Shown here: positions 1 to 64,000 of the stretch, one piece after another
Layout: each line of letters begins with the position of its first letter
Position numbering within the stretch: the first letter of the stretch is position 1
The notes under the pieces: generated by a model
Told to the model about the DNA's origin: nothing
What the model saw: only the letters and a program-made list of their open reading frames with translations
Database searches by the model: none
Translations under genes and position numbers: made by a program
Source: Puniceicoccus vermicola
Lineage (GTDB): Bacteria; Verrucomicrobiota; Verrucomicrobiia; Opitutales; Puniceicoccaceae
Reading direction: 5' to 3'
DNA length: 64,000 nt
NCBI RefSeq assembly: GCF_014230055.1
Contig: NZ_JACHVA010000101.1
Location: forward strand, 248,001-312,000

Positions 1-417
1 ATCGGGGTGCGAGAAGGCCGGCGCTTGCATGGGTGGTATCGGCTGACTGTGGATGATCTGGTGCGGGGGGTACGATTTGACGATGCGATTGCCCGTGCCA
101 CCTTCTGCGTGGATGTCCATTCCACGAATCCGGAAGCGGGCAAAAGCTATGATTCCGACGGAGTTCAAACCCAACCCTACGACATACCCCTACGTGCACT
201 CGTTGCGAAAAATGTGGATGGACTGCTCATGGCGGGCCGTTGTATTAGCGGGGATTTCTGGGCTCATGCGTCCTATAGGGTGACCGGCAATGCGGTCGCG
301 ATGGGAGAGGCTTCGGGTTCCTTCGCAGGTTATTGCCTGGCGAATGAAACCACTCCGCACACGATCTGTTCAGATCAGGAAAAGCTCTCCACCTACAGTA
401 AGCAGATCACGTCCTGA
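1..417 (+). CDS. FAD-dependent oxidoreductase, C-terminal part (cut by window start)
   Basis: The reading frame is open from the first base (I-G-V-R-E-G-R-R), so the gene begins outside the window and only about 138 C-terminal residues are present. The piece closely matches the C-terminus of the oxidoreductase at 29414-30742: both share GVRE-R, a DVHSTNP/D-GK-Y segment, the motif DGLLMAGRCISGDF and SYRVTGNAV-MGE. In this family (FAD-dependent oxidoreductases of the PF12831 type) that part closes the FAD-binding domain. The first GTG at 7 is inside the conserved region and is not a true start. The gene is followed at about 180 bp by an enolase-superfamily dehydratase on the same strand, suggesting a sugar or sugar-acid oxidation pathway. 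The substrate is unknown. Confidence 0.85.
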   Translation: MGVREGRRLHGWYRLTVDDLVRGVRFDDAIARATFCVDVHSTNPEAGKSYDSDGVQTQPYDIPLRALVAKNVDGLLMAGRCISGDFWAHASYRVTGNAVAMGEASGSFAGYCLANETTPHTICSDQEKLSTYSKQITS

Positions 418-600
418 ATCGGGAACGGGCGGATGTCTTGGATCGGGTAGGTCACTGGCACAATTCGGCGAGAGGAGGATTCGCTGCTCTCCTCTACGCC
501 CAAAATTATTAACTTTTGGCGCATCAATGCTAAGCGTGTTCGGTTGCTCTCAGTCGAAGGGTTTGTGATGCTTCTAGTTCATTCACCCCTTTTGATTCCT

Positions 601-1767
601 ATGAAGATTACTGCGCTGACTCCTTACATCTGCGATTGCTTTCGCACCAACTGGGTATTCCTGAAAGTCGAGACTGACGAGGGAATTTACGGCTGGGGGG
701 AAGCCTCTCTGGAATACCGTGAACAGACCGTTGCCGAGGCGATGGTTGAGATTGGACGATCGGTGATCGGACGCAATGCCGGCGACATCCAGTCGATCTG
801 GGATGATGTCAATCGTGAAGTTTACTACCGGGGCGGACCGGTCTACATGTCGGCTCTTGGCGCGGTGGAAATGGCGCTCTGGGACATCAAGGGCAAGGCC
901 TTGGGCGTGCCGGTCTACGAACTGCTCGGTGGGAAGGTGCGCGACGGCATTCAGTGCTATGCCAACGCCTGGTTTACAGGAGCCCGCAAGCCGGAGGAGT
1001 TTGCCGAAAAGGCCAAGGTGGCCATCGAGTCCGGCTACAAGGGACTGAAATGGGATCCGTTTGGGAAATCCTATCTCGATGCCTCGCCCGAGGTGATGAA
1101 AACTGCGGAAGCCTGTGTGGCGGCCGTGGCCGAGGTCGTGGACGGACGGGCCGAGCTCCTGATTGAAGGACACGGGCGTTTCAACGTCCCGACCGCGAAA
1201 CGGATTTCGGATATGCTGTCGGCCTTCAATGTGGCGTGGTTCGAGGAGCCGCTTCCTCCGGGTAATCTGGAAGCTCTGGCGGATGTGCGACGCTACTCGC
1301 GGGTGCCGATCGCGGCCGGGGAGCGTCTGTACAGCCGTTGGGAATATATTCCTTTCTTCGAAGCAAAAGCGGCCGATTTCGTGCAAGCCGATGTGATTCA
1401 CGCCGGGGGCATCCTCGAGTTGCGCCGGATCGCCGACATGGCGGAAGCCCACTACATTCCGTGCTGCCCGCACAATCCCTGCGGACCGGTGGCCAATGCG
1501 GCGACCCTGCATGTGGCGGCCCTTTCGAATAATGTCATTCGCCTGGAGACGATGGCGACGGACGTGAACTGGCGGAAGGATGTGGCTCGGGAGGATGCGG
1601 AGTTTGCTGATGGATTCCTGACCATCCCGAACACTCCGGGACTGGGCGTTGATATCGATATCGAGGCGATGAAGGAGCATCCCTACCAACCGCGGGCCTT
1701 GCGCCACTACGACGGAACGTTGACCGACATCCGTCCGCAGGACAGCGGCTACATTTTCAAAAACTAG
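601..1767 (+). CDS. Mandelate racemase/muconate lactonizing enzyme family protein (sugar-acid dehydratase-like)
   Basis: An enolase-superfamily enzyme of 388 residues from ATG 601, the usual length. The N-terminal capping domain begins MKITALTPY and has WVFLKVETDEGIYGWGEAS. The barrel shows the catalytic-lysine strand YKGLKWDPFGK (about K147-K150), metal ligands in IEGHGRFN, WFEEPLPP and AAGERLYSRW, and the terminal His region CPHNPCGPVANAAT (about H291). These fit acid-sugar dehydratases such as the galactonate dehydratase group; exact substrate is unclear. Start choice: 601 matches the family N-terminus, but an ATG at 568 has a GAAGG seven bases upstream and would add 11 residues. The next gene starts 10 bp downstream, so an operon with the glycosidase and SDR is likely. 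The protein is expected in the cytoplasm. Confidence 0.9.
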   Translation: MKITALTPYICDCFRTNWVFLKVETDEGIYGWGEASLEYREQTVAEAMVEIGRSVIGRNAGDIQSIWDDVNREVYYRGGPVYMSALGAVEMALWDIKGKALGVPVYELLGGKVRDGIQCYANAWFTGARKPEEFAEKAKVAIESGYKGLKWDPFGKSYLDASPEVMKTAEACVAAVAEVVDGRAELLIEGHGRFNVPTAKRISDMLSAFNVAWFEEPLPPGNLEALADVRRYSRVPIAAGERLYSRWEYIPFFEAKAADFVQADVIHAGGILELRRIADMAEAHYIPCCPHNPCGPVANAATLHVAALSNNVIRLETMATDVNWRKDVAREDAEFADGFLTIPNTPGLGVDIDIEAMKEHPYQPRALRHYDGTLTDIRPQDSGYIFKN

Positions 1768-1777
1768 GATCGCCCCG

Positions 1778-3274
1778 ATGGAAACCATCGACCCCAAGAG
1801 CTTCGTCGAAGAACAGGATCTTCCGGCGTTGAAAAAGCAGCAGATTGCGAATCTGGAGGAGCTCGGATACTCCCGTATCGGAGAGATGAGCACGTGCAAT
1901 ACGACTGATATTCGGTCGTCCCGAATCGGGGTGGGGTTTGAGACGCTGGACCGTTTCATGTTCGACCCGGACCGGGTCTATCCGCTCATGGAGAAGCTCG
2001 GAGCCAAGTGGGCTCGGGTGCAGACGGGGTGGAGTCGCTGTGAAACCGAGAAAGGGCGCTATGATTTTGCCTGGCTGGAGGAGATTGTGGACAACCTCCT
2101 CCGGGTCGGGGTGGAGCCTTTCTTTTGCGTCAGTTTCGGCAATCAGCTCTACATGCCGGATGTTCCACACGAATCGGCCGTGGGCTATGTGCCACTCTAC
2201 TACGGCGAGGAAGGAAAAGCCGCTTGGGTGGATTACGTGCGAGCGCTTGGCGAGTGCTTTCGGGGCAAGGTGCGTTTCTGGGAAGTGTGGAATGAGCCGA
2301 ACATTCCTCAGTTCTGGCATCCGTCGAAGCCGGACGGCGCGGAGTATGCGGAGCTGGTTAAAGTAACTGCGGCCGCGGTCCGGGAATCGATTCCGGATGC
2401 GAAGATCGTCGGTGGAGCCATGTCGAAGATGGACCCTCCTTTTCTCGAAGCGGCCCTGAAGGCCGGGTTGACCGAGGAGATCGATGTTTTCTCCTTCCAT
2501 CCGTATCAGTCGGTTCCCGAGGCGAACTTGCAGAACATGCACGATCTGGTGCGGCGTTTGTTGAAGCAATATTCCGGAGGAAAGGTGATTGACGTCTGGC
2601 AGGGAGAGAATGGCTGTCCTTCGCAGACCGCGGGTCATAACGACGATTGGCTGGGTCTCTATGATACGGACGAGGTGGTCCAGGCCAAGTGGGTCGCTCG
2701 TCGGGTGCTCGCCGATTTGAAAGCCGGCTTCGATATGTCTTTGTATTTCCACGCCATCGATCTGATGGGGCGTCCGTATCGGCAAGCGGATGGGGGAGTC
2801 AAAAAGCCGGTGATGATGGGCCTTATCAACGGAGCGACCTACGAACCGAAGTATTCGTTCGAAGTGTTTCAGCGGGTTTGTTCTCTCTTTGATGATGAGA
2901 GTGAGCGGCGAGAGCTCTTCTATCGATTCCTCAATCCGGACGAGCAACATCCGCAGCAAAGTGGGGTGCTGGCGACGGCGATGGGCGTTTCGTTTGTGCG
3001 GAGCGGTTGTCCGCTCCTGGCCTTTTGGAATACGGCCGATCCCCAGCAGAAGATGCCGGCTCAGAGTATCGATCTCGTCTTCTGGTCGGACAGTGATCTT
3101 CAATTCGAGAAACCGGTTCTCGCGGACCTCATGACCGGGCAGGTGTACGATCTTTCCGGCCATGGCGAGCCGTTCATCTGCGATGATGCACACGTAGGGA
3201 TGAAGTTCCGTCTTCCTTTTGCCGATTATCCGTTGGTCCTGACCGACGCTTCCCTGTTCCCCGAAATTAGCTGA
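1778..3274 (+). CDS. Clan GH-A glycoside hydrolase (GH39-like), cytoplasmic
   Basis: A 498-residue retaining glycosidase with a TIM-barrel. The acid/base is Glu173 in WEVWNEPN and the likely nucleophile is Glu277 in WQGENG, the typical spacing of clan GH-A. The region near residues 60-110 (ARVQTGWSRCE, FAWLEEIVDNLL) matches the opening strands of GH39/GH5-type barrels. The last 130 residues look like the beta-rich accessory domain of such enzymes. No signal peptide is visible, so it should act in the cytoplasm on imported oligosaccharides. Upstream ATGs within the first 50 residues (for example Met37) could also start the protein, because the first 35 residues look poorly conserved. It sits in a tight operon: 10 bp after the dehydratase and 3 bp before the SDR. 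Substrate is not determined. Confidence 0.82.
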   Translation: METIDPKSFVEEQDLPALKKQQIANLEELGYSRIGEMSTCNTTDIRSSRIGVGFETLDRFMFDPDRVYPLMEKLGAKWARVQTGWSRCETEKGRYDFAWLEEIVDNLLRVGVEPFFCVSFGNQLYMPDVPHESAVGYVPLYYGEEGKAAWVDYVRALGECFRGKVRFWEVWNEPNIPQFWHPSKPDGAEYAELVKVTAAAVRESIPDAKIVGGAMSKMDPPFLEAALKAGLTEEIDVFSFHPYQSVPEANLQNMHDLVRRLLKQYSGGKVIDVWQGENGCPSQTAGHNDDWLGLYDTDEVVQAKWVARRVLADLKAGFDMSLYFHAIDLMGRPYRQADGGVKKPVMMGLINGATYEPKYSFEVFQRVCSLFDDESERRELFYRFLNPDEQHPQQSGVLATAMGVSFVRSGCPLLAFWNTADPQQKMPAQSIDLVFWSDSDLQFEKPVLADLMTGQVYDLSGHGEPFICDDAHVGMKFRLPFADYPLVLTDASLFPEIS

Positions 3275-3277
3275 TTT

Positions 3278-4081
3278 ATGAAAGTGGATACCATTCCCCA
3301 TCTGAACTTCTCCGGTAAGACCGTTCTGGTCACGGGATCTTCCCGCAACCTGGGAAAAACGATTGCTGCCGCCTTTATTGAAACGGGGGGCCGAGTCATT
3401 CTTCACGGATCTGAAGAAAATCTGCGGTCGACGAAGAGCGAAATGGAGTCCGACTATCCGAAAGCGGAATTGTATTCGATCAGTTTTGACTTGGGTCAGC
3501 CGGAGGCGATTGAGAAAGCATTCGATCAACTTAAGTCCGAGGGGTGGATGCCGGATGTTCTGATCAACAATGCGGCCCATCTGGGGCTTGGAGAATCGGG
3601 TTTTCTCGAGCAGTCACCCGAATTCTTTCGAGAGGTCATTGAGGTGAACTTGTTCGGGGCTTTTCTCTGCTCGCAGATCGCTGCGCAGTATCTCAAGGAT
3701 ACGGGAAAGAAAGGTTCAATCGTTAATATCTCCTCCCTTGCGGGGCGCCGAGGTATCCACGGTCGCAGCGGCTACAATGTGAGCAAGGCCGCCTTGGATT
3801 CGATGACACGGTCGATGGCCCAGGAGTTGTCGGGGGATGGGATTCGGGTAAATTCGCTTGTCCTCGGCTATGTGTGGACGGAGCGCTGGAACCATCTCGA
3901 TGAAGGAGTCGCGGATCGCCGAAAGGCGAATATTCCGAGTCACGCACCGAGCTCTCAGGAAGAAATCGCCCGCACCACGGTTTTTCTCGCCTCGGATTCC
4001 GCGCCAACTCTCGTCGGCTCCCAAATCGTCTTAGACGGGGGCATGGACATCCAGCAACTGCCAGCGACAGTTGCGGTGTAG
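3278..4081 (+). CDS. SDR family NAD(P)-dependent oxidoreductase
   Basis: A 267-residue classical short-chain dehydrogenase. Visible motifs are the nucleotide-binding VTGSSRNLGK (TGxxxxxG), INNAAHLG (NNA region), the catalytic Ser in IVNISSLAG and the YNVSK active site (YxxxK), followed by RVNSLVLG. The C-terminal LVGSQIVLDGGMD is the standard SDR ending. It would oxidise or reduce a sugar or sugar-acid hydroxyl using NAD(P). The start at 3278 lies 3 bp after the stop of the glycosidase gene, which indicates translational coupling. It is the last gene of the operon; a repeat array follows 26 bp downstream. Confidence 0.92.
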   Translation: MKVDTIPHLNFSGKTVLVTGSSRNLGKTIAAAFIETGGRVILHGSEENLRSTKSEMESDYPKAELYSISFDLGQPEAIEKAFDQLKSEGWMPDVLINNAAHLGLGESGFLEQSPEFFREVIEVNLFGAFLCSQIAAQYLKDTGKKGSIVNISSLAGRRGIHGRSGYNVSKAALDSMTRSMAQELSGDGIRVNSLVLGYVWTERWNHLDEGVADRRKANIPSHAPSSQEEIARTTVFLASDSAPTLVGSQIVLDGGMDIQQLPATVAV

Positions 4082-4106
4082 AACGAAGAAGGCCGATACG
4101 GAATTC

Positions 4107-4903
4107 GGGAAGTAGGGCCGCAGCTTCAGCTGCGCCTCCGCGTTTGCCCCTCCGCCGTATACTCGGATGAGCCCTGGATTGAGTCTTAGCCGTTTCCGCA
4201 GATCCAGTCTCGTTGGAGAGGTAACGTCTGAGAGGCAGAATCCGTTTGCTGAAGCTACACGGTACGGGAAGTAGGGCCGCAGCTTCAGCTGCGCCTCCGC
4301 GTTTGCCCCTCCGCCGTATACTCGGATGAGCCCTGGATTGAGTCTTAGCCGTTTCCGCAGATCCAGTCTCGTTGGAGAGGTAACGTCTGAGAGGCAGGAT
4401 CCGTTTGCTGAAGCTACACGGTACGGGAAGTAGGGCCGCAGCTTTAGCTGCGCCTCCGCGCCAGCCTCTCCGCCGGATACTCGGATGAGCACTGGATTGA
4501 GTCTTAGCCGTTTCAACAGATCCGGTACCGTTGGAGAGGTAACGCCTGAGAGGCAGGATCCGTTTGCTGAAGCTACACGGTACGGGGAAGTAGGGCAGCA
4601 GCTTCAGCTGCGCCTCCGCGTTTGCCCCTCCGCCGTATACTCGGATGAGCCCTGGATTGAGTCTTAGCCGTTTGAACAGATCCGGTCTCGTTGGAGAGGT
4701 AACGTCTGAGGGGCAGGATCCGTTTGCTGAAGCTACAAGGTTCGGGAAGTAAGGCCGCAGCTTCAGCTGCGCCTCCGCGTTTGCCCCTCCGACGGATATT
4801 CGGATGAGAACTGGATTGAGTCTTAGTTGTTTCAGCAGATCCGGACTCGTTGGAGAGGTAACGCCGGTGAGGCAGGATCCGTTTGCTGAAGCTACACGGT
4901 ACG
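4107..4903 (+). repeat. Tandem array of five 159-bp repeats with hairpin core
   Basis: Five near-identical units begin at about 4107, 4266, 4425, 4585 and 4744, giving periods of 159, 159, 160 and 159 bp. Each unit starts with GGGAAGTAGGGCCGCAG, holds a short stem-loop CGCAGC-TTCA-GCTGCG, and ends with TTTGCTGAAGCTACA. AGCTTCAGC at the start and GCTGAAGCT at the end of each unit are perfect 9-nt reverse complements, so unit ends could pair across about 140 nt. Copies differ by scattered substitutions, with copies 1 and 2 most alike. There are no unique spacers, so it is not a CRISPR array. The array fills the gap between the SDR and the hydrolase genes; function unknown. Confidence 0.93.
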
Positions 4904-5039
4904 GTTTTGGGCAGACGGTTCAAACACTAGGCGAGACATCTGGATTGTTCGAATTCCAACCGTCTGGGAATATTTGCTCTGGGCGAGAGGATCTCTTTCT
5001 TGTCTTTGACAGCGAAGCAGAGAATGATCCGAGAACCTT

Positions 5040-5819
5040 ATGATCGAAAATTGTTGTATTACCCTTCAGGAGCTGGGAGCTGAGCGTGCCGATTGGCAGG
5101 GCTTTCAAGGATGGATTCTTCCTTTGGGAGATATTTCCCTTCGAATCGTTCTACCCCGTGAATTTGCGGATGGGCGTCCGTGGTTCTGGAGGCCCGAGTT
5201 TTTTGAGCCTTTTGCCAATACGGATGTCATGCTCTTGGAGAAAGGGTGGGCTCGGGTCTTTTTGGATCTTCCCAACCACTATGGTTGTCCGAAAGCGGTC
5301 GAGCGATTTGAGGAGATGTATCAGTTTGTCACCGGCAAGCTGGGACTGGCCCCAAAAATGGGCATTGTCGCCCTGAGCCGCGCCGGGCTTTCGGCCTACA
5401 ATTATGCATCCGAGCATCCGGACCACGTTTGTGGGATCTATGCCGACAATCCGGTTTGCGATTTCCGCAGTTGGCCTGGTGGCGCGGGAGTTGGTCCCGG
5501 AAGCGAGGGCGATTGGCAGAACCTTCTCGGTGTTTACGACCTTACAGACGAAGAGGCCCGGGCTTATGAGAAGCAGCCGCTGTCAACCAAAGTGTTGCAA
5601 CCGATCGCGGAGGCCGGGATCCCGGTTTTTCACGTTTGTGGGGACAGCGACGAGACGGTTCCTTACGAGGAGAATACGGTCGTTCTTCGGGATCGCTTCA
5701 AGGAACTGGGAGGAAGCTACGAGGAGATTCTCAAACCCGGCGGCAAGCATCACCCTCATGGTTTGGAGGACCCCACGCCAGTTGTGAATTTTCTCCTTCG
5801 TAGTTTTTCTCGTCGTTAA
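5040..5819 (+). CDS. Alpha/beta hydrolase (probable carbohydrate esterase-like)
   Basis: A 259-residue alpha/beta-hydrolase-fold protein. The nucleophile elbow is ALSRAG with Ser113, the acid is in GDSDETVPY (Asp202 or Asp204), and the histidine lies in GKHHPHGL (His237-240), giving a full Ser-Asp-His triad in the correct order. No signal peptide is present, so it should be cytoplasmic. The layout resembles esterase-like hydrolases found in polysaccharide-utilisation clusters, where they remove acyl groups, but the substrate cannot be read from sequence. The gene stands alone: the repeat array is upstream and a convergent PEP-CTERM gene is downstream. Confidence 0.82.
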   Translation: MIENCCITLQELGAERADWQGFQGWILPLGDISLRIVLPREFADGRPWFWRPEFFEPFANTDVMLLEKGWARVFLDLPNHYGCPKAVERFEEMYQFVTGKLGLAPKMGIVALSRAGLSAYNYASEHPDHVCGIYADNPVCDFRSWPGGAGVGPGSEGDWQNLLGVYDLTDEEARAYEKQPLSTKVLQPIAEAGIPVFHVCGDSDETVPYEENTVVLRDRFKELGGSYEEILKPGGKHHPHGLEDPTPVVNFLLRSFSRR

Positions 5820-5870
5820 TTTCCTTCTGGAGTCTCGTCGGATGGGGTTCGGATTTTCCCAACGGCCTTC

Positions 5871-5889
5871 GAGCCGTGTTCAGCGGCTC
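5871..5889. terminator. Inverted repeat between convergent genes
   Basis: GAGCCG-TGTTCAG-CGGCTC forms a perfect 6-bp stem with a 7-nt loop between the 3' ends of the hydrolase and PEP-CTERM genes, overlapping the last codons of the latter. No clear T-run follows on either strand, so it is only a possible bidirectional terminator. Confidence 0.35.
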
Positions 5890-6743
5890 AATGAATTCTT
5901 GCGGCGTCGATGAAGGAGGACTCCCATGATGGCAATCGGAGCGACGTAGAGGATCGTCGATGCTTCTGGGATTGAGGAGAATCCAAATTCGTCGAGGCCG
6001 AGAATCTCGCTATTCGTGCCGACGATCGTGATCTCCACGGATCCGACGGTTGCCGAGGTGGATTCGTATCCAAAGAAGAGAGAAGAGGAATCCGCGGGAG
6101 GAAACCCGACCGGGAAGGCCTGAGTGCTCAGGGCCCCGCCTTCGGTGTCGTAGAAGGTGACCGATAGGGAATCGAGATCATTCCAACGGTCTTCTGTGGA
6201 ATTTAGAGTGAATCCTGCGGCCCTCACGGCGTTCACGGAGCTGTCGAAAATCGATCCATTCCAGTTTCCGAAATCAATCGTCAAAGTGGTGGAAACGGGC
6301 ACGGTGGTGCTTCCTGCAGTGACTCGCATCGATGAGGATTCACCGGGAGCTGAAGAAAATGCGTAATTACTCGCGATCAGGGTGCCTGCCGAAGAGCTCG
6401 GGGTTCCCGAGAAGCTGAAACGAACGTCAGGAAGACTGCTGTCCGAGAAATTCATAATTCCATCGTTGCTTTGCAGTCCGTTGATCGTGGCATTTCCAGC
6501 CAACCAATCGGTGCCGGTATCTCCCCAGACCTGAACTGCTCCAAATTGGTCAGAGCCCCGAACGGCCGAAACGGAGGAAGCGTTGCTCGCTTCGACAAGC
6601 TTCGGGATCGTGTAGATGGTTCCGGTATCAGTCTGACGTGTCGGATTTTCCCATACATAAACTTGAGCAACCATTTGGGAGCAGATGCCGCTGGCAGCAA
6701 GGAGTGTCGAGGAGAGGAGGGAGGTTTTTACGAGGTTGTGCAT
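5880..6743 (-). CDS. PEP-CTERM domain-containing secreted protein
   Basis: A 287-residue exported protein. The N-terminus (MHNLVKTSLLSSTLLAASG) is a Sec signal peptide ending near residue 26. The C-terminus has the tripartite PEP-CTERM sorting signal: the motif SIPEAST, a hydrophobic span LYVAPIAIMGVLL and a basic tail HRRRKN. Such proteins are handled by exosortase and are linked to exopolysaccharide or surface display; no exosortase is in the window. The middle is Ser/Thr/Gly rich and beta-type with no recognised enzyme motif, fitting a surface adhesin or structural protein. It follows the secreted lyase gene on the same strand, 169 bp after its stop. Confidence 0.85.
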   Translation of the reverse strand: MHNLVKTSLLSSTLLAASGICSQMVAQVYVWENPTRQTDTGTIYTIPKLVEASNASSVSAVRGSDQFGAVQVWGDTGTDWLAGNATINGLQSNDGIMNFSDSSLPDVRFSFSGTPSSSAGTLIASNYAFSSAPGESSSMRVTAGSTTVPVSTTLTIDFGNWNGSIFDSSVNAVRAAGFTLNSTEDRWNDLDSLSVTFYDTEGGALSTQAFPVGFPPADSSSLFFGYESTSATVGSVEITIVGTNSEILGLDEFGFSSIPEASTILYVAPIAIMGVLLHRRRKNSLSR

Positions 6744-6882
6744 AATTGGGGATGGATGAGGTTATGATGGTGAGATTCCGATCGGTGAACAATGGGTATG
6801 CCGGAACCGGATCGGATCGAGTTATTGAATGACTGTTTGGGAGTGAAGAGCGTGAGGTTGAATTAGCAAGTCGCTCGTTTTT

Positions 6883-6898
6883 GCACTCGTTCAAGTGC
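6883..6898. promoter_or_regulatory. Palindromic operator-like site upstream of PEP-CTERM gene
   Basis: GCACTCGTTCAAGTGC is an imperfect palindrome (arms GCACT/AGTGC) about 140 bp upstream of the PEP-CTERM start and just after the stop of the secreted lyase. It contains CTCGTTCA, which recurs in other intergenic regions here and may be a regulator binding site. Binding is inferred only. Confidence 0.35.
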
Positions 6899-6912
6899 CC
6901 TTTGTTTGGGGG

Positions 6913-8838
6913 TTACTGCACGTCAAACTCGGTTTCCAGAGTCCAGTCGGTGACGGGCGCATCGGCTCTGATTTCGAGAACGGTATGAAGGTTGTTCTGA
7001 GAGCGGAACTTTAGGGTGTGGTCCGGATGTTTTTGTTCCTGAACGGTGATTCCGATGTTGGAGCGAATGGAGATTTGAACGGCTGGAAGTTCGAGCTTTT
7101 TCCCGTGATTGAGATTCTTCGTTGAGGACGGAACTCGGACCACGAATTGGCCGTTTTCTTCTTCGATCTCGAGTGGGGAATCGGAGGAGAGATGCCAGCG
7201 AATCGACGCAGGTTGTGCATCTGATTCGGAGGCGGTGAGGGTATCTTTGACGATAAGATTGCGGGTGCTCCATTCGAGGTGCCTTGTGTAGCTCTCCAAT
7301 TGGTTGTAAACGGATTGGAGATCGATCGCCGCGATTCCTCCTTCTTCGCTCAGCCGGGTCACCTGAATTCCAGCAGGTTGTTTTGCAGGATAGATTTCTT
7401 CTCCCCAGAGGAGTACATTGTGGCCCATAGCAGAGTCGTAGTTCTGCTTCTTTTGAGGATGAGAATATCCGGGCGTTCCGCTTTCGATTAGGATGGGCAC
7501 TCCATCGACAATGAAGTTCACATGTCCACGGTCGTGATGGTCATGAAAGTCGTCGACGTCTCCACCGCGAGCCCAGAGACCACTTGCATTTGTATTCCAG
7601 GAGCTTCGCCAAATGAGAAGAGAGGATTTTTCGAACACTCCCCAGAGGGAGGGTTGAACGGGTTGTGACGATTCTGCAAGGACGAGCAATCCCGAGAAAT
7701 CAGGACTGGGTCCCTCAAGAATGTTATTGATGACCCACTGAAGTGAGGCATCGCCAGTGATTCCCGCTACGAAAGTGACATCGGGGCGTACCGCATTGAC
7801 TTCTCCGGTCTGAGTGCGGAAACCGTCGAATGCATTCACGAGGTTTCCACCGGGTTGAAAGAAGAGGGCGATCCAGCCGGGAAGGTTCGTGAAGAATCTG
7901 TTTTTGGCGAACTGTTGATTCCCGGTCTCGTTCATAAAGTGATTCGCGAGAATGAGGGAGCGCATGCTCCAGGAGAGGGCGTAGATGTAGCCTTCGTTCA
8001 TGGAGCCGTCGGATCCGGTATTTGCTAGGCTTAGGGTCAGACTTTTGAGCCCGAGTTCATAGGCGTCTTGTAAATCCTCTTCTCCGAGGGAAATCGCTCC
8101 GATCAGCATTCCGCTCGCGGGAACGATCCACTGGTTTGAGTGGGACGCTTCCTTTTGGACATACCAAGGAATCTCCCGCACCCAATGGTCGTAGGTCAGT
8201 TCGACTTCTTCCCGCATTCTTGTGCGGATGGATTCAACCAAGTCGTCGGGAAGGGTGTCCTCGGGAAGGATGTCGAAGACCAGGGCAAGGGTTTGAAGCA
8301 TGGTTCCCGTGGCGAGCCAGACACCATCTCCCTCCGGGGGAAGCTCGTCTTTTCGGTGAGGAAGCGTCCATCCGGGGCGTTGGAATGGGGACCAAGTGGC
8401 GATCTCCTCCAGTTGTCGAATCATGTAGTCTTTGACTTCGGGAGAACCATTGATGCGATAGGTCGCTGCGAGGAGAGGAAGTTCTTCGAAAAGAATACGG
8501 GAGGCCCCCATGTCTCCGCTGGCGAGCGCGAACGGTTCTGCGGCATCGGGTTTCCGCTCGAGGAGGGATTTCCACTTGGCGCGACTGTCGGTTACGCGTT
8601 TCCCGCTGTTCGGTTCCATGTCGGCCACCGAATCGGCTCTCTCGAGAATCGGACCTTGGGCAATGGCTGCCGCTTTCTCAAGAATCTGAGTGGTCTCTAC
8701 ATGGGCACTTTCCGGGTGAATCGAATCGAGACGCTCGCCGAAAGATTGGGTTTCGGCACGGGAGGCTTGAGTGGATATGTGCATGGAGGCTACGAATGCG
8801 ACGGACGCCCAGCGAAATAGTTGAGGAGGGGTGATCAT
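6913..8838 (-). CDS. Secreted heparinase II/III family polysaccharide lyase
   Basis: About 641 residues from ATG 8838, which has AGGA six bases upstream; a TTG at 8868 would add ten residues. A signal peptide covers about residues 1-29 (FRWASVAFVASMHISTQASRA). An alpha-helical toroid domain (about 60-370, with the Asn/His-rich EASHSNQWIVPASG) is followed by a beta-sandwich domain. The latter holds the heparinase-type motif DDFHDHHDRGHVNF near residue 430. Heparinase II/III-like lyases cleave uronate-containing polysaccharides by beta-elimination, so this is likely a periplasmic or extracellular lyase. It is transcribed away from a LacI regulator gene 132 bp upstream, which is its probable controller. 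Exact polysaccharide unknown. Confidence 0.84.
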   Translation of the reverse strand: MITPPQLFRWASVAFVASMHISTQASRAETQSFGERLDSIHPESAHVETTQILEKAAAIAQGPILERADSVADMEPNSGKRVTDSRAKWKSLLERKPDAAEPFALASGDMGASRILFEELPLLAATYRINGSPEVKDYMIRQLEEIATWSPFQRPGWTLPHRKDELPPEGDGVWLATGTMLQTLALVFDILPEDTLPDDLVESIRTRMREEVELTYDHWVREIPWYVQKEASHSNQWIVPASGMLIGAISLGEEDLQDAYELGLKSLTLSLANTGSDGSMNEGYIYALSWSMRSLILANHFMNETGNQQFAKNRFFTNLPGWIALFFQPGGNLVNAFDGFRTQTGEVNAVRPDVTFVAGITGDASLQWVINNILEGPSPDFSGLLVLAESSQPVQPSLWGVFEKSSLLIWRSSWNTNASGLWARGGDVDDFHDHHDRGHVNFIVDGVPILIESGTPGYSHPQKKQNYDSAMGHNVLLWGEEIYPAKQPAGIQVTRLSEEGGIAAIDLQSVYNQLESYTRHLEWSTRNLIVKDTLTASESDAQPASIRWHLSSDSPLEIEEENGQFVVRVPSSTKNLNHGKKLELPAVQISIRSNIGITVQEQKHPDHTLKFRSQNNLHTVLEIRADAPVTDWTLETEFDVQ

Positions 8839-8970
8839 GGAAAATCCTTTATGGTTGACTCGGGGCAAACCCCAATTCCTGAATTATTGTATTCGTTCAA
8901 ATTGTTCGATTGAAAAGGGACCTTTCCCGACCTTTTCCTCTCCCACTACCACACCCCAGTACTCGCCCTG

Positions 8971-10023
8971 ATGGCCGGAAAATCGACAAGAGTTACCCTG
9001 CAGGATATATCCGACAAGACCGGTTATGGTCGCTCGACGGTTTCGCTGGCGTTGCGGGATCATCCGAGCATCAAGGAATCGACTCGGAAGAAAATTCGCA
9101 GTGAGGCGGAGAAGCTTGGCTATCGACCAAACCCGTTGGTCTCGGTGTTGATGGCACAGCTTAAAGGGAAGCATAAAGATTATCGTGAGACGATTGCAGT
9201 CTTGGTAAAGACCGCGTATGTTGCCGAGCAGATGACAAGTGCGAGCCCGTTTTACGGGATGCTATACGATTCGATTAAGAAAAAGGCGGCCGAACAAGGA
9301 TTCAGTGTCGACCTTTTCTGTGCTGATGAGTTGGGCGTGTCGGCGAGTCGGCTGAGTCGGATTTTTTTGTCCCGGGGAATTCACGGGGTGCTGATTTTTC
9401 CCGGTGGATCTACGGCTTCTGGGGAGCGCTTGGATATTCAACTGGACTGGCAGTATTTCGTCTCGGTTCTGGTGGGCTTTAACGGGAACTATCAGGAGCT
9501 GAATCAAGTGGTTCCAGACTACACCTATGATGTGAATATTGCGATCGAGATGTTGCACCGAAGCAATCGAGAGCGTGTGGGGTTTGCGATTCCGAAGAGC
9601 CGCAATCGGGGTTCGGATTATAACTGGATGGCTCGTTTTCTTCTTTATCAGCGGGAGCTTCCGGTGCGTCGGAGGATTCCGTTTGTCCCGGAAAAGGGGA
9701 GCGATTTTGGGAAAGAAGAATTCCTGGTATGGTTCCAGAAGCATACTCCGGACACGTTGTTGGTCGCGGGCGATGAAGTGCGAAATTGGCTCGAGGAGGC
9801 TGGGGTTTCCATTCCAGATGATGTTCGCCTGATCAATTTGGTGAAGCGGGGTGAGGCCGGTTTAGCGGGAATCGATCCGCAAACTTCCGAGGTTGGGGGC
9901 GCTGCGGTGGAATTGTTGATTTCGCTTTTGCAGAGCAATCAGTATGGGATCCCTCAATATCCTCGGACGATAGCGGTGAAGGGAGCTTGGAATCCGGGGA
10001 AGTCCTTTCCCGAACACTCATAG
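8971..10023 (+). CDS. LacI family transcriptional regulator
   Basis: A 350-residue LacI/GalR-type repressor. The N-terminal helix-turn-helix reads VTLQDISDKTGYGRSTVSLA followed by the hinge-helix region RPNPLVSVLMAQL. The rest is a periplasmic-binding-protein-like effector domain (GVLIFPGG, NLVKRGEAGLAGIDPQ). It would bind a sugar effector and control nearby genes. It is divergent from the secreted lyase (start at 8838) across a 132-bp gap that holds TATTCGTTCAAAT near 8891, similar to other candidate operators in the window. The next gene starts 83 bp downstream on the same strand. Confidence 0.93.
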   Translation: MAGKSTRVTLQDISDKTGYGRSTVSLALRDHPSIKESTRKKIRSEAEKLGYRPNPLVSVLMAQLKGKHKDYRETIAVLVKTAYVAEQMTSASPFYGMLYDSIKKKAAEQGFSVDLFCADELGVSASRLSRIFLSRGIHGVLIFPGGSTASGERLDIQLDWQYFVSVLVGFNGNYQELNQVVPDYTYDVNIAIEMLHRSNRERVGFAIPKSRNRGSDYNWMARFLLYQRELPVRRRIPFVPEKGSDFGKEEFLVWFQKHTPDTLLVAGDEVRNWLEEAGVSIPDDVRLINLVKRGEAGLAGIDPQTSEVGGAAVELLISLLQSNQYGIPQYPRTIAVKGAWNPGKSFPEHS

Positions 10024-10106
10024 GCTTTAAGTTTACTCGTCACAATTGAACGGGTGCAGAGATCAGCCTGTTGCATCCGAGGGAGTAAATCCGAGGTTGT
10101 GGGGTC

Positions 10107-11453
10107 ATGTCAGCGCCTCTCTGTCCCTCGAATTCCACCTCCGCACAACGGAGTCCCCACATTCTGTTGCGGTCCTCATGGCAGGCCGTCAATATCGGCG
10201 ATATCGGTCACACGCCGGGAGTCCTTCACTTGTTGGAGATGTATTTTCCGGAGGCCCGCGTCACTCTTTGGACGAATCTGGAGGATGAGCGAGCTCTGCA
10301 GGAGCGATTCCCTCAAGTGGAGTTGATCCGCGGAGAGCTTGATGAAGCGGGCACGCATTCAAACCCGGATCTCCAGCGGATCTTTCGGGAGGCCGATTTC
10401 CTGCTTCATGGATCAGGTCCCGGAATTGTGGCCCGAGACGATTTGGTTGCCTGGTCGGCAATGACGGGCAAGCCTTACGGAATATTTGGCGTTACGGTTG
10501 ATCCTCTGACGATTCCGGCAGAGGATGAACGAGGACCTGGAGAGGGAGGGAGTTTAGCGGAACAGCAGAAGCAGGTGGATGGTCTTCCTTCCTCGGATCT
10601 CTCGGAAAAATTGCGGAGAATCCTCAATGGGGCGGAGTTCGTTCTCTGCCGCGACTCTCTCAGTCTTCGGTATTTGCGCAGTCAGGATCTTTCGTGTGAG
10701 GTCTTGGATTTTACTCCCGATGGTGCTTTCGAGATCGACCTAAGGGAGGAGGAGGAAAGCGAGCGCTTTCTTGTCGGGAATCAATTGGAGAGCGGGCGCT
10801 TTCTCGCCGTTATTCCGCGATTGCGATATACTCCCTATCACAAAATCCATCGCCGGACTCCGACGGGCCGTGATCTTCGAGGAGCGAAGGTCAGTGAACG
10901 GTATCGGAAACACGATTTCGATTTGATGCGAGAGGTTGTGATTCGGTGGGTTCGAGAGACGGGAAGAAAGGTGCTGATCTGTCCGGAAATGACCTATCAG
11001 GTAGAACTTGGCCGGGAGGAGATCGTGGACCGACTGCCGGATGATGTTCGCTCTTCCGTGGTCTGGTTGCCATATTTCTGGTCTCCGGGGATGGCTTGCT
11101 CGGTCTATGCTCGATCAGAGGCGGTCCTGAGTATGGACAACCATTCGCCAATCTTTGCACTCTCGGTAGGCGTCCCTACGATTTTTCTTCGTCATGCGAC
11201 GGATACGATTAAGGGTCAGATGTGGCCCGATATCGGAATGGACGACTGGTTCTTTGAGATGGATGAGACCTCCAGCGACGAAGTCGTGGAGTGTCTTTTG
11301 AAGATCCACCAAGACCGTGAATCGGCCCTCCGGTTTGTGAATGAAATTATGGTGCGGGTGCGAGAGGGACATCGCCAGTCGATGGCGATCGTGAGAGAGA
11401 AGGTTCTCGAAAGCTCGACGGCAGCTCCGGTTGAGAATCATCAGAATGTTTGA
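10107..11453 (+). CDS. Polysaccharide pyruvyl transferase family protein
   Basis: A 448-residue protein with features of the polysaccharide pyruvyl transferase family: an early NIGDIGHTPG glycine-rich loop, LLHGSGPGIVARDDL, a CRDSLSLRYL segment (as in 'RD-S' signatures of the family), and a late stretch LSMDNHSPIFALSVGVPTIFL. Family members add ketal pyruvate to sugars in exopolysaccharides, but many distant members have other or unknown roles. No signal peptide is visible, so it is likely cytoplasmic. It lies 83 bp after the LacI gene and about 175 bp before the three-gene operon. The role here is uncertain: it may modify the cell's own polysaccharide rather than take part in catabolism. Confidence 0.65.
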   Translation: MSAPLCPSNSTSAQRSPHILLRSSWQAVNIGDIGHTPGVLHLLEMYFPEARVTLWTNLEDERALQERFPQVELIRGELDEAGTHSNPDLQRIFREADFLLHGSGPGIVARDDLVAWSAMTGKPYGIFGVTVDPLTIPAEDERGPGEGGSLAEQQKQVDGLPSSDLSEKLRRILNGAEFVLCRDSLSLRYLRSQDLSCEVLDFTPDGAFEIDLREEEESERFLVGNQLESGRFLAVIPRLRYTPYHKIHRRTPTGRDLRGAKVSERYRKHDFDLMREVVIRWVRETGRKVLICPEMTYQVELGREEIVDRLPDDVRSSVVWLPYFWSPGMACSVYARSEAVLSMDNHSPIFALSVGVPTIFLRHATDTIKGQMWPDIGMDDWFFEMDETSSDEVVECLLKIHQDRESALRFVNEIMVRVREGHRQSMAIVREKVLESSTAAPVENHQNV

Positions 11454-11628
11454 GTTCCGGCATATCCCCAGTGGGCTTCAGAGAATGGTTCAGAATATCT
11501 CATGGATTCTCTGCTCCGGAGTGAACCTGCGACGGGTTCGGCGATGTTGAACTTTGTCCTGCTTGTTTGATTCTGAAAAATACCTGAATTTTACTGTTTT
11601 CTGTTTTAAACTCTTTTTACCCCTTTCG

Positions 11629-14427
11629 ATGACTACCTCTTTGCTCTCTTCTCGTGCGGTACCGCGTTGTTTCCTCGCGAGCATTTTTTTCTTCTCTGGG
11701 TGTCTGCTGTCAGGGAGAGCGGAAGAATTCATGGAAATGAAGAAGGACCTATCCTTGCGCCAAACGGCAAAAATCGTCTCGCAACCTGGTGGAGTCCGCG
11801 GGGTGGGGATGTTGATCGAGTATCCAGCGCCTGGTCCTCAGACGATGGAAGTGCGTTGGAGTACGTCGAAGCCGAGGAATGAGACTTATCCTCCAATCAC
11901 TCTTGTTCGGGTGTTCTCGCCGAGCGGAGATCTCGTGGCTTTTCACGAATTCCCCGGCGATGAGAGCGGGATATTTGAAGCGGATTTGCCGATTCCAGAA
12001 GGGAGTGGGGGGATTTGGAGGATTTCTTTTTCAGGAGGGCGGTCTGGGGATTTGGTCGAAATCTGTGCTCCCAAATCCGATACTTGGGGAGTGCGGGGTG
12101 AGATGGGCCTGGGGGTGACTCCAGAAATGCCGCGTCCTGGTTATGTTTGGGTGCCGCCATCAGCCGAGGGTTTTCTGGTCGCTTTGGAATCAGGAAGCCC
12201 ACGGGGATTCCGAATTCTGACCGAAGCAGGCGAAATTCTCACTGAGGGTATCCGGGAAGATTCTCCTCGTGGCATTGGCCGGGTGGAGGTCGATTCTCCA
12301 GAGCTGGATTCTGTGGTTCAGGTCGTTGTTCCAGAGCAATTTGCGGGAGGCCTGTTCTTTGAGGGGGTTCCCGGTTTGATCTGTCCTACCCCCGAAGCGG
12401 CGGAGCGCCTGAAAGGAGGATTGGTCGAGAGCCACGGGATCTGGGTCGGTGGACCCCTGCAGGCCCGGGCGCGTGACTGGATGGTTCGTCAAAGTGGAGA
12501 GATTGGGAATCCGAATCTTGATTTTTCAGAGATTGATCCTGAGGCGTTGGAAGAACCTCGATGGGACGCATTGGCTTATGGAAAATACGGTCCGATCAAT
12601 AATCTGGGGGGGATCCTCGAGGCGCAAAATCGGAACCTTGATCCTTCAAGTCCCTGGTATGGGATCAGTGCTCCTGACGGCTACCTCGAAGGGGAACCTA
12701 CTTGGCAAAACTTTCGTTATACGAAGCGGTTGGCCTGGATGGACGCGTCGGCTATCGCTTCCGCCGTCGCGTTCGATTCCGAGGGGAACCCAGCGTATGG
12801 CAATGAAGAGTTGATCCGGAGAGCCACTTTGTTCGCATTTTTCCACATCGCTTCGATGCAGGGAGATGATCTTCTGCGCGATAATGACTTGTATGAAACG
12901 ACTCATCCGATCGTGCTCACTTTCTTCATCTATCCGGGAGCTCTTTCTCAAGCATACTGGGAGTTGGAGCCATGGCTCTCTCCGGAGGTTCGTTCGATCT
13001 GGAAGCAGGGGATGATGGCGGTTGGAGACAAGTCGGCCGATTTTACCGGTTATATGTCCAACCAGTGGGCACATATGATGAGAGGGCATCTGGAGGTCTT
13101 TCTTGCGACCGGAGAGGAGCGTTTTCTTGATTACTTCGAGAGAATGATGACCGCGTATCTGGAAGGGGCACACGGCGTGAATTCGAATTTTGGACAGCAT
13201 CCGGCGGGTTACTTTCTAGAGAACGGTGGACCGGACGGGAACTATGATCGGCTGAACACCTATTGCTTGGTGTCCTCCTATTGGGAATACCAAGAGTTGC
13301 CTGAAGCCGATCCTGAGATTGTGGATATGATGCGGGAAGGGATTGAAAAGAACTTGGAGTTTCGAAAGTTCTTTTGGCTTCCTCAGCCTTCCGGCCGTTT
13401 GCATTCGCCCACTTCGATGAATTGCCGAACTCAGGGGCCGTTCGCGGGGAACGGATATCCGGGAGATATGATGAGCCGGTCGGAATTTCCGCTTGGCGCG
13501 GCCCGCTTCGATCTCGTGAAAGGCAGTGAAGACGACGAGCCCGGGGAGGCATGGACGTTTTCCTATCTTGCAAAAAGCGATGGGCAGGCCGTGAATGTCA
13601 TCAAAGAGGGAATACGTCGCGGGATCCATGCCGAGGCTCCCGGGAAGTCTGCCCGGGGACTCTGGCTGCCTTATTTGGCCCAAGCTTTCTCCTTGCCGGA
13701 GAAGGTCGGGGCAGCCTCCTTGCCGTTTGAAGAAAACGATCGAGTTTGGGATCTTCCGGGGCTTTTCGCTTGGAATCTGAATCGCATCTACGGAGTCGTT
13801 TTCTATGAGGTGCCCGGTTCGACGCGAGATCTGGGGCTGCTGGCGGGGGGCGGACCGACTGTGCTCTGGAGTCCGGAGGTCGGCACTTTCCTGGCGTCGA
13901 TGCAGCCTTCGAGTCCAGTTGCCAATCGAGCCGTCAAGAATGCCAAGGATTTCACCTTTAGCTGTGTGTATCGAGAGACGGCGACCGGATCCCTTGCCTA
14001 CAATGCACAAGAGCCGGTCGGGAGGGCGGAGACGAGCGGTGAGAACTTGACCGAATTCGTTTCCCGGTTGGGAGAGGACACCGATCTGCGGTGGAACTAT
14101 CAAGAGGAGCCGGATGGTTTGAGACTTGGTGTGTCGTTGGAGACGAAAGGAAGTTCGGATGACAATCGATTGAATCTGCCGATTCTGGTCTCGGAAGAGG
14201 CAAGAGTGCGAATCTCGGAGGATCGGTCATCGCTGAGTTTTCACCGGGGATCGGGGCGAGTCCGGATTTCCTGGAATTCCGATCAATCCGGAATCCTGGA
14301 AACGTCGGCGTTGAAGGAAATTCGAAGATTGGTGATTCCCTTCCCGCGGGACGGGGAGCCGCTGACGCTGCAATTTGCGGTGGAGGATGAATGGGGCGAT
14401 GAACCTCAAAGTGAAGCTGCGCCATGA
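11629..14427 (+). CDS. Secreted protein with alpha-toroid domain (polysaccharide lyase-like, unassigned)
   Basis: About 932 residues from ATG 11629; a TTG at 11554 would add 25 residues before the signal peptide. The N-terminus is a signal peptide (CFLASIFFFSGCLLSGRA) with possible SPI cleavage after GRA; the SGC is only a poor lipobox. Residues about 40-300 are beta-rich. The middle (about 350-650) is helical with aromatic and His motifs such as YMSNQWAHMMRGHLEVFL and NSNFGQHPAGYFLENGGPDG, typical of (alpha/alpha)6 toroid lyases or hydrolases. The C-terminal 250 residues are beta-rich. I do not recognise a specific family. The stop overlaps the start of the next gene by four bases (ATGA), so the two are translationally coupled. 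Confidence 0.72.
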   Translation: MTTSLLSSRAVPRCFLASIFFFSGCLLSGRAEEFMEMKKDLSLRQTAKIVSQPGGVRGVGMLIEYPAPGPQTMEVRWSTSKPRNETYPPITLVRVFSPSGDLVAFHEFPGDESGIFEADLPIPEGSGGIWRISFSGGRSGDLVEICAPKSDTWGVRGEMGLGVTPEMPRPGYVWVPPSAEGFLVALESGSPRGFRILTEAGEILTEGIREDSPRGIGRVEVDSPELDSVVQVVVPEQFAGGLFFEGVPGLICPTPEAAERLKGGLVESHGIWVGGPLQARARDWMVRQSGEIGNPNLDFSEIDPEALEEPRWDALAYGKYGPINNLGGILEAQNRNLDPSSPWYGISAPDGYLEGEPTWQNFRYTKRLAWMDASAIASAVAFDSEGNPAYGNEELIRRATLFAFFHIASMQGDDLLRDNDLYETTHPIVLTFFIYPGALSQAYWELEPWLSPEVRSIWKQGMMAVGDKSADFTGYMSNQWAHMMRGHLEVFLATGEERFLDYFERMMTAYLEGAHGVNSNFGQHPAGYFLENGGPDGNYDRLNTYCLVSSYWEYQELPEADPEIVDMMREGIEKNLEFRKFFWLPQPSGRLHSPTSMNCRTQGPFAGNGYPGDMMSRSEFPLGAARFDLVKGSEDDEPGEAWTFSYLAKSDGQAVNVIKEGIRRGIHAEAPGKSARGLWLPYLAQAFSLPEKVGAASLPFEENDRVWDLPGLFAWNLNRIYGVVFYEVPGSTRDLGLLAGGGPTVLWSPEVGTFLASMQPSSPVANRAVKNAKDFTFSCVYRETATGSLAYNAQEPVGRAETSGENLTEFVSRLGEDTDLRWNYQEEPDGLRLGVSLETKGSSDDNRLNLPILVSEEARVRISEDRSSLSFHRGSGRVRISWNSDQSGILETSALKEIRRLVIPFPRDGEPLTLQFAVEDEWGDEPQSEAAP

Positions 14428-17400
14428 GAAAATTCGCCTTCGAAACTTGGGGTCGCGACTCGGATCCCGACCCTCGCAGAGGGTTTGCTCTCATTACGGC
14501 CCTCGGGATGATGGGACTGATGCTGCTCCTTTTGGTCACGCTTTACACGCACCTCAACGTGGAGGTGCGGACTTCTCGAGGTGATCAATCGATTCGTTCC
14601 GCGCGTGAGAATACCATCCTTTCTCTTTCGGTGGCCTTGGGTCACTTGCAGAAATTTACCGGCCCGGATCAGGCGGTCAGTGCGCGTTCGGACCTGATCA
14701 AAGGGGATGATCCCGCGAATGATAATTTACCGGATTATTGGACGGGAGTTTGGGATGAAAGTGGGGCGGTTCAGACTTGGCTGGTAAGCGGAAATGAAGG
14801 CGATCTGCCGCTGGAGTGGAATCCGGTCAGTGGTGGAATAACCTTTGCCGCTGGGGAATCCGCAGTTCTCGTGACGGAGACGGAAGCGGGGCAAGGGGAC
14901 GAAGTAGTCGTTCCGCTGCAATCGATCCTTGAAAATGGAGAGGATGCGGGTTCGTTTGCATTTTGGGTGGGCGATGAAGGAATCAAAGCCAAGGTGAACG
15001 TAGTCGGACGCGCCTCGCAGGGGGCGATCAATGAAGGATTGTTGTATCCTCAGGTTTTTGGAATTCAGGAAATGCGTGATCTGGGCTGGTTCGATCCGGA
15101 GGCGACGAAGACAAGGGACCTTGTCGGGCTGGAAGAAGTTGAGCAATGGGCGACGACATTCGGGCAGGATGAGGTGTTGCCACTACATTTCCATAATCTG
15201 TCGGCTCATGGTCACGGAGTTCTGGCCGATACGGTGAGGGGCGGTTTGAAAAAGGATCTTACCGCGGGTTTACGGCCGGGGGCTGCGGATGGACCCAGTG
15301 GTTCGATTTTTGGCCCCCAGCTGGATGACGCCCCAACCCTGAGGGATCCGGGAGGACCGGCTTGGAGTCAATTGGAGTCGTGGGTGCAGGCTTCCTACGC
15401 GACTGGGAATTCGCTGCCGGTTCGGGCTTCGACCGATACTTCGGTGGGCTTTTTCCCTGTATTGGCGGGATTTCAGAACTATCTTTTTCCGACCTTTAAT
15501 CCGGACGGGACAGTCGACATGCACATGTCTCCAGCGGTCGTTCTGTGGAATCCCTATGATCGACCGCTCGAGCTCACGGATTACGTGATACGGGCGGGGA
15601 GGTCCTCGAGTTTGACCCTGAACGCAGGGTTGGTGGATCTGGCGGATTTTTTCAATAACTGGTATCTCCGCCTGCAGTCGGGTGAAGACGGGGATGGCGA
15701 TCCCGTATACGAGTATCTTCCGGGATCCGGCGAATCAGGTTCTTTCTCCCCGACTCGGTATGAAATGAGATTTACGCCAGAACGAGAGCCCTTAGTCTTT
15801 CGGATTCCGGGAGTGGTTTTGGCTCCGGGAGAGTCGAAGGTATTCAGTCCGGATGCAGGGCACGAAGCATACGCCTTCGAAGGCGATCCGGGAAGCAATG
15901 ACTTGGTGGAAGGTTTTCGTCCCGGTTGGAGCTTCTATTTCCCCACGGGACGAACCCTGAACACGGATACCGATTCAGGAAGTCAGTACCGTCATTATCT
16001 GACGAGTATCGAGCAGTCGCGAATCCAGTCGATCCAGCTCCGTCGGGAGACGAGCGACGAAGGGGAAGAGGTGTTGGCGGATGTGCTCTACCTGAACTAC
16101 CGCTTTCCGGGAGCCATTGGGGCGCCGGCGGCGGAAATGCGGGCCAAACCATCGATCCCCCTCGCACCAGCCGAGGCAATAGGACCTCGTGTGCTGCGGA
16201 CCTATGTCGAAAACGATACGGATCGACCGCTGGTGGCTCGGGTGAAGTGGTTGGGCAATCACAATCCGCGCGCCTCGACGATGGGGGCAGACCCTCTTCA
16301 TTTTCATACATTCTCCGGATCGGATCTGGTCCGAAATCCTTCGGTGATCAGCATGTTGGAGAGTAATGCCGACTGGCAATTGATTCATGAGAGAACGGAT
16401 AGTCGGGTCCCGGTGGGTTTGTCCGATTTCGGAGTGGTGGAGAACGCGGTGTTGTTTGAAAGCTCTCCGGGCTTTGACAGGCTCTATTCAGTGGGGCAAT
16501 TGATGCAGGCACCTCTCTACCGTTGGAATCCACCGGGGACTGTCCCCACTGATACCATCGATCGGCTCAGATTGAGAAATGATCATGCCCGTTTTGACAA
16601 TCTGATTCCGGCGTATGCGGTCGGGAATAGCGTTGCGGACCCACGAATACCTCTCGATTCGTCCTTCGTGGAGTGGGAATCGTTTCCCCCGGCTTCGGCG
16701 GGATCGTTCGTGGATTTTCAGGGGCTTCACTACGACTATTCCTATTTGCTGAATGAGAGTCTTTGGGATGCCTATTTCTTTTCCACTCTTCCGGTCACCG
16801 GAACCATCGTCCCTGCGAACGGAAGGTTGGTATCCTCTGGCGTCGGGAACGGGGCAATTATCGGAGGTTATTATACTTCGGCTTCGGAACTGATGATAGA
16901 TGGTTCGTTTAACGTCAATTCCACTTCGGAAGAGGCTTGGATCGCACTGCTTTCCTCATTTTTCGGTTCGGATGTAGAACTTCAGTCCGGAGTGACGGAT
17001 CCCGCTGGTGGATCTCCGGGAGTTCCGGTCCTGCGGACTGAAATCCCGGTCGGCTCCGCGGTCGACGGAGCTTACAGTGTTGAGGACGAGGATGCTTACG
17101 ACGGTTACCGGAAGTTGAGTCGGGATGAGATTGCGAACCTTGCCACTGCAATAGTCGATGAAATTGAGTTGCGAGGACCGTTTCCTTCACTTGCGGGTTT
17201 CGTCAATCGGCAACTCGATCCGGGCTTGGGACAAGGGCCACAGTTGAAAGGGGCGCTCGCCGCAGCGATTGACGCTGCAGGCATCAACGATGGACTTCAG
17301 GATATTTCCGTCGAGGCGGAGCCAAGTGGATTCGCGGGGTTCATTGCTGCGGCGGAACGCGGTTGGCGGACGGAGGGAATTCCGGGTTGGTTGACCCAGG

Positions 17401-17696
17401 CGGATCTCTTTGCCCGCTTGGGAAGCGTGCTTTCGGCTAGATCAGATACGTTTCGGATTCGTGGTATGGGCGTGGCCAACAAAGACCTAACCGAGGAGAA
17501 TGCCGTGAAGATGTGGGGAGAGTTGATCGTGCAGCGCGTTCCCGACTTTGTTGATAGTGCGAATATTCCAGAGACTCCCTGGGATGGGAACGAAGCCATG
17601 GTGCGAGGGATTCCAGCACTTAACGAAGTCAATGAGCAGTTTGGTCGAGCCTACCGGGTCGTAGGGTTTCGTTGGTTGGAGGAGGGTGAGTTATGA
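14424..17696 (+). CDS. Verru_Chthon cassette protein A-like giant pilin-related protein
   Basis: A 1090-residue protein with a type IV pilin-like N-terminus: a short charged leader, then RRG-FALITALGMMGLMLLLLV, a membrane span starting at the predicted prepilin cleavage site. The next stretch (SVALGHLQKFTGPDQAVSA) is the hallmark of the Verru_Chthon cassette protein A family (TIGR02600-like), known mainly from Verrucomicrobia and usually encoded with smaller pilin-like proteins B, C and D. Those partners are absent here. The long beta-rich exported part has no enzyme motif I can identify. It is coupled by ATGA overlaps to a secreted toroid protein upstream and a small secreted protein downstream, suggesting the three work together at the cell envelope. 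Confidence 0.78.
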   Translation: MRKFAFETWGRDSDPDPRRGFALITALGMMGLMLLLLVTLYTHLNVEVRTSRGDQSIRSARENTILSLSVALGHLQKFTGPDQAVSARSDLIKGDDPANDNLPDYWTGVWDESGAVQTWLVSGNEGDLPLEWNPVSGGITFAAGESAVLVTETEAGQGDEVVVPLQSILENGEDAGSFAFWVGDEGIKAKVNVVGRASQGAINEGLLYPQVFGIQEMRDLGWFDPEATKTRDLVGLEEVEQWATTFGQDEVLPLHFHNLSAHGHGVLADTVRGGLKKDLTAGLRPGAADGPSGSIFGPQLDDAPTLRDPGGPAWSQLESWVQASYATGNSLPVRASTDTSVGFFPVLAGFQNYLFPTFNPDGTVDMHMSPAVVLWNPYDRPLELTDYVIRAGRSSSLTLNAGLVDLADFFNNWYLRLQSGEDGDGDPVYEYLPGSGESGSFSPTRYEMRFTPEREPLVFRIPGVVLAPGESKVFSPDAGHEAYAFEGDPGSNDLVEGFRPGWSFYFPTGRTLNTDTDSGSQYRHYLTSIEQSRIQSIQLRRETSDEGEEVLADVLYLNYRFPGAIGAPAAEMRAKPSIPLAPAEAIGPRVLRTYVENDTDRPLVARVKWLGNHNPRASTMGADPLHFHTFSGSDLVRNPSVISMLESNADWQLIHERTDSRVPVGLSDFGVVENAVLFESSPGFDRLYSVGQLMQAPLYRWNPPGTVPTDTIDRLRLRNDHARFDNLIPAYAVGNSVADPRIPLDSSFVEWESFPPASAGSFVDFQGLHYDYSYLLNESLWDAYFFSTLPVTGTIVPANGRLVSSGVGNGAIIGGYYTSASELMIDGSFNVNSTSEEAWIALLSSFFGSDVELQSGVTDPAGGSPGVPVLRTEIPVGSAVDGAYSVEDEDAYDGYRKLSRDEIANLATAIVDEIELRGPFPSLAGFVNRQLDPGLGQGPQLKGALAAAIDAAGINDGLQDISVEAEPSGFAGFIAAAERGWRTEGIPGWLTQADLFARLGSVLSARSDTFRIRGMGVANKDLTEENAVKMWGELIVQRVPDFVDSANIPETPWDGNEAMVRGIPALNEVNEQFGRAYRVVGFRWLEEGEL

Positions 17697-18466
17697 GCAG
17701 GGCGTTACGAACTGGGTGGATTCTCGTGTCTCTTCTTCTTTTGGGAGGCACTTTCCTGAGGGCGGAAACTCCGATCGTGGAAGTCAAATTTCAGGTATAC
17801 TTGTTAAGCCAGCCCTCTGCTCGTATTGAGGCCGCGGCACCCGATGATGGGGGAGGGACCCAAATGCGTAGCTATAAGCCGACTGAGATTCTCTATCGGA
17901 ATCCGGGAAAGGATTCGTGGGAAGAGATCGAAGTTTCGGTGGGTCGTCTATCCCGGGAGCTTTTGTATGAAGGCCCGCCTGAGATTTCTCTCTATTGGGG
18001 AGATCCGTCTCGGAGGATGAAACTGGGCGCGGTGCGGGTTCCGGAAGGCGTTCGACGACTGCTCATCCTGATCATGCCAGACCGGAGTAGTGGTCCGGGG
18101 GTTCACCTGATCCCAATCCCATTTTCAGGAAACGAGATCGCCGGCGGGGAGGGTCGTTTTCTGAATCTGGGAACCGAAGACCTCGCGAGCCGCATTGGCG
18201 GAGATATGAAGGTCCTTTCCTTTGGTGAGTCCGTGTCAGTCGATCTGGGACAGGTTCAGGACTTTTATCTTCCTGTACAGTTTGCGGTGATGGATCCTAC
18301 AGGGGGATGGACAGTGAGGCATTCCGAGAAACTGATCGTTCAGCCCGAGTTGGGGTATCTTTTTGTCATCTACAGTGTTCCGGGGCTGCGGGATCGTCTG
18401 AGGATTCTGAAGCTGGAGGTCCCGAAAAGGGCGGATGATTTCAGCCCTTCGGAATCGGTGGGTTGA
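17693..18466 (+). CDS. Small secreted protein of unknown function in Verru_Chthon A operon
   Basis: 257 residues with a clear signal peptide (GWILVSLLLLGGTFLRA) cut near residue 25. The mature part is beta-rich and lacks recognisable motifs. The start overlaps the upstream stop by four bases, making it the third gene of a coupled operon. Its stop is three bases from the stop of the convergent pectate-lyase-fold gene, leaving no space for a separate terminator. It may be a partner of the giant pilin-like protein; this is inferred only from coupling. Confidence 0.75.
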   Translation: MSRALRTGWILVSLLLLGGTFLRAETPIVEVKFQVYLLSQPSARIEAAAPDDGGGTQMRSYKPTEILYRNPGKDSWEEIEVSVGRLSRELLYEGPPEISLYWGDPSRRMKLGAVRVPEGVRRLLILIMPDRSSGPGVHLIPIPFSGNEIAGGEGRFLNLGTEDLASRIGGDMKVLSFGESVSVDLGQVQDFYLPVQFAVMDPTGGWTVRHSEKLIVQPELGYLFVIYSVPGLRDRLRILKLEVPKRADDFSPSESVG

Positions 18467-18469
18467 GGC

Positions 18470-20263
18470 TTAGTTTTCCAAAATAGGTTTTTGGGGCTCA
18501 GCTCGGGCCAGTCGGCGAGACAGCTGGTCCCGGTAGAGAGACTGGGGAACCAAGGTGTCTCCACGGCCTACGCCCTCGACCCAGTCGGGCTCTTTAGTGT
18601 CGACGGAGTCCCTGCGGACTTCGAAGGCGGGGCCACTGGTTCCGATGACATAGCCTTTTCCCGTTTGGTCCGTGTTGATGATGAATGAATTGTCAGGATC
18701 GTACCACGACGGGCGGTATTGTTTGCCAGTGGTATTCCAGATCACGGTTTCGGTGGTGCCGAATCCATGGTCGGGGCCGCGAAAATGAGCCTCGATGATG
18801 CAGCGGTCGACCGTAATGCTGTCCATAAGATTCGCGGGCGAAAGCCACATGTGCCAGTCCGCTCCGATACTATTGGAGAAACTGCATTCCAGGATGACGT
18901 TTCCAGCAGTGGATCGGAATCGATGGGAGATCGGGCGTCGAAAGCGGTCGATACTGGTTTGCTCGACGAGGCAGTCCTGTCCTCCCATTGATATGCCGTA
19001 CCCATTGCCACCGCCGCCGACAAACGCGGTATTCGCTAGATGACACCCCGTGACCGTGATCTGGCGAGACCAGTCGAGGGCGAATCCATTGGAAAGGAGG
19101 TGGACTGCTTCGCGGTTGGATTCGGGGCGGTAGGTGTGGACGTCGCGGATCCAGCTGTTGGCGACATGCTCAAAGTGGATCAGATAGGAAGCATGGAGGC
19201 CGTAGAGGGAGCTGGTTTCGGAGTTGAGAAGCTGTTTCCAGTCTCCGTGTTCGATTCCGTTGCTGAAATAGATCCAATCTTCGACATCGTTGCCACCCGG
19301 TGCATTGCCTTTGCGCGTGGCGCTGTTTGCCGCAATGGAGGGGTCTAGGATCATCCCGATCGAGAGGTGCTCGATTCCCACTTCTTCCAACAGCGGCTGA
19401 ATCTTGAAGATTCTCAGATTGGCGTCTGCCCGAAGATTGGTATGGACGGGAATATCGAAGGTCAGAGTATTCGTTTCCCGCTCGATCCCGATGATCTTGC
19501 GGGGATAGATTTGACCGAGATTCAGTTTCTGCAATCGACTGAAGATTTCTCTGGGAGCGAAGGAATCGATGAACTGTTGGGTGACGTCTTCCCGGATGCT
19601 TACGGTGTCACCGATTGCAAATTTGTCGACATCATCGATCTGTAGCGTTGTTGCTCCCTTCGGGATGTCCTGCTCGAGAGGAGTGGTCTCGGACTTTGGG
19701 ACAAACCAGAGCGGAGGGCCGTTTTGCCGGATCCGAGGCGATACGTGAAAAATGCTCGTGGTCCGCATCATCGGATCATCGTTGAACAGATGGGTCTTTT
19801 TCGGACCCGCTCCACGAACAACGAGGTTGCTGGTTTGGATATGAAATACCGTCCTTTTTCTTCCGTCGATGTATGGGGTTTGCGGGGAGATGCGAAATAC
19901 TCCCTCTGGAATGAATACGACTCCGCCACCAGCTTGGCTTGCGGCTTCAATGGCGCCTTGAATTGCCGTGGTGCTGTCCCGAGTTCCGGTTGGGTCGGCG
20001 AGGAATGGGGCTTCGGTTACGTCGAATACCGGTTCCCGGGAGTTCGCAATGGGGAGAGGTTTTTGGCCGGAATGATAGCCAGCATACGAGAAATCATTCA
20101 GGGAGTATCCATCGAGAAAAACCTTTCCTGGCTCCCAATCGACGGGGTAGAGCTCCGACCGCCATTCAGAGGATGACGATGGGGCGGTGGGTGCATCGGA
20201 TGCAAAGAGAGAGGCAGCAGTGGCAAAGAGGGCCGTAAGGGCGAGTGGGATGGAGGATTTCAT
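18470..20263 (-). CDS. Secreted pectate lyase-fold (right-handed beta-helix) protein
   Basis: 597 residues with a signal peptide (LALTALFATAASLFA). The start of the beta-helix is shown by TRDSTTAIQGAIEAASQAGGG followed by VVFIPEGVF, the N-terminal signature of pectate lyase 3/GH28-related proteins. Later turns contain repeated short beta strands (LVVRGAG, ITVTGCHLANT, CLVEQTSIDRF, VILECSFSN, ITVDRCIIEAHF). Such proteins are polysaccharide lyases or glycosidases; catalytic residues cannot be assigned with confidence. The gene is divergent from an SGNH hydrolase with a candidate operator between them. Confidence 0.8.
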   Translation of the reverse strand: MKSSIPLALTALFATAASLFASDAPTAPSSSSEWRSELYPVDWEPGKVFLDGYSLNDFSYAGYHSGQKPLPIANSREPVFDVTEAPFLADPTGTRDSTTAIQGAIEAASQAGGGVVFIPEGVFRISPQTPYIDGRKRTVFHIQTSNLVVRGAGPKKTHLFNDDPMMRTTSIFHVSPRIRQNGPPLWFVPKSETTPLEQDIPKGATTLQIDDVDKFAIGDTVSIREDVTQQFIDSFAPREIFSRLQKLNLGQIYPRKIIGIERETNTLTFDIPVHTNLRADANLRIFKIQPLLEEVGIEHLSIGMILDPSIAANSATRKGNAPGGNDVEDWIYFSNGIEHGDWKQLLNSETSSLYGLHASYLIHFEHVANSWIRDVHTYRPESNREAVHLLSNGFALDWSRQITVTGCHLANTAFVGGGGNGYGISMGGQDCLVEQTSIDRFRRPISHRFRSTAGNVILECSFSNSIGADWHMWLSPANLMDSITVDRCIIEAHFRGPDHGFGTTETVIWNTTGKQYRPSWYDPDNSFIINTDQTGKGYVIGTSGPAFEVRRDSVDTKEPDWVEGVGRGDTLVPQSLYRDQLSRRLARAEPQKPILEN

Positions 20264-20336
20264 GAACGGGGGTCTGAAAATAGGTTCTTCTCAGAGTTCT
20301 GGCCCGAATTCTTTCTAGCCTCAATCGCCGGGTTTT

Positions 20337-20349
20337 TGAACTCGTTTCA
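20337..20349. promoter_or_regulatory. Operator-like inverted repeat in divergent promoter
   Basis: TGAA-CTCGT-TTCA lies between the divergent pectate-lyase-fold and SGNH hydrolase genes, about 75 bp from each start. It matches the CTCGTT(T)CA core seen near other lyase genes in the window. A LacI-type regulator is the likeliest binder, by inference. Confidence 0.35.
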
Positions 20350-20420
20350 TGGAGCTCACGTGATTTTGTGGAATCAGTGACTTGGTTTTCCGGAGACGGT
20401 TCTTTAGATTCATTGTTTTT

Positions 20421-21551
20421 ATGACCCAATCCAATACTCTTGATTTTGCCGCTTTTGCCAAACGAGCCGAAGCGGGTGAACGTTTAACTGTGACTTTCTT
20501 TGGGGGAAGCCTGACTTGGGGCGCGCAAGCGACGGATCCCCTGAAAACCTCGTATCGCGCCTTGATCGGGAAAAAGATGCAGGAGCGCTATCCGGAGGCC
20601 CATTTTACTTTTGTCGACGCGGCGATTGGTGGAACCGGCTCCCAACTGGGGGCATTCCGCTTGCAGCGCGATGTGCTGGCCCATGAGCCGGATTTGGTCT
20701 TTTTGGATTTTACCGTCAATGATGGGGCCTCGAAGATTCCCGAGGACGATCGGCTCTCCTCCTACGAATCGATCATTCGCAGGATGGTGTCGGCTGGTAT
20801 TCCCGTGGTTCAGATGCTTTTGGCTGTAAAGGTCGATGTGGAGAAGGTCACGGACCGTCCCCTGGACGCCCTTCATCGGGAGATTGGGGAGGCCTACGGG
20901 CTGCCCGTGGGCGACGCGGTCGCGGTGATGCGGGCGGCGGTCAATTCGGGCGAGGTGACTCCGGAGGAGTTGTGGGATTTGCCGTACGATTCGACGCATC
21001 CTGGCGATGCGGGGTATGCTCTCTATGCCAAGGCTGCTTGGGGTGCTTATTCTTCTGCCGTAGAAGAGAAGCGGATTTGTCAGGTCCCAGAGGCGATGGT
21101 GCATACAGACCGTTATATGCGGATCGACCGCTTCCCGCTCTGCACTTTGGAAAATTTGCCGGAAGGCTGGAGCCGGGGAGTCCCACGCCGGGACGCCATT
21201 GCCTTCGACTTCATCTGCTCGCGTTGGATGGACGACTTGGCCATTGCTAGCAGCAAAGAGGGCAAGGCTCCCCAGCCTCTGATGCTTTCGTTCGTCGGGG
21301 AATCCATTCTTCTTTTCGGTGAGGGAACTCAGAGGTCCGGATCTTTTGAAATTCGCATCGATGAAGGTGAGCCGCAGGAGTATCCGACCGTATGCGCGGG
21401 AGGAAGTATGCGCTACTTGCAGATCGTAGCCATGGACCTGAAGCCGGACGTAGCCCACACGATCTCGATCCTTCCAAAGTTGAAGGGAGACGAAGAGCTT
21501 CGATTGGAGAGCGTCTGTATTGCCGGTGGCCAAGTGCTCGTCGACGGGTAG
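20421..21551 (+). CDS. SGNH/GDSL hydrolase (esterase), cytoplasmic
   Basis: 376 residues from ATG 20421; the frame also opens earlier at 20382 but without conserved sequence. SGNH blocks are visible: TVTFFGGSLTWG (nucleophile Ser30), AIGGTGSQLGAF (block II Gly), FTVNDGAS (block III Asn) and DSTHPGDAGY (Asp190-His193). The C-terminal third is an extra beta domain seen in many SGNH proteins from polysaccharide-utilisation clusters. These enzymes typically remove acetyl or other acyl groups from sugars. No signal peptide. The next gene, a GH13 alpha-glucosidase, follows 57 bp later on the same strand. Confidence 0.88.
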   Translation: MTQSNTLDFAAFAKRAEAGERLTVTFFGGSLTWGAQATDPLKTSYRALIGKKMQERYPEAHFTFVDAAIGGTGSQLGAFRLQRDVLAHEPDLVFLDFTVNDGASKIPEDDRLSSYESIIRRMVSAGIPVVQMLLAVKVDVEKVTDRPLDALHREIGEAYGLPVGDAVAVMRAAVNSGEVTPEELWDLPYDSTHPGDAGYALYAKAAWGAYSSAVEEKRICQVPEAMVHTDRYMRIDRFPLCTLENLPEGWSRGVPRRDAIAFDFICSRWMDDLAIASSKEGKAPQPLMLSFVGESILLFGEGTQRSGSFEIRIDEGEPQEYPTVCAGGSMRYLQIVAMDLKPDVAHTISILPKLKGDEELRLESVCIAGGQVLVDG

Positions 21552-21608
21552 GGGCGAGTAAGGCCTCTCGAATAAAGAACTTAAACCCTCTCAAGGATCT
21601 AATAGCAT

Positions 21609-23231
21609 ATGCAGGCAATGGACTGGCTGAAAGAGGCCGTAATCTATCAAATCTACCCTCAGTCCTTCCAGGATACCAACGGGGATGGGATTGGCGACTT
21701 TCAAGGGATCATCAAGCGGCTGGACTATATCCGCAGCATCGGGATCAACACCATCTGGTTGAATCCTTGTTTCGATTCGCCGTTTGGGGATGCGGGTTAC
21801 GATATTCGTGATTTCTATAAGATCGCACCCCGGTATGGCACCGAAGAGGATTTTGAGGAATTGGTAAAGGAGGCGCACGCGCGGGAGATTCGGGTCGTAC
21901 TGGATTTCGTGGCCGGCCACACCTCGATGGACAATCCCTGGTTTCAGGCCGAAGCTGAGAAACCGCATTCGGCGGATTCGAATCGCTACATCTGGAGAAA
22001 TCGGGATTTCGACCCGGCTACCGGACCGCAGAAGGGCGACTTCGTCTCCAATTTCTTTTGGTATCAGCCGGCGCTGAATTTCGGGTATTCCGAGATCACC
22101 GAGCCTTGGCAGGATCCGCTGCACGCCCCCGGGCCGCAGAAGAACCGGGAGGAGATGCGAAAAATTCTCGCCTATTGGTTCGATCGCGGGTGCGACGGGT
22201 TCCGGGTTGATATGGCAGGTTCGTTGGTCAAGCCGCAGGATACTCCCGCGTCGGTTGAGGCAACCAAAGCAATTTGGCAGGAAGTCCGCGCATGGATGGA
22301 TGAGGCGTATCCTGATCGGGTCTTACTCTCCGAATGGAGTTTTCCCAGTCGGTCGATCAATGCCGGTTTCCATCTCGACTTCATGTTGCATTTCAACACT
22401 CCGGGGTATTCGTCCTTGTTTTTCAACGGCAAGGGCACGCTGGCGCCTCCGAAGGATCAGGCCTACTGCTATTTTGACGCCGAGGGGCAGGGGAGTCTCG
22501 ATGTCTTTTTGAAATCGTACTCCGAGCAGCGGGAAGCAACCCGAGGCAAAGGGTTGATCACCCTCCCGGTCGGCTGTCACGATTTTCAGCGTCTGCGGTG
22601 CGCCCCCCGAGGTTGGGATGAGCTGCGGTGTGCCTGGGTGTTCTTTATGACCCAAGCCGGACCGCCGACCATTTACTATGGTGAGGAAATCGGGATGCGC
22701 TTCGTCGAAAACCTGGAGCCAAAGGAGGGATCGACCTTAGCCGGAATTACTGCGGTCAACGCCGGAACGGATCTCGGGGAACGCGCCGGGACGAGGACGC
22801 CGATGCAATGGGATGATTCGAAAAATGCGGGTTTCTCCACCGCTCCTGCCGAGCGGTTGTATTTTCCTATCGATCCCGACGAGGACCGACCGACCGTGGA
22901 GTCACAGGACAAGGATCCCAATTCCCTGCTCAATTTTGTCCGTGAACTGATTCGTCTCCGCAAGGCAAACCCTGTGCTGGGAACCGATGGCGAGTTTACC
23001 TTTTTGAATACAACCGAGCAGCATTATCCTTTCGCCTATTTGCGCGAGTTGGATGGCGCGCGTTGCCTCGTCGTTATCAATCCATCTCGGCACGCGCGCT
23101 CGGTCGATCTCAGGGTCGCGGGAGAGCCCTGTGAGGTTCTTCTGGGTCAAGGATGTGTCTGCGAGCGTCATGGTGAATCCCTCTCCGTTACGGTCGCAGG
23201 ACATGGATTCGGGATCATTCCGTTGCGCTGA
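21609..23231 (+). CDS. GH13 alpha-glucosidase / oligo-1,6-glucosidase-like
   Basis: 540 residues, normal for the oligo-1,6-glucosidase type of GH13. The opening WLKEAVIYQIYPQSFQDTNG and GIGDFQGI are diagnostic. Catalytic residues: nucleophile Asp201 in DGFRVDMAG, acid/base Glu242 in LLSEWSF, and Asp325 in GCHDFQ. The third motif usually reads NHD; here Asn is Cys, an unusual change next to the transition-state Asp. The calcium-type loop DTNGDGIGD is present. It should cleave alpha-linked glucose oligosaccharides in the cytoplasm. Met at 21618 could be the real start. The stop is followed within 50 bp by the hairpin repeats. Confidence 0.92.
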   Translation: MQAMDWLKEAVIYQIYPQSFQDTNGDGIGDFQGIIKRLDYIRSIGINTIWLNPCFDSPFGDAGYDIRDFYKIAPRYGTEEDFEELVKEAHAREIRVVLDFVAGHTSMDNPWFQAEAEKPHSADSNRYIWRNRDFDPATGPQKGDFVSNFFWYQPALNFGYSEITEPWQDPLHAPGPQKNREEMRKILAYWFDRGCDGFRVDMAGSLVKPQDTPASVEATKAIWQEVRAWMDEAYPDRVLLSEWSFPSRSINAGFHLDFMLHFNTPGYSSLFFNGKGTLAPPKDQAYCYFDAEGQGSLDVFLKSYSEQREATRGKGLITLPVGCHDFQRLRCAPRGWDELRCAWVFFMTQAGPPTIYYGEEIGMRFVENLEPKEGSTLAGITAVNAGTDLGERAGTRTPMQWDDSKNAGFSTAPAERLYFPIDPDEDRPTVESQDKDPNSLLNFVRELIRLRKANPVLGTDGEFTFLNTTEQHYPFAYLRELDGARCLVVINPSRHARSVDLRVAGEPCEVLLGQGCVCERHGESLSVTVAGHGFGIIPLR

Positions 23232-23279
23232 TTTTTCGGTTCGAGCCAAGGAGTCTCATTTCCGAGGCAGCTTCCCGTG

Positions 23280-23552
23280 GAGAGGAATGGTGAGAGCCAT
23301 TTCTAAGGATTGGCTTTGGGGGAATCAGACTTCTCGGGAGCCTCCCGAAATCGCTATCGCGCTTCCGCTCCGATAGATCCATTGTCTTTGTGGTCATCCG
23401 CGGAGAGGAATGGCGAGAGCCATTTCTACGGAATGGCTTGGGGGAATCAGACTTCTCGGGAGCCTCCCGAAATCGCTATCGCGCTTCCGCGCCGATAGAT
23501 CCCCTGCCTTTGTGGGCATCCGCGTAGAGGAATGGCGAGAGCCATTTCTACG
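23280..23552 (+). repeat. Tandem 122-123-bp hairpin-rich repeats (two full, one partial)
   Basis: Units start at 23280, 23403 and about 23525; the third stops after about 28 bp. Each full unit holds three stem-loops: AATGGC-GAGA-GCCATT (in unit 1 a G replaces the loop-side C), the 15-nt palindrome TCGGGAG-C-CTCCCGA, and CTATCGCGC-TTCC-GCGCCGATAG. The two full copies are near identical. They fill the intergenic space between the convergent alpha-glucosidase and AraC genes, so they could also stop transcription from both sides. No protein-coding role is likely. Confidence 0.9.
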
Positions 23553-23586
23553 AGTCGGCGGAAGCCGCTATTTGATTCTCTGTCAG

Positions 23587-24453
23587 TCATTCCCGCAGCT
23601 GGCTCGATTGACGAAAGTCTTTCGGCGGGCGATTGAACAGTTCTTTGAACTGTCGGCTGAAAACAAACGGATCCGGATATCCGAGTTCTTCGGAGACTTC
23701 GGCGACATTGAGATGAGTGTTTTCCAGAAGCGTCCGTCCGTAGATTAGGCGCTGCTGGACCTGATAGGTCTTCGGAGAAACTTGAAACCGCTTTTTGAAT
23801 TCCTGCGAAAAATACTTGGGGGACAATCCCGCCCGAGTGGACAGAGCCTGGAGATTGTCCCGCTCCAAGGGATGGTCGGCCATCCAGGTCGCTACTTGTT
23901 GAATCCGGTTTTCGACGGAATCGTGATTCGTCTGCAGTGTCCTTTGTTCATGGTCTAGCTCGAAGAGAATCGTGCTGGCGTAGGAAGTTGTGAGATCTCT
24001 GTGTTCTTCGCCGAGGGTCATCTGGCATCGTTGGAGCCCTTCGAAGAGTTCCTCAAAGTAGCTGCTGCGAAGGGTTTGGCAGACTACCGAAAAAGGCTTT
24101 CCCAGCCACGGACTCATTTTGCCGGTATGGTTGTCGTATCGGCAAAAGCGAATGGGTCTGATTTGAGGGGGGTCATTGGGGTCTTGGATCCCGGAATAGG
24201 GGACTCCATTGGTCAGAAAGACCACCAAGCCCCGTTTGAGCGGATAGTCCCGATCCCCTACGCGGTAGGTGCCTTTGCCGCCGCAGACGAAGAGCAGGTG
24301 AAAATCCTCGATGATCCGTCGCTGGATCCGCCATTGAGGGGGGACAACCAGTTTCCGTCCGATAGTCGTGAACCGAAAATGGTTCTGGCCCGGGACCGGA
24401 GACAGGAGGCGGAGGAGATTGTCCTCAGGCTTATCTGTAGGCGATTTTGTCAT
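23587..24453 (-). CDS. AraC family transcriptional regulator
   Basis: A 288-residue AraC/XylS regulator. The N-terminal half is a cupin-like sensor domain (RRIIEDFHLLFVCGGKGTYR). The C-terminal double helix-turn-helix is clear: LQALSTRAGLSPKYFSQEF and VAEVSEELGYPDPFVFSRQF, ending in the usual PPKDFR. It is divergent from the sulfatase gene across about 90 bp and probably activates it in response to a sugar. A short repeated element in the shared promoter region supports this. Confidence 0.93.
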   Translation of the reverse strand: MTKSPTDKPEDNLLRLLSPVPGQNHFRFTTIGRKLVVPPQWRIQRRIIEDFHLLFVCGGKGTYRVGDRDYPLKRGLVVFLTNGVPYSGIQDPNDPPQIRPIRFCRYDNHTGKMSPWLGKPFSVVCQTLRSSYFEELFEGLQRCQMTLGEEHRDLTTSYASTILFELDHEQRTLQTNHDSVENRIQQVATWMADHPLERDNLQALSTRAGLSPKYFSQEFKKRFQVSPKTYQVQQRLIYGRTLLENTHLNVAEVSEELGYPDPFVFSRQFKELFNRPPKDFRQSSQLRE

Positions 24454-24485
24454 GAAAATACCGGATTATGCCATTCAAATCGGTT

Positions 24486-24512
24486 TCATGGAATCATATA
24501 CTGTCATGGAAA
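24486..24512. promoter_or_regulatory. Direct repeats in AraC-sulfatase divergent promoter
   Basis: TCATGGAAT at 24486-24494 and TCATGGAAA at 24504-24512 are direct repeats spaced 18 bp apart, between the divergent AraC and sulfatase genes; a weaker match (TCATGAAAA) overlaps the AraC start. They are candidate AraC-type binding sites by position only. Confidence 0.35.
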
Positions 24513-24543
24513 TTTGATTTTGAACCCAGACAATCCTGCAGTT

Positions 24544-25965
24544 ATGACCAAGAAATTACCCAACATCGTCTTCTTTTTTACCGACGACCAACGCTTCGAT
24601 ACCATTTGCGCGTTGGGGAACGGTGCGATTCAAACCCCACATCTCGATCAGTTGGTCGAGGAAGGTTGCTCCTTCACACAGGCGCATATCCCGAGTGGAA
24701 CGAGCGCGGCGGTCTGTATGCCGAGCCGCGCAATGCTCAATACAGGGCGGACTTTGTACCACTTGGAAGGCTCGGGGCAGAGTATTCCTCTCGATCACAC
24801 AACCCTCGGGCAAGCCCTCCGCTCTAATGGGTATCGTACTTTTGGGACCGGCAAATGGCACAATGGTCGCGAATCCTTCAATCGATCTTTCAGCGATGGC
24901 GATGAAATCTTCTTCGGAGGGATGAGTGATCACTGGAATGTGCCGGCGTACCATTACGATCCCACTGGCAAATATGACACGCAGTTGCCCATCATCCGCA
25001 ATCCGGGACAATCCCGGGAGGTTACCTATCGGCAGTGTGATCATATCAACAGTGGCCAACATTCTTCTCAGTCGGTCTGTAATGCCGCCATTGATTTTAT
25101 CGAGAGTCACGAAGGAGATGTTCCCTTCTACAGTTACATCTCCTTTCTCGCTCCTCACGATCCCCGGTCGATGCCACAGGAGTTTCTGGAAATGTACGAT
25201 CCGGATGAGATTGAGCTGCCGCCCAACTTTCTCGGGGGTCATCCCTTCGACACTGGGCATCTCAACATCCGCGATGAGATGTTGGCCTCATTCCCACGTC
25301 GTCCAGAAGAGGTCCGTCAGCACCTCGCCGAATATTATGCGATGATTACGCATTTGGACCATGAACTCGGCCGGGTGATCGAGACTCTAAAAAAGAAGGG
25401 AATCTACGAGGACACGATTCTGGTCTTTGCCGGCGACAACGGACTCGCCCTCGGCCAGCACGGTCTCTTCGGGAAGCAGAACTGTTACGAACACAGCGTT
25501 CGTGTCCCATTGATCTTTGCCGGGCCGGGAGTTCCCCAAGGAAAGCAAACGGAAGCCTATGCCTACCTGATGGACATCTTCCCGACCCTATGCGATCTCA
25601 CCGGGATTTCGATCCCGGAATCCGTGGAATCCAAAAGTCTTCTCCCAGCGATCACCGGAGACGACCGCATTCGCGATGGATTGTTTTTCGGCTACGAGAC
25701 CTTTCAGCGGGCCTACAAGGATCGGCAGTTTAAATTGATCGAGTATGTCGTCGACGGGAAGCACATTCAGACGCAGCTCTTCGACCTGAAGAACGACCCC
25801 TGGGAAATGACGAACTTGGCCGAGGCGGCGGATTGTCAGGATAAAGTCTCCACGATGCGACAGAGCCTGATCGCAAGCGCTGAGGCCTGGGACGACCCAG
25901 AACACGACAAGGGTAAGCCCTTCTGGGATTCCTACCCGTTTCAGTCATCAAAGGTAGGGGAGTAG
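24544..25965 (+). CDS. Sulfatase (S1 family, formylglycine-dependent), no signal peptide
   Basis: 473 residues from ATG 24544; the longer upstream frame overlaps the AraC gene and is not conserved. Starts directly with NIVFFFTDDQRFDT, the metal-binding strand of S1 sulfatases. The formylglycine motif is C58-M-P-S-R in AAVCMPSRAMLNTGR, with FGTGKWHNG, ISFLAPHDPR and FAGDNGLALGQHG as later active-site segments. Conversion of Cys58 to formylglycine by a maturase is needed; none is encoded here. With no signal peptide the enzyme should remove sulfate from sugars inside the cell. The stop codon lies inside a terminator-like hairpin. Confidence 0.93.
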   Translation: MTKKLPNIVFFFTDDQRFDTICALGNGAIQTPHLDQLVEEGCSFTQAHIPSGTSAAVCMPSRAMLNTGRTLYHLEGSGQSIPLDHTTLGQALRSNGYRTFGTGKWHNGRESFNRSFSDGDEIFFGGMSDHWNVPAYHYDPTGKYDTQLPIIRNPGQSREVTYRQCDHINSGQHSSQSVCNAAIDFIESHEGDVPFYSYISFLAPHDPRSMPQEFLEMYDPDEIELPPNFLGGHPFDTGHLNIRDEMLASFPRRPEEVRQHLAEYYAMITHLDHELGRVIETLKKKGIYEDTILVFAGDNGLALGQHGLFGKQNCYEHSVRVPLIFAGPGVPQGKQTEAYAYLMDIFPTLCDLTGISIPESVESKSLLPAITGDDRIRDGLFFGYETFQRAYKDRQFKLIEYVVDGKHIQTQLFDLKNDPWEMTNLAEAADCQDKVSTMRQSLIASAEAWDDPEHDKGKPFWDSYPFQSSKVGE

Positions 25966-25983
25966 CTTCAGCTGCCCCCTTTT
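25957..25983 (+). terminator. Intrinsic terminator-like hairpin after sulfatase
   Basis: GGGGAGTAGCT-TC-AGCTGCCCC followed by CTTTT forms a GC-rich stem (with an internal mismatch) and a T-run; it overlaps the sulfatase stop codon. Its core TAGCTTCAGCTGC resembles the hairpin in the 159-bp repeat units, so a mobile hairpin sequence may serve as terminator. Confidence 0.6.
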
Positions 25984-26019
25984 CGCGGTTGGCGATTAGA
26001 TAACCCTAACGAGGTGGGA

Positions 26020-28239
26020 TTACCGGACCGAAAGGGTGGTTTGATTTTCCGTGAAATCGACGACCCAAGAGAGGTTCGATCCACTTTTCCGCTTTATAGA
26101 AACCTCAAATTTACCATCTTCCAGAGTATTCGTTGAAACGTCGATCAGGGGAGTGGTCACATCCCACACCCAGAGCACGCTTCCGTTCAGTCCGTTCTGC
26201 CGTGCTCGTAGAGAAGAATAGGCTTCTGTTCGGACCTTTCCCCATTCTTTTCTTTCGAGACTGTCGTGCGAGGTCGAGAGCTGTAGGGCTCGGCTTTGAG
26301 GATAGATTCTCAACGTGGCTTGGTGGTGAGAATTTTTCCACTGAATTTCTTTCGAGGTTCCCCGTTCGACAGGTTTTTCGGAAATCTTGAATTTCCTTTG
26401 AAGGTTCTGCTCTGAATCGATGATTTTCTTTTTTTGTAATCGGTAGATTTCAGTTTGAACGACAGAATCGGGAGTCCCAAGTGTGGGACTGAATTCGGAA
26501 TGGAAGAACCAGTCAATATGGGGGGATTGGGTTTCCGAGGTTTCTCGGCTGACCGAATCAAAAATCAGGACTGCTTGGTCGTGGATGTGGAGAACCGCTC
26601 GCTTATACTCGTGGTTGGGCTCATGGGGTTGATTGCAAAACCAGCTGTTTGCATCTTCTCGAAGATCATGAAGGTAGTTCCGAGGGGGGATGAAACCTCC
26701 TCGATTCAAAATCATGAATGAATCCGCATCAAAAAGGGATTGAGGGGTAGAGATCGATCCGATGACAGCACGGGGCTCCATATTGTCCAACGTCACCGTA
26801 TTGTGAAAAAGGCTGGAATCATGTCCGTCAATTTCTCCCTCGGGAAAGGGGTCCGCTAGAACCTTCAGGCCGCTGTGATAGAGGGTCACGTGCCCGTGGT
26901 CCCTATGTCCTTTTCCGCTTCCCTCGTATCCGAATCTGGCGGTGACACAGGTAGCATCGGGTTTCCAGCTGCTCCTGCTGAATACTTCTCCGTGATCCGG
27001 GAAAACATGAAAACGTCGCCTCGGTGGTCTTACTTCTTCGATAGGACGATATACCCAGAAGCTTTTCAGGGGTTCATAGAGACCTAACCCCAAGATGTCG
27101 TAGTTACTCACCTTGAGAGGAGTCGGCATCTTCGAGTTGATCGAGGACGCTCTTTGCCGGATCATCCATCCCAGTTCGGGGCATTTACTCATTGAATATG
27201 CATGAAGAAATGCGGGATTGATCGAAACCGGTTTGAAGAAGGCGGCTCCGCGGGGACTACTCATGGGAGTTGGGCCCGGAATGGCAGTTTGGTAGTAAGC
27301 GCGCGCGATTGAAACGTAGTCGGGGTAGCGGAGGTTTTGAAGTTCCGGGTTCTCAGGCTTACGCCCTTCATAACAATCGCGATCTTTGAAGACGGTGGAT
27401 GCGGTTAGCGCATAGTAAAATACCCCCTCGACCGACATTACATGATAGGAGGTTGAACCTTCTCCGTGAAGACAGTCATCGAAGAATGTTGATCGGAATA
27501 TCTGGTATCGCTCCCACGATTGCTCCAAGAGAATATCTGCAGTCTTCGGATTCGGGTGAACTAATGCGGCAGCGAGGATTCCATTGTTGGCCCATAGGCC
27601 GCGATTTGAGAATTTATTCGATTCCTCGTGGTAGATGTAGCGGGAGGCGAAGCTGATCAAGAGCTCTTCGAGATGGTGCTTCTCGTCATTGGTAAGTTCG
27701 TTCGGTTTGTAGGCCTCCAGCATGTCGTAGAGGTCAAGGACCATGATCATGAAACCGCCCTCTAGCCAATAGGCCGGAGTGAAGGTGTCGATGAACTGCC
27801 GTGGATTGCTCATCGCAGATTCGGGGATCCTGCCTATGGTCAGTTGTCGATAGCGGATCTCCCACTCATCCTTCAGGGATTCGTAGATCTTCAAGAGAGA
27901 GCGAAGCCAATCCCCGACCTGATGCCAATATCCGGTGTCATCGCGGACATAGGCGAGGACGGCCATCGCCATGACTTCGTCCAACTTGCCGTCGTGGCAG
28001 AATAGCTGGCCAGCTTTTGGCTGACCAATGGACCCAGCCTTTTGGAAATGAGACTCGGCCTCGAGAAGGAAGCGCTGCCAGAGAGGGTCGTTTACGTTTT
28101 CAAGGATTTCGTCCCTTTGAGAAGCTGTGCTGGAAACGAAGGGGTGCGGAAGTCGAGAGAACAAAGTGGATCCTCGATCATGCTCTGAGGGGAGCGGATC
28201 AGCGATTGGATTCGTGGGCGTGAGGAGAGGATTCAGCAT
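26020..28239 (-). CDS. Heparinase II/III-like lyase, cytoplasmic
   Basis: 739 residues. An alpha-toroid N-terminal half (for example DEVMAMAVLAYVRDD, VGDWLRSLLKIYESLK, GLWANNGILAAALVHPN, GEGSTSYHVMSVEGVF) is followed by a beta-sandwich half. The latter holds the heparinase-type motif GKGHRDHGHVTLYHSG near residues 440-455. No signal peptide is seen. This predicts a cytoplasmic beta-eliminating lyase for oligosaccharides with uronic acid, although hydrolytic relatives cannot be excluded. A truncated copy of its N-terminal 120 residues lies at 40415-40885. The gene follows the PEP-CTERM gene on the same strand with about 40 bp between. Confidence 0.75.
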   Translation of the reverse strand: MLNPLLTPTNPIADPLPSEHDRGSTLFSRLPHPFVSSTASQRDEILENVNDPLWQRFLLEAESHFQKAGSIGQPKAGQLFCHDGKLDEVMAMAVLAYVRDDTGYWHQVGDWLRSLLKIYESLKDEWEIRYRQLTIGRIPESAMSNPRQFIDTFTPAYWLEGGFMIMVLDLYDMLEAYKPNELTNDEKHHLEELLISFASRYIYHEESNKFSNRGLWANNGILAAALVHPNPKTADILLEQSWERYQIFRSTFFDDCLHGEGSTSYHVMSVEGVFYYALTASTVFKDRDCYEGRKPENPELQNLRYPDYVSIARAYYQTAIPGPTPMSSPRGAAFFKPVSINPAFLHAYSMSKCPELGWMIRQRASSINSKMPTPLKVSNYDILGLGLYEPLKSFWVYRPIEEVRPPRRRFHVFPDHGEVFSRSSWKPDATCVTARFGYEGSGKGHRDHGHVTLYHSGLKVLADPFPEGEIDGHDSSLFHNTVTLDNMEPRAVIGSISTPQSLFDADSFMILNRGGFIPPRNYLHDLREDANSWFCNQPHEPNHEYKRAVLHIHDQAVLIFDSVSRETSETQSPHIDWFFHSEFSPTLGTPDSVVQTEIYRLQKKKIIDSEQNLQRKFKISEKPVERGTSKEIQWKNSHHQATLRIYPQSRALQLSTSHDSLERKEWGKVRTEAYSSLRARQNGLNGSVLWVWDVTTPLIDVSTNTLEDGKFEVSIKRKSGSNLSWVVDFTENQTTLSVR

Positions 28240-28267
28240 CTCGATTTGAGAATGGATGTTCCCGGGA

Positions 28268-28283
28268 TGAACTTACTCGTTCA
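28268..28283. promoter_or_regulatory. Operator-like inverted repeat upstream of heparinase-like gene
   Basis: TGAAC-TTACTC-GTTCA has perfect 5-bp arms and lies 30-45 bp upstream of the heparinase-like gene start, overlapping the stop of the PEP-CTERM gene. It contains the ACTCGTTCA core seen elsewhere in the window. Regulator unknown. Confidence 0.38.
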
Positions 28284-29207
28284 CTTTTGGTGTCTTTGCT
28301 TGCGGCGGAGACTCAGGATCAGAATAGAGGTCATTCCCAGTACCATTCCGATCTGCCCTGGCTCCGGTATTGCCGTAAGATTGATGTTGTCCACCGTATA
28401 ACTACCGGTCCCGCCGTTTTCCGGTCCGTAATAGCGAAGGCTGGCTTTATTCGTTAGATTGCTCCAAGGGCCGGAGTTCTCAAGATTGATTGATTTGGTG
28501 GCGACATCGCCTCCGGCAGTAGTAACAACGATAGATCCTACGCCGTTCAGCGTGTCGTAGATCAGTTCTACGTTTAAAGATCCTGTTCCGTTGTTGCTGT
28601 AGGTAGAGTTGTCATAGACTCCAAAATCGAAACCGCTCGCCCATTCATTGGTGCCTGCATCGTACCCGATAATCTGGCTTTCGGTTGCTTGGAAGGAGTC
28701 CCGCCCAGGGGAAAGAAAGAGGGCGTTGTGTTGGGTCCCTTCAATGTCAATGGCACCGAAATTTAAAAAGAGGTTAGTCAGTGACGCCTCGTTGTAGTAG
28801 CCGACACTTATTGTGTTGATCGTATTATTCTGATAGCTACTGATGTCGAGGTCGAAGGTAAGTTTCATTGTTCCTTGTCCCGCTTGAGAGGTATCAAAGT
28901 CTGCGGCAATCTGGAGGTCGGCTCGGGCGGCAAATGCCCCTCCCGGATCGGTTGAAGTTTGGTTGACCTCCAAATACTCGGAATCGACGATGCCGATCGA
29001 TCCGGCACTCGTTCCGTAGGTCGCCCAGACGTTGCCCTTGCCCGCGTAGTTGTAGGGCGCTAAAGCGCTGCGCTCGAAGTTGTCGCTAAAGATCGTCGTT
29101 GCCGCATGGAGAGTGGAGCCGGCTATGGCTGCTCCGATGCAGGTTGCCGCCGTTGCGAAACCTAGCCATTTGGGGAATTTTAAGGGGGATGTCAGGTTGA
29201 TTTCCAT
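28281..29207 (-). CDS. PEP-CTERM secreted protein (paralog of 44483-45394)
   Basis: About 308 residues from ATG 29207; an ATG at 29261 would add 18 residues before the signal peptide. The signal peptide (FATAATCIGAAIAGSTLHA) ends near residue 35. The C-terminus has a PEP-CTERM sorting signal AIPEPGQIG plus a hydrophobic span and RRKQRHQK tail. The mature part has FSDNFERSALAPYNYAGKG and DFDTSQAGQGTM, shared almost exactly with the PEP-CTERM protein at 44483-45394, so the two are paralogs. The beta-rich mature part resembles a concanavalin-like lectin fold; a carbohydrate-binding surface protein is a reasonable guess. Confidence 0.85.
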   Translation of the reverse strand: MEINLTSPLKFPKWLGFATAATCIGAAIAGSTLHAATTIFSDNFERSALAPYNYAGKGNVWATYGTSAGSIGIVDSEYLEVNQTSTDPGGAFAARADLQIAADFDTSQAGQGTMKLTFDLDISSYQNNTINTISVGYYNEASLTNLFLNFGAIDIEGTQHNALFLSPGRDSFQATESQIIGYDAGTNEWASGFDFGVYDNSTYSNNGTGSLNVELIYDTLNGVGSIVVTTAGGDVATKSINLENSGPWSNLTNKASLRYYGPENGGTGSYTVDNINLTAIPEPGQIGMVLGMTSILILSLRRKQRHQK

Positions 29208-29413
29208 AATGTGGTGGATTGAGGTTCTGGGGCGGTTCGGACGACCGCCTATCGAAACCATGATATCGGATTTCCCCGCAAGTGGTTAGGACAGCTTTTT
29301 AAAAACAGTAGCATAATTTTGATCGAAGCTCTGTGTAGAGAAAAGAGGTAGAATCTCCTCATCGGGAGTGTCATGCGTGAAGATTGAATTACCGGAATCC
29401 CTTCCGAAATTCG

Positions 29414-30742
29414 CTAGGAAGCTTTCGTATCGAATGACTCGGAGCCGGGAAGAATTACTTCGTGAGGGAGTCTATTCGTCTTTGCTGCTAATGCCGCGAT
29501 TTTGCCGACGTTTTCTCCCATTTCTACAGCGTTTCCGGTTACTCGGTAGCTGGAGTGGGCGATGAAATCTCCGCTGATGCAGCGACCGGCCATCATCAAA
29601 CCGTCCACGTCTGCTGCGATGGCGGCTTCGAGTGGAATTTGGTAGGGCTTTACTTCGGTTCCCTCGGAACCGTAGGTCTTGCCGCTGTTGGGATCCGTGG
29701 AATGAACGTCAGCCCAATAAGTGGCTGTGCAGATGGGATTATTGTGAACTCGTCCCTCGACTAAATCATCGCGTGAGACCCTATAGCGACCCCGGATGCG
29801 ACGGGCTTCTCTGACTCCAATATGGTTCGCGGTGGAGACCAAATGCACCTTTTCCCAAGGAGGGCCGGATCTCCTGAGTGCATCGACGATCTGATTGATT
29901 TCGCGTCGGGCGTGTAGGGTTGCGCGGGTCAAATCTTCTGCTCGTATCGAGTTGTAACCGTATTCGTGATTGGCCATCAGTGCGAAGGACTGGCCATTCA
30001 CATGCAGGAGAGTTGGGGCTCCGTAAGATGGTGTGACTCCTTGTTTTGCGAGCAGCTCTTTCAATTTTTCCCGGGGTGAGGAGTCCGTTCCACCCAAGCA
30101 ATATTTCTGGACAGACTGCGGAGGAAGGCCCGTGAGCATGGCCATTAAACTCATAGGCTGAGTCTGTCCGTTTTCGGGACGTCCCATTGAGAAGGAGCAT
30201 CCCGCCTGTGCGCCGAGGTCTCCGTCTCCAGTGGCATCAATGAATATTTTTGCTCTCCAAGCTTCGCGACCTGATTTTGATTCCGTGACCACGTGGGTAA
30301 GTCGCCTATCCGGATTTGTCTCGGCTGAGACGATGCGAGTGTGAAGTCGGATGTGGATACCGGCATCCGATGCCATTTGTTCGAGGAGGAATTTCATCTT
30401 CTCGGCATCGTATATGTTGGATCGCTTTCCTGATTCTGTAACGCCCATGCCCCCACAGAGCCGAAGATTTTCCAGAATCTCTTTCATGATTCCCTCTTTG
30501 TTGTCGCTGTCGAGGATCAGGCTCAAGGAACCGGATGTCCAAACGCCTCCGATACATCCTTGTGCTTCCAGCAGTGTGGTCCTTGCTCCTTGACGGGCGG
30601 CGCTGAGGGCCGCCGCGATTCCAGCTGGACCTCCTCCGCAGACCACGACATCGGTGATTTCGGCGACCTCGGCGCAGATTGTTTGTTGGATGCGATCGTT
30701 CAGTGCTTTGGCGTGAGAGGGGAGAGAAGAGGGATTAGTCAT
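29414..30742 (-). CDS. FAD-dependent oxidoreductase
   Basis: 442 residues. The FAD-binding motif VVCGGGPAGIAAALSAARQG (about residue 32) and an acidic LLEAQGCIGG loop mark a PF12831-type FAD-dependent oxidoreductase. The C-terminal DGLMMAGRCISGDF and SYRVTGNAVEMGE close the FAD domain. It is paralogous to the fragment at 1-417 and more distantly to 36867-38342. No signal peptide. It overlaps the AraC gene upstream by 8 bp, so the two are co-transcribed. Substrate unknown; such proteins are frequent in sugar-catabolic clusters of this phylum. Confidence 0.87.
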   Translation of the reverse strand: MTNPSSLPSHAKALNDRIQQTICAEVAEITDVVVCGGGPAGIAAALSAARQGARTTLLEAQGCIGGVWTSGSLSLILDSDNKEGIMKEILENLRLCGGMGVTESGKRSNIYDAEKMKFLLEQMASDAGIHIRLHTRIVSAETNPDRRLTHVVTESKSGREAWRAKIFIDATGDGDLGAQAGCSFSMGRPENGQTQPMSLMAMLTGLPPQSVQKYCLGGTDSSPREKLKELLAKQGVTPSYGAPTLLHVNGQSFALMANHEYGYNSIRAEDLTRATLHARREINQIVDALRRSGPPWEKVHLVSTANHIGVREARRIRGRYRVSRDDLVEGRVHNNPICTATYWADVHSTDPNSGKTYGSEGTEVKPYQIPLEAAIAADVDGLMMAGRCISGDFIAHSSYRVTGNAVEMGENVGKIAALAAKTNRLPHEVILPGSESFDTKAS

Positions 30743-31697
30743 AGTTTTTCAAGGAAAGATGTTCCATGTGTTTCCGCTGGCGCTTTCGATATTCGGTAGC
30801 GGAAACGCCGAAGATGGTTCGAAACCGGCGGGCGAAGTAATTCGGATCGGGCCAGCCGACTTCGATGCCGATCTCGGAGATCGGTAATTCGGTATTCAGT
30901 AGTAGATGGGAAGCCCGGCGAGCTCGTGTTTGTGTCAGGTATTCAATGGGAGAGAGGTCCAGGGCTTTCTTGAAAAGTCGACAGAGATAGGATGGGGCGA
31001 TGTTGAGTTTCTCTGCGAGATTGTTGGTGCTCCATTCGGCGGAGATACTTTCTTCAATGATCCCGATACATCTTTTGATGGCCGGATGAGTCGGATTGGA
31101 CTCGCTGGGAATCAATTCTTGGTTTTTCAGAGAGTACGCCTCGGCAAGATACGAGAGGATTAGAGTAAGATATGAAATTTTTTGATAGCGAGCAAACAGC
31201 GCAGAGTCATCGTAGGTATCAATGAGGAGCTGGAGTGTTTTGATTGTGGGAACGAGGATGGATTCCGGGATTTCAAGTTCTGTGACTCCGGAATGGTTCA
31301 GGGGATCGTCTCTCCATAGAAGTCGATTGAATACCGGATTTTCGAGCGTCCAGATCAGTTCGCTTTTGAGAATCTCCGCTCCGAAGCAGCAGATATAGCA
31401 TTCGACCTGTTCATTTTTGTGATGATAGTGCCATGCGCCGGGCCGGATGAGGAGTGCTCTCCCTCTATTGAATCGAAAATCTCCTTTTTCGTGCTTTTGC
31501 CATCCCTGGCCGCTGGCGCAGATCTGGATCTCGAAAAAATCGTGGTCGTGCTTCGGTTCTTCCACTGCGTGTTTCGCGAAGTAGTGTCCGATAATCGGGG
31601 TTCGGAGATAATCTTTATGGGGAAGAAGGCGAAGATGGGATAGATCGGAAAGATCCATCGTGTCTAATAGTTTTCCCATCTTTTCATTGAATCTCAT
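30735..31697 (-). CDS. AraC family transcriptional regulator (paralog of 43346-44302)
   Basis: 320 residues. A cupin-type sensor domain carries HDHDFFEIQICASGQGWQ and PGAWHYHH. The C-terminal DNA-binding region has LAEKLNIAPSYLCRLFKKA and ISEIGIEVGWPDPNYFARRF. About half of the residues match the regulator at 43346-44302, including HDHDF-EIQICA and PGAWHYHH. It is divergent from the giant glycosidase gene; the 200-bp gap holds a TATAAT with no good -35, consistent with an activator. Its last 8 bp overlap the FAD oxidoreductase gene. Confidence 0.93.
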   Translation of the reverse strand: MRFNEKMGKLLDTMDLSDLSHLRLLPHKDYLRTPIIGHYFAKHAVEEPKHDHDFFEIQICASGQGWQKHEKGDFRFNRGRALLIRPGAWHYHHKNEQVECYICCFGAEILKSELIWTLENPVFNRLLWRDDPLNHSGVTELEIPESILVPTIKTLQLLIDTYDDSALFARYQKISYLTLILSYLAEAYSLKNQELIPSESNPTHPAIKRCIGIIEESISAEWSTNNLAEKLNIAPSYLCRLFKKALDLSPIEYLTQTRARRASHLLLNTELPISEIGIEVGWPDPNYFARRFRTIFGVSATEYRKRQRKHMEHLSLKNYD

Positions 31698-31780
31698 TCC
31701 CTTTTTCGAATCAAGATCATGTCAAGAATGTGCTATCTATTGCATCATGATAAGGCTAACACATCCGGTATTGTTTTCCT

Positions 31781-31786
31781 TATAAT
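31781..31786 (+). promoter_or_regulatory. Putative -10 box for giant glycosidase gene
   Basis: A perfect TATAAT lies 113 bp upstream of ATG 31899. No convincing TTGACA is seen 16-18 bp before it, which fits a promoter that depends on the divergent AraC activator. Confidence 0.4.
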
Positions 31787-31898
31787 GCGAACACCTTACA
31801 CTTGAGGATATTGGGTTGTTTTGAGGGATATGGAATGTCTCTACCGGAGCAATCGGTCCATTTCTCAGGCTGAGGGGCAAAGATACAATTACCCTACT

Positions 31899-34800
31899 AT
31901 GAAATTAAAGACCTACTTGATTTGCTCTTCTTTATTGGCTGGCGGATTCATGGAGTCCTGCTTGGGAATTTCTGTTTCCCGACCGGAGAAGCTTGAATTC
32001 TCGGAGCTGCGTGGGTTCCGAAACGAAAGCAATGAGGAATGGGTCACTGACCGTGAACTGACCGAAGAGGTGTCATTGCGCGCCACCTTTGCTCAAAAAG
32101 TAGAGCCCGGCTGGTATCAGTTGGTCGGAGAGTATAGGACCACGGGATTTCGACCGGATGGTCGGTTCGTATTGGATGTTTACGGGGAGGGGGTCTTGAA
32201 TCCATGGCAGGTGGTCGCACCTTCGGATCAATGGGCTCCGTTTGCAGTCTACTTTCGGTTGAATGAGTCTGTAGTTCCTGTACTTCGCATTGAGGATCCG
32301 TCTAAGTTTGAGAAGGGCGCTGAGGTATTTTTGAAAGAATTGCGGATTCGACCTTTTGAGGTTCCGAGTGGTCAGAATCTCTTGCTGAACAGTGATTTTG
32401 AGATCGGGCAAATCGGTTGGGTGCCACCATCTTGGCAGTGGGCGTATCAAACCGAAGAGGGAGTAGCGGAAATCGTGGAGAGTACTAGCTTTCGCAGCGG
32501 AGAACGCTCGCTTTTTTTGGGCGATCCCGAGAAAACTTCGACGATTCAGAGCTCTCTGCTCCCGATGAAGACGAATGGTGTCTACACGTTCAGTTTCTGG
32601 GCGCGTTCAGATCGGCCCAATACCGTGATCAAAGCTTTCCTGCTAGGAGACCGTTACAATTGGAACTCTCGAGAAGAGTTCCGATTAACTTCGGAATGGA
32701 AGGAATACTCGATGGAGACAAATGTGGCCGAGCAGGTGAAGGAGCATCCTTTTTGTCATGCCCGCCTGAGCCTCGCGGATGGAGGTTCTGCGATGATTGA
32801 TGATGTGCGACTCATTTGGGCCGAAGAAAACAGTGAGTCGGAGAATCCTTCAACCTACGTAGATTTGTATCCGGGAAATCGCAATATGGTATGGAATCCG
32901 GGCTTCGAACTCGGAATGAATGGCTGGATGTATAATTTCTTCGGGAACCAGTATGATTTCGGAATCAACACTCCCGGGATACGGTTTGGCAGTGGTATCG
33001 ATGGATCTGCGGCCATGTTGTTGTCGAATAATAATTCTCTGGTTTCCGGTAGTATGCCTTTGGAAGAAGGGAAAAGTTATACGCTCTCGGCGTATGCCAA
33101 AGCGTTGGCCGACGATGCGCAGCTGTCTCTGTTTGTGATTGATCCGGGCTGGAATGTTTTTCGAAAAGGAAATGTAAACCTTACGACTGGTGAGTGGCGC
33201 CGAGTGTCATTTCATTTCCGGTGGAACGAAAGTTCTCTTCGAGATAAATTCTATGCTCGTTTCGATGGTAGGCAAGTATTGCTGGATAACGTCCAACTTG
33301 AGGAAGGGGATCTGAGTGAATACGATGCTGGAATCCTTCAGGCCGGACTTGTTTCGAGCTCTCGAAATTTCTTTCTTCAGGGAGAGCAGAATCCTGAGTT
33401 GAATCTCAAGATTTTAGCGAATTCGCAAAAATATGATTCTGTAAGGGCGTTTGTCGTTGTCCGGGATGCTTGGGGAAACTCGGTTGGATCTTCGCAGTTC
33501 AATGTGGAAATTGGGGAAGGGGAAAATGTGGTCCCACTCAGCTTGCCGGGGGAGTCTTTGGGAGTATTCGACATCGAAGCGAAAGTAGAAGACTTTGTCG
33601 GAAATTTGTTGGTGAGGTGCGAGTCGCGCTATGCGGTGTTGCAGGAAGCGCGATTTTCGGATGATCCGATTGGTATCTTTAGTTCGGCGATCGAAATACC
33701 CAAGCTTCCGGATTGGATGATCGCCGAGGAATTGACTGTTTGGCGAATGCTCGGGGTTCAGTCTTTCCGATCATTCTTCAATCATGGAAATCAGGAAGGT
33801 CTTACTACGAATTCGGATCTAATCGAGTCCATCCGGCGGCGGTTGGAACTTCAGATGGAAGGTGGGATGACTTCGGCGCTATTTTGTGTGGGGGTAATTC
33901 CCCATTCGATTCGAAGCGAAGTCTTGGATGCTGAGATTCTTAGCAATGAGTTATTGAGCCAATATACCGAATATCTTCGTGGCGTAGTCACTCCTTTAAG
34001 GGGGCAAGTGAAGTACTGGGAAATTCTCAACGAACCGAATATCTGGAGATACCGATCGGGGCCGAAGCAGGGAGTCAAGACAATGCCTCCCGAGAAATAT
34101 GCGCAGATTCTAAAGGTCTCTTATGAAACGATCAAAGAGATCGATCCTCAGCTTCAGGTGGTTGGGGGCTGCCTCAACGGTGCGGATTTCTCTTACCTGC
34201 AAGAATTTCTCGATCTTGGCGGGAGCGAGTACATGGATGTTTTTTCCTATCATTCTTATCGAGCGTCTCCTGATTTACCGGACGTATACGCCGATTTGTT
34301 GAGATTCAAGAACATGCTTTCTAGCGCCGGATTCACTGGTCCGGTGATCAATAGCGAGCAATATTTCGGTGCGGATAAATTCATAATGGCAGCCCATGAT
34401 TCCGAAGCGATTCGAAACTATTTCTCCCCCGATGAACGCGAGTTGGAAGCGGCTTCGAAGATCATTCGAAACTATCTTTATCATAGTGCCTTGGGAATAC
34501 CCTACTACCTCTTTACGCCGCCGGGAACCTTGTTTCGCTATGGAGGATACGATCGCTATTATTTGTATTATGCATTTGGGTTATACAATGCGGCGACTCG
34601 CTTTCTCGTGGATGCCGGGATCGCCGAAGAGATTGAGGTCGGTAGCGCAATGCGCAGTTTCCTATTTCCGGATGCTCAAACTGGACCTTTGCTGACCGTC
34701 AATACGGTTGGAGATTTCGATACTGACGGACAGATGACCATCGCGGCTTCTTGCGTGAAGGTGTTTGACCCGATGGGGAATGAAATTGCGTCCGGTGAAT

Positions 34801-35879
34801 TGAAAAAATCCTTCCCCCTCTCGCCCTTACCGGTCTATCTGCGGTTCCCTGAAGGAACCAAAGTTTCGGAAATTGAAGCGTTTCTCCGAGAGGCCGAAAT
34901 TTTGGGGTTGGGAGAGCCCTTCACCGCGGAGTTGAGAATGATAGATTCAGACACTCTCGGAATCAGCATATCCAACCGGTTGAATAAAACGATTGGTGGA
35001 CGTGTAGAGTTGACGAATCTTCCATTCGGATGGTCCTTGGACAGCAGTATGGCGGATTTTGAGTCCCTCCAGCCGGGGGAGGAAACTGTGATTGAGTTCG
35101 AGGGTGATTTGAAGATCAGTGCGGGTGAAAGATACTCGTTGACGGCTCTGATCCAGTCGGAAGACAAGGCTTTTGTCAGAAAGGAAATGTCGTTCTCGCC
35201 TCTGATGATCTCTAGAAACGACGCAATCGTTTCAGACGGTGATTTATCCGAATGGAATCAAGCTCAGTGGGTTACGTTGGGGGAAAATCATCGGACTGTA
35301 TTCGATCCAAAGAAAACCTATGGCGGGGAGGAGGATTTGAGTGCCTCTCTGGGATTGGCATGGTCTCCCGAATACCTGGCCATAGCAGTGGTCGTAAAAG
35401 ATGATCTTCATGTTACGCCCAATTCACCAAGTGCTGCGTGGAAGTTCGATTCGCTTCAGTTATACTTTGACCAACGCAACAATGCATCGATTGGCAATGA
35501 CTTTTACGACGGTGATGACGTTTCCTATGCCATATCGAGTATAGACGGAGAGCACTATGCGTGGTTGGAGAAAAACAGCGAGGGTCGCTATGTCGGAGAG
35601 GCGAATCAGGCGCAAGGACTGGATCGAGAAGTCGAGGTGTCCGTTGTGCGTGGCGAGGACGGTGTAACGGTCTATGAGATTCTGATCCCTCGGGTTTGCC
35701 TGCCACAGGTGGACTTTTCATCGGGTCAGGTTTTTGGATTCTCATTGATCATCAATGATAACGATGGAGAAGGGCGAGCGCAGGCATTGACTCTCACCCC
35801 TGCCGGAACTCAGCCCTTCGAACGTCCCTATCTCTATCACGATGTGTTTTTAATCGAGAACCGTTCAGTTGCCCCATGA
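31899..35879 (+). CDS. Giant secreted GH-A glycosidase with carbohydrate-binding modules
   Basis: About 1326 residues from ATG 31899; earlier in-frame starts precede the signal peptide (LKTYLICSSLLAGG). Domain order: beta-rich N-terminus; CBM4/9-like module at about 155-310 (NLLLNSDFEIGQIGW); second such module at about 325-475 (NMVWNPGFELGMNGW); beta-domain; a GH39/GH5-type TIM barrel from about 600 to 900 with acid/base Glu712 in YWEILNEPN and nucleophile Glu820 in VINSEQ; a linker beta-domain; and a CBM9-like C-terminal module from about 1110 (SDGDLSEWNQAQW). Secreted, so it should attack polysaccharide outside the cytoplasm. The same overall design appears in 46784-50107. It ends with a 4-bp ATGA overlap with a possible start of the pseudopilin frame. 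Confidence 0.85.
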   Translation: MKLKTYLICSSLLAGGFMESCLGISVSRPEKLEFSELRGFRNESNEEWVTDRELTEEVSLRATFAQKVEPGWYQLVGEYRTTGFRPDGRFVLDVYGEGVLNPWQVVAPSDQWAPFAVYFRLNESVVPVLRIEDPSKFEKGAEVFLKELRIRPFEVPSGQNLLLNSDFEIGQIGWVPPSWQWAYQTEEGVAEIVESTSFRSGERSLFLGDPEKTSTIQSSLLPMKTNGVYTFSFWARSDRPNTVIKAFLLGDRYNWNSREEFRLTSEWKEYSMETNVAEQVKEHPFCHARLSLADGGSAMIDDVRLIWAEENSESENPSTYVDLYPGNRNMVWNPGFELGMNGWMYNFFGNQYDFGINTPGIRFGSGIDGSAAMLLSNNNSLVSGSMPLEEGKSYTLSAYAKALADDAQLSLFVIDPGWNVFRKGNVNLTTGEWRRVSFHFRWNESSLRDKFYARFDGRQVLLDNVQLEEGDLSEYDAGILQAGLVSSSRNFFLQGEQNPELNLKILANSQKYDSVRAFVVVRDAWGNSVGSSQFNVEIGEGENVVPLSLPGESLGVFDIEAKVEDFVGNLLVRCESRYAVLQEARFSDDPIGIFSSAIEIPKLPDWMIAEELTVWRMLGVQSFRSFFNHGNQEGLTTNSDLIESIRRRLELQMEGGMTSALFCVGVIPHSIRSEVLDAEILSNELLSQYTEYLRGVVTPLRGQVKYWEILNEPNIWRYRSGPKQGVKTMPPEKYAQILKVSYETIKEIDPQLQVVGGCLNGADFSYLQEFLDLGGSEYMDVFSYHSYRASPDLPDVYADLLRFKNMLSSAGFTGPVINSEQYFGADKFIMAAHDSEAIRNYFSPDERELEAASKIIRNYLYHSALGIPYYLFTPPGTLFRYGGYDRYYLYYAFGLYNAATRFLVDAGIAEEIEVGSAMRSFLFPDAQTGPLLTVNTVGDFDTDGQMTIAASCVKVFDPMGNEIASGELKKSFPLSPLPVYLRFPEGTKVSEIEAFLREAEILGLGEPFTAELRMIDSDTLGISISNRLNKTIGGRVELTNLPFGWSLDSSMADFESLQPGEETVIEFEGDLKISAGERYSLTALIQSEDKAFVRKEMSFSPLMISRNDAIVSDGDLSEWNQAQWVTLGENHRTVFDPKKTYGGEEDLSASLGLAWSPEYLAIAVVVKDDLHVTPNSPSAAWKFDSLQLYFDQRNNASIGNDFYDGDDVSYAISSIDGEHYAWLEKNSEGRYVGEANQAQGLDREVEVSVVRGEDGVTVYEILIPRVCLPQVDFSSGQVFGFSLIINDNDGEGRAQALTLTPAGTQPFERPYLYHDVFLIENRSVAP

Positions 35880-35911
35880 AAGCATATGCAAACTGCAGTT
35901 TACCTCCAAAA

Positions 35912-36541
35912 ATGAAGACGCTCAAATCTCCGCAAGGATTCTCTCTGGTCGAACTTTTGGTTATTCTTGTGATTCTTGGAATTCTCGCCGCCATTCTCTT
36001 CCCTGTTGTCCGCAGTTCGGTAGCTAACAGTCGATCGAGTCGATGCATGTCGAACCTGAGGCAACTTGGATCGGGAGTTCAGCTCTATGCGAATGACCAT
36101 CGGGGTTTGTTCCCTGCGAATACAGGTTCAAAAGATTCTCCTTTCCTTTGGGAACAGAGAGTAGCTCCTTACGTAGGGATTGATTTTCTGGGACCCGTCA
36201 ATCAAGGAAAGCTTCCTCCAGACCCGTTTTCATGTCCGGAAGAACATGATATGACCATGACCGGGAGCCATCGCTCTCACTATTCCAAGAACATCGAACT
36301 GAACGGAAGCCCCTCTAGGACTGTGAAAGTCACCCAGATTCCCTATCCTGAGAAGACCTTCCTCCTCGCCGACTCTTTGGTTCGAGATATGTCTTACCTC
36401 TACGAGAGAAGCTTCGCTCCAAGGCATGATGGGAACGCGAATGTGATCTTCGTGGACATGCACGTCGAGTCTTTGGATCCCGCAAAGATCAACCGAAAGT
36501 ACCGCGAACTGCCTCTATATCCTTTTGGGGAAATCAATTGA
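35912..36541 (+). CDS. Prepilin-type pseudopilin with H-X9-D motif
   Basis: 209 residues from ATG 35912. The 9-residue leader ends in Gly before the cleavage site, then FSLVELLVILVILGILAAI, a type IV prepilin methylation signature. The C-terminal part has RHDGNANVIFVDMHVESL, matching the H-X9-DG processing-associated domain except that Gly is Met. An ATG at 35876 overlaps the glycosidase stop and would give a 21-residue leader; the 9-residue form is preferred because the paralog at 45454 has the same leader length. It lies directly after the giant glycosidase gene, as does a similar pair elsewhere in the window. Confidence 0.88.
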   Translation: MKTLKSPQGFSLVELLVILVILGILAAILFPVVRSSVANSRSSRCMSNLRQLGSGVQLYANDHRGLFPANTGSKDSPFLWEQRVAPYVGIDFLGPVNQGKLPPDPFSCPEEHDMTMTGSHRSHYSKNIELNGSPSRTVKVTQIPYPEKTFLLADSLVRDMSYLYERSFAPRHDGNANVIFVDMHVESLDPAKINRKYRELPLYPFGEIN

Positions 36542-36866
36542 TTTTCAAACACCTTTGGGAGGGGGGCCGTTCAGAATCGCACTCGTTGAAGAGGAGTCAT
36601 CCGTGCTTGGAGATTCTTCGTATCGCTGACGCCGTGTTTCCTCGTGAGAGAGCTATTCTTCGAGAATTACACGAAGTCTTGGTTCGCACCACTTGGGAAG
36701 AAAGGTTTTTACTCGTTCAACCTCCAACTGCCTCTCCGGTTCGTTGTCCAGCCTTCAGGCTGCGGGTATTCAATGGAGAGATATCCCAAAAATTCTTCCG
36801 GAAGAGTGAATGATGGGACCGGCTCTTGGTCCTTTTGGGGTTATCAGTCCATTGAGCGAAGTCGTC
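36542..36866. other. Intergenic region with two ACTCGTT motifs and one hairpin
   Basis: No gene is supported in this 325-bp stretch between the pseudopilin and the convergent FAD oxidoreductase. It holds GCACTCGTTGA near 36580 and TTACTCGTTCAA near 36709, both like the candidate operators of the window, and the stem-loop CAGCC-TTCA-GGCTG at 36749-36762, like the core of the 159-bp repeats. It may be the remains of deleted regulatory DNA. Confidence 0.5.
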
Positions 36867-38342
36867 TCACTCTCCGTTTCGCAAGCATTCGTTCAATTCA
36901 GGCGAACGTGGCCAAGAGAGTTCGACTCGTTGTTCAATGAGGGACTGGCGTAGCGATTCAGGGGGAACATCGACCAAGGAGGAGATCTTTTCCGAAGAGG
37001 CGATTGCGGCAGCCGTTCCGGCTGCCTGACCGAGCTGCATCATGGTGCGCGAGAGGCGACAACTGGATGCGGCGATCGAAGAGAAGCTGGCTCCCCGGCA
37101 GGCGACCAGGAGGTTGTCCGTATTTCGGGGGAGAAGGCAGCGGTAGGGGATGCCGTACGGTTCGTTGAGCTCTTTGGCTCCGCCACCGGCCTCGGAATCC
37201 CCGTGCGTATCTTTGGCGTGGTCAGAGATCGCGATGAGGTCGTTGTGGTTTTGGTAGGAAAGGCCCGCATCCAAGTCGTGCTCGGTGAGAACGTATCGAC
37301 CGACCATTCGTGGACCTTCGCGGACGCCGAGAGCCGGCGCGACCCAGACCTTGCGGAAATTTTGAAATTCGGGATAGGTGACTTGGATGTGATGCCACAG
37401 CGCTTGTGTGCGCCGGAGACATTCACGATAGGCGGCAGGATATCCTCGTTCTTCAACTTCAAGTCCCGCCATCGTCGGGAGTGGATTGATCGTGTAATCG
37501 CCTGCGGGGCTTTGGGCGAAGACTGCTGCCGGGAACTCTCTCTGCCACCAACAGTGGGACGGAATATCATCCGGTAAGGGTTCTACGCCAAGCTTCTTGC
37601 TACCGGAAACCCGAAAGATCAAGGAGGCACCGTTCAGTTGGGGGCTGGGTTCGGGGGGAGCGCCTGTTTCGCCGTAAAGCGAACGGGATTCCCTTCCCAA
37701 GGAAGACGCTTCGCCAGCAGCTCTGGCGAAGACGATGTGGGCCGTTGCATCCACGTAGTAGTGCGCTGTAACCTGTTCGCCGTTGTCCAGGGTCAGGCCG
37801 GTGATGAGGCGTCCATCCCGATGAACTTCTGAGAAGGCGGTTCCGGTGCGTACGGTGCAGCGACCCGTTTCGCGAAGCATGGACTCCATCTCCGCTGCAT
37901 AAGGGTCGGGCTCGAAGAGGACGCCGTGCCAGTATTTTCTTCGAAAGTGTTCTTCCCCGAAATCGGGAGGCGCGCCGAAGCGACGGAGCGTATCCAGGTA
38001 ACTCTTCTCGGGATCGACTACAAGTTCGCCTCCGGGGAAATGAGGCTGGATTTCTGGAGATTCCCACGCGACGTGCCGACCGAAGGAATAGATCGCAACG
38101 GCATTCTCACGGCCCTTCAGGCGCTTGTAGAGTTCGAAGGGGATTCCGGTGCCTCCGACTCCCGGCTCCCAGACGTTCACGCCACCTCGCACGGCGTTGC
38201 CTCCGAGAGAGCCCGACTTTTCGACCAGCAGCACGCGGCAGCCCTGGCGGGCCGCCGCGAGAGCCGCGCCAAACCCTCCGCTGCCAGCGCCAACGACGAT
38301 CAGGTCATAGGAAGTCTTTTCTGGGTTAGGTTGACCCGACAT
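36867..38342 (-). CDS. FAD-dependent oxidoreductase
   Basis: 491 residues. FAD-binding motif VVGAGSGGFGAALAAARQG and LLVEKSGSLGGNAVRGG at the N-terminus place it in the PF12831-type group with 29414-30742. Late conserved segments include GIPYRCLLPRNTDNLLVACRGAS and SSCRLSRTMMQLGQAAGTAA, the family ending. No signal peptide, so cytoplasmic. It is transcribed just after the SDR gene (7 bp apart), suggesting they act on the same sugar; both are divergent from a LacI regulator. Confidence 0.88.
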   Translation of the reverse strand: MSGQPNPEKTSYDLIVVGAGSGGFGAALAAARQGCRVLLVEKSGSLGGNAVRGGVNVWEPGVGGTGIPFELYKRLKGRENAVAIYSFGRHVAWESPEIQPHFPGGELVVDPEKSYLDTLRRFGAPPDFGEEHFRRKYWHGVLFEPDPYAAEMESMLRETGRCTVRTGTAFSEVHRDGRLITGLTLDNGEQVTAHYYVDATAHIVFARAAGEASSLGRESRSLYGETGAPPEPSPQLNGASLIFRVSGSKKLGVEPLPDDIPSHCWWQREFPAAVFAQSPAGDYTINPLPTMAGLEVEERGYPAAYRECLRRTQALWHHIQVTYPEFQNFRKVWVAPALGVREGPRMVGRYVLTEHDLDAGLSYQNHNDLIAISDHAKDTHGDSEAGGGAKELNEPYGIPYRCLLPRNTDNLLVACRGASFSSIAASSCRLSRTMMQLGQAAGTAAAIASSEKISSLVDVPPESLRQSLIEQRVELSWPRSPELNECLRNGE

Positions 38343-38349
38343 CGCGGGA

Positions 38350-39084
38350 TCAGAGGGGAGCGATCTCCTGGACCGTGGGGAGCACCGTCAGTTCCAGCAG
38401 TTCGAGGTGCGAGGGAGTGTTGACGACATCGACGACCAACCGACCCATGTCTTCGGGTTGAATGCAGCGTTCCCGGACCGAAGGTTCCAGCGTCGGATGT
38501 CCTTCGATGGAAGAAGCCGCTCCAAACTCCGTGGCGCCCCAAGAGGGAGTGAGGGTCGTGACTCGTACACCGAACTCGCGTAATTCGGCATACAGTCCTT
38601 TGCCCAAACGTTCTACACCGGCCTTAGCCGCGGAATACACGGACCAGCCGGGCCAGGAGTATTTGGCACAGACACTGGAAACGTTAATGATGCAGCCGCT
38701 TCCTTGTCTCTTCATGATTGCGCCGATCCGGCGACATCCGAAGATCGCGGAGGTGAGGTTGAGGCTGATCGAGTGGGCGATCTCCTCGTCGGTCTGTTCC
38801 TCCAGAGGTGCGATGCGACCACCGGCTCCGGCATTGTTCACCAAGACATCAATCCGTCCCTGATCTTCCATGACTTTGGTGACGACTCGGTCCCAGTCGG
38901 CGGGGTTGGTGGCATCGGATACGACCGGAATCGCTCCAACCCGCTCGGCGGCTTCCGTCAGCTTCTTTTCGTTCCGTCCAGTGATGTAGACGATGTGGCC
39001 GACTTGCGACAATGCCTCGGCCATTCCGGCTCCAAAGCCGCCCGAGCCTCCGGTTACGATTGCGATCAGTTTTTCGTTTTTCAT
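38350..39084 (-). CDS. SDR family NAD(P)-dependent oxidoreductase
   Basis: 244 residues. Motifs: VTGGSGGFGAGMAEAL (TGxxxGxG), VLVNNAGAGG, INVSSVCAKYSWP with the catalytic Ser, and YSAAKAG (YxxxK). The protein should be a cytoplasmic dehydrogenase for a sugar or derived alcohol. It starts about 107 bp from the divergent LacI gene and is followed 7 bp later by the FAD oxidoreductase, forming a two-gene operon. Confidence 0.93.
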   Translation of the reverse strand: MKNEKLIAIVTGGSGGFGAGMAEALSQVGHIVYITGRNEKKLTEAAERVGAIPVVSDATNPADWDRVVTKVMEDQGRIDVLVNNAGAGGRIAPLEEQTDEEIAHSISLNLTSAIFGCRRIGAIMKRQGSGCIINVSSVCAKYSWPGWSVYSAAKAGVERLGKGLYAELREFGVRVTTLTPSWGATEFGAASSIEGHPTLEPSVRERCIQPEDMGRLVVDVVNTPSHLELLELTVLPTVQEIAPL

Positions 39085-39191
39085 GGTATGTTTCTTGGAA
39101 TGTTTGCAGATGGGGTTGTAGGAGATTTTGAACCAGTAGATTCCGATCTTTTTTCTTTTGCCACACGCCGTTTTCGTTAAGGTAACGGGAA

Positions 39192-40208
39192 ATGGGAAAT
39201 CCTTCTCTCAAGGATATTGCGAAAGTCGCCGGGGTCTCGGAGATGACGGTGTCGCGTGCGTTGCGCGCGCATCCTGAGGTCTCCGAACGGACGCGCCGCC
39301 GAGTACTGGCGATTGCGGAAGAGTTAGGCTACCGGCCCGATCCGCAAATCGCGAGGATGATGGCGTACTTGCGATCCTCCCGTGAGCATCGAACGCAGGA
39401 GAATCTAGCTTACCTGTGGCTGGATGCGACCGAGCGCGAAGTGCGCGCGAATCCGCATGCGCAGCGCATTCTGGGAGGGGTTAAAGTGCGGGCCGAAATG
39501 CGCGGCTACGGAGTCGAGGAGTTTTATCTCGAAGAGGAGGGGCTGAGTATGGATCGATTGAGTACGATTCTCCACACCCGTGGGATCAACGGAGTGTTGA
39601 TCTCGCCGCTGCACCACCATCTGGAGTTCGATCTCGATTTGCGATGGGAATGCTTTTCGACGGTCGTGATCGGAGGAGGGCAGGTTGGGCCTCCGTTGCA
39701 TCGAACCGGTCCGGATCATTTTCAGGGGATGTCCTGCGCGATCTCGAACTTGCGGCAATTGGGCTATCGTCGGATCGCTCTATGTTTGGGGGGCGGGAGT
39801 TTTCGGCGTCAGGACCGCCGTTGGGAAGGGAGCTTCCTTCTCCATCACCCCCTGGGAGTCCGTGAGGCAGAGTCACTGATGCTGGTCGAAGAGAATCTTG
39901 CCGAGAGTGAAGTCGAGGCCTGGCTGCAAAAATGCCAGCCGGAAGTTGTTCTTTTTCAGGGTGGAGAGATCGATTCTTTCTTGGAAGCTCGGTCGGAGAA
40001 AGTTCAGCCATTCATCCCCTATGCCACACTGGACTGGCTACCGGAAATGGAGGAGAAGGGAATCGCGGGGCTGGACCAGCAAAACGAGAGAGCGGGCATG
40101 AACGCCGTGGACCTCGTCACCGCTGATTTGTTGCGGAACGAGCGAGGCGTACCGAGCCATCCGAAGACGGTTCTTCATGAAGGGCTGTGGGTTAGGGGGG
40201 GATTCTAG
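39192..40208 (+). CDS. LacI family transcriptional regulator
   Basis: 338 residues. N-terminal HTH PSLKDIAKVAGVSEMTVSRA and the hinge region RPDPQIARMMAYLRSSRE, then an effector domain (GVLISPLHHHLEF, GIAGLDQQNERAG). It is similar in layout to the LacI gene at 8971-10023. It is divergent from the SDR and FAD oxidoreductase genes, which it probably represses. AAGGTAACGGGA just before the ATG provides a plausible ribosome-binding site. Confidence 0.93.
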   Translation: MGNPSLKDIAKVAGVSEMTVSRALRAHPEVSERTRRRVLAIAEELGYRPDPQIARMMAYLRSSREHRTQENLAYLWLDATEREVRANPHAQRILGGVKVRAEMRGYGVEEFYLEEEGLSMDRLSTILHTRGINGVLISPLHHHLEFDLDLRWECFSTVVIGGGQVGPPLHRTGPDHFQGMSCAISNLRQLGYRRIALCLGGGSFRRQDRRWEGSFLLHHPLGVREAESLMLVEENLAESEVEAWLQKCQPEVVLFQGGEIDSFLEARSEKVQPFIPYATLDWLPEMEEKGIAGLDQQNERAGMNAVDLVTADLLRNERGVPSHPKTVLHEGLWVRGGF

Positions 40209-40414
40209 TGTAGCGCAAACCCTTCGCTTTGAATGGGGTTTGAAGATAGAAGTGGTGTATTTTTAGGCAGAACCGTTAGCAGACCATCAAGCAAGGCTTG
40301 ACGCATCTACGAGCAGGATGGAAACCGGAATATTTATCGAGACTCCTCCCTACAAGCAGGGGAGGGGGACCCCGCCTCGTGCGGTGGAGGGGTGACGACT
40401 CAGGCATTAATGTG

Positions 40415-40885
40415 TCAACAATCCTCGTATATTGTCTTATACGGAACCCATTCAACGCGGGCTGAAGCACCGCGCTCCGATTGTGATGTTGGAACTCCAG
40501 GATGTTGGTTTCCTCGCTTTAAATCTTCGGGCCATTTGCCAAGAGAGATCTGGGCGAACCGTTCCGCCCAGACTTCCTTGAGGGATTTGTAGTGCTGGAG
40601 AAGAGCTCGCAACCAGTCCCCAACCTCAAACCAGAGCTGTCTATCGTCGCGGATGTAGGCCAGCATGGCGGTTGCCATGACTTCGTCGAGATCTCCATTG
40701 TGGCAGAAATAGTGACCGATATGAGGCGGGCGAAGTCCTCCGACTGTCCGAAAGTGTTTCTCAGATTCTTCCACGAACTGATGCCAGATGGGGTTCTCCA
40801 GATTCTGGAGAATACCCGGTCGCTCCGCGCTGGTGCTGGAAACAAATGGATGGGGGAGACGCGAGAAGAGGGTGTCGGGGGCCAT
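40415..40885 (-). pseudogene. Truncated heparinase II/III-like gene (paralog of 26020-28239)
   Basis: From ATG 40885 the frame encodes 156 residues. The first 120 or so match the N-terminus of the heparinase-like protein at 26020-28239: both have TLFSRLPHPFVSSTS/A, FCH(N/D)G(D/K)LDEVMA and VGDWLR(A/S)LL. Similarity stops after WPE near 40526 and the frame ends 36 codons later. The remaining 580 residues of the family, including the catalytic beta-domain, are missing. It is preceded 68 bp upstream by the rhamnosidase gene on the same strand, so it is likely the last, decayed gene of that operon. A GC-rich hairpin sits in the non-homologous tail. Confidence 0.88.
40456..40474. repeat. Hairpin of the GCTGAAGC family
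   Basis: CGCGG-GCTGAAGCA-CCGCG has perfect 5-bp arms. Its centre GCTGAAGC is the reverse complement of GCTTCAGC in the 159-bp repeat and the sulfatase terminator, so it may be another copy of a dispersed element. It lies near the break point of the truncated heparinase gene. Confidence 0.5.
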
Positions 40886-40953
40886 TCTTAAAAGGATGAA
40901 GGATTTCTGTTGTAGATTGCTTGGTTGTAGAACCAGTGTCGTCTGTCCTTGTT

Positions 40954-43341
40954 TTATCGGGCGAGATGGGCGCACTCCTTGGACTTCGGAGATCCCTTTG
41001 CAGTCCACTCCCAAGTCCCCTGGCAAACGGAGAATGGCTTCATGGAAGGAAGTTCGATTCGTGCCCGAACGCCTTCTGGAACGGTGAGGCTTACCTCGAT
41101 GCAGTCCTCGCTTGTCTGTTGCCACAAGGATTTGAGGAGTCCGTGGGGCGTTGGGATTCGGATGCTGCTGAATTCTCCCCAGAAAAGAGGCCGAAAGAGG
41201 ATCGAGTCCCAGGCTGATTCGATTTGTCGAATTCCGCCAAGAATCTGCATGAGATGATAGAGAGGGTGGGCGGACCAGGCATGAGAGTGACTCTGTTCAC
41301 TACCGTAGGGCATGTTCTGCGACCAAGTCGTTCCGTGGTCGGCCATCTTTGTCCAGTGACGAAGAATGTAGTCGAGAACGTCCGCGCCGTAGCCCGCTTC
41401 ATGAAGTGCGGAGAATGCGTAGGTACACCAGTAAACGGAGGGTCCGACCAATTCTGTCGATTCTCCGCGAATGAAGGGCAGGAGAGCCCTGTCCATGGCG
41501 TTCTTCGTAAACTCCACTGTATCGAGCTGGGCTAGGATGGCCAGAGTCTGAGCATGAACGGATTTGAGCGAGACGGGTTCCTCCATTGCGTCCAGGCCGT
41601 CGAAATAGAGTCCGTCAGTCGGGTCTTTGAGGGCAAGTAAGGCGAGGCTCAGTTTTTCGGACCACTCAAGGCATCGATCTCTTTGTTCCGAGTCGTGATT
41701 TAAGTCAAAAAGGATGGATAGCTTCTTCAAGCCGAGGAGTAACCACAGGTTGAGGATGGTTGGCGTAGCCGGTCGCTGCAGGGGAGCCCAATCGAGGAAA
41801 AGCCAGTGCCGGGGATCATCTTTGACCAGTCCGGATTTTTCGTCCGTGTGGCGGTCGAAGTATTTGAGAGCGTTTTGGAGCGTCTTCTGGACGAGGGGAT
41901 CTCGAAAAGTCTCCAGGCTTGCAGTTTGCCAATAATCGTCCCAAAGAGTTAGCATCCAGATCACGGTAAAGTCTGGCAGAATGCAATGGTGGGCCTTTGT
42001 GGGCGCATGTCCGTAGGTCAGTCCGTTCGAAGTGGTCTGGCCGGCGATACTTCGGATGCCGCGTTGAAGAAGGCGAGGATCGTTGTCGAGATGAAATGTA
42101 TTCCAGGCTTGGACACGGGCGTCTCCCCACCATTGGGCTTGCTCGCGCCATGGCGTATCGACGTAGGCATCCAGCGAGCAAATCTCTTGGGTATGCCGAC
42201 AGGCCTTCCAGATTCGGTTAATTCGAGCGTCCGAGGAACGGAGATCCCCCTGAATCTGTAGCGGGTATCCGATGGTCTGGATCGAAGGGATGATGCGAAT
42301 GACGGAGTGGGCGTTGCGAACTCTCAGAACCAAATAGCGAAAGCCGTACGGGTGGTAGAATAGATGCTCGAAAGTTCCTTTACGGCAGATCAATCGGGAG
42401 CCGAGGGATACTTCCGGCTGATCGAGTCGGGGGGCGATCATGTCATCTTTTTCCTCGATTGTTTCTGCGAACAGTGCGTCGACGATTTCTCCTCCGGAAG
42501 CGTTCTCAATTTCAAGCCGAAGGCACCCGACAACCGTATGGTTCCAGTCGTAGAAATAACTGGTCACTGTCTCCGGGGAGCGACAGTCATTTTCAGTGTG
42601 GGCGTTCGATCGGTGCCAGAGATTCTCCCTCCGTGCCAATTCGACGACATTGCGAAGGCCTGGATCCTGCGCGCCAGAGGCTGCGGGGGATTGCTGAATG
42701 CTCAAAAGCTTTTTGGGCTCGAGATTTTGTTCTCTGAGCAATGGGATCCCTCGCGTTTCGAGGTGGGGCCAGGGCTCGGAGTTCCACGCGCTACTCGTTG
42801 CAGGAGCGGCCCAGTTCTCTCCCGAAGCGTCGAACTCTGGGATCGTCCAGTTGTCGGGCTCGCATTGGGCGTCGATATGCTCCTGGGGAAACAGTTGGAG
42901 GCTCGAGGGAACGGTGTCCCGTTTCATTCCGGCTTGAAGGCGACATTTCCAGTGGGAATCCGATATCACCTTTACCCCGCCCCAATCTCCCATAAAGAGA
43001 AGTCCAGCAAATCCTTCCGAGACATACTGAAAGGTGCTGAACCCGGGATTGTAGGCCTGGATGGCGATATGATTGATTCCGGGACGGAGCCACGGTGCCA
43101 GATCGATTTCATCGCAGGGCCACGACCGTTGATATCCCCGGGCCGGACCTCGGCAAACATACTTGCCGTTGACATACAGACGATAGGATTGGTCTGCCGT
43201 AATCAGCGTCGGAGCGGTCTCGGGGACGTCGGATAGCTCAACCTGATGACGGAAGAGGGCGTAGCTATTGTGGAGGTCGTGAAAGAGGCTACGCGGCCAG
43301 ATCCAGCGAGCAGCCGGTAAGATCGGATGAGGAGATGGCAT
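40954..43341 (-). CDS. Alpha-L-rhamnosidase-like glycosidase (GH78 type)
   Basis: About 795 residues from ATG 43341, four bases after the AraC stop; a GTG at 43377 would add 12 residues and overlap it. The N-terminal beta-sandwich has AARWIWP and LITADQSYRLYVNGKYVCRG, a typical rhamnosidase N-domain. The catalytic (alpha/alpha)6 domain carries DTPWREQAQWWGDARVQAWN, matching the GH78 active-site pattern D-x-P-x-R-E..W-x-G-D. A C-terminal beta-domain follows. No signal peptide, so likely cytoplasmic. It would release L-rhamnose or a related sugar from oligosaccharides. It is controlled together with the AraC gene just upstream. Confidence 0.86.
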   Translation of the reverse strand: MPSPHPILPAARWIWPRSLFHDLHNSYALFRHQVELSDVPETAPTLITADQSYRLYVNGKYVCRGPARGYQRSWPCDEIDLAPWLRPGINHIAIQAYNPGFSTFQYVSEGFAGLLFMGDWGGVKVISDSHWKCRLQAGMKRDTVPSSLQLFPQEHIDAQCEPDNWTIPEFDASGENWAAPATSSAWNSEPWPHLETRGIPLLREQNLEPKKLLSIQQSPAASGAQDPGLRNVVELARRENLWHRSNAHTENDCRSPETVTSYFYDWNHTVVGCLRLEIENASGGEIVDALFAETIEEKDDMIAPRLDQPEVSLGSRLICRKGTFEHLFYHPYGFRYLVLRVRNAHSVIRIIPSIQTIGYPLQIQGDLRSSDARINRIWKACRHTQEICSLDAYVDTPWREQAQWWGDARVQAWNTFHLDNDPRLLQRGIRSIAGQTTSNGLTYGHAPTKAHHCILPDFTVIWMLTLWDDYWQTASLETFRDPLVQKTLQNALKYFDRHTDEKSGLVKDDPRHWLFLDWAPLQRPATPTILNLWLLLGLKKLSILFDLNHDSEQRDRCLEWSEKLSLALLALKDPTDGLYFDGLDAMEEPVSLKSVHAQTLAILAQLDTVEFTKNAMDRALLPFIRGESTELVGPSVYWCTYAFSALHEAGYGADVLDYILRHWTKMADHGTTWSQNMPYGSEQSHSHAWSAHPLYHLMQILGGIRQIESAWDSILFRPLFWGEFSSIRIPTPHGLLKSLWQQTSEDCIEVSLTVPEGVRARIELPSMKPFSVCQGTWEWTAKGSPKSKECAHLAR

Positions 43342-43345
43342 CGAT

Positions 43346-44302
43346 CTACTCGAAAACGGTGAGCCCGATTTGTTCACCGGTGTTCATTTGGTGCTGAATA
43401 TAACGGTTTCGGTATTGGGTGGCCGAAATGCCGAAGTTTGCTTTGAATTTTCGGGCAAAGTAGTTGGGGTCGGGCCAGCCGACCGCAATCCCGATTTCGG
43501 CGATCGACTTATGGGTTCGCAAGAGCATGCGGGCCGCTTGCTGGGCGCGGACCTGATTGAGGTAGGCCAGGGGAGAGAGCCCCATGGCGATTTGAAAGAG
43601 TCTACCCAAGTAGGAAGGGTCGATGTTGAGCTTTTTCGCGAAGTCCTTCGTGCTCCATTCTTCCGCCACGTTTTCCTCAATGAGAGCGACACATCGTTTC
43701 ACGGCCGAGTGAACCGGAGGATGGCTTGAAATTTCGGATGCGGGTTTCGCCTCGACGTGGGATTCGGAAAGAGAGGAGAGAACTAAGGTCAAGTATCCGA
43801 GCAGAGAGGAGGGTGATGGGGAGGAGTTTCTGGATTTTATTCCTTCTAATGCATCGAGAAAGCCAATACATTGGCTAAGCGTATTTTCATTCAGGTCGAG
43901 TTCGACGACGCCATGATTCGCTTCATTTCCTCCCTTCCATAAAAGAGAATTCAGTGCGGGATCATCGAGAGTCCAGAGAAGCTCTCGTTTGAGGATCTCG
44001 GCCCCGAAGCAGCAGACGTAGGCGTCGACACTTTTATTGTCATGGTGATAGTGCCACGCGCCCGGGAGAATGATCAAAACTTTGCCTCTGCGGAAGGAGA
44101 TGTCGCCCTTCTTGCAGCGCTGCCAACCCTCGCCTCCGGCGCAGATCTGGATTTCGACGAAGTCGTGGTCGTGCTGGAGCTCGTCGGTCGTGCGGTTCGG
44201 GAAGTGAAAGACGGAGACTGGTGGATTGAACGTGCGAGTAGCGGGGCGTAAACGGAGGTGCTCCAGGTTTGAAGCATCGATCATATCTGCTGTTTTACTC
44301 AT
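43346..44302 (-). CDS. AraC family transcriptional regulator (paralog of 30735-31697)
   Basis: 318 residues. Sensor part with HDHDFVEIQICAGGEGWQ and PGAWHYHH; DNA-binding part with FAKKLNIDPSYLGRLFQIA and IAEIGIAVGWPDPNYFARKF. Strong similarity to the regulator at 30735-31697 throughout. It is divergent from the PEP-CTERM/pseudopilin/glycosidase operon (start 44483) and is followed by the rhamnosidase gene in the same direction, so it may control both sides. Confidence 0.93.
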   Translation of the reverse strand: MSKTADMIDASNLEHLRLRPATRTFNPPVSVFHFPNRTTDELQHDHDFVEIQICAGGEGWQRCKKGDISFRRGKVLIILPGAWHYHHDNKSVDAYVCCFGAEILKRELLWTLDDPALNSLLWKGGNEANHGVVELDLNENTLSQCIGFLDALEGIKSRNSSPSPSSLLGYLTLVLSSLSESHVEAKPASEISSHPPVHSAVKRCVALIEENVAEEWSTKDFAKKLNIDPSYLGRLFQIAMGLSPLAYLNQVRAQQAARMLLRTHKSIAEIGIAVGWPDPNYFARKFKANFGISATQYRNRYIQHQMNTGEQIGLTVFE

Positions 44303-44482
44303 CGAATTGTCAAATTAGGAGAGTGGGGCAGCGGGGATCAAACAAATGTCGTAATCGTGCTAGCTTGAATCCTGTTTCGTCCTAACGCTCCAACCGACTT
44401 CGGTCGTATTATTGCGAGGAACATCGGAATCTCGATCCGATATCTATGTAACCTCAAACTATTCAAATCCCAGATTATAGCT

Positions 44483-45394
44483 ATGATGAAAAAATCATAT
44501 AACAATTGCGGCTTTCTTAATACTCCGCTTCTCCGCCAGGCCTTCTTTGTTTTTGGAACATTTTGCGCGATTTCTGGCGTTGGTAGCGCATCCACTCTCG
44601 TTTTCGAAGACGATTTTGATCGGGAGGATTTTCGACCGTATGATTATGCCGGAAAAGGCGATGTCTGGAGTCTATTCCCGACTACATGGTCTTCTGGCAC
44701 GATTCAGACTGCGGGCGATCAACTGCATGTAACGACTCCTGAATTGAATGGAGAGTCGCGTATCGCCATTGCAGAAATGTCGGCTATGTCGGATTTTGAT
44801 ACGAGTCTTGCCGGACAGGGTACTGTGAGCTTGAGCTTCGATTATAAAGTGAATGGATTTTCTGGTGAAGGTACGGGGCAAAACGCTATTCAGATTGGCC
44901 TTTATACGGGAGGATCGACTGGTCGGTTGTTTTTGGGGTTTGGTGAGGTAACCGTCGATGGTATTGCAACGAATGCCCTCTATATCGCCTCATGGACGAA
45001 CAATGTGGCGACTGTGGACGATATTATAGGGTACAATGCCTCTACAAACGAGTGGGTTGATGGGTTTAATTTCGGTGCTTACGATGGAGAGAACGCTAGC
45101 AATAATGGGACGAGCCAGCTCGGTATAAGCTTAAATTACAATTCAATTGACGGGACCCGTTGGATTACTGTGGATGAAGCGGGCGGAAACGTTGCGACGA
45201 AGACGATTACAGGCAGCGGAGCTACGTGGGACAATGATACTCAGAGTGCCAGTATTCGTCTCTATTCGCCTTATTCCGGATCTTCGGACTACACATTGGA
45301 TAATATGGTGTTGCAAACTATCCCTGAACCCTCCACCGCAATGTTTCTTACGGTTTTTCTACTTGGTTTTGCGGCTATCAGATTGCGGAGATAG
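44483..45394 (+). CDS. PEP-CTERM secreted protein (paralog of 28281-29207)
   Basis: 303 residues. Signal peptide (FFVFGTFCAISGVGSAS) near residues 15-36. The mature part has FEDDFDREDFRPYDYAGKGD and DFDTSLAGQGTVSLSFD, nearly matching the PEP-CTERM protein at 28281-29207. The C-terminal TIPEPSTA motif, hydrophobic MFLTVFLLGFAAI and RLRR tail form the PEP-CTERM signal. The fold resembles a lectin-like jelly roll. It is the first gene of an operon that continues with a pseudopilin 59 bp later. Confidence 0.88.
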   Translation: MMKKSYNNCGFLNTPLLRQAFFVFGTFCAISGVGSASTLVFEDDFDREDFRPYDYAGKGDVWSLFPTTWSSGTIQTAGDQLHVTTPELNGESRIAIAEMSAMSDFDTSLAGQGTVSLSFDYKVNGFSGEGTGQNAIQIGLYTGGSTGRLFLGFGEVTVDGIATNALYIASWTNNVATVDDIIGYNASTNEWVDGFNFGAYDGENASNNGTSQLGISLNYNSIDGTRWITVDEAGGNVATKTITGSGATWDNDTQSASIRLYSPYSGSSDYTLDNMVLQTIPEPSTAMFLTVFLLGFAAIRLRR

Positions 45395-45453
45395 CAAGTC
45401 GCTTGAGACGTATAGATTTCTACCGCCGCCCGTATACCCAGCATACATACCCC

Positions 45454-46164
45454 ATGTATTCCATAAGAAAGAGTAGTGCTTTTTCCCTTGTTGAGTTGCT
45501 TGTTGGTCTGGCCATACTAGCGATGCTGGTTGGCATTTTGATTCCCGTTACGAGGGGAGCTATCGGTAAAGCGCGCTCCGCTGCTTGTGCCAGTAACCTC
45601 AGGCAAATGGGAGTCGCTGCGCTGGCTTACGCTTCGGATAACAATGGAGTTATTGTTCCGTCCCGAATCAAACCGGGAGGGGGTGCACATTACTGGGTCG
45701 GGCAATTGGCTCCCTATCTGGGAGCCGAAGATCCATGGAGAGGATTTACGGAAGATCAAAACCCTTATATTTGCCCGGCGATCGGGGAAGACGATGAAGG
45801 TATCGGCTATACGACATTCCCGATCAGTAGCGGTAAAAGCTACTACGCCAGTTATTTGATAAACCTGCATATTACCGCCCGGACAGAGAGTCCGAATTCC
45901 GGATTTTCGAATACGGGGACATTTCGAAAATGTTATATGTCCCAAATGGTGGCCCCCTCTCGCACGATGCTATTCATCTGCGGCTACGGGAATATGGGTG
46001 TTATCTATCTCTCTCCGGGAGAGGGTAAGTTCGTGAAATATCCTCACGGCGACAAAGCGAACATTCTCTATCTCGATGGACATGTTGGCCAGAAGACGGA
46101 AACGGAGATGATCGAACTTTCGGATAATCCTCACGACGTATTTTGGCGGGGTTATGATTGGTGA
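45454..46164 (+). CDS. Prepilin-type pseudopilin with H-X9-DG motif
   Basis: 236 residues from ATG 45454. Leader of nine residues (MYSIRKSSA), then FSLVELLVGLAILAMLVGIL, the prepilin methylation site and membrane helix. Note that the residue before the cut is Ala, not the usual Gly. The C-terminal HGDKANILYLDGHVGQ fits the H-X9-DG domain exactly. The mature part includes AACASNLRQMGVAALAYASDN, shared with 35912-36541 (SRCMSNLRQLGSGVQLYAND). Role: probable type II secretion-like pseudopilin. Upstream is a PEP-CTERM protein, downstream a CBM protein and a giant glycosidase. Confidence 0.88.
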   Translation: MYSIRKSSAFSLVELLVGLAILAMLVGILIPVTRGAIGKARSAACASNLRQMGVAALAYASDNNGVIVPSRIKPGGGAHYWVGQLAPYLGAEDPWRGFTEDQNPYICPAIGEDDEGIGYTTFPISSGKSYYASYLINLHITARTESPNSGFSNTGTFRKCYMSQMVAPSRTMLFICGYGNMGVIYLSPGEGKFVKYPHGDKANILYLDGHVGQKTETEMIELSDNPHDVFWRGYDW

Positions 46165-46201
46165 GGTGGGAATTCGTCTGATCTTAAATATTGAAAATCC
46201 T

Positions 46202-46771
46202 ATGAATATGAAAAAAACGGTACTAGTTGTTTGTGTCTTTTGGTTCGGTTTGGCTGCGTGCTATGGGGCAGAGAATTTGCTGGAGAATGGTTCTCTGACC
46301 GAAGGAAGTCCAGAGAAGATACCAGGTTGGATCTTCTCAACATCCAGTGGAATATCGGAGGAGTCTAAAGTTGCCATTGCCGAAGGTAAGGTGACATGGG
46401 CACGCGCTGAAGAAGGAGAGAAACGCTTTTTGGAAATCCAGATGCCGGAGCCTTCTGATGCTCATGTTTGGTGGTTGCAGAAAGTGAAAGTGCTCGGTGG
46501 ATTGAGTTATCAGCTGAGTTTGGAGGCTAGTGCTTCGGGAGATCGTATGCCTCGTGGCGAAGCTGGGGTCTTTTTTACAACTGCTGATGGAAAATGGTTG
46601 GGGTACCAACCCATCCCAAACTTTTATGTCACGGGGGATTGGAAGAGATTTTCTATGACATTTACCCCGCCGGATAACGCTGCGATTGCTGGGGTGCGTC
46701 TCGGCTTGGATAACCCTGGAGGAGAGGTACTTCGCATTCGCTTTGGTGATGTCGTATTGACTGAAAAATAG
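46202..46771 (+). CDS. Secreted CBM4/9-like carbohydrate-binding protein
   Basis: About 189 residues from ATG 46202 (ATG 46208 also possible). Signal peptide (TVLVVCVFWFGLAACYGA). The mature part starts NLLENGSLTEGSPEKIPGW, the opening strand of CBM4/9-type galactose-binding-fold modules, and ends with IRFGDVVL. No enzyme motif is present. The giant glycosidase gene starts 12 bp after its stop, and the pseudopilin stops 37 bp before it, so the cluster is one operon. It resembles the CBM modules inside 31899-35879, as if one module were encoded as a separate protein. Confidence 0.78.
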   Translation: MNMKKTVLVVCVFWFGLAACYGAENLLENGSLTEGSPEKIPGWIFSTSSGISEESKVAIAEGKVTWARAEEGEKRFLEIQMPEPSDAHVWWLQKVKVLGGLSYQLSLEASASGDRMPRGEAGVFFTTADGKWLGYQPIPNFYVTGDWKRFSMTFTPPDNAAIAGVRLGLDNPGGEVLRIRFGDVVLTEK

Positions 46772-46783
46772 GATATTGGGTTC

Positions 46784-49700
46784 ATGAGACTTAAACTTCG
46801 ATGTTACTTGGTCCTAGCCCTGTCCTTGGCGATAGAATGTAGAGGGGATTTACTTGTCTATCCCGATGCCGAGACAAGCTTAAATCCACGCATTCCTGTT
46901 ATCGAGCCCGATGATGAAGGGGCTTCGGGGAAGGCTTTTTCTGTCAAAGTCGATTTCGAGTATCCGCTGACTCCTTTTTTAACCTTTCCAGACGGGGGCG
47001 GGCTCTTTCTAGCCATTCGTGATATACAGCGGCGACCTGCCAAAAAGGTGTTAGTCTTAAAAGATGGCGACAAGAGCTTGGCGATTCATATTGAGGCAGC
47101 ATCCGAAAACCGGAGTTTGGTGTTGGTCTCTGCGATTGGAGACAAACTCACGCGAAAAGTTTTGAGTAGAGAAGCGATTGGTACCGATTGGCGGGAGATT
47201 GAACTGGAGTGGAGTTCAGGGAAAGTCGAATGTCGTTTTGGGGAAGCAGCGGAAACGGTGCTGTCCTTTCCTGTCGGATTCTCACCGACATCTCTCGTTG
47301 TCGAAGCCAACATGGTTGATGAGCTAAGCCTCCGAGGGGAAGGGAGATTTTTACTGAATTGGGAAGAGGGTTATGCTGCCGTGGTCACGCCAAGAGACTC
47401 CTGTAATTACGTTTCGGCGAGATTGTTCGGTTTTGACGCTTTTGTTGTGTCTTCCAAGCAAGGTCGGCGGGACACACCGATGATTGAAATTTTAAATGGT
47501 TCCCAAAAGGCTGTGTCAGCTGAGTTTCAGTTTCAGATGTCAGCGGAAGTCTCCGGTGAACGTCTTTCTTGGACTCAAAGTGTCGATTTAGCTCCGCATC
47601 AATCGACTTGGTTACCGATTGAGTTCCCAGAGCCTTTGGGCAGTGATGTATACCACCTTACTGTTTTCACACAGGGCCTTACGAAGCCTTGGAAAAGAAC
47701 AAAACATTTCATTCACACGAATCTACGAGAGGAGCCGGCCAGCGGTTCGCATTTTGCTATTCATGACTCCAATCGCAATGATTTTGGTGCTTGGCCGGAT
47801 GCTTTGCCCATTCGCATCAGTCATCTCTATGCTCGTTGGGGTGAGATCGTGGGTCCGGTCTGGCTCAAAGACAATGACGGCGAATATGGTCTTGATCCGG
47901 AAACGCCTTCCGAGGAATGGAACTGGCCCCATCTACTCGAACGGGGGGCTGCACAAGGGCTGGAGCTGTACGTGAGTGTGGAGTCTACGCCGAGGCAGCC
48001 TTGGATGCGGAGTAGACGCTACGAAGAGCCGGGAAGCATGAAGGAGTATAATTGGGGAGAAATGGGTGGATTTCCAGACCTGGATAAGCTCGCCGACTTC
48101 GCCGGGATATTGACCGCCAAATACGGGGAAAACATTCGTTGGTATGAGGTAGATAACGAACCTTACTATTTGCACCACTGTGGTAAGCCTCCCGATGATT
48201 ATGTTGAGATCGTAAGAACGGTTTCCGAATCGATTAAGGGAGAAGATCCCGATGCAACGATTGTTGCTAGTGTAGGTGTCGGGACGTCGCATGATGAATG
48301 GACGGAATCGGTTTTCGAGAATGGCGTTGCTAATTGGTCAGATGCTATCTCGCTACACACATACACGACTCCGAGAACTCCCGAACAGGCCGATTTGCCC
48401 GAGCGTTTGGAGATTATTCGCGAACGTATCGAAGAGAGTGGGAAAGGTTTGTCCTTGGTGAATTCGGAAACAGGATCTTACACTGCATTAAGGGAGACGG
48501 CGGAAAAGGCAGTTTCCAAACAACGTCTACAACAGCTAATCGATCAACGGGCTACGGGCTTTACTGTAACAAATGGGTGGCCGCCCTATGCGGCGACAGA
48601 GACCGATTCTGGCATATCGATGGTGCGGAATGCCGTTTATAACTTTGCGGCAGGAAGCCGAATATTCACCTTCTTCGGCTGGAATACCTCGTGGCCTAAA
48701 CCGGGTTGGTGGAAGCCTAACAAGTATACGGGTATTTCAGGGCTGCCGGGTTTTTCGATTATATCTGCGGATATGCAAGGCGAGCGGACGCCTAGCCAGT
48801 ATACGTTGGCATTGGCGGTTTTAAGTGCTCAGCTTGAGGGTATTCTTACGGGGGAGCTCTCCGGTAGCCAATTGGTCGAGCAAAGCGGAATCTCGGGTGC
48901 AATATTTCCCAAGGAGAACGGAGGTGAAGTGGCTGTCCTGTGGTCTGAAATGGGGAGGCGAACGGTCTTGGTCTCGTCACCTGTTCCTGGGCTGGAGATC
49001 GTTTCCATGCTTGGGCAAACTCAAATCGACACGGCTTTGGGCACGACCACCGATTATCTGCATGTGCTGGAATTGGGGGAGGAGCCGGTCTATCTGCATT
49101 CATCCGAGAAAGGACTGAGCCTCATTCCTTCTCCCATTTTGGGAACGCGGCAACTCTACCAAAAGGATGAGACTATCGAATTTGAAATTTCCCTTCTAAA
49201 TCGCAGTCAGGAGCCGTGGAGTAGTCAAATTGATTTCCAGCTTCCCGGGGGATGGAAGATCAAAGATTCGGCCCGTCGATTTGATATAAAGGCTCGTTCA
49301 CGCGAAAATCTCAGGTTCAGGTCTACATTTCCGACCGGGATCGAGCCGGGGTCTTATACGATATCATCGCAAATCGAACTTCCGGATGGAAAGTCCTTTG
49401 CCTTCCCTATCACTCTTTCTTTGAAGCATTCCAGCACAATCCCTATGGTGCCGGAGGGAACTGACCCCGCTGCGCTGGGAGTAACGGTTCCGTTAGAACC
49501 ATTTAGAATCAATAGCGCGGACCAGGCAGTGATCGGCAGGTCCCCGAAGATGGCGTCCCTTCAGGAAGAGAGATACTGGAATGGACCGGATGAATTGTCG
49601 GCGCTGGCGTGGGTTGCTTACACGTCGACGCACCTCTTGGTCAAAGTCGAAGTCCATGACGTTAATGCACGTCAGCCAGTTCCATGGCCAAGTGTTTTCG

Positions 49701-50107
49701 GCTCTTGTGTTGAATTGTTCTTTGATTTCAGGTCCAATGACGAGCGAGTCTTGGGGGGAGCTTATGAGTCCGGAGTCTACCAAATCATACTCAAACCGGC
49801 TCTGAAGGACACGGAGTCGGTCGAGATTTGGAATGCCTCTGAGAAGTATGGCGTGCTAGATGACATTCAGGCCATTGGCGGGCGGGACACGGATGACCGA
49901 TATTGGGTCGGTCTGAGTATCCCATGGTCCAGTGCGGGGGGGGACGCGATTTTCGGGAGGAGCTTTGGTTTTGATATAGGCGTTGATGGCCCGGGACAGC
50001 TGCCAGGAACTCGGAAGACGCAGCTTATGTTATACGGCACAGCGATAAATAACTCGGATGTTACTGGGTTCGGGAATTTGGTTTTAGGGGAAGCTCAAAA
50101 TGATTGA
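46784..50107 (+). CDS. Giant secreted GH-A glycosidase with CBM9-like C-terminus
   Basis: 1107 residues with signal peptide (CYLVLALSLAIECRG). Beta-rich N-terminal domains (about 25-330) precede a TIM barrel with acid/base Glu459 in YEVDNEP and nucleophile Glu562 in LVNSETGSY, the clan GH-A pattern. After a linker (about 690-900, immunoglobulin-like strands) comes a CBM9-like module (about 906-1107, for example VFGSCVELFFDFRSND). The architecture parallels 31899-35879, although the catalytic motif differs (VDNEP versus LNEPN). Its last eight bases overlap the next gene. Substrate unknown. Confidence 0.84.
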   Translation: MRLKLRCYLVLALSLAIECRGDLLVYPDAETSLNPRIPVIEPDDEGASGKAFSVKVDFEYPLTPFLTFPDGGGLFLAIRDIQRRPAKKVLVLKDGDKSLAIHIEAASENRSLVLVSAIGDKLTRKVLSREAIGTDWREIELEWSSGKVECRFGEAAETVLSFPVGFSPTSLVVEANMVDELSLRGEGRFLLNWEEGYAAVVTPRDSCNYVSARLFGFDAFVVSSKQGRRDTPMIEILNGSQKAVSAEFQFQMSAEVSGERLSWTQSVDLAPHQSTWLPIEFPEPLGSDVYHLTVFTQGLTKPWKRTKHFIHTNLREEPASGSHFAIHDSNRNDFGAWPDALPIRISHLYARWGEIVGPVWLKDNDGEYGLDPETPSEEWNWPHLLERGAAQGLELYVSVESTPRQPWMRSRRYEEPGSMKEYNWGEMGGFPDLDKLADFAGILTAKYGENIRWYEVDNEPYYLHHCGKPPDDYVEIVRTVSESIKGEDPDATIVASVGVGTSHDEWTESVFENGVANWSDAISLHTYTTPRTPEQADLPERLEIIRERIEESGKGLSLVNSETGSYTALRETAEKAVSKQRLQQLIDQRATGFTVTNGWPPYAATETDSGISMVRNAVYNFAAGSRIFTFFGWNTSWPKPGWWKPNKYTGISGLPGFSIISADMQGERTPSQYTLALAVLSAQLEGILTGELSGSQLVEQSGISGAIFPKENGGEVAVLWSEMGRRTVLVSSPVPGLEIVSMLGQTQIDTALGTTTDYLHVLELGEEPVYLHSSEKGLSLIPSPILGTRQLYQKDETIEFEISLLNRSQEPWSSQIDFQLPGGWKIKDSARRFDIKARSRENLRFRSTFPTGIEPGSYTISSQIELPDGKSFAFPITLSLKHSSTIPMVPEGTDPAALGVTVPLEPFRINSADQAVIGRSPKMASLQEERYWNGPDELSALAWVAYTSTHLLVKVEVHDVNARQPVPWPSVFGSCVELFFDFRSNDERVLGGAYESGVYQIILKPALKDTESVEIWNASEKYGVLDDIQAIGGRDTDDRYWVGLSIPWSSAGGDAIFGRSFGFDIGVDGPGQLPGTRKTQLMLYGTAINNSDVTGFGNLVLGEAQND

Positions 50108-51797
50108 TTCTTTTGCGCTATCTCAGAAAGAAATGGATTTCTTGCTTGGAAGCTTGGAAAAGTATGAGAAATGCTATGACTCCAAGGAGAAGATGCTTCT
50201 GTTGCCCGTTCCTGCAAATACGAGCTATCACACGCGCCTGCGAAACGTAAAAGCGCATCCCGTATTTCGATCATTGGTCTATGGGGTTGCTCTACTCGAC
50301 TCCAGAGACGCCTCGCACCGTATTCGTGCCGTTGACATATTACAGCGCATTCTCGGGTTGCAGGATCAGGATCCGGAGAGTGACACCTATGGGATTTGGT
50401 CTTGGTATTTGGAGGAGCCGTTGGAAGCAATGGCTCCTCCGGACTGGAATTTCGCGGACTTTTGTGGCACGCAAATTCTTGAGGCACTCTTGAACCATGA
50501 GTCCCGTTTACCAGAGTTTCTTATCCCCAAAATGGACGAGGCTATCCTGCATGCGGCAAGATCGATCCAACGCCGTAATGTTGGCCCTGAGTATACCAAT
50601 ATTGCGATTATGGGGAGTTTTGTGACCTTGGCGGCAGCGGAACGCTTACAGATCGAAGACTTAATGGGCTATGCTGTCGGGCGCTTTCGGACGTTCTATG
50701 AGAACACGGAATACCATGGAGCTTTTAATGAGTATAACAGTCCGACCTATACGTATATTGCGTTGAACGAGATTGAACGGATCCTTCGCCATATCCGACA
50801 TGAGGAAACGTTGCGGCGAGCCCGCGAGCTTTATCGTCATGGTTGGGAGCTTGTCGCCTCGCACTTTCATGCCCCTACGCAGCAGTGGGCAGGGCCGCAC
50901 TGTCGTAGCTATAGTGAATTTCTGCGACCTCAGACGGCCCGCTTTTTAGAGCGTTCTATGCCGGGAAGGTTTCAATCAGATCTCCCGCAGGAGGAACCCA
51001 CGCTGGATGAGCATCGACACGATCATAATTGCCCGCCTTATCTTGTTGAGTCGTTTCTCTCGCTTCAGGAGGCTCGTACGGTTCGTCAGGTTTTCCGTCG
51101 AGGGAAACCTGATATTGTTGGAACGACATACCTGCATCCCGCCTTTACGTTGGGATCTGTAAACCACGGGGATATGTGGAATCAGCGGCGTGCTCTCATC
51201 GCTTATTGGGGGAATGCAGTTTCTCCCAAATACATGCGTGTTCGATTTATGCATGACGGCTACGACTTTTCGGCGGCTCAGATATCCAGTCTGCAAGATG
51301 AGGGTAGGGTCGCTTCGGGCATAACCTTCGCCTACGATGGAGGAGATACGCATGTCTCTCTGGACATGCTTGAAGATGGTATCGTTCGGGCAGAAAGCTT
51401 ATGCCTGCGTTTTCAGTTTGGTGGATTGAAGACTGCCTTATCAGAGTTGCTCAATTTCGACGGTAATCGTTGGAGGTTTTCTGACGAACACGTCCATATC
51501 GAATCTGAAATGCCTGTTGCGCTGTGGGCGGGACAGTCTGGCTATTGGCAACTGGGCGGCGAAGATGAGGCTGAATGGTTAGAGTTTGTTTTGTATGAAG
51601 GGAGGAAGAGGTCATTTAATATGCCTACAATGGGTAAGAGCGTGATTGGTTTTTCTCTTCAATTCGATACAAGCGACATGGCTGGATCGTTGCCGGGAGG
51701 CTGTGTGAATGTCACTGACGATTCGGTTAATTTATCTTTGAGTAATCAAACCGTGCGGATTCCCCAAAACGCACATTCTCTTGAGGACATTTTTTAG
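50100..51797 (+). CDS. Alpha-toroid protein of unknown activity, cytoplasmic
   Basis: 565 residues without a signal peptide. A helical toroid N-terminal two-thirds (GTQILEALLNHESRLPEF, NVGPEYTNIAIMGSFVTLAA, FNEYNSPTYTYIALNEIERI) is followed by a beta-domain. Aromatic and His motifs (QWAGPHCRSYSEFL, DEHRHDHNCPPYL) recall polysaccharide lyases and hydrolases but I cannot place it in a named family. The start overlaps the stop of the giant glycosidase by 8 bp, so it belongs to the same operon and likely acts on its product. A 66-bp piece similar to its codons for about residues 380-401 occurs at 58846-58911. Confidence 0.75.
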   Translation: MIDSFALSQKEMDFLLGSLEKYEKCYDSKEKMLLLPVPANTSYHTRLRNVKAHPVFRSLVYGVALLDSRDASHRIRAVDILQRILGLQDQDPESDTYGIWSWYLEEPLEAMAPPDWNFADFCGTQILEALLNHESRLPEFLIPKMDEAILHAARSIQRRNVGPEYTNIAIMGSFVTLAAAERLQIEDLMGYAVGRFRTFYENTEYHGAFNEYNSPTYTYIALNEIERILRHIRHEETLRRARELYRHGWELVASHFHAPTQQWAGPHCRSYSEFLRPQTARFLERSMPGRFQSDLPQEEPTLDEHRHDHNCPPYLVESFLSLQEARTVRQVFRRGKPDIVGTTYLHPAFTLGSVNHGDMWNQRRALIAYWGNAVSPKYMRVRFMHDGYDFSAAQISSLQDEGRVASGITFAYDGGDTHVSLDMLEDGIVRAESLCLRFQFGGLKTALSELLNFDGNRWRFSDEHVHIESEMPVALWAGQSGYWQLGGEDEAEWLEFVLYEGRKRSFNMPTMGKSVIGFSLQFDTSDMAGSLPGGCVNVTDDSVNLSLSNQTVRIPQNAHSLEDIF

Positions 51798-51866
51798 CTT
51801 GAGAGCTTGTACTGTGGATTCTGTTCGACCTATCTTCATCGCATGGAATCCCCATGTTCGTGAACG

Positions 51867-53588
51867 ATGATTTCTTTACTCCGAGACCTTTTCTTGGCTG
51901 TTTTTTTTCTGGGAGCTGCGCTCCATGCGGCGGCCGAGGTCGGCCGTGATGTGGCCGCAGTGTTCCAACGGGCCAAGAAAGGCGCACCGTTGTGCTATGT
52001 GGCTCTGGGAGGCTCGATTACCCAGTCCGGAAAAGGTTGGATTGGGGACTGGTTGAAGGAGGAGTTTCCGGAGAGTCATGTGACCGTCTTCAACTCGGGA
52101 ATGAGTGCCACGGGCAGTGCCTTGGGGGTGTTTCGCGTGGGGCGGGATGTGATCAATTATCAGCCGGATCTGGTGGCGATCGAATATTGCGTCAACGACG
52201 GCGGCCTGAGTGACGAGGATGCGGTTCGCAATATGGAGAGTCTGATTGTGCGTCTGAAGTCTTTGCCCTATCCGCCCGCGATTCTCATTCTTGAGGCGGC
52301 TGCTGAGGGAGGAGTGAACTTGAGTCGGCACCGGAAGGTGGCCGAGCACTACGGCCTTCTGGAGATCGACTTCCAAAAAGCGGTCGACGAGGAACTGGAA
52401 GAATCGGAGAGCGAATGGTCCCGGTTTTTTGGCGATGCCGTCCATCCGAATCGGGAGGGGAACCAATTTTATCGGGAGGTAATGGTGGAGGCGCTGACTC
52501 CCTACCTGAATTCGGTTCCGGAGGGGATTTCCCGATCCTTGCCGAAGCCTTTGAGCGTGAAGCCCTTGATTCTCGATGGTCGCATTGTGCCTCTCACTGG
52601 ATTGTCTAATGAGGAGGGATGGAGCGGTGAGAGCTCGCTTCCGTTCTGGTGGGATAAGTTTTTCAATGGCGTTCTCAGTGCCGAAGAGCCGGGAACGGTC
52701 TTGAAGATTCCCTTTCGCGGTACCCGAGTCGGGATTTACGCGGCCATGGACAAGTCCTATGGTAGTTTCTACGCCTCGGTCGACGGAGGGGTGCCGGATC
52801 ACGTTTTTACGAATACGCGTGGTGGCTACCTGTACCGGATCTTCGCAAAAGATTTGGAGCCTCAGGACCATGAGCTCACGATCGTTCTCCCCCAGGAATC
52901 AGACCCGGAGACACGAATGAACGGTCCGGTGAAGTTGGGGTATTTATTGCTGGCCGGGGAGAGAGGCGCGACTCGGGAAAAGGCGGCGATGGGGCCGATC
53001 TCTTCCGATGTTATGGCCGGGTTGTCCTTTGAACAGGTGCCTTTGAATGGGTGGTCTTGGAGCGGTCCCTATCGTTTGGAGACCGAGGCTTCCGATGCGC
53101 TTCCGTTTCTCGACGTATTATTTCTGCCTGAACGCGACCCGAACGGAGTGGAATGGACGCTCATGGGGGAAACGGAGAATGAAAAGCTCAATCTGGCGGA
53201 GCTGACGGGGGAAGAGGAGCCTTCCGTTGTCTATTTGCAGGGTTCTCTACAGAGCGAGAGTGGAGGTTCGGTTCTCCTCGGGATTCAGGTGGACTACTAT
53301 GCCAAGATGTGGGTCAACGGGGAGTTGGTTGCTGGCATCGATGGGATGCACGGGAATCCGAACGGATATGTCTACGTGCTGGTATTCTTGGACCCAGGCG
53401 AAAACGAGGTATTTGTTAAAGTCGCGGCGGGAAGTAAAGGCCACAAGTTCGCTTTGGCGCTCTCTGAGATTGGTCCTACCGTCGAAGCTTCCGGATTTAT
53501 GCCCGATTTCAATGAAGCAGAGGAGGAGCTTTCGTGGTGTTCCGAAAACACCGAAGTCACTGTTTCCTATCGGGAAGTTGATCAGTAA
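51867..53588 (+). CDS. Secreted SGNH/GDSL hydrolase with C-terminal beta-domain
   Basis: 573 residues. Signal peptide (LFLAVFFLGAALHAAA). SGNH blocks: ALGGSITQSG (Ser50), block II in SGMSATGSALG, ICVND-like YCVNDGG (Asn), and DAVHPN (Asp190-His193). After about residue 210 are two beta-rich domains, likely carbohydrate-binding. The enzyme should deacylate polysaccharides in the periplasm. It is similar in its catalytic part to the hydrolase at 20421-21551, which has no signal peptide. A GTTCGTGAAC palindrome directly precedes its start (51856-51865). Confidence 0.85.
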   Translation: MISLLRDLFLAVFFLGAALHAAAEVGRDVAAVFQRAKKGAPLCYVALGGSITQSGKGWIGDWLKEEFPESHVTVFNSGMSATGSALGVFRVGRDVINYQPDLVAIEYCVNDGGLSDEDAVRNMESLIVRLKSLPYPPAILILEAAAEGGVNLSRHRKVAEHYGLLEIDFQKAVDEELEESESEWSRFFGDAVHPNREGNQFYREVMVEALTPYLNSVPEGISRSLPKPLSVKPLILDGRIVPLTGLSNEEGWSGESSLPFWWDKFFNGVLSAEEPGTVLKIPFRGTRVGIYAAMDKSYGSFYASVDGGVPDHVFTNTRGGYLYRIFAKDLEPQDHELTIVLPQESDPETRMNGPVKLGYLLLAGERGATREKAAMGPISSDVMAGLSFEQVPLNGWSWSGPYRLETEASDALPFLDVLFLPERDPNGVEWTLMGETENEKLNLAELTGEEEPSVVYLQGSLQSESGGSVLLGIQVDYYAKMWVNGELVAGIDGMHGNPNGYVYVLVFLDPGENEVFVKVAAGSKGHKFALALSEIGPTVEASGFMPDFNEAEEELSWCSENTEVTVSYREVDQ

Positions 53589-53605
53589 GGTTAACCTTGT
53601 AAATA

Positions 53606-53989
53606 TTAACGCCTTTGAAAGGTTATTAGGGATTTGTTTGGAAAGGATTTCAGTAGGCTTTCTTCGGAAGAAGGGAGGTCGGCAAAACAGATTCGTTTGA
53701 TCGTGGGTTTGCTTTTGTCTTGGCAACTGGAAAACCTCTCGAAAGAAGTTTCTGGAGGACGTGGAGAAGGATCTCTATATTCAGTATTTTTGAGGGGAGG
53801 AGTTTTTTCCTTGGGTTCAGCCGTCTTGTCCAACGGGCCTGATTTACTTACGTAGACGTCTTCGCAAAGATGAGTGAACAGATCTTTGCCCCGCACGCGA
53901 ACTTGTATCGAGAGAGCATTGAGAAGAAGCGCGAAGCCTTGCTTTGAAATGAGGGCCGGTTCATCATCCTTCTTTTCAAATGGACGCAA
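53606..53989 (-). CDS. Possible small hypothetical protein
   Basis: An uninterrupted 127-codon frame fills most of the 391-bp gap between two SGNH genes. It is Lys- and Pro-rich with no signal peptide or motif I recognise. Its start overlaps the start of 53980-54609 by ten bases in opposite direction. Length and lack of stops are its only support, so it may be chance. Confidence 0.25.
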   Translation of the reverse strand: MRPFEKKDDEPALISKQGFALLLNALSIQVRVRGKDLFTHLCEDVYVSKSGPLDKTAEPKEKTPPLKNTEYRDPSPRPPETSFERFSSCQDKSKPTIKRICFADLPSSEESLLKSFPNKSLITFQRR

Positions 53990-54609
53990 TGACCCAACAA
54001 CGCTGGCTGTTTATTGGAGACAGCATCACGGATTATCAACGGCGGGATGACCCGCAAGGATGGGGATATGGCTATGTCCGCATGATTCGCCAGTGGCTGG
54101 CGGGCCGGGGCAGCGCTCCCGAGGTGCTCAACCGGGGGATTAGTGGCGAGACCATGCGTCGTATGGCTGCGCGCTGGGAGGAGGACGTTCTCGAATTAAC
54201 GCCGAATCTTTTGTCGGTGAAGATTGGTGTCAATGATGTGGGGTGTCACTTCAATCCAGAGCGAACCGACGATGCCGTGGGCCTCGACGAATTTCGATCC
54301 AGCTATGATCGATGCCTTTCTGGGGTGAAAGAGAAATTGCCCGAGTGCCGGATTGTGGTCTGTGAACCCTGTGGGATCTTTCCCCCGCGGGTACAGGAGA
54401 GTGCCGCAATGTTAAAGGACTACATAGCGGTCGTCGGGGAGATGGCAGCGCGGTATTCCGAATTCCCCGCCGTGCCCCTGCACGCGGCTTTTGTCGACGC
54501 GATGGCGGCCAAGCCGGAGATTGACTGGACGGTGGACGGGGTTCACCCGAGTCCGGTGGGCGACGCACTGATCGCGGAGACCTGGATGCGAACGGTGGGG
54601 CTGGTTTAG
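53980..54609 (+). CDS. SGNH/GDSL family hydrolase, short form
   Basis: 209 residues. Blocks: WLFIGDSITDY (Ser15), GISGETMRRM, KIGVNDVG and DGVHPSPVGD. This fits lysophospholipase/acyl-esterase-like SGNH enzymes, here probably a cytoplasmic sugar esterase. An ATG at 53989 (M4) could be the true start. No obvious ribosome-binding site for either. It stands alone; a 398-bp non-coding stretch follows. Confidence 0.9.
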   Translation: MDAMTQQRWLFIGDSITDYQRRDDPQGWGYGYVRMIRQWLAGRGSAPEVLNRGISGETMRRMAARWEEDVLELTPNLLSVKIGVNDVGCHFNPERTDDAVGLDEFRSSYDRCLSGVKEKLPECRIVVCEPCGIFPPRVQESAAMLKDYIAVVGEMAARYSEFPAVPLHAAFVDAMAAKPEIDWTVDGVHPSPVGDALIAETWMRTVGLV

Positions 54610-55007
54610 TTCCCGATCAGTTTCGAATAAGCTTAACGAAGTGAAATGGTCTCCGGCGGTTAACGCAGTTCGGGTCCCGTCCACATTGGGAAGGTGACGG
54701 GCGTGGCATTTTTTTCGATGTCGTTGATTTTGACGAATGGCCAGACACCCGGTTCCGTGGTGGAATTTCTTCAGGCACATGCCGAGGAATGCTTGCGGAT
54801 CTCATCGGTTGCTTGGGGTGAGTTATTGTCGGATTTGAATCGGAGAACGATTCTTTCGTGCTATTAACACGAGATCGGCTTGAGCTTGCTCCATTCTATT
54901 GCAGAGCAGTGGAAGCACAGGGTTGGCTTTGATTGGTTTTAAAATACCGTGGCCTGGAGCGTAAGAGACCCTTGACTCCCCGGTGCTTAATATAGAATAG
55001 TACCGGT
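54610..55007. other. Intergenic region with possible gene remnant and promoter
   Basis: No intact gene is supported. On the minus strand, 54660-54770 is open for 37 codons including the stop and encodes a protein-like tail with PGVWPFVKIN and PVTFPMWTGPEL, which may be a leftover C-terminus of a lost gene; I could not assign it. On the plus strand TTGACT (54972-54977) and TAGAAT (54993-54998), 15 bp apart, form a possible promoter for the PadR gene. With the start codon 9 bp after the -10 box, the transcript could be leaderless. Confidence 0.4.
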
Positions 55008-55373
55008 GTGTCTGTGGTTTCCCCATTGCCTTCGTGGAAGGCCCAAGTGAGAAAAGGTATATTGGAATATCTCGTCTTGCGTGAACTCTCGCGTGGTGGA
55101 GGATATGGCTACGACATTCTTCGACGGATTCGCAAATTTCCGGCCATGGAGGTCACGGAAAGCTCCGTCTACTTGATTTTGGGCCGTTTGGCGAAAGAGG
55201 GGTTGTTGTCTTCCACAAAAGAAAAATCCAGTCTGGGGCCAACACGGTCCCTCTATGCCGTAACCGCACTCGGTAGAGTGCGACTCCTGCACATGAAGCA
55301 GTTCATTGTGGAACTTCAAGCCTGCCTAGCACCGTCGCAAGGTAAGGGGGCGATTGAAAATAATGACGATTGA
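55008..55373 (+). CDS. PadR family transcriptional regulator
   Basis: 121 residues from GTG 55008. The winged-helix PadR signature is clear: KGILEYLVLRELSRGGGYGYDI, then ESSVYLILGRLAKEGLL and a beta-wing SSLGPTRSLYAVTALGR. It precedes the LemA-type gene by 3 bp, so it regulates or is co-transcribed with the downstream stress or envelope operon, a common partnership for PadR proteins with DUF1700-type genes. Confidence 0.9.
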   Translation: MSVVSPLPSWKAQVRKGILEYLVLRELSRGGGYGYDILRRIRKFPAMEVTESSVYLILGRLAKEGLLSSTKEKSSLGPTRSLYAVTALGRVRLLHMKQFIVELQACLAPSQGKGAIENNDD

Positions 55374-55376
55374 AAC

Positions 55377-56243
55377 ATGAACAACTCCATTGATTTAGGC
55401 ATTCCGGAAATGGAATCTCTGCGAGACTACCTGCAGGCGGTTAGAGACGGCTTGGATACAGCGGGTGCCTCCGAAGCGGATTATAAGGATATTGAAGGAG
55501 AAATCCTCGCCCATGTGGTCAGCCAATTGGGATCTTCGGGGGCCGAGAAACTGGATGTCGACGCGATTGTCTGTAGTCTGGATCCTCCCGAGAGTTACGT
55601 GGAGGCTTTTTCGGAGTCGTCGGAAAAGACCGGCCAAGGGGCGCGAAAAAGGCGGATTCGCCCATGGATGCTGATTTGCGGCCTCTTGGCGGGCGGTGTG
55701 ATTCTTTTTCTCGCTCTGGTGATCATCGGTTTCACTACCATGGTTTCCTACCGGAATCGGGTTGTGGAGGCTGAGAAAAACATCGACCAAACCGTTTCGC
55801 AGGTGGAGGTGGTGCTTCAACGACGTTTTGATTTGATCCCGAATCTGGTGGAAACGGTGAAAGGCTACGCCGATCATGAATCCGAAGTCTTTCGCGAAGT
55901 CGCCCGATTGCGCGGACAATGGTCGCAAAGCGATTCCCCGGAGGAAAGACAACGCATATCCGTGGAATTGGATCCGAAACTCAACGAAATCCTGGTGGTC
56001 GCGGAACAGTATCCAAATCTCAAGGCCAACCGAAATTTCAGAATGTTGCAGGTTCAGCTGGAGGGAACGGAGAACCGTATTGCCGTCGAGCGACGGCGGA
56101 TGAACCTGGCGATTCGGGAATATAACATTCTCATAGAAAAGTTTCCGGGAAATGTCGTGGCGGCCCTTTTCGACTACGAGCCGCGTGTCGACTATTTCGA
56201 AGCCGTGCCCGAATCACGGAACGCGCCCGAAGTCGATTTTTGA
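55377..56243 (+). CDS. LemA family protein with N-terminal DUF1700/HAAS-like domain
   Basis: 288 residues. N-terminal helical part (about 1-85: MESLRDYLQAVRDGL, DYKDIEGEILAHV, LDPPESYVEAF) resembles the DUF1700/HAAS domain usually found in separate proteins next to PadR regulators. A membrane segment covers about residues 97-122. The rest is a LemA domain: RNRVVEAEKNIDQTVSQVEV, LQRRFDLIPNLVETVKGYA and ENRIAVERRRMNLAIREYNI. The fusion of these parts is unusual. It is likely anchored in the membrane with the LemA part outside. The TPM-lipoprotein gene follows after 2 bp. Confidence 0.87.
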   Translation: MNNSIDLGIPEMESLRDYLQAVRDGLDTAGASEADYKDIEGEILAHVVSQLGSSGAEKLDVDAIVCSLDPPESYVEAFSESSEKTGQGARKRRIRPWMLICGLLAGGVILFLALVIIGFTTMVSYRNRVVEAEKNIDQTVSQVEVVLQRRFDLIPNLVETVKGYADHESEVFREVARLRGQWSQSDSPEERQRISVELDPKLNEILVVAEQYPNLKANRNFRMLQVQLEGTENRIAVERRRMNLAIREYNILIEKFPGNVVAALFDYEPRVDYFEAVPESRNAPEVDF

Positions 56244-56245
56244 TC

Positions 56246-57778
56246 ATGCGCGAAAAGTTAACCTCCCCAGCCATGCATCCCAAGATATTGGTTTTCCTGC
56301 TTTTCTGTCTCATGGGGATCAATGCTTGTGGTCCTTCGTCGGAGGAAGAACAGGAGGTGGCCGACGGTTCGGCGGGGGCGGACATTTCGGCCGACACTTC
56401 TACTATTCCGGATCGGCCCGGCAATAAGTCGCCGTATTACAACAATTCATCGATTCCAGACATTCCTTTGCTTGCTTCGCAAGTCATGAAACGGGCCGAA
56501 TCCCTGACGGAAATCGAATTCGCCATGGTTTTTGTCGAGTCGGTGCCTGCGGACTACACATTGGAGACTTTTGCCGTTGAGCTTTTCGATCATTGGCGAA
56601 TCGGGCGAAATCACGGAGGAAAGGGTGTGCTATTCTTGTTCGTTGAAGACGAAGGCGTTTTGAAAATCGAAGTTTCCTATGAGCTGGAAGCAGTTTTTCC
56701 CGATGCATTCTGTCAATCCTATCAAGAAACCATTCAAACCTACTTCGCCAGTGAACATTTCGGTGACGTACTCGCCAATTCCATCAACAACATGGTACTG
56801 CGCTACCTGAATCCGGAAAATGAATCGTACCTGGGGCAAACCGCCCCCCGTGACTCGACTTCGTTTTCAAAAAGCTACTTATCCGGCGGCGGCGGAATCA
56901 GTGAAAACGATTATTTCCGAAACAAAATTGAGAAATTGGAAGAAGTGTTGTCCGTCGATCCGGGGGTCGTAGCCCGCTATCCCGCCTCCGTTTCCATTCA
57001 CGAATCGTTCTGGAACCTCGTCCAATCCCTGGAAGACGGGGTCACTTATCCGCATCTGGATGTACTCACAGCGGGGAGTCAGTACAAGCGATATGAATAT
57101 CCCGAATCACCAACTTTCCTTCGGGAAAAAGCGGCGGATTATGCCAACGCCTTGCCCTATGAAATCGTACAAAAAGACGATCTCGCCGTGATTCAATTCA
57201 ATCGAAATGCGGCGGAGCTTATGCTGTTCCGCCGAGGTTCCGACGGGAAGTGGCGCTATGATTTGTCCAAGAGCTGGGGATTGGCTAGTGTATCGTTTGA
57301 TTTTTCGACGTATTCCATTACTTCCTATGTTCGGGATCATCCGTGGGATTTCGCTTTTCCGGATTCATCGGATCAACCACAGCGTATCCGATTTCCGGAA
57401 CTCTTGGAAGATGATGTGGATTTATTCGAGCGGATGGACAGATTGAAAGCGAATATCCGCGGGAATCCGGATGAGGTACAAAACTATGTCGATCTTTCTA
57501 ATTTACTGTTTTGGGAATTGTACTGGATTCGGCCGGCAATTGAAGTCGCGGAAGCAGGCCTGCTGCGGAATCCGGAGAACAAGGAGCTTCGTTGGCTGGC
57601 CATATACGCACGCTACCGTGCGCCGATACTCAAAGGTATCGAGCCTCACTTTATCGCCCTAATTGAGCAGACGGGGGGACGTTCTTCCATCTTTGATCTG
57701 TACGAACGCTTTGTAGAATCCAGCGATGCGGATCCGAAAAAGTTTAATGAACTACGAAAAAAATATGCCAAACCATAA
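56246..57778 (+). CDS. TPM-domain lipoprotein
   Basis: 510 residues from ATG 56246. Signal peptide with lipobox INAC (Cys28) marks a lipoprotein; ATG 56273 would place it at Cys19. The TPM domain covers about 65-185: VMKRAESLTEIEFAMVFVES, RIGRNHGGKGVLFLFV and IEVSYELEAVFPDAF. TPM proteins often accompany LemA proteins, as seen here. The C-terminal 300 residues have no domain I recognise and contain helical repeats near 430-500. Its 3' end overlaps the next start by 14 bp. Confidence 0.85.
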   Translation: MREKLTSPAMHPKILVFLLFCLMGINACGPSSEEEQEVADGSAGADISADTSTIPDRPGNKSPYYNNSSIPDIPLLASQVMKRAESLTEIEFAMVFVESVPADYTLETFAVELFDHWRIGRNHGGKGVLFLFVEDEGVLKIEVSYELEAVFPDAFCQSYQETIQTYFASEHFGDVLANSINNMVLRYLNPENESYLGQTAPRDSTSFSKSYLSGGGGISENDYFRNKIEKLEEVLSVDPGVVARYPASVSIHESFWNLVQSLEDGVTYPHLDVLTAGSQYKRYEYPESPTFLREKAADYANALPYEIVQKDDLAVIQFNRNAAELMLFRRGSDGKWRYDLSKSWGLASVSFDFSTYSITSYVRDHPWDFAFPDSSDQPQRIRFPELLEDDVDLFERMDRLKANIRGNPDEVQNYVDLSNLLFWELYWIRPAIEVAEAGLLRNPENKELRWLAIYARYRAPILKGIEPHFIALIEQTGGRSSIFDLYERFVESSDADPKKFNELRKKYAKP

Positions 57779-58844
57779 GTACGGAATAGGACTTGTTGCC
57801 TGCTTGATTCTTGCACGGGTACTCATGGCGGATCCCGTGGAAACCAGCCGGGGCGAGGTCTTTGCTGACCCGGGCGGTGATGCGAAAGGGGTGGATGAAT
57901 CAAATGGATTCATGGATTTTACCGGTCTGCAGGTGTATGGAAAGGGAGACCAAACCCTGCTCTTCAACGTCGAGACCCGAGACCCCATCCCGGACAAGCC
58001 TACCCGGCATCGTTCCTGGATCGGCCTTTATCTCGATCTCGACAAGGATCCGGATACAGGTTTATCCGTCAAAGGGATCGGGGCCGATGTGGTTCTGGCA
58101 CTCGAATCCAGAAATGGGAAGGATGGCTATGAATGGATTGTGAATGTGGAAACTGTTTCAGTGGTTGGGCGGAAATATGAATTTACGCCGAAGTTGATTT
58201 TGCGAAATGGAAATCGGCTGATTATGCAACTCCACAGTCCGGATGCGTTCCAATATTACCCCCAATTCAATGTGCAAGGTTACACCCATGAAGAGGGAAC
58301 CTGGTGTGATTATCTTGAAGCGATTTCCGTAACCCCTCTGGTTCTTTTTCCCGTTACCGATAAGGCGATCAATTTTACCGAAACGCTAAATATAGAGCTA
58401 CTTTTGGACCCCCGTCCGGGTCGCATTCAAAAGATGCCTTTGAATGTGAATCGTCCCGTCGAAGAGATACGTTGTACAGTGGATGTCCGCAAAGCTCCGC
58501 GCCACGAACGATGGATGAGCACCTTTCAAATCAATCTGGACGATCAGCAAGGCGACAAAATCCTTGATCTCCGGATTTCCGCTTCCGCCGAGGAGCATAC
58601 CGTTATGATTGGTGGCGTTCGCACCCGTCCCGGAAAGTCCTGGGAGCTGACGACTCTTACCAACTCGCCCAATCCCCGGTTTCTGGGAAAACATGAATTG
58701 GTTCTACGATTTCTTTCGAATGATCGGATCCGGTGCGATGTGGACGGGGTTGATCTTGGGGAATATCCGTTGCGTTCCACAGTGCGCAGGGTCGAAATGG
58801 TTTCCGTAGGCACCGTTGCCCGGGCGGAATTGGCGATTCGGTAA
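57765..58844 (+). CDS. Secreted protein of unknown function in LemA/TPM operon
   Basis: 359 residues from ATG 57765, with signal peptide (YGIGLVACLILARVLMA); ATG 57747 is an alternative. The mature protein is beta-rich (for example FMDFTGLQVYGKGDQTLLF, SWIGLYLDLDKDPDTG, ADVVLALES), resembling a sugar-binding beta-sandwich, followed by a second beta-domain. No catalytic motif. The start overlaps the TPM gene by 14 bp, making it the last gene of the PadR-LemA-TPM operon. Role unknown. Confidence 0.72.
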   Translation: MPNHKYGIGLVACLILARVLMADPVETSRGEVFADPGGDAKGVDESNGFMDFTGLQVYGKGDQTLLFNVETRDPIPDKPTRHRSWIGLYLDLDKDPDTGLSVKGIGADVVLALESRNGKDGYEWIVNVETVSVVGRKYEFTPKLILRNGNRLIMQLHSPDAFQYYPQFNVQGYTHEEGTWCDYLEAISVTPLVLFPVTDKAINFTETLNIELLLDPRPGRIQKMPLNVNRPVEEIRCTVDVRKAPRHERWMSTFQINLDDQQGDKILDLRISASAEEHTVMIGGVRTRPGKSWELTTLTNSPNPRFLGKHELVLRFLSNDRIRCDVDGVDLGEYPLRSTVRRVEMVSVGTVARAELAIR

Positions 58845-58845
58845 G

Positions 58846-58911
58846 GACGACTATGACTGTTCTGCAGCTCGAATATCCAGTCTACAAGATAAAGGCAGGG
58901 TGACTCTCTTC
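58846..58911 (+). pseudogene. Remnant of toroid-protein gene (similar to part of 50100-51797)
   Basis: The bases encode D-D-Y-D-C-S-A-A-R-I-S-S-L-Q-D-K-G-R-V-T, against D-G-Y-D-F-S-A-A-Q-I-S-S-L-Q-D-E-G-R-V-A in the toroid protein (near 51255-51310). Similarity also holds in nucleotides, for example ATATCCAGTCT and CAAGAT in both. It begins two bases after the stop of the upstream gene, then fades near 58905. It is a short decayed or transferred piece, not a gene. Confidence 0.75.
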
Positions 58912-58928
58912 TATGAGATGCTTACCCG

Positions 58929-58964
58929 TTGACAATTTTTCGGATGCGTATATACATAATGTAT
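58929..58964 (+). promoter_or_regulatory. VapBC promoter with palindromic operator
   Basis: TTGACA at 58929-58934 and TATACA at 58951-58956 (16-bp spacing) form a sigma-70-like promoter. The palindrome ATACAT-A-ATGTAT at 58952-58964 overlaps the -10 box, two bases before the antitoxin ATG. This fits autorepression by the antitoxin or its complex; the transcript would be nearly leaderless. Confidence 0.65.
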
Positions 58965-58966
58965 CT

Positions 58967-59200
58967 ATGAGGACGAGAATTTTCAAAAGCGGAAATTCGA
59001 AGGCGGTGCGAATTCCGGCATCAATCCGACTCTCCGGTCCGGAGGTGGAGATCGTTGATCTTGGCAAGGATGGCGTATTGCTGAAGGAGTTGCAGCAGCC
59101 CCGTGACCCTTGGGATCTTTTTCGAGAGGGTTTGGCTGAGCTAGGTGGCGAGTGGCCCGACCGCGTTCAGGAGAAGGATTCGAAGAGGCCCGAATGGTAA
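58967..59200 (+). CDS. vapB: VapB-type antitoxin (AbrB/MazE-like)
   Basis: 77 residues from ATG 58967; the frame extends upstream but the promoter lies there. MRTRIFKSGNSKAVRIPASI is the typical SpoVT-AbrB swapped-hairpin N-terminus of VapB antitoxins (xFKSGNSxAVRxP). The C-terminal acidic and aromatic tail (PWDLFREGLAEL) would bind the toxin. It overlaps the toxin start by 7 bp, so the two are translationally coupled. Confidence 0.92.
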   Translation: MRTRIFKSGNSKAVRIPASIRLSGPEVEIVDLGKDGVLLKELQQPRDPWDLFREGLAELGGEWPDRVQEKDSKRPEW

Positions 59201-59610
59201 GTTACCTCCTCGACACGAATGTCTTGATCGAGTGTCTGCGCCGAAATCAAAAGATGGTCGGGACGCTCGTGGCCAGAGGGAAAGGAAACGACCTGGCGAT
59301 TTCTTCGGTGACCTATGGAGAGCTAATGGTAGGCCTTCTCAAGAACGCCACCCCCCGTCGGAGAACGGCCTTGCGCAAAGTGCTGGCACCGATCCAAATT
59401 CTTTCGTTTGACGAACGCGCCGCCGCCGAATTTGCCAGGATCAAATCGGCATTGGAAAGAAAGGGTGAGGTGATTGGCCCCTATGACATGCTGATTGCCG
59501 GGCATGCCATCAGTGTGGGCCGCTGTCTCGTGACGCACAATGGCGATGAGTTCTCACGGATCGACCGGCTCAAGTGGGAAGACTGGGAAGATCCGGGAAA
59601 ATTGGACTGA
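59194..59610 (+). CDS. vapC: VapC-type PIN-domain toxin
   Basis: 138 residues from ATG 59194, matching the family start MVSYLLDTNVLIECL. PIN-domain acidic residues are in LLDTN, SSVTYGELMVGL and GPYDMLIAGHA, followed by LVTHNGDEFSRI; a ribonuclease fold typical of VapC toxins that cut tRNA or other RNA. The pair with the antitoxin 58967-59200 is a type II toxin-antitoxin module. It lies beside a gene remnant, consistent with a mobile or unstable site. Confidence 0.93.
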   Translation: MVSYLLDTNVLIECLRRNQKMVGTLVARGKGNDLAISSVTYGELMVGLLKNATPRRRTALRKVLAPIQILSFDERAAAEFARIKSALERKGEVIGPYDMLIAGHAISVGRCLVTHNGDEFSRIDRLKWEDWEDPGKLD

Positions 59611-59842
59611 ATACCGGCGTCCCCAACCAGAGCGCGGTGTTTTCGCCTGCGAATTCTTGCGCTGCGCTCAAGTTGTGCCTTCGACGAGCCACCTTGATTG
59701 TCACTGATCTTGCGTCTGGCGAAAGGAAGAGGAAAGAGACTACGCTTGACGGCGTGAATGGGGGCGAGCCCGTATCGATTTTCGCCAGATGATACGGATG
59801 ACCTTCCGAGAGGTTTCTTCATCCGCCTTTACTGGAAAAGCT

Positions 59843-60607
59843 CTACCGCTGCTGCTGATACGCTTGCCGATACTCCGTTGCGGAGCGGCCGAAAAATCTG
59901 CGGAAGGCACGGCAGAAGTTCTCGGTGTTGGGGTAGCCGACGTCGGCGGAGACCACTTTGATCGGTTGATCGCTCGAGGCGAGGATGTGGCTGGCGACGC
60001 GCATGCGTTTCTGGATGAGATATTGATGTGGGCTTTCTCCCAAGTGTTCTCGGAAGAGCATGTGCAAATGAGAGACGCTGATTCCGGCCGCCTGGCTCAC
60101 GTTCTCGAGGCTGATGGGATTCGCATAATAGGCGTTGATGAAGTCGGTGGCGACTCTCAGTGGGGGAGGGGTTCTCTGATGGCTCGATGATTTTCGGAAT
60201 CGTTCGAGCTCAAACCGAAGTCGAGCCATGACCAGATCTCCGATGGCTCGACGATCCATAGCGGCGAAGTGATAGGCGTGTAGCATTTCGTCCATGAATC
60301 GCTGCATCGCGTTCCGGTCTTCCCAATGAAAGCACCGGGGAATCTCGTTCCTGTCGTCTTTTTTCTCGAGCTCGTATTGAACGACGTAGCAACTGTAGTA
60401 ACTGTCGGAAGGGGAGTTGAAAACCGTCATCTGGCCGTCGTAATGGCAGAACACGGCTCCCTCCGTGTGTAGCACCGGATGGTCCTCGAAACCGAATACC
60501 GCTCCCTCCCGGATGATTTCGAAAAAGCAATGGCGTTCGGGGATGCGGTTGGGGCTCTGCGCTCCTCCGCGGGGGCTTAGGTACGCTCCGATGTGACCCA
60601 GTTTCAT
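59843..60607 (-). CDS. AraC family transcriptional regulator
   Basis: 254 residues. Short sensor domain with SYYSCYVVQYELEKK and a C-terminal HTH pair: LENVSQAAGISVSHLHMLFR and KVVSADVGYPNTENFCRAFR, ending FFGRSATEYR. It is divergent from the isomerase/Gfo-Idh operon across 123 bp containing two AGTCAAT direct repeats, and likely activates it. Confidence 0.92.
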   Translation of the reverse strand: MKLGHIGAYLSPRGGAQSPNRIPERHCFFEIIREGAVFGFEDHPVLHTEGAVFCHYDGQMTVFNSPSDSYYSCYVVQYELEKKDDRNEIPRCFHWEDRNAMQRFMDEMLHAYHFAAMDRRAIGDLVMARLRFELERFRKSSSHQRTPPPLRVATDFINAYYANPISLENVSQAAGISVSHLHMLFREHLGESPHQYLIQKRMRVASHILASSDQPIKVVSADVGYPNTENFCRAFRRFFGRSATEYRQAYQQQR

Positions 60608-60638
60608 TTCGTAGTTTCGACCTGTGGATAATAGTTTT

Positions 60639-60712
60639 AGTCAATATACAGTGGAATTGTTCCGTGGTATAGTCGTTTTTTCGCCGATCTTCAAAAGATT
60701 CAGTCAATCTAC
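60639..60712. promoter_or_regulatory. Paired direct repeats in AraC-isomerase divergent promoter
   Basis: AGTCAATATAC at 60639-60649 and AGTCAATCTAC at 60702-60712 match at 10 of 11 positions and begin 63 bp apart, about six helical turns. Their placement between the divergent regulator and isomerase genes fits AraC half-sites. The last site lies 18 bp before the isomerase start, so it may instead repress. Confidence 0.5.
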
Positions 60713-60730
60713 TAAAAACAACGAAAATCA

Positions 60731-61546
60731 ATGACCCCTCAAATTACTGTTCAACTCTACAGTGTCCGAGAACAAGCCGAAGCCGACTATGAAGGCACTC
60801 TGCGCGCCATTGCCGACATGGGATTCGGCTGCGTTGAGCCAGCGGGCTATCCCGGCTATACCGCCGAAAAAGCGGCAAAGCTTTTTGCCGATCTCGGGCT
60901 GAAGGCGCCGACGGCTCATATTTCTCTTCCGGAAGCGGAGGAAATCAATCAGTTCGTCGAGCAAGCTCAGATGATGGGCCACCAGTATGTGATTACGGGG
61001 TGTCCTCCGGGGTTTAAGGAAAACTACACTTCGCTGGATCGTGTGAAAGCGATGGCGGAAAAGTACTGCCAAGTCTCGGAAAAGCTGGCTCCGCACGGTT
61101 TGCAAATTGGTTATCACAACCACGATTGGGACCTCGCCATGGTTGAGGGAGAACGGGGCTATCAGGTTTTTCTCGCCAACACTCCGGAATCGGTTCTCTA
61201 CGAAGCGGACATCTTTTGGGTGGCTCGTGCGGGCTTGAACCCGGCGGAGTTTATCCGGGAAATCGGTGCTCGTGGGAAGGCGCTGCACTTTAAGGATGGG
61301 ATCGTCAGCGACGGGGCCGATTTCAAGGAAGCCGAAACGGAAAGTGGTCGGATCATGGTGAGTGATGCCATCCCCTTCCGGGCCGCCGGAACCGGGCAGG
61401 TCGACCTGATTGAAGCTTCGAAGGCGGTCGAGCATGCCGAATACATCGCTGTCGAGTTGGACAGTTTCGAGGGAGACATGATGCAAGCGGTGAAGACCAG
61501 CTACGACTACCTCACGAGCAAGGGTATCGCCCAAGGCAACAAGTAA
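60731..61546 (+). CDS. Sugar phosphate isomerase/epimerase family protein (xylose isomerase-like barrel)
   Basis: 271 residues of the AP endonuclease 2/xylose isomerase-like TIM barrel. VQLYSVREQAEADYEGTLRA at the start, CVEPAGYPGY, IGYHNHDWDLA (metal His and Asp), ALHFKDG and AVELDSFEGD are typical. It should isomerise or epimerise a keto sugar or inositol derivative in the cytoplasm. It is followed 12 bp later by a Gfo/Idh/MocA gene, a common pair in inositol and rare-sugar pathways. Confidence 0.9.
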   Translation: MTPQITVQLYSVREQAEADYEGTLRAIADMGFGCVEPAGYPGYTAEKAAKLFADLGLKAPTAHISLPEAEEINQFVEQAQMMGHQYVITGCPPGFKENYTSLDRVKAMAEKYCQVSEKLAPHGLQIGYHNHDWDLAMVEGERGYQVFLANTPESVLYEADIFWVARAGLNPAEFIREIGARGKALHFKDGIVSDGADFKEAETESGRIMVSDAIPFRAAGTGQVDLIEASKAVEHAEYIAVELDSFEGDMMQAVKTSYDYLTSKGIAQGNK

Positions 61547-61558
61547 GAGGATTCTTCC

Positions 61559-62662
61559 ATGACGAAACAAATTGGTATCGGTATCATTGGTTGCGGGAAC
61601 ATCTCGCAGGCCTATTTCAACGGCGCGAAGCTTTTCGAAGTTCTCAAGGTGGTCTCCTGTGCAGACCTCAATCGGGAGGTTGCGACTGCCAAGGCAGAGG
61701 AAAACAACTGCAAGGCCGAGACGGTGGAGGAGTTGCTCGCCAACCCTGAGGTTCAGTTGGTCATCAACCTGACGGTTCCTTCGGTTCACGCTCAGGTTAG
61801 CCTGTCGGCCCTCAATGCCGGCAAGCACGTGCACAGCGAGAAGCCATTGTCGGTCAGCTTGGAGGAGGCCGGGGAGGTTCTGGAAACCGCCGAAGCGAAA
61901 GGGCTCTTGGTGGGATGTGCTCCCGACACCTTCATGGGGGGCGGTCTACAAACTTGCCGCAAACTGGTCGATGACGGCTGGCTCGGTCGCGTGACTAGTG
62001 GTTCGGCGTTCCTTATGTCGCGTGGGCCGGAGAGCTGGCACCCGAATCCGTCCTTTTTCTATCAAATGGGAGCCGGACCGATGTTCGACATGGGGCCGTA
62101 TTACATTACCGCTCTCATTCACCTGCTCGGGCCTGTCAAACGCGTGAGTGCGGTGGCTACGAAAGCGTTCGAAGAGCGTATCGCTACCTGTAAGCAGGAG
62201 TTTGGGAAGTTGCTTCCGGTCGAGGTGCCGACCCATTACTCGGGAGTTCTCGAGTTCCATAGTGGGGCGGTGATCAACATGGTGGTTTCCTTTGATGTAT
62301 GTGCCCACGGGCACAGTCCTATCGAAATCTACGGGACGGAAGGTTCGCTAAAAGTTCCGGATCCGAATACCTTTGATGGACCGGTCTCGATGTGGACGCG
62401 CTCCACCAAGGAGTGGCAAACGCAGGCCTACAGTCATCCCTACCGGATGCCCTCCCGGAGCATTGGTGCGGCCGACTTGGCCTATGCGATTCTGAGCGAC
62501 GGTAAGCATGCCCACCGGGCGAGTGGAGCCTTGGCCTATCACGCTCTTGAGGTGATGCACTCCTTCGAAGCGGCTTCCAAGAGTGCTGCCGCTGTCGAGA
62601 TCCAATCCCGTCCTCCACAGCCGGCACCCTTGCCGTTGGGAATCATCGAAGGGCGTCTGTAG
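61559..62662 (+). CDS. Gfo/Idh/MocA family oxidoreductase
   Basis: 367 residues. N-terminal Rossmann motif GIGIIGCGNISQAY, then NAGKHVHSEKPLSVSLEEA with the EKP motif, followed by the C-terminal dimer domain (GPMFDMGPYYITALIHLLGP, GSLKVPDPNTFDGP). Such enzymes oxidise or reduce sugars or inositols with NAD(P). It forms an operon with the isomerase just upstream, both likely under control of the divergent AraC regulator. No signal peptide. Confidence 0.93.
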   Translation: MTKQIGIGIIGCGNISQAYFNGAKLFEVLKVVSCADLNREVATAKAEENNCKAETVEELLANPEVQLVINLTVPSVHAQVSLSALNAGKHVHSEKPLSVSLEEAGEVLETAEAKGLLVGCAPDTFMGGGLQTCRKLVDDGWLGRVTSGSAFLMSRGPESWHPNPSFFYQMGAGPMFDMGPYYITALIHLLGPVKRVSAVATKAFEERIATCKQEFGKLLPVEVPTHYSGVLEFHSGAVINMVVSFDVCAHGHSPIEIYGTEGSLKVPDPNTFDGPVSMWTRSTKEWQTQAYSHPYRMPSRSIGAADLAYAILSDGKHAHRASGALAYHALEVMHSFEAASKSAAAVEIQSRPPQPAPLPLGIIEGRL

Positions 62663-62691
62663 ACCGCGCTTTTCCGCGGTCCAGGCACGGC

Positions 62692-64000
62692 CTATTTTCC
62701 TTTGCGCCAGCCCGGGCCATGATGTGCGGGCTGGCCGCTTGGGTGGGAGTTGATACACCAGGAGGCCTCTGGGTCGTAGCTGACCTGTAGATGCTTATAG
62801 GGGAATTTAAGAGGACCCCGTTCGGGTGAAGTTCCGAGAAAGGGGAGTTCCTCGGCGGGGAGTCCTTCGGCTTTCCAGATGGGTTTGGGCAGAGCATTGC
62901 CACCAATGCTTGCGTAGCGGACGTGGTCGGAGCCGGGTGCGTAATTGATTTTCAATCGAGTTTGCTCGTTCTGGTAGTGAAGGGTACGGGTTCCGAAGTG
63001 CCAGTAGTCGAGGCATTGTGCGGCGAGTATTCGTTGTTGGAATTCGGCCTGTGATTCCTCTTCGCTGGTGGTAATGCTGAAGACGAAGCCGTTCAGGGTG
63101 CGTTCGAGTTCCGCAGCGGTGAACTTGCGGGCGTCGCCACTGTAATTTTCCAGAACGATAAGTAGGTAGTCGTCGATGCGCTCGACCTTGATTTCGGCGG
63201 AACCGCCCCAGTCCGAAGGGTTGAGCGCGCGGATGGAGTATCGGACTGAACCGTCTTCAATGAAGACATGCCCGTCGTATTGTTCGACTCGCTCGATCAA
63301 GCCGAAGTGTTCCGGAATGATGAGGCATAGGCGAAGCTTTGTAATCTCTTTGTGTTGAAGCTCAAGAGTCGGACGTGCCAATATCAGCGCCGTGCGCTTG
63401 TCTTGAAGAGTGTGCAGGCTTCCATAGCTCGCTAAGCTTTCGTTCGGATCGACGGGGACTTCATCGTTGATTAGATAGCGGGTGTAGGCGACACCCACAT
63501 CCTTTCGACTTTTGACTTCGGAATGTTTGCGGTAGGTAAGGTAAAAGACTTCGGATTGATGCTGTGACCAGCACTCAGCTTCTGCTGTGCCGAGTGAAAA
63601 ATCTTCTTCCTGATATTGGGTGATGTTGACCTCGCTGCAGTATTTTTCATTGCCGCCACCGCGTTCGGCTGTGGCATGCAATTCGAATGGGTATTCTCGC
63701 GACTGTGCCCACTTCAGAAGGTAGGGAGGTGGTACCAATTTACTGGAGGCGACCCATGAGAGTCTGCTTAGCGATTCGGGAGCAAATCCATGGGCATGGA
63801 GGAGTTCGACCGGATCTTTTTCAAATTCCTCAATCGGGTTGGGGAGAACCCTATCATCCAAAGCCAACCAGAGTAGGAAACTCTGGGTGGAAAGGTGCGC
63901 AGTAGAGTCAAAATGGTATGCTCTGGAGAAAGGGCCGCCCATGATTCCGGTGTGGCGATGGAAGTGGGCGAGGATGTCGGCCCAGACGCGCTCGCAGCAT
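62692..64000 (-). CDS. Large protein of unknown function, 5' end beyond the window
   Basis: The frame is open to the window edge: before the first Met at 63942 the residues C-C-E-R-V-W-A-D-I-L-A-H-F continue without stop, so at least 435 residues are seen and the true start lies outside. Segments GIMGGPFSRAYHFD and STQSFLLWLALDD look like a helical toroid edge; the second half is beta-rich (AEIKVERIDDYLLIVLEN). I do not recognise the family. It is convergent with the Gfo/Idh gene, 29 bp apart, and may be another polysaccharide-active enzyme. Confidence 0.7.
   Translation of the reverse strand, partial: CCERVWADILAHFHRHTGIMGGPFSRAYHFDSTAHLSTQSFLLWLALDDRVLPNPIEEFEKDPVELLHAHGFAPESLSRLSWVASSKLVPPPYLLKWAQSREYPFELHATAERGGGNEKYCSEVNITQYQEEDFSLGTAEAECWSQHQSEVFYLTYRKHSEVKSRKDVGVAYTRYLINDEVPVDPNESLASYGSLHTLQDKRTALILARPTLELQHKEITKLRLCLIIPEHFGLIERVEQYDGHVFIEDGSVRYSIRALNPSDWGGSAEIKVERIDDYLLIVLENYSGDARKFTAAELERTLNGFVFSITTSEEESQAEFQQRILAAQCLDYWHFGTRTLHYQNEQTRLKINYAPGSDHVRYASIGGNALPKPIWKAEGLPAEELPFLGTSPERGPLKFPYKHLQVSYDPEASWCINSHPSGQPAHHGPGWRKGK

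Follow-up and report, generated by a model that had tools for sequence, protein, structure and literature searches.

The region analyzed, referred to below as the window, is the whole 64,000-nucleotide stretch G000:C101:248001-312000 from the draft genome (5.2 Mb) of Puniceicoccus vermicola. Three open reading frames on its + strand, each with in-frame start and stop codons and with similar GC3 values (0.58, 0.58, and 0.57), are joined by two 4-base ATGA overlaps, and their coordinates and frames agreed with the original prediction of a coupled gene trio. The second and third genes are hereafter called A and S, and the features of the region are as follows, in window coordinates.

8971-10023, + strand: LacI-family regulator upstream (PF00356 match at G000:C101:256995-257132, window 8995-9132)
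11629-14427 (alternative start 11554), + strand: gene 1, the "toroid" protein; secreted, 932-957 aa; variable neighbor outside the conserved unit
14424-14427, + strand: 4-base ATGA overlap of gene 1 and A
14424-17696, + strand: A, giant GspK-like minor pseudopilin, 1090 aa (reading frame, AF2 model, GspK/XcpX structure matches, paralogue family)
14424-14483, + strand: prepilin-like leader of A, ending in DPDPRRG|F (from the sequence)
14481-14660, + strand: N-terminal hydrophobic/pilin helix of A, about aa 20-79 (helix predicted at 19-79; profile matches)
15447-16103, + strand: Ig-like beta-sandwich insertion in A, about aa 342-560 (lamin Ig matches only, Z 5.2-5.6; overlaps the most variable part of A)
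16902-17693, + strand: C-terminal GspK-like core of A, aa 827-1090 (motifs FNVNSTS, RGPFxSLAxFVNR, and RSDTFxIR...ExxVQR; family alignment)
17693-17696, + strand: 4-base ATGA overlap of A and S
17693-18466, + strand: S, small secreted partner, 257 aa, with a signal peptide and two beta-sandwich domains (reading frame, AF2 model, position after A)
24001-25965, + strand: sulfatase in the same neighborhood (PF00884 match at G000:C101:272559-273608, window 24559-25608)

No Pfam family matched gene 1, A, or S; gene 1 also had no NCBIfam or PDB match, and its PDB sequence search returned nothing above noise. The pilin-like character ascribed to the 1090-residue protein was confirmed by its prepilin-like N-terminus (RRG|FALITALGMMGL). 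The G|FALxxxL prepilin motif was kept in nearly all copies of A in this genome with a readable N-terminus and in most relatives, with leader lengths differing between copies. Glu5 was absent from every own copy with a readable N-terminus, and glutamate occupied position 5 in 0 of 76 relatives; GspK, which forms the tip of pseudopili in type II secretion, is characteristically without Glu5. The further assignment of A to the Verru_Chthon A type was rejected, as the profile search with TIGR02600 (Verru_Chthon_A) gave 13.9 bits where 332.3 are required, over no more than aa 20-80. Relatives of A reached at most 30.3 bits with this model, always N-terminally, and the genome-wide search yielded no match above the cut-off, true TIGR02600 proteins being absent from the P. 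vermicola genome. The Verru_Chthon B, C, and D pilins are indeed missing beside A, as had been noted, with no small pilin frame among the neighbors at 8971-23231; weak, sub-cut-off matches to the Verru_Chthon D model fell on pilins ~18 and ~28 kb from A. Against the GspK model NF037980, A scored 15.9 bits (cut-off 130) over roughly the same stretch as its TIGR02600 match, and its relatives scored up to 27.3 bits, always N-terminally; the genome's own ordinary GspK likewise remained below that cut-off (38.1 bits), and PF03934 (T2SSK) had no match over its cut-off anywhere in the genome. Profile-profile comparison related the N-terminal helix of A to GspK (P 6e-6) and, weakly, the C-terminus of A to that of GspK (P 0.006, compared with 0.55 for the S control), and a PDB sequence search with the A profile returned no match.

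Structure prediction of the single proteins, which had been suggested along with the original prediction, gave an AF2 model of A with a pLDDT of 81.7 and a pTM of 0.86. Its best match was GspK of ETEC (3ci0_K, 238 of 280 residues at 3.3 Å, model residues 49-1087) with a Z of 8.8, a modest value for a 1090-residue model, followed by XcpX of P. aeruginosa (5vtm_X, Z 8.5, 221 of 259 residues, model residues 57-1087). GspK and XcpX were each covered to ~85%, and the next unrelated fold reached only Z 5.6; with Foldseek alone, GspK was third-ranked at a weak E of 0.47, and outside the N-terminal helix the sequence likeness to GspK is weak. Because the structural match covers residues 49-1087, the likeness extends beyond the pilin helix, and the possibility that it merely reflects a common pilin helix was ruled out. 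Judging from the predicted model, A is a greatly enlarged GspK-type fold, into which hundreds of residues, including the Ig-like region, are inserted. Conservation is concentrated in the N-terminal helix and the last third of the protein, with mean column identities reaching 0.57 in the core at the two termini, and aa 391-660 are mostly variable (0.10-0.15 at aa 391-450 and 481-600).

The AF2 model of S (pLDDT 88.3) comprises two beta-sandwich domains, and its best match was the tandem Ig-like extracellular domain of PepT2 (Z 12.9), a common fold that is uninformative on function; a PDB sequence search with S returned nothing above noise. Locating S at the A loci by a profile search over all open reading frames, we found it directly downstream of A at 24 of 26 testable copies in this genome, directly upstream at one of the remaining loci (L024), and ~5 kb away at the other (L028); S was not seen at a copy lying at a contig edge (L031). 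In other genomes, S lay directly downstream in 66 of 78 testable A copies (64 inside the gap limit and two, L065 and L116, in which a reading frame extended too far at its start had masked S), nearby in three, and was absent from nine, mostly in named Akkermansiaceae. The loci without detectable S (L069, L076, L098, L106-L109, and L112, with a tandem pair at L076) carry mostly Akkermansiaceae-type A, and there the partner may have been lost, have diverged, or have been replaced. The pairwise distances of A and S were correlated both within the genome (r = 0.72, reached by 0 of 5000 shuffles, none of which exceeded 0.39) and across genomes (r = 0.72). The conserved pairing and the co-variation of distances suggest, at the level of sequence, that A and S function together. 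Gene 1 showed a different pattern, as a relative, and only a partial one, was present at just one other of the ~108 A loci examined, and the genes upstream of other dyads were different or none. Thus, the predicted conservation of the three-gene order was not observed, and the conserved unit is the A-S dyad of genes 2 and 3. Of the coupled envelope complex that had been envisaged, the coupling of the giant pilin-like protein to its accessory protein is supported, and a conserved complex that takes in the upstream enzyme-like protein is not.

By manual count, the genome contains 28 A loci, comprising 25 full copies, a truncated one, and two that are interrupted by the end of a contig. The truncated copy, without the C-terminal part, lies beside mobile-element-like genes (G000:C101:363970-365199, L037:3920-5227). 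Contigs break inside near-identical A genes at both ends of C106, at the start of C107, and at the end of C123, and recent A duplicates probably fragmented the assembly; the A copy number is therefore approximate. Matches to A were found in 96 of 387 genomes and 43 of 197 genera of the phylum, with up to 37 candidates in one genome (in that search, two candidates per genome were scored), and the relatives came from Opitutia, Puniceicoccaceae, Akkermansiaceae, and Kiritimatiellota. In a quick tree, the 25 own copies fell into 22 separate clades interleaved with those of other genomes, on which ground a recent lineage-specific expansion was rejected; the own copies are not the product of a recent burst.

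The dyads are located among sulfatases, LacI regulators, and glycan enzymes, which are enriched ~3.5-4-fold. Within 10 kb of A we counted 23 of 61 sulfatases (6.0 expected) and 18 of 52 LacI regulators (5.1 expected), the p-values presuming an independence that clustered genes violate; viewed from A, only 11 of 30 places had a sulfatase and only 14 of 30 a LacI regulator within this distance. A Pfam census of 149 A neighbors recorded 14 LacI and 13 sulfatase proteins, and neither was among the listed families with at least two members in 120 control proteins from hand-picked loci elsewhere in the genome. We found no link between A subfamily and common neighbors (Spearman 0.03, not significant), and the neighbors mostly differed even between loci with ~60% identical A proteins. 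Since similar A loci mostly do not have neighbors in common, strict substrate specificity was not supported. There is one clear exception, in that L014 and L110 (the latter from another genome) flank the dyad with the same five neighbors, sulfatases included, and this dyad is a good candidate for a single-substrate test. On the downstream side of the L010 dyad, one reading frame encodes an unusual peptide repeat (AIAISTDWRSEKG...), which may reflect an array of DNA repeats. Elsewhere in the window, PulG-like pseudopilins (N_methyl plus DUF1559-like) occur at 35876-36541 and 45403-46164 in glycan-enzyme operons, the first overlapping the gene for a 1352-aa CBM9/CBM4_9 protein by 4 bases.

A single T2SS operon (at C118) encodes the secretin GspD, GspE, GspF, a GspI-like protein, and another minor pseudopilin, along with a GspK of the ordinary kind (350 aa) that is collinear with NF037980 along almost the whole of its length (E 1.3e-9); the operon contains no A-S dyad, and the tip subunit is normally encoded by one gene per system. 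PilB/PilT-type ATPase genes are present at C40, and the genome has only two TonB plug loci. In published work, SusCD was not found in Verrucomicrobiota genomes, and how these bacteria take up and process polysaccharides without it was stated as an open question (PMC8857213). Our literature search, with many subscription papers outside its reach, met no description of a giant GspK-like protein or of an A-S dyad.

We give even chances to the proposal that the A-S dyad is a replaceable GspK-type pseudopilus tip module of polysaccharide loci, working with one T2SS (or type IV pilus) apparatus common to them. It builds on the computed GspK-like fold, the conserved dyad, the A-S co-variation, the glycan-locus context, the complete T2SS, and the scarcity of TonB receptors, from which we infer that A is processed, sits at the tip, and takes part in exporting enzymes, in assembly at the surface, or in binding glycans. 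Under this proposal, many polysaccharide-degradation loci would carry their own dyad. The prepilin peptidase would cut A at G|F, A would cap a short pseudopilus made of shared pseudopilins, and the variable insertion of A, together with S, would project at or through the secretin. There, insertion and S could bind the target glycan or else the enzymes of the locus, which would thereby be exported or assembled at the surface, so that substrate and enzyme would be concentrated at the cell surface. A bolder version, which we regard as rather doubtful, is that the dyads are exchangeable, locus-specific tips of a shared T2SS-type pseudopilus and fill the role of the SusCD-like surface module that Verrucomicrobiota polysaccharide loci lack; they would select glycans or enzymes and might help glycans to enter through the secretin.

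Two other arrangements deserve weighing. In the first, A and S are an adhesin at the tip of a type IV-like pilus, serving solely to fasten cells to glycan-rich particles and having no share in enzyme export. The variable insertion of A would suit binding, the PilB/PilT-type ATPase genes exist, and Akkermansiaceae have been proposed to attach to glycans by means of a type IV-like pilus, MUL2 (PMC13174399). We consider such an adhesin improbable, however, as the best fold match of A is the T2SS tip GspK and the dyads adjoin degradative enzymes and regulators, not pilus genes. Alternatively, the helix may stay in the inner membrane as an anchor, with A outside any filament and A-S organizing glycan processing in the periplasm, where Verrucomicrobiota are said to accumulate glycans (PMC13174399). 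The varying leader lengths are consistent with this scaffold, and the cleavage site of A is a predicted one, but the widely kept prepilin motif and the retained GspK fold speak against it, and we judge it unlikely. The view that A belongs to Verru_Chthon_A and that this giant pilin is part of a fixed complex of three proteins, the toroid enzyme among them, draws on the ATGA coupling in the window and on the 65 N-terminal columns that A has in common with true TIGR02600 proteins in profile-profile comparison (P 1e-11, with little else in common), but is very improbable given the far sub-cut-off score, the missing conservation of gene 1, and the occurrence of true TIGR02600 proteins in only 4 of 194 phylum genomes.

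Like protein A of the Verru_Chthon cassette, A is giant, pilin-like, from Verrucomicrobiota, and similar over the first 65 residues; it differs in having no B, C, and D neighbors, a far wider distribution, and the S partner, and in its low TIGR02600 score. Numerous pseudopilins are also reported from another member of the Opitutales, Verruconatronum alginivorum, in which a pulG-like pseudopilin (67 homologues) lies inside an alginate-upregulated gene cluster and another pseudopilin was also over-expressed, in single-replicate proteomes (PMC13274419). These proteins are of the PulG type and not of the GspK type, and the accessible text does not describe the dyad; the PulG-like pseudopilins in our window are possibly of the same type as the 67 copies (PMC13274419). 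The MUL2 locus of Akkermansia resembles the A-S system in tying pilus-type machinery to glycan use in the same phylum, whereas it is a single locus whose MUL2A has been compared to a type IV pilin, and the text consulted describes no giant GspK-like protein. By analogy only, A-S resembles SusCD of Bacteroidota loci as a multi-copy two-gene unit that marks glycan loci with their own regulators; its proteins are unrelated to those of SusCD, however, the unit has no TonB receptor, and any transport by it is hypothetical. The dyads may help to explain how complex sugars are handled without the transporters used by other bacteria, and a GspK-like tip protein that is duplicated widely, lacks annotation, and is paired with a cognate partner is a concrete candidate for polysaccharide use by Verrucomicrobiota without SusCD. 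The closest counterparts are GspK and XcpX (3ci0_K and 5vtm_X), with which A has in common the long N-terminal helix, the lack of Glu5, the whole GspK fold, and collinear C-terminal motifs; in contrast to them, A is 3-4 times longer, carries Ig-like and other insertions, and occurs in ~28 scattered copies outside the gsp operon, paired with S. If the proposal is correct, the A family would represent a large diversification of the T2SS tip subunit.
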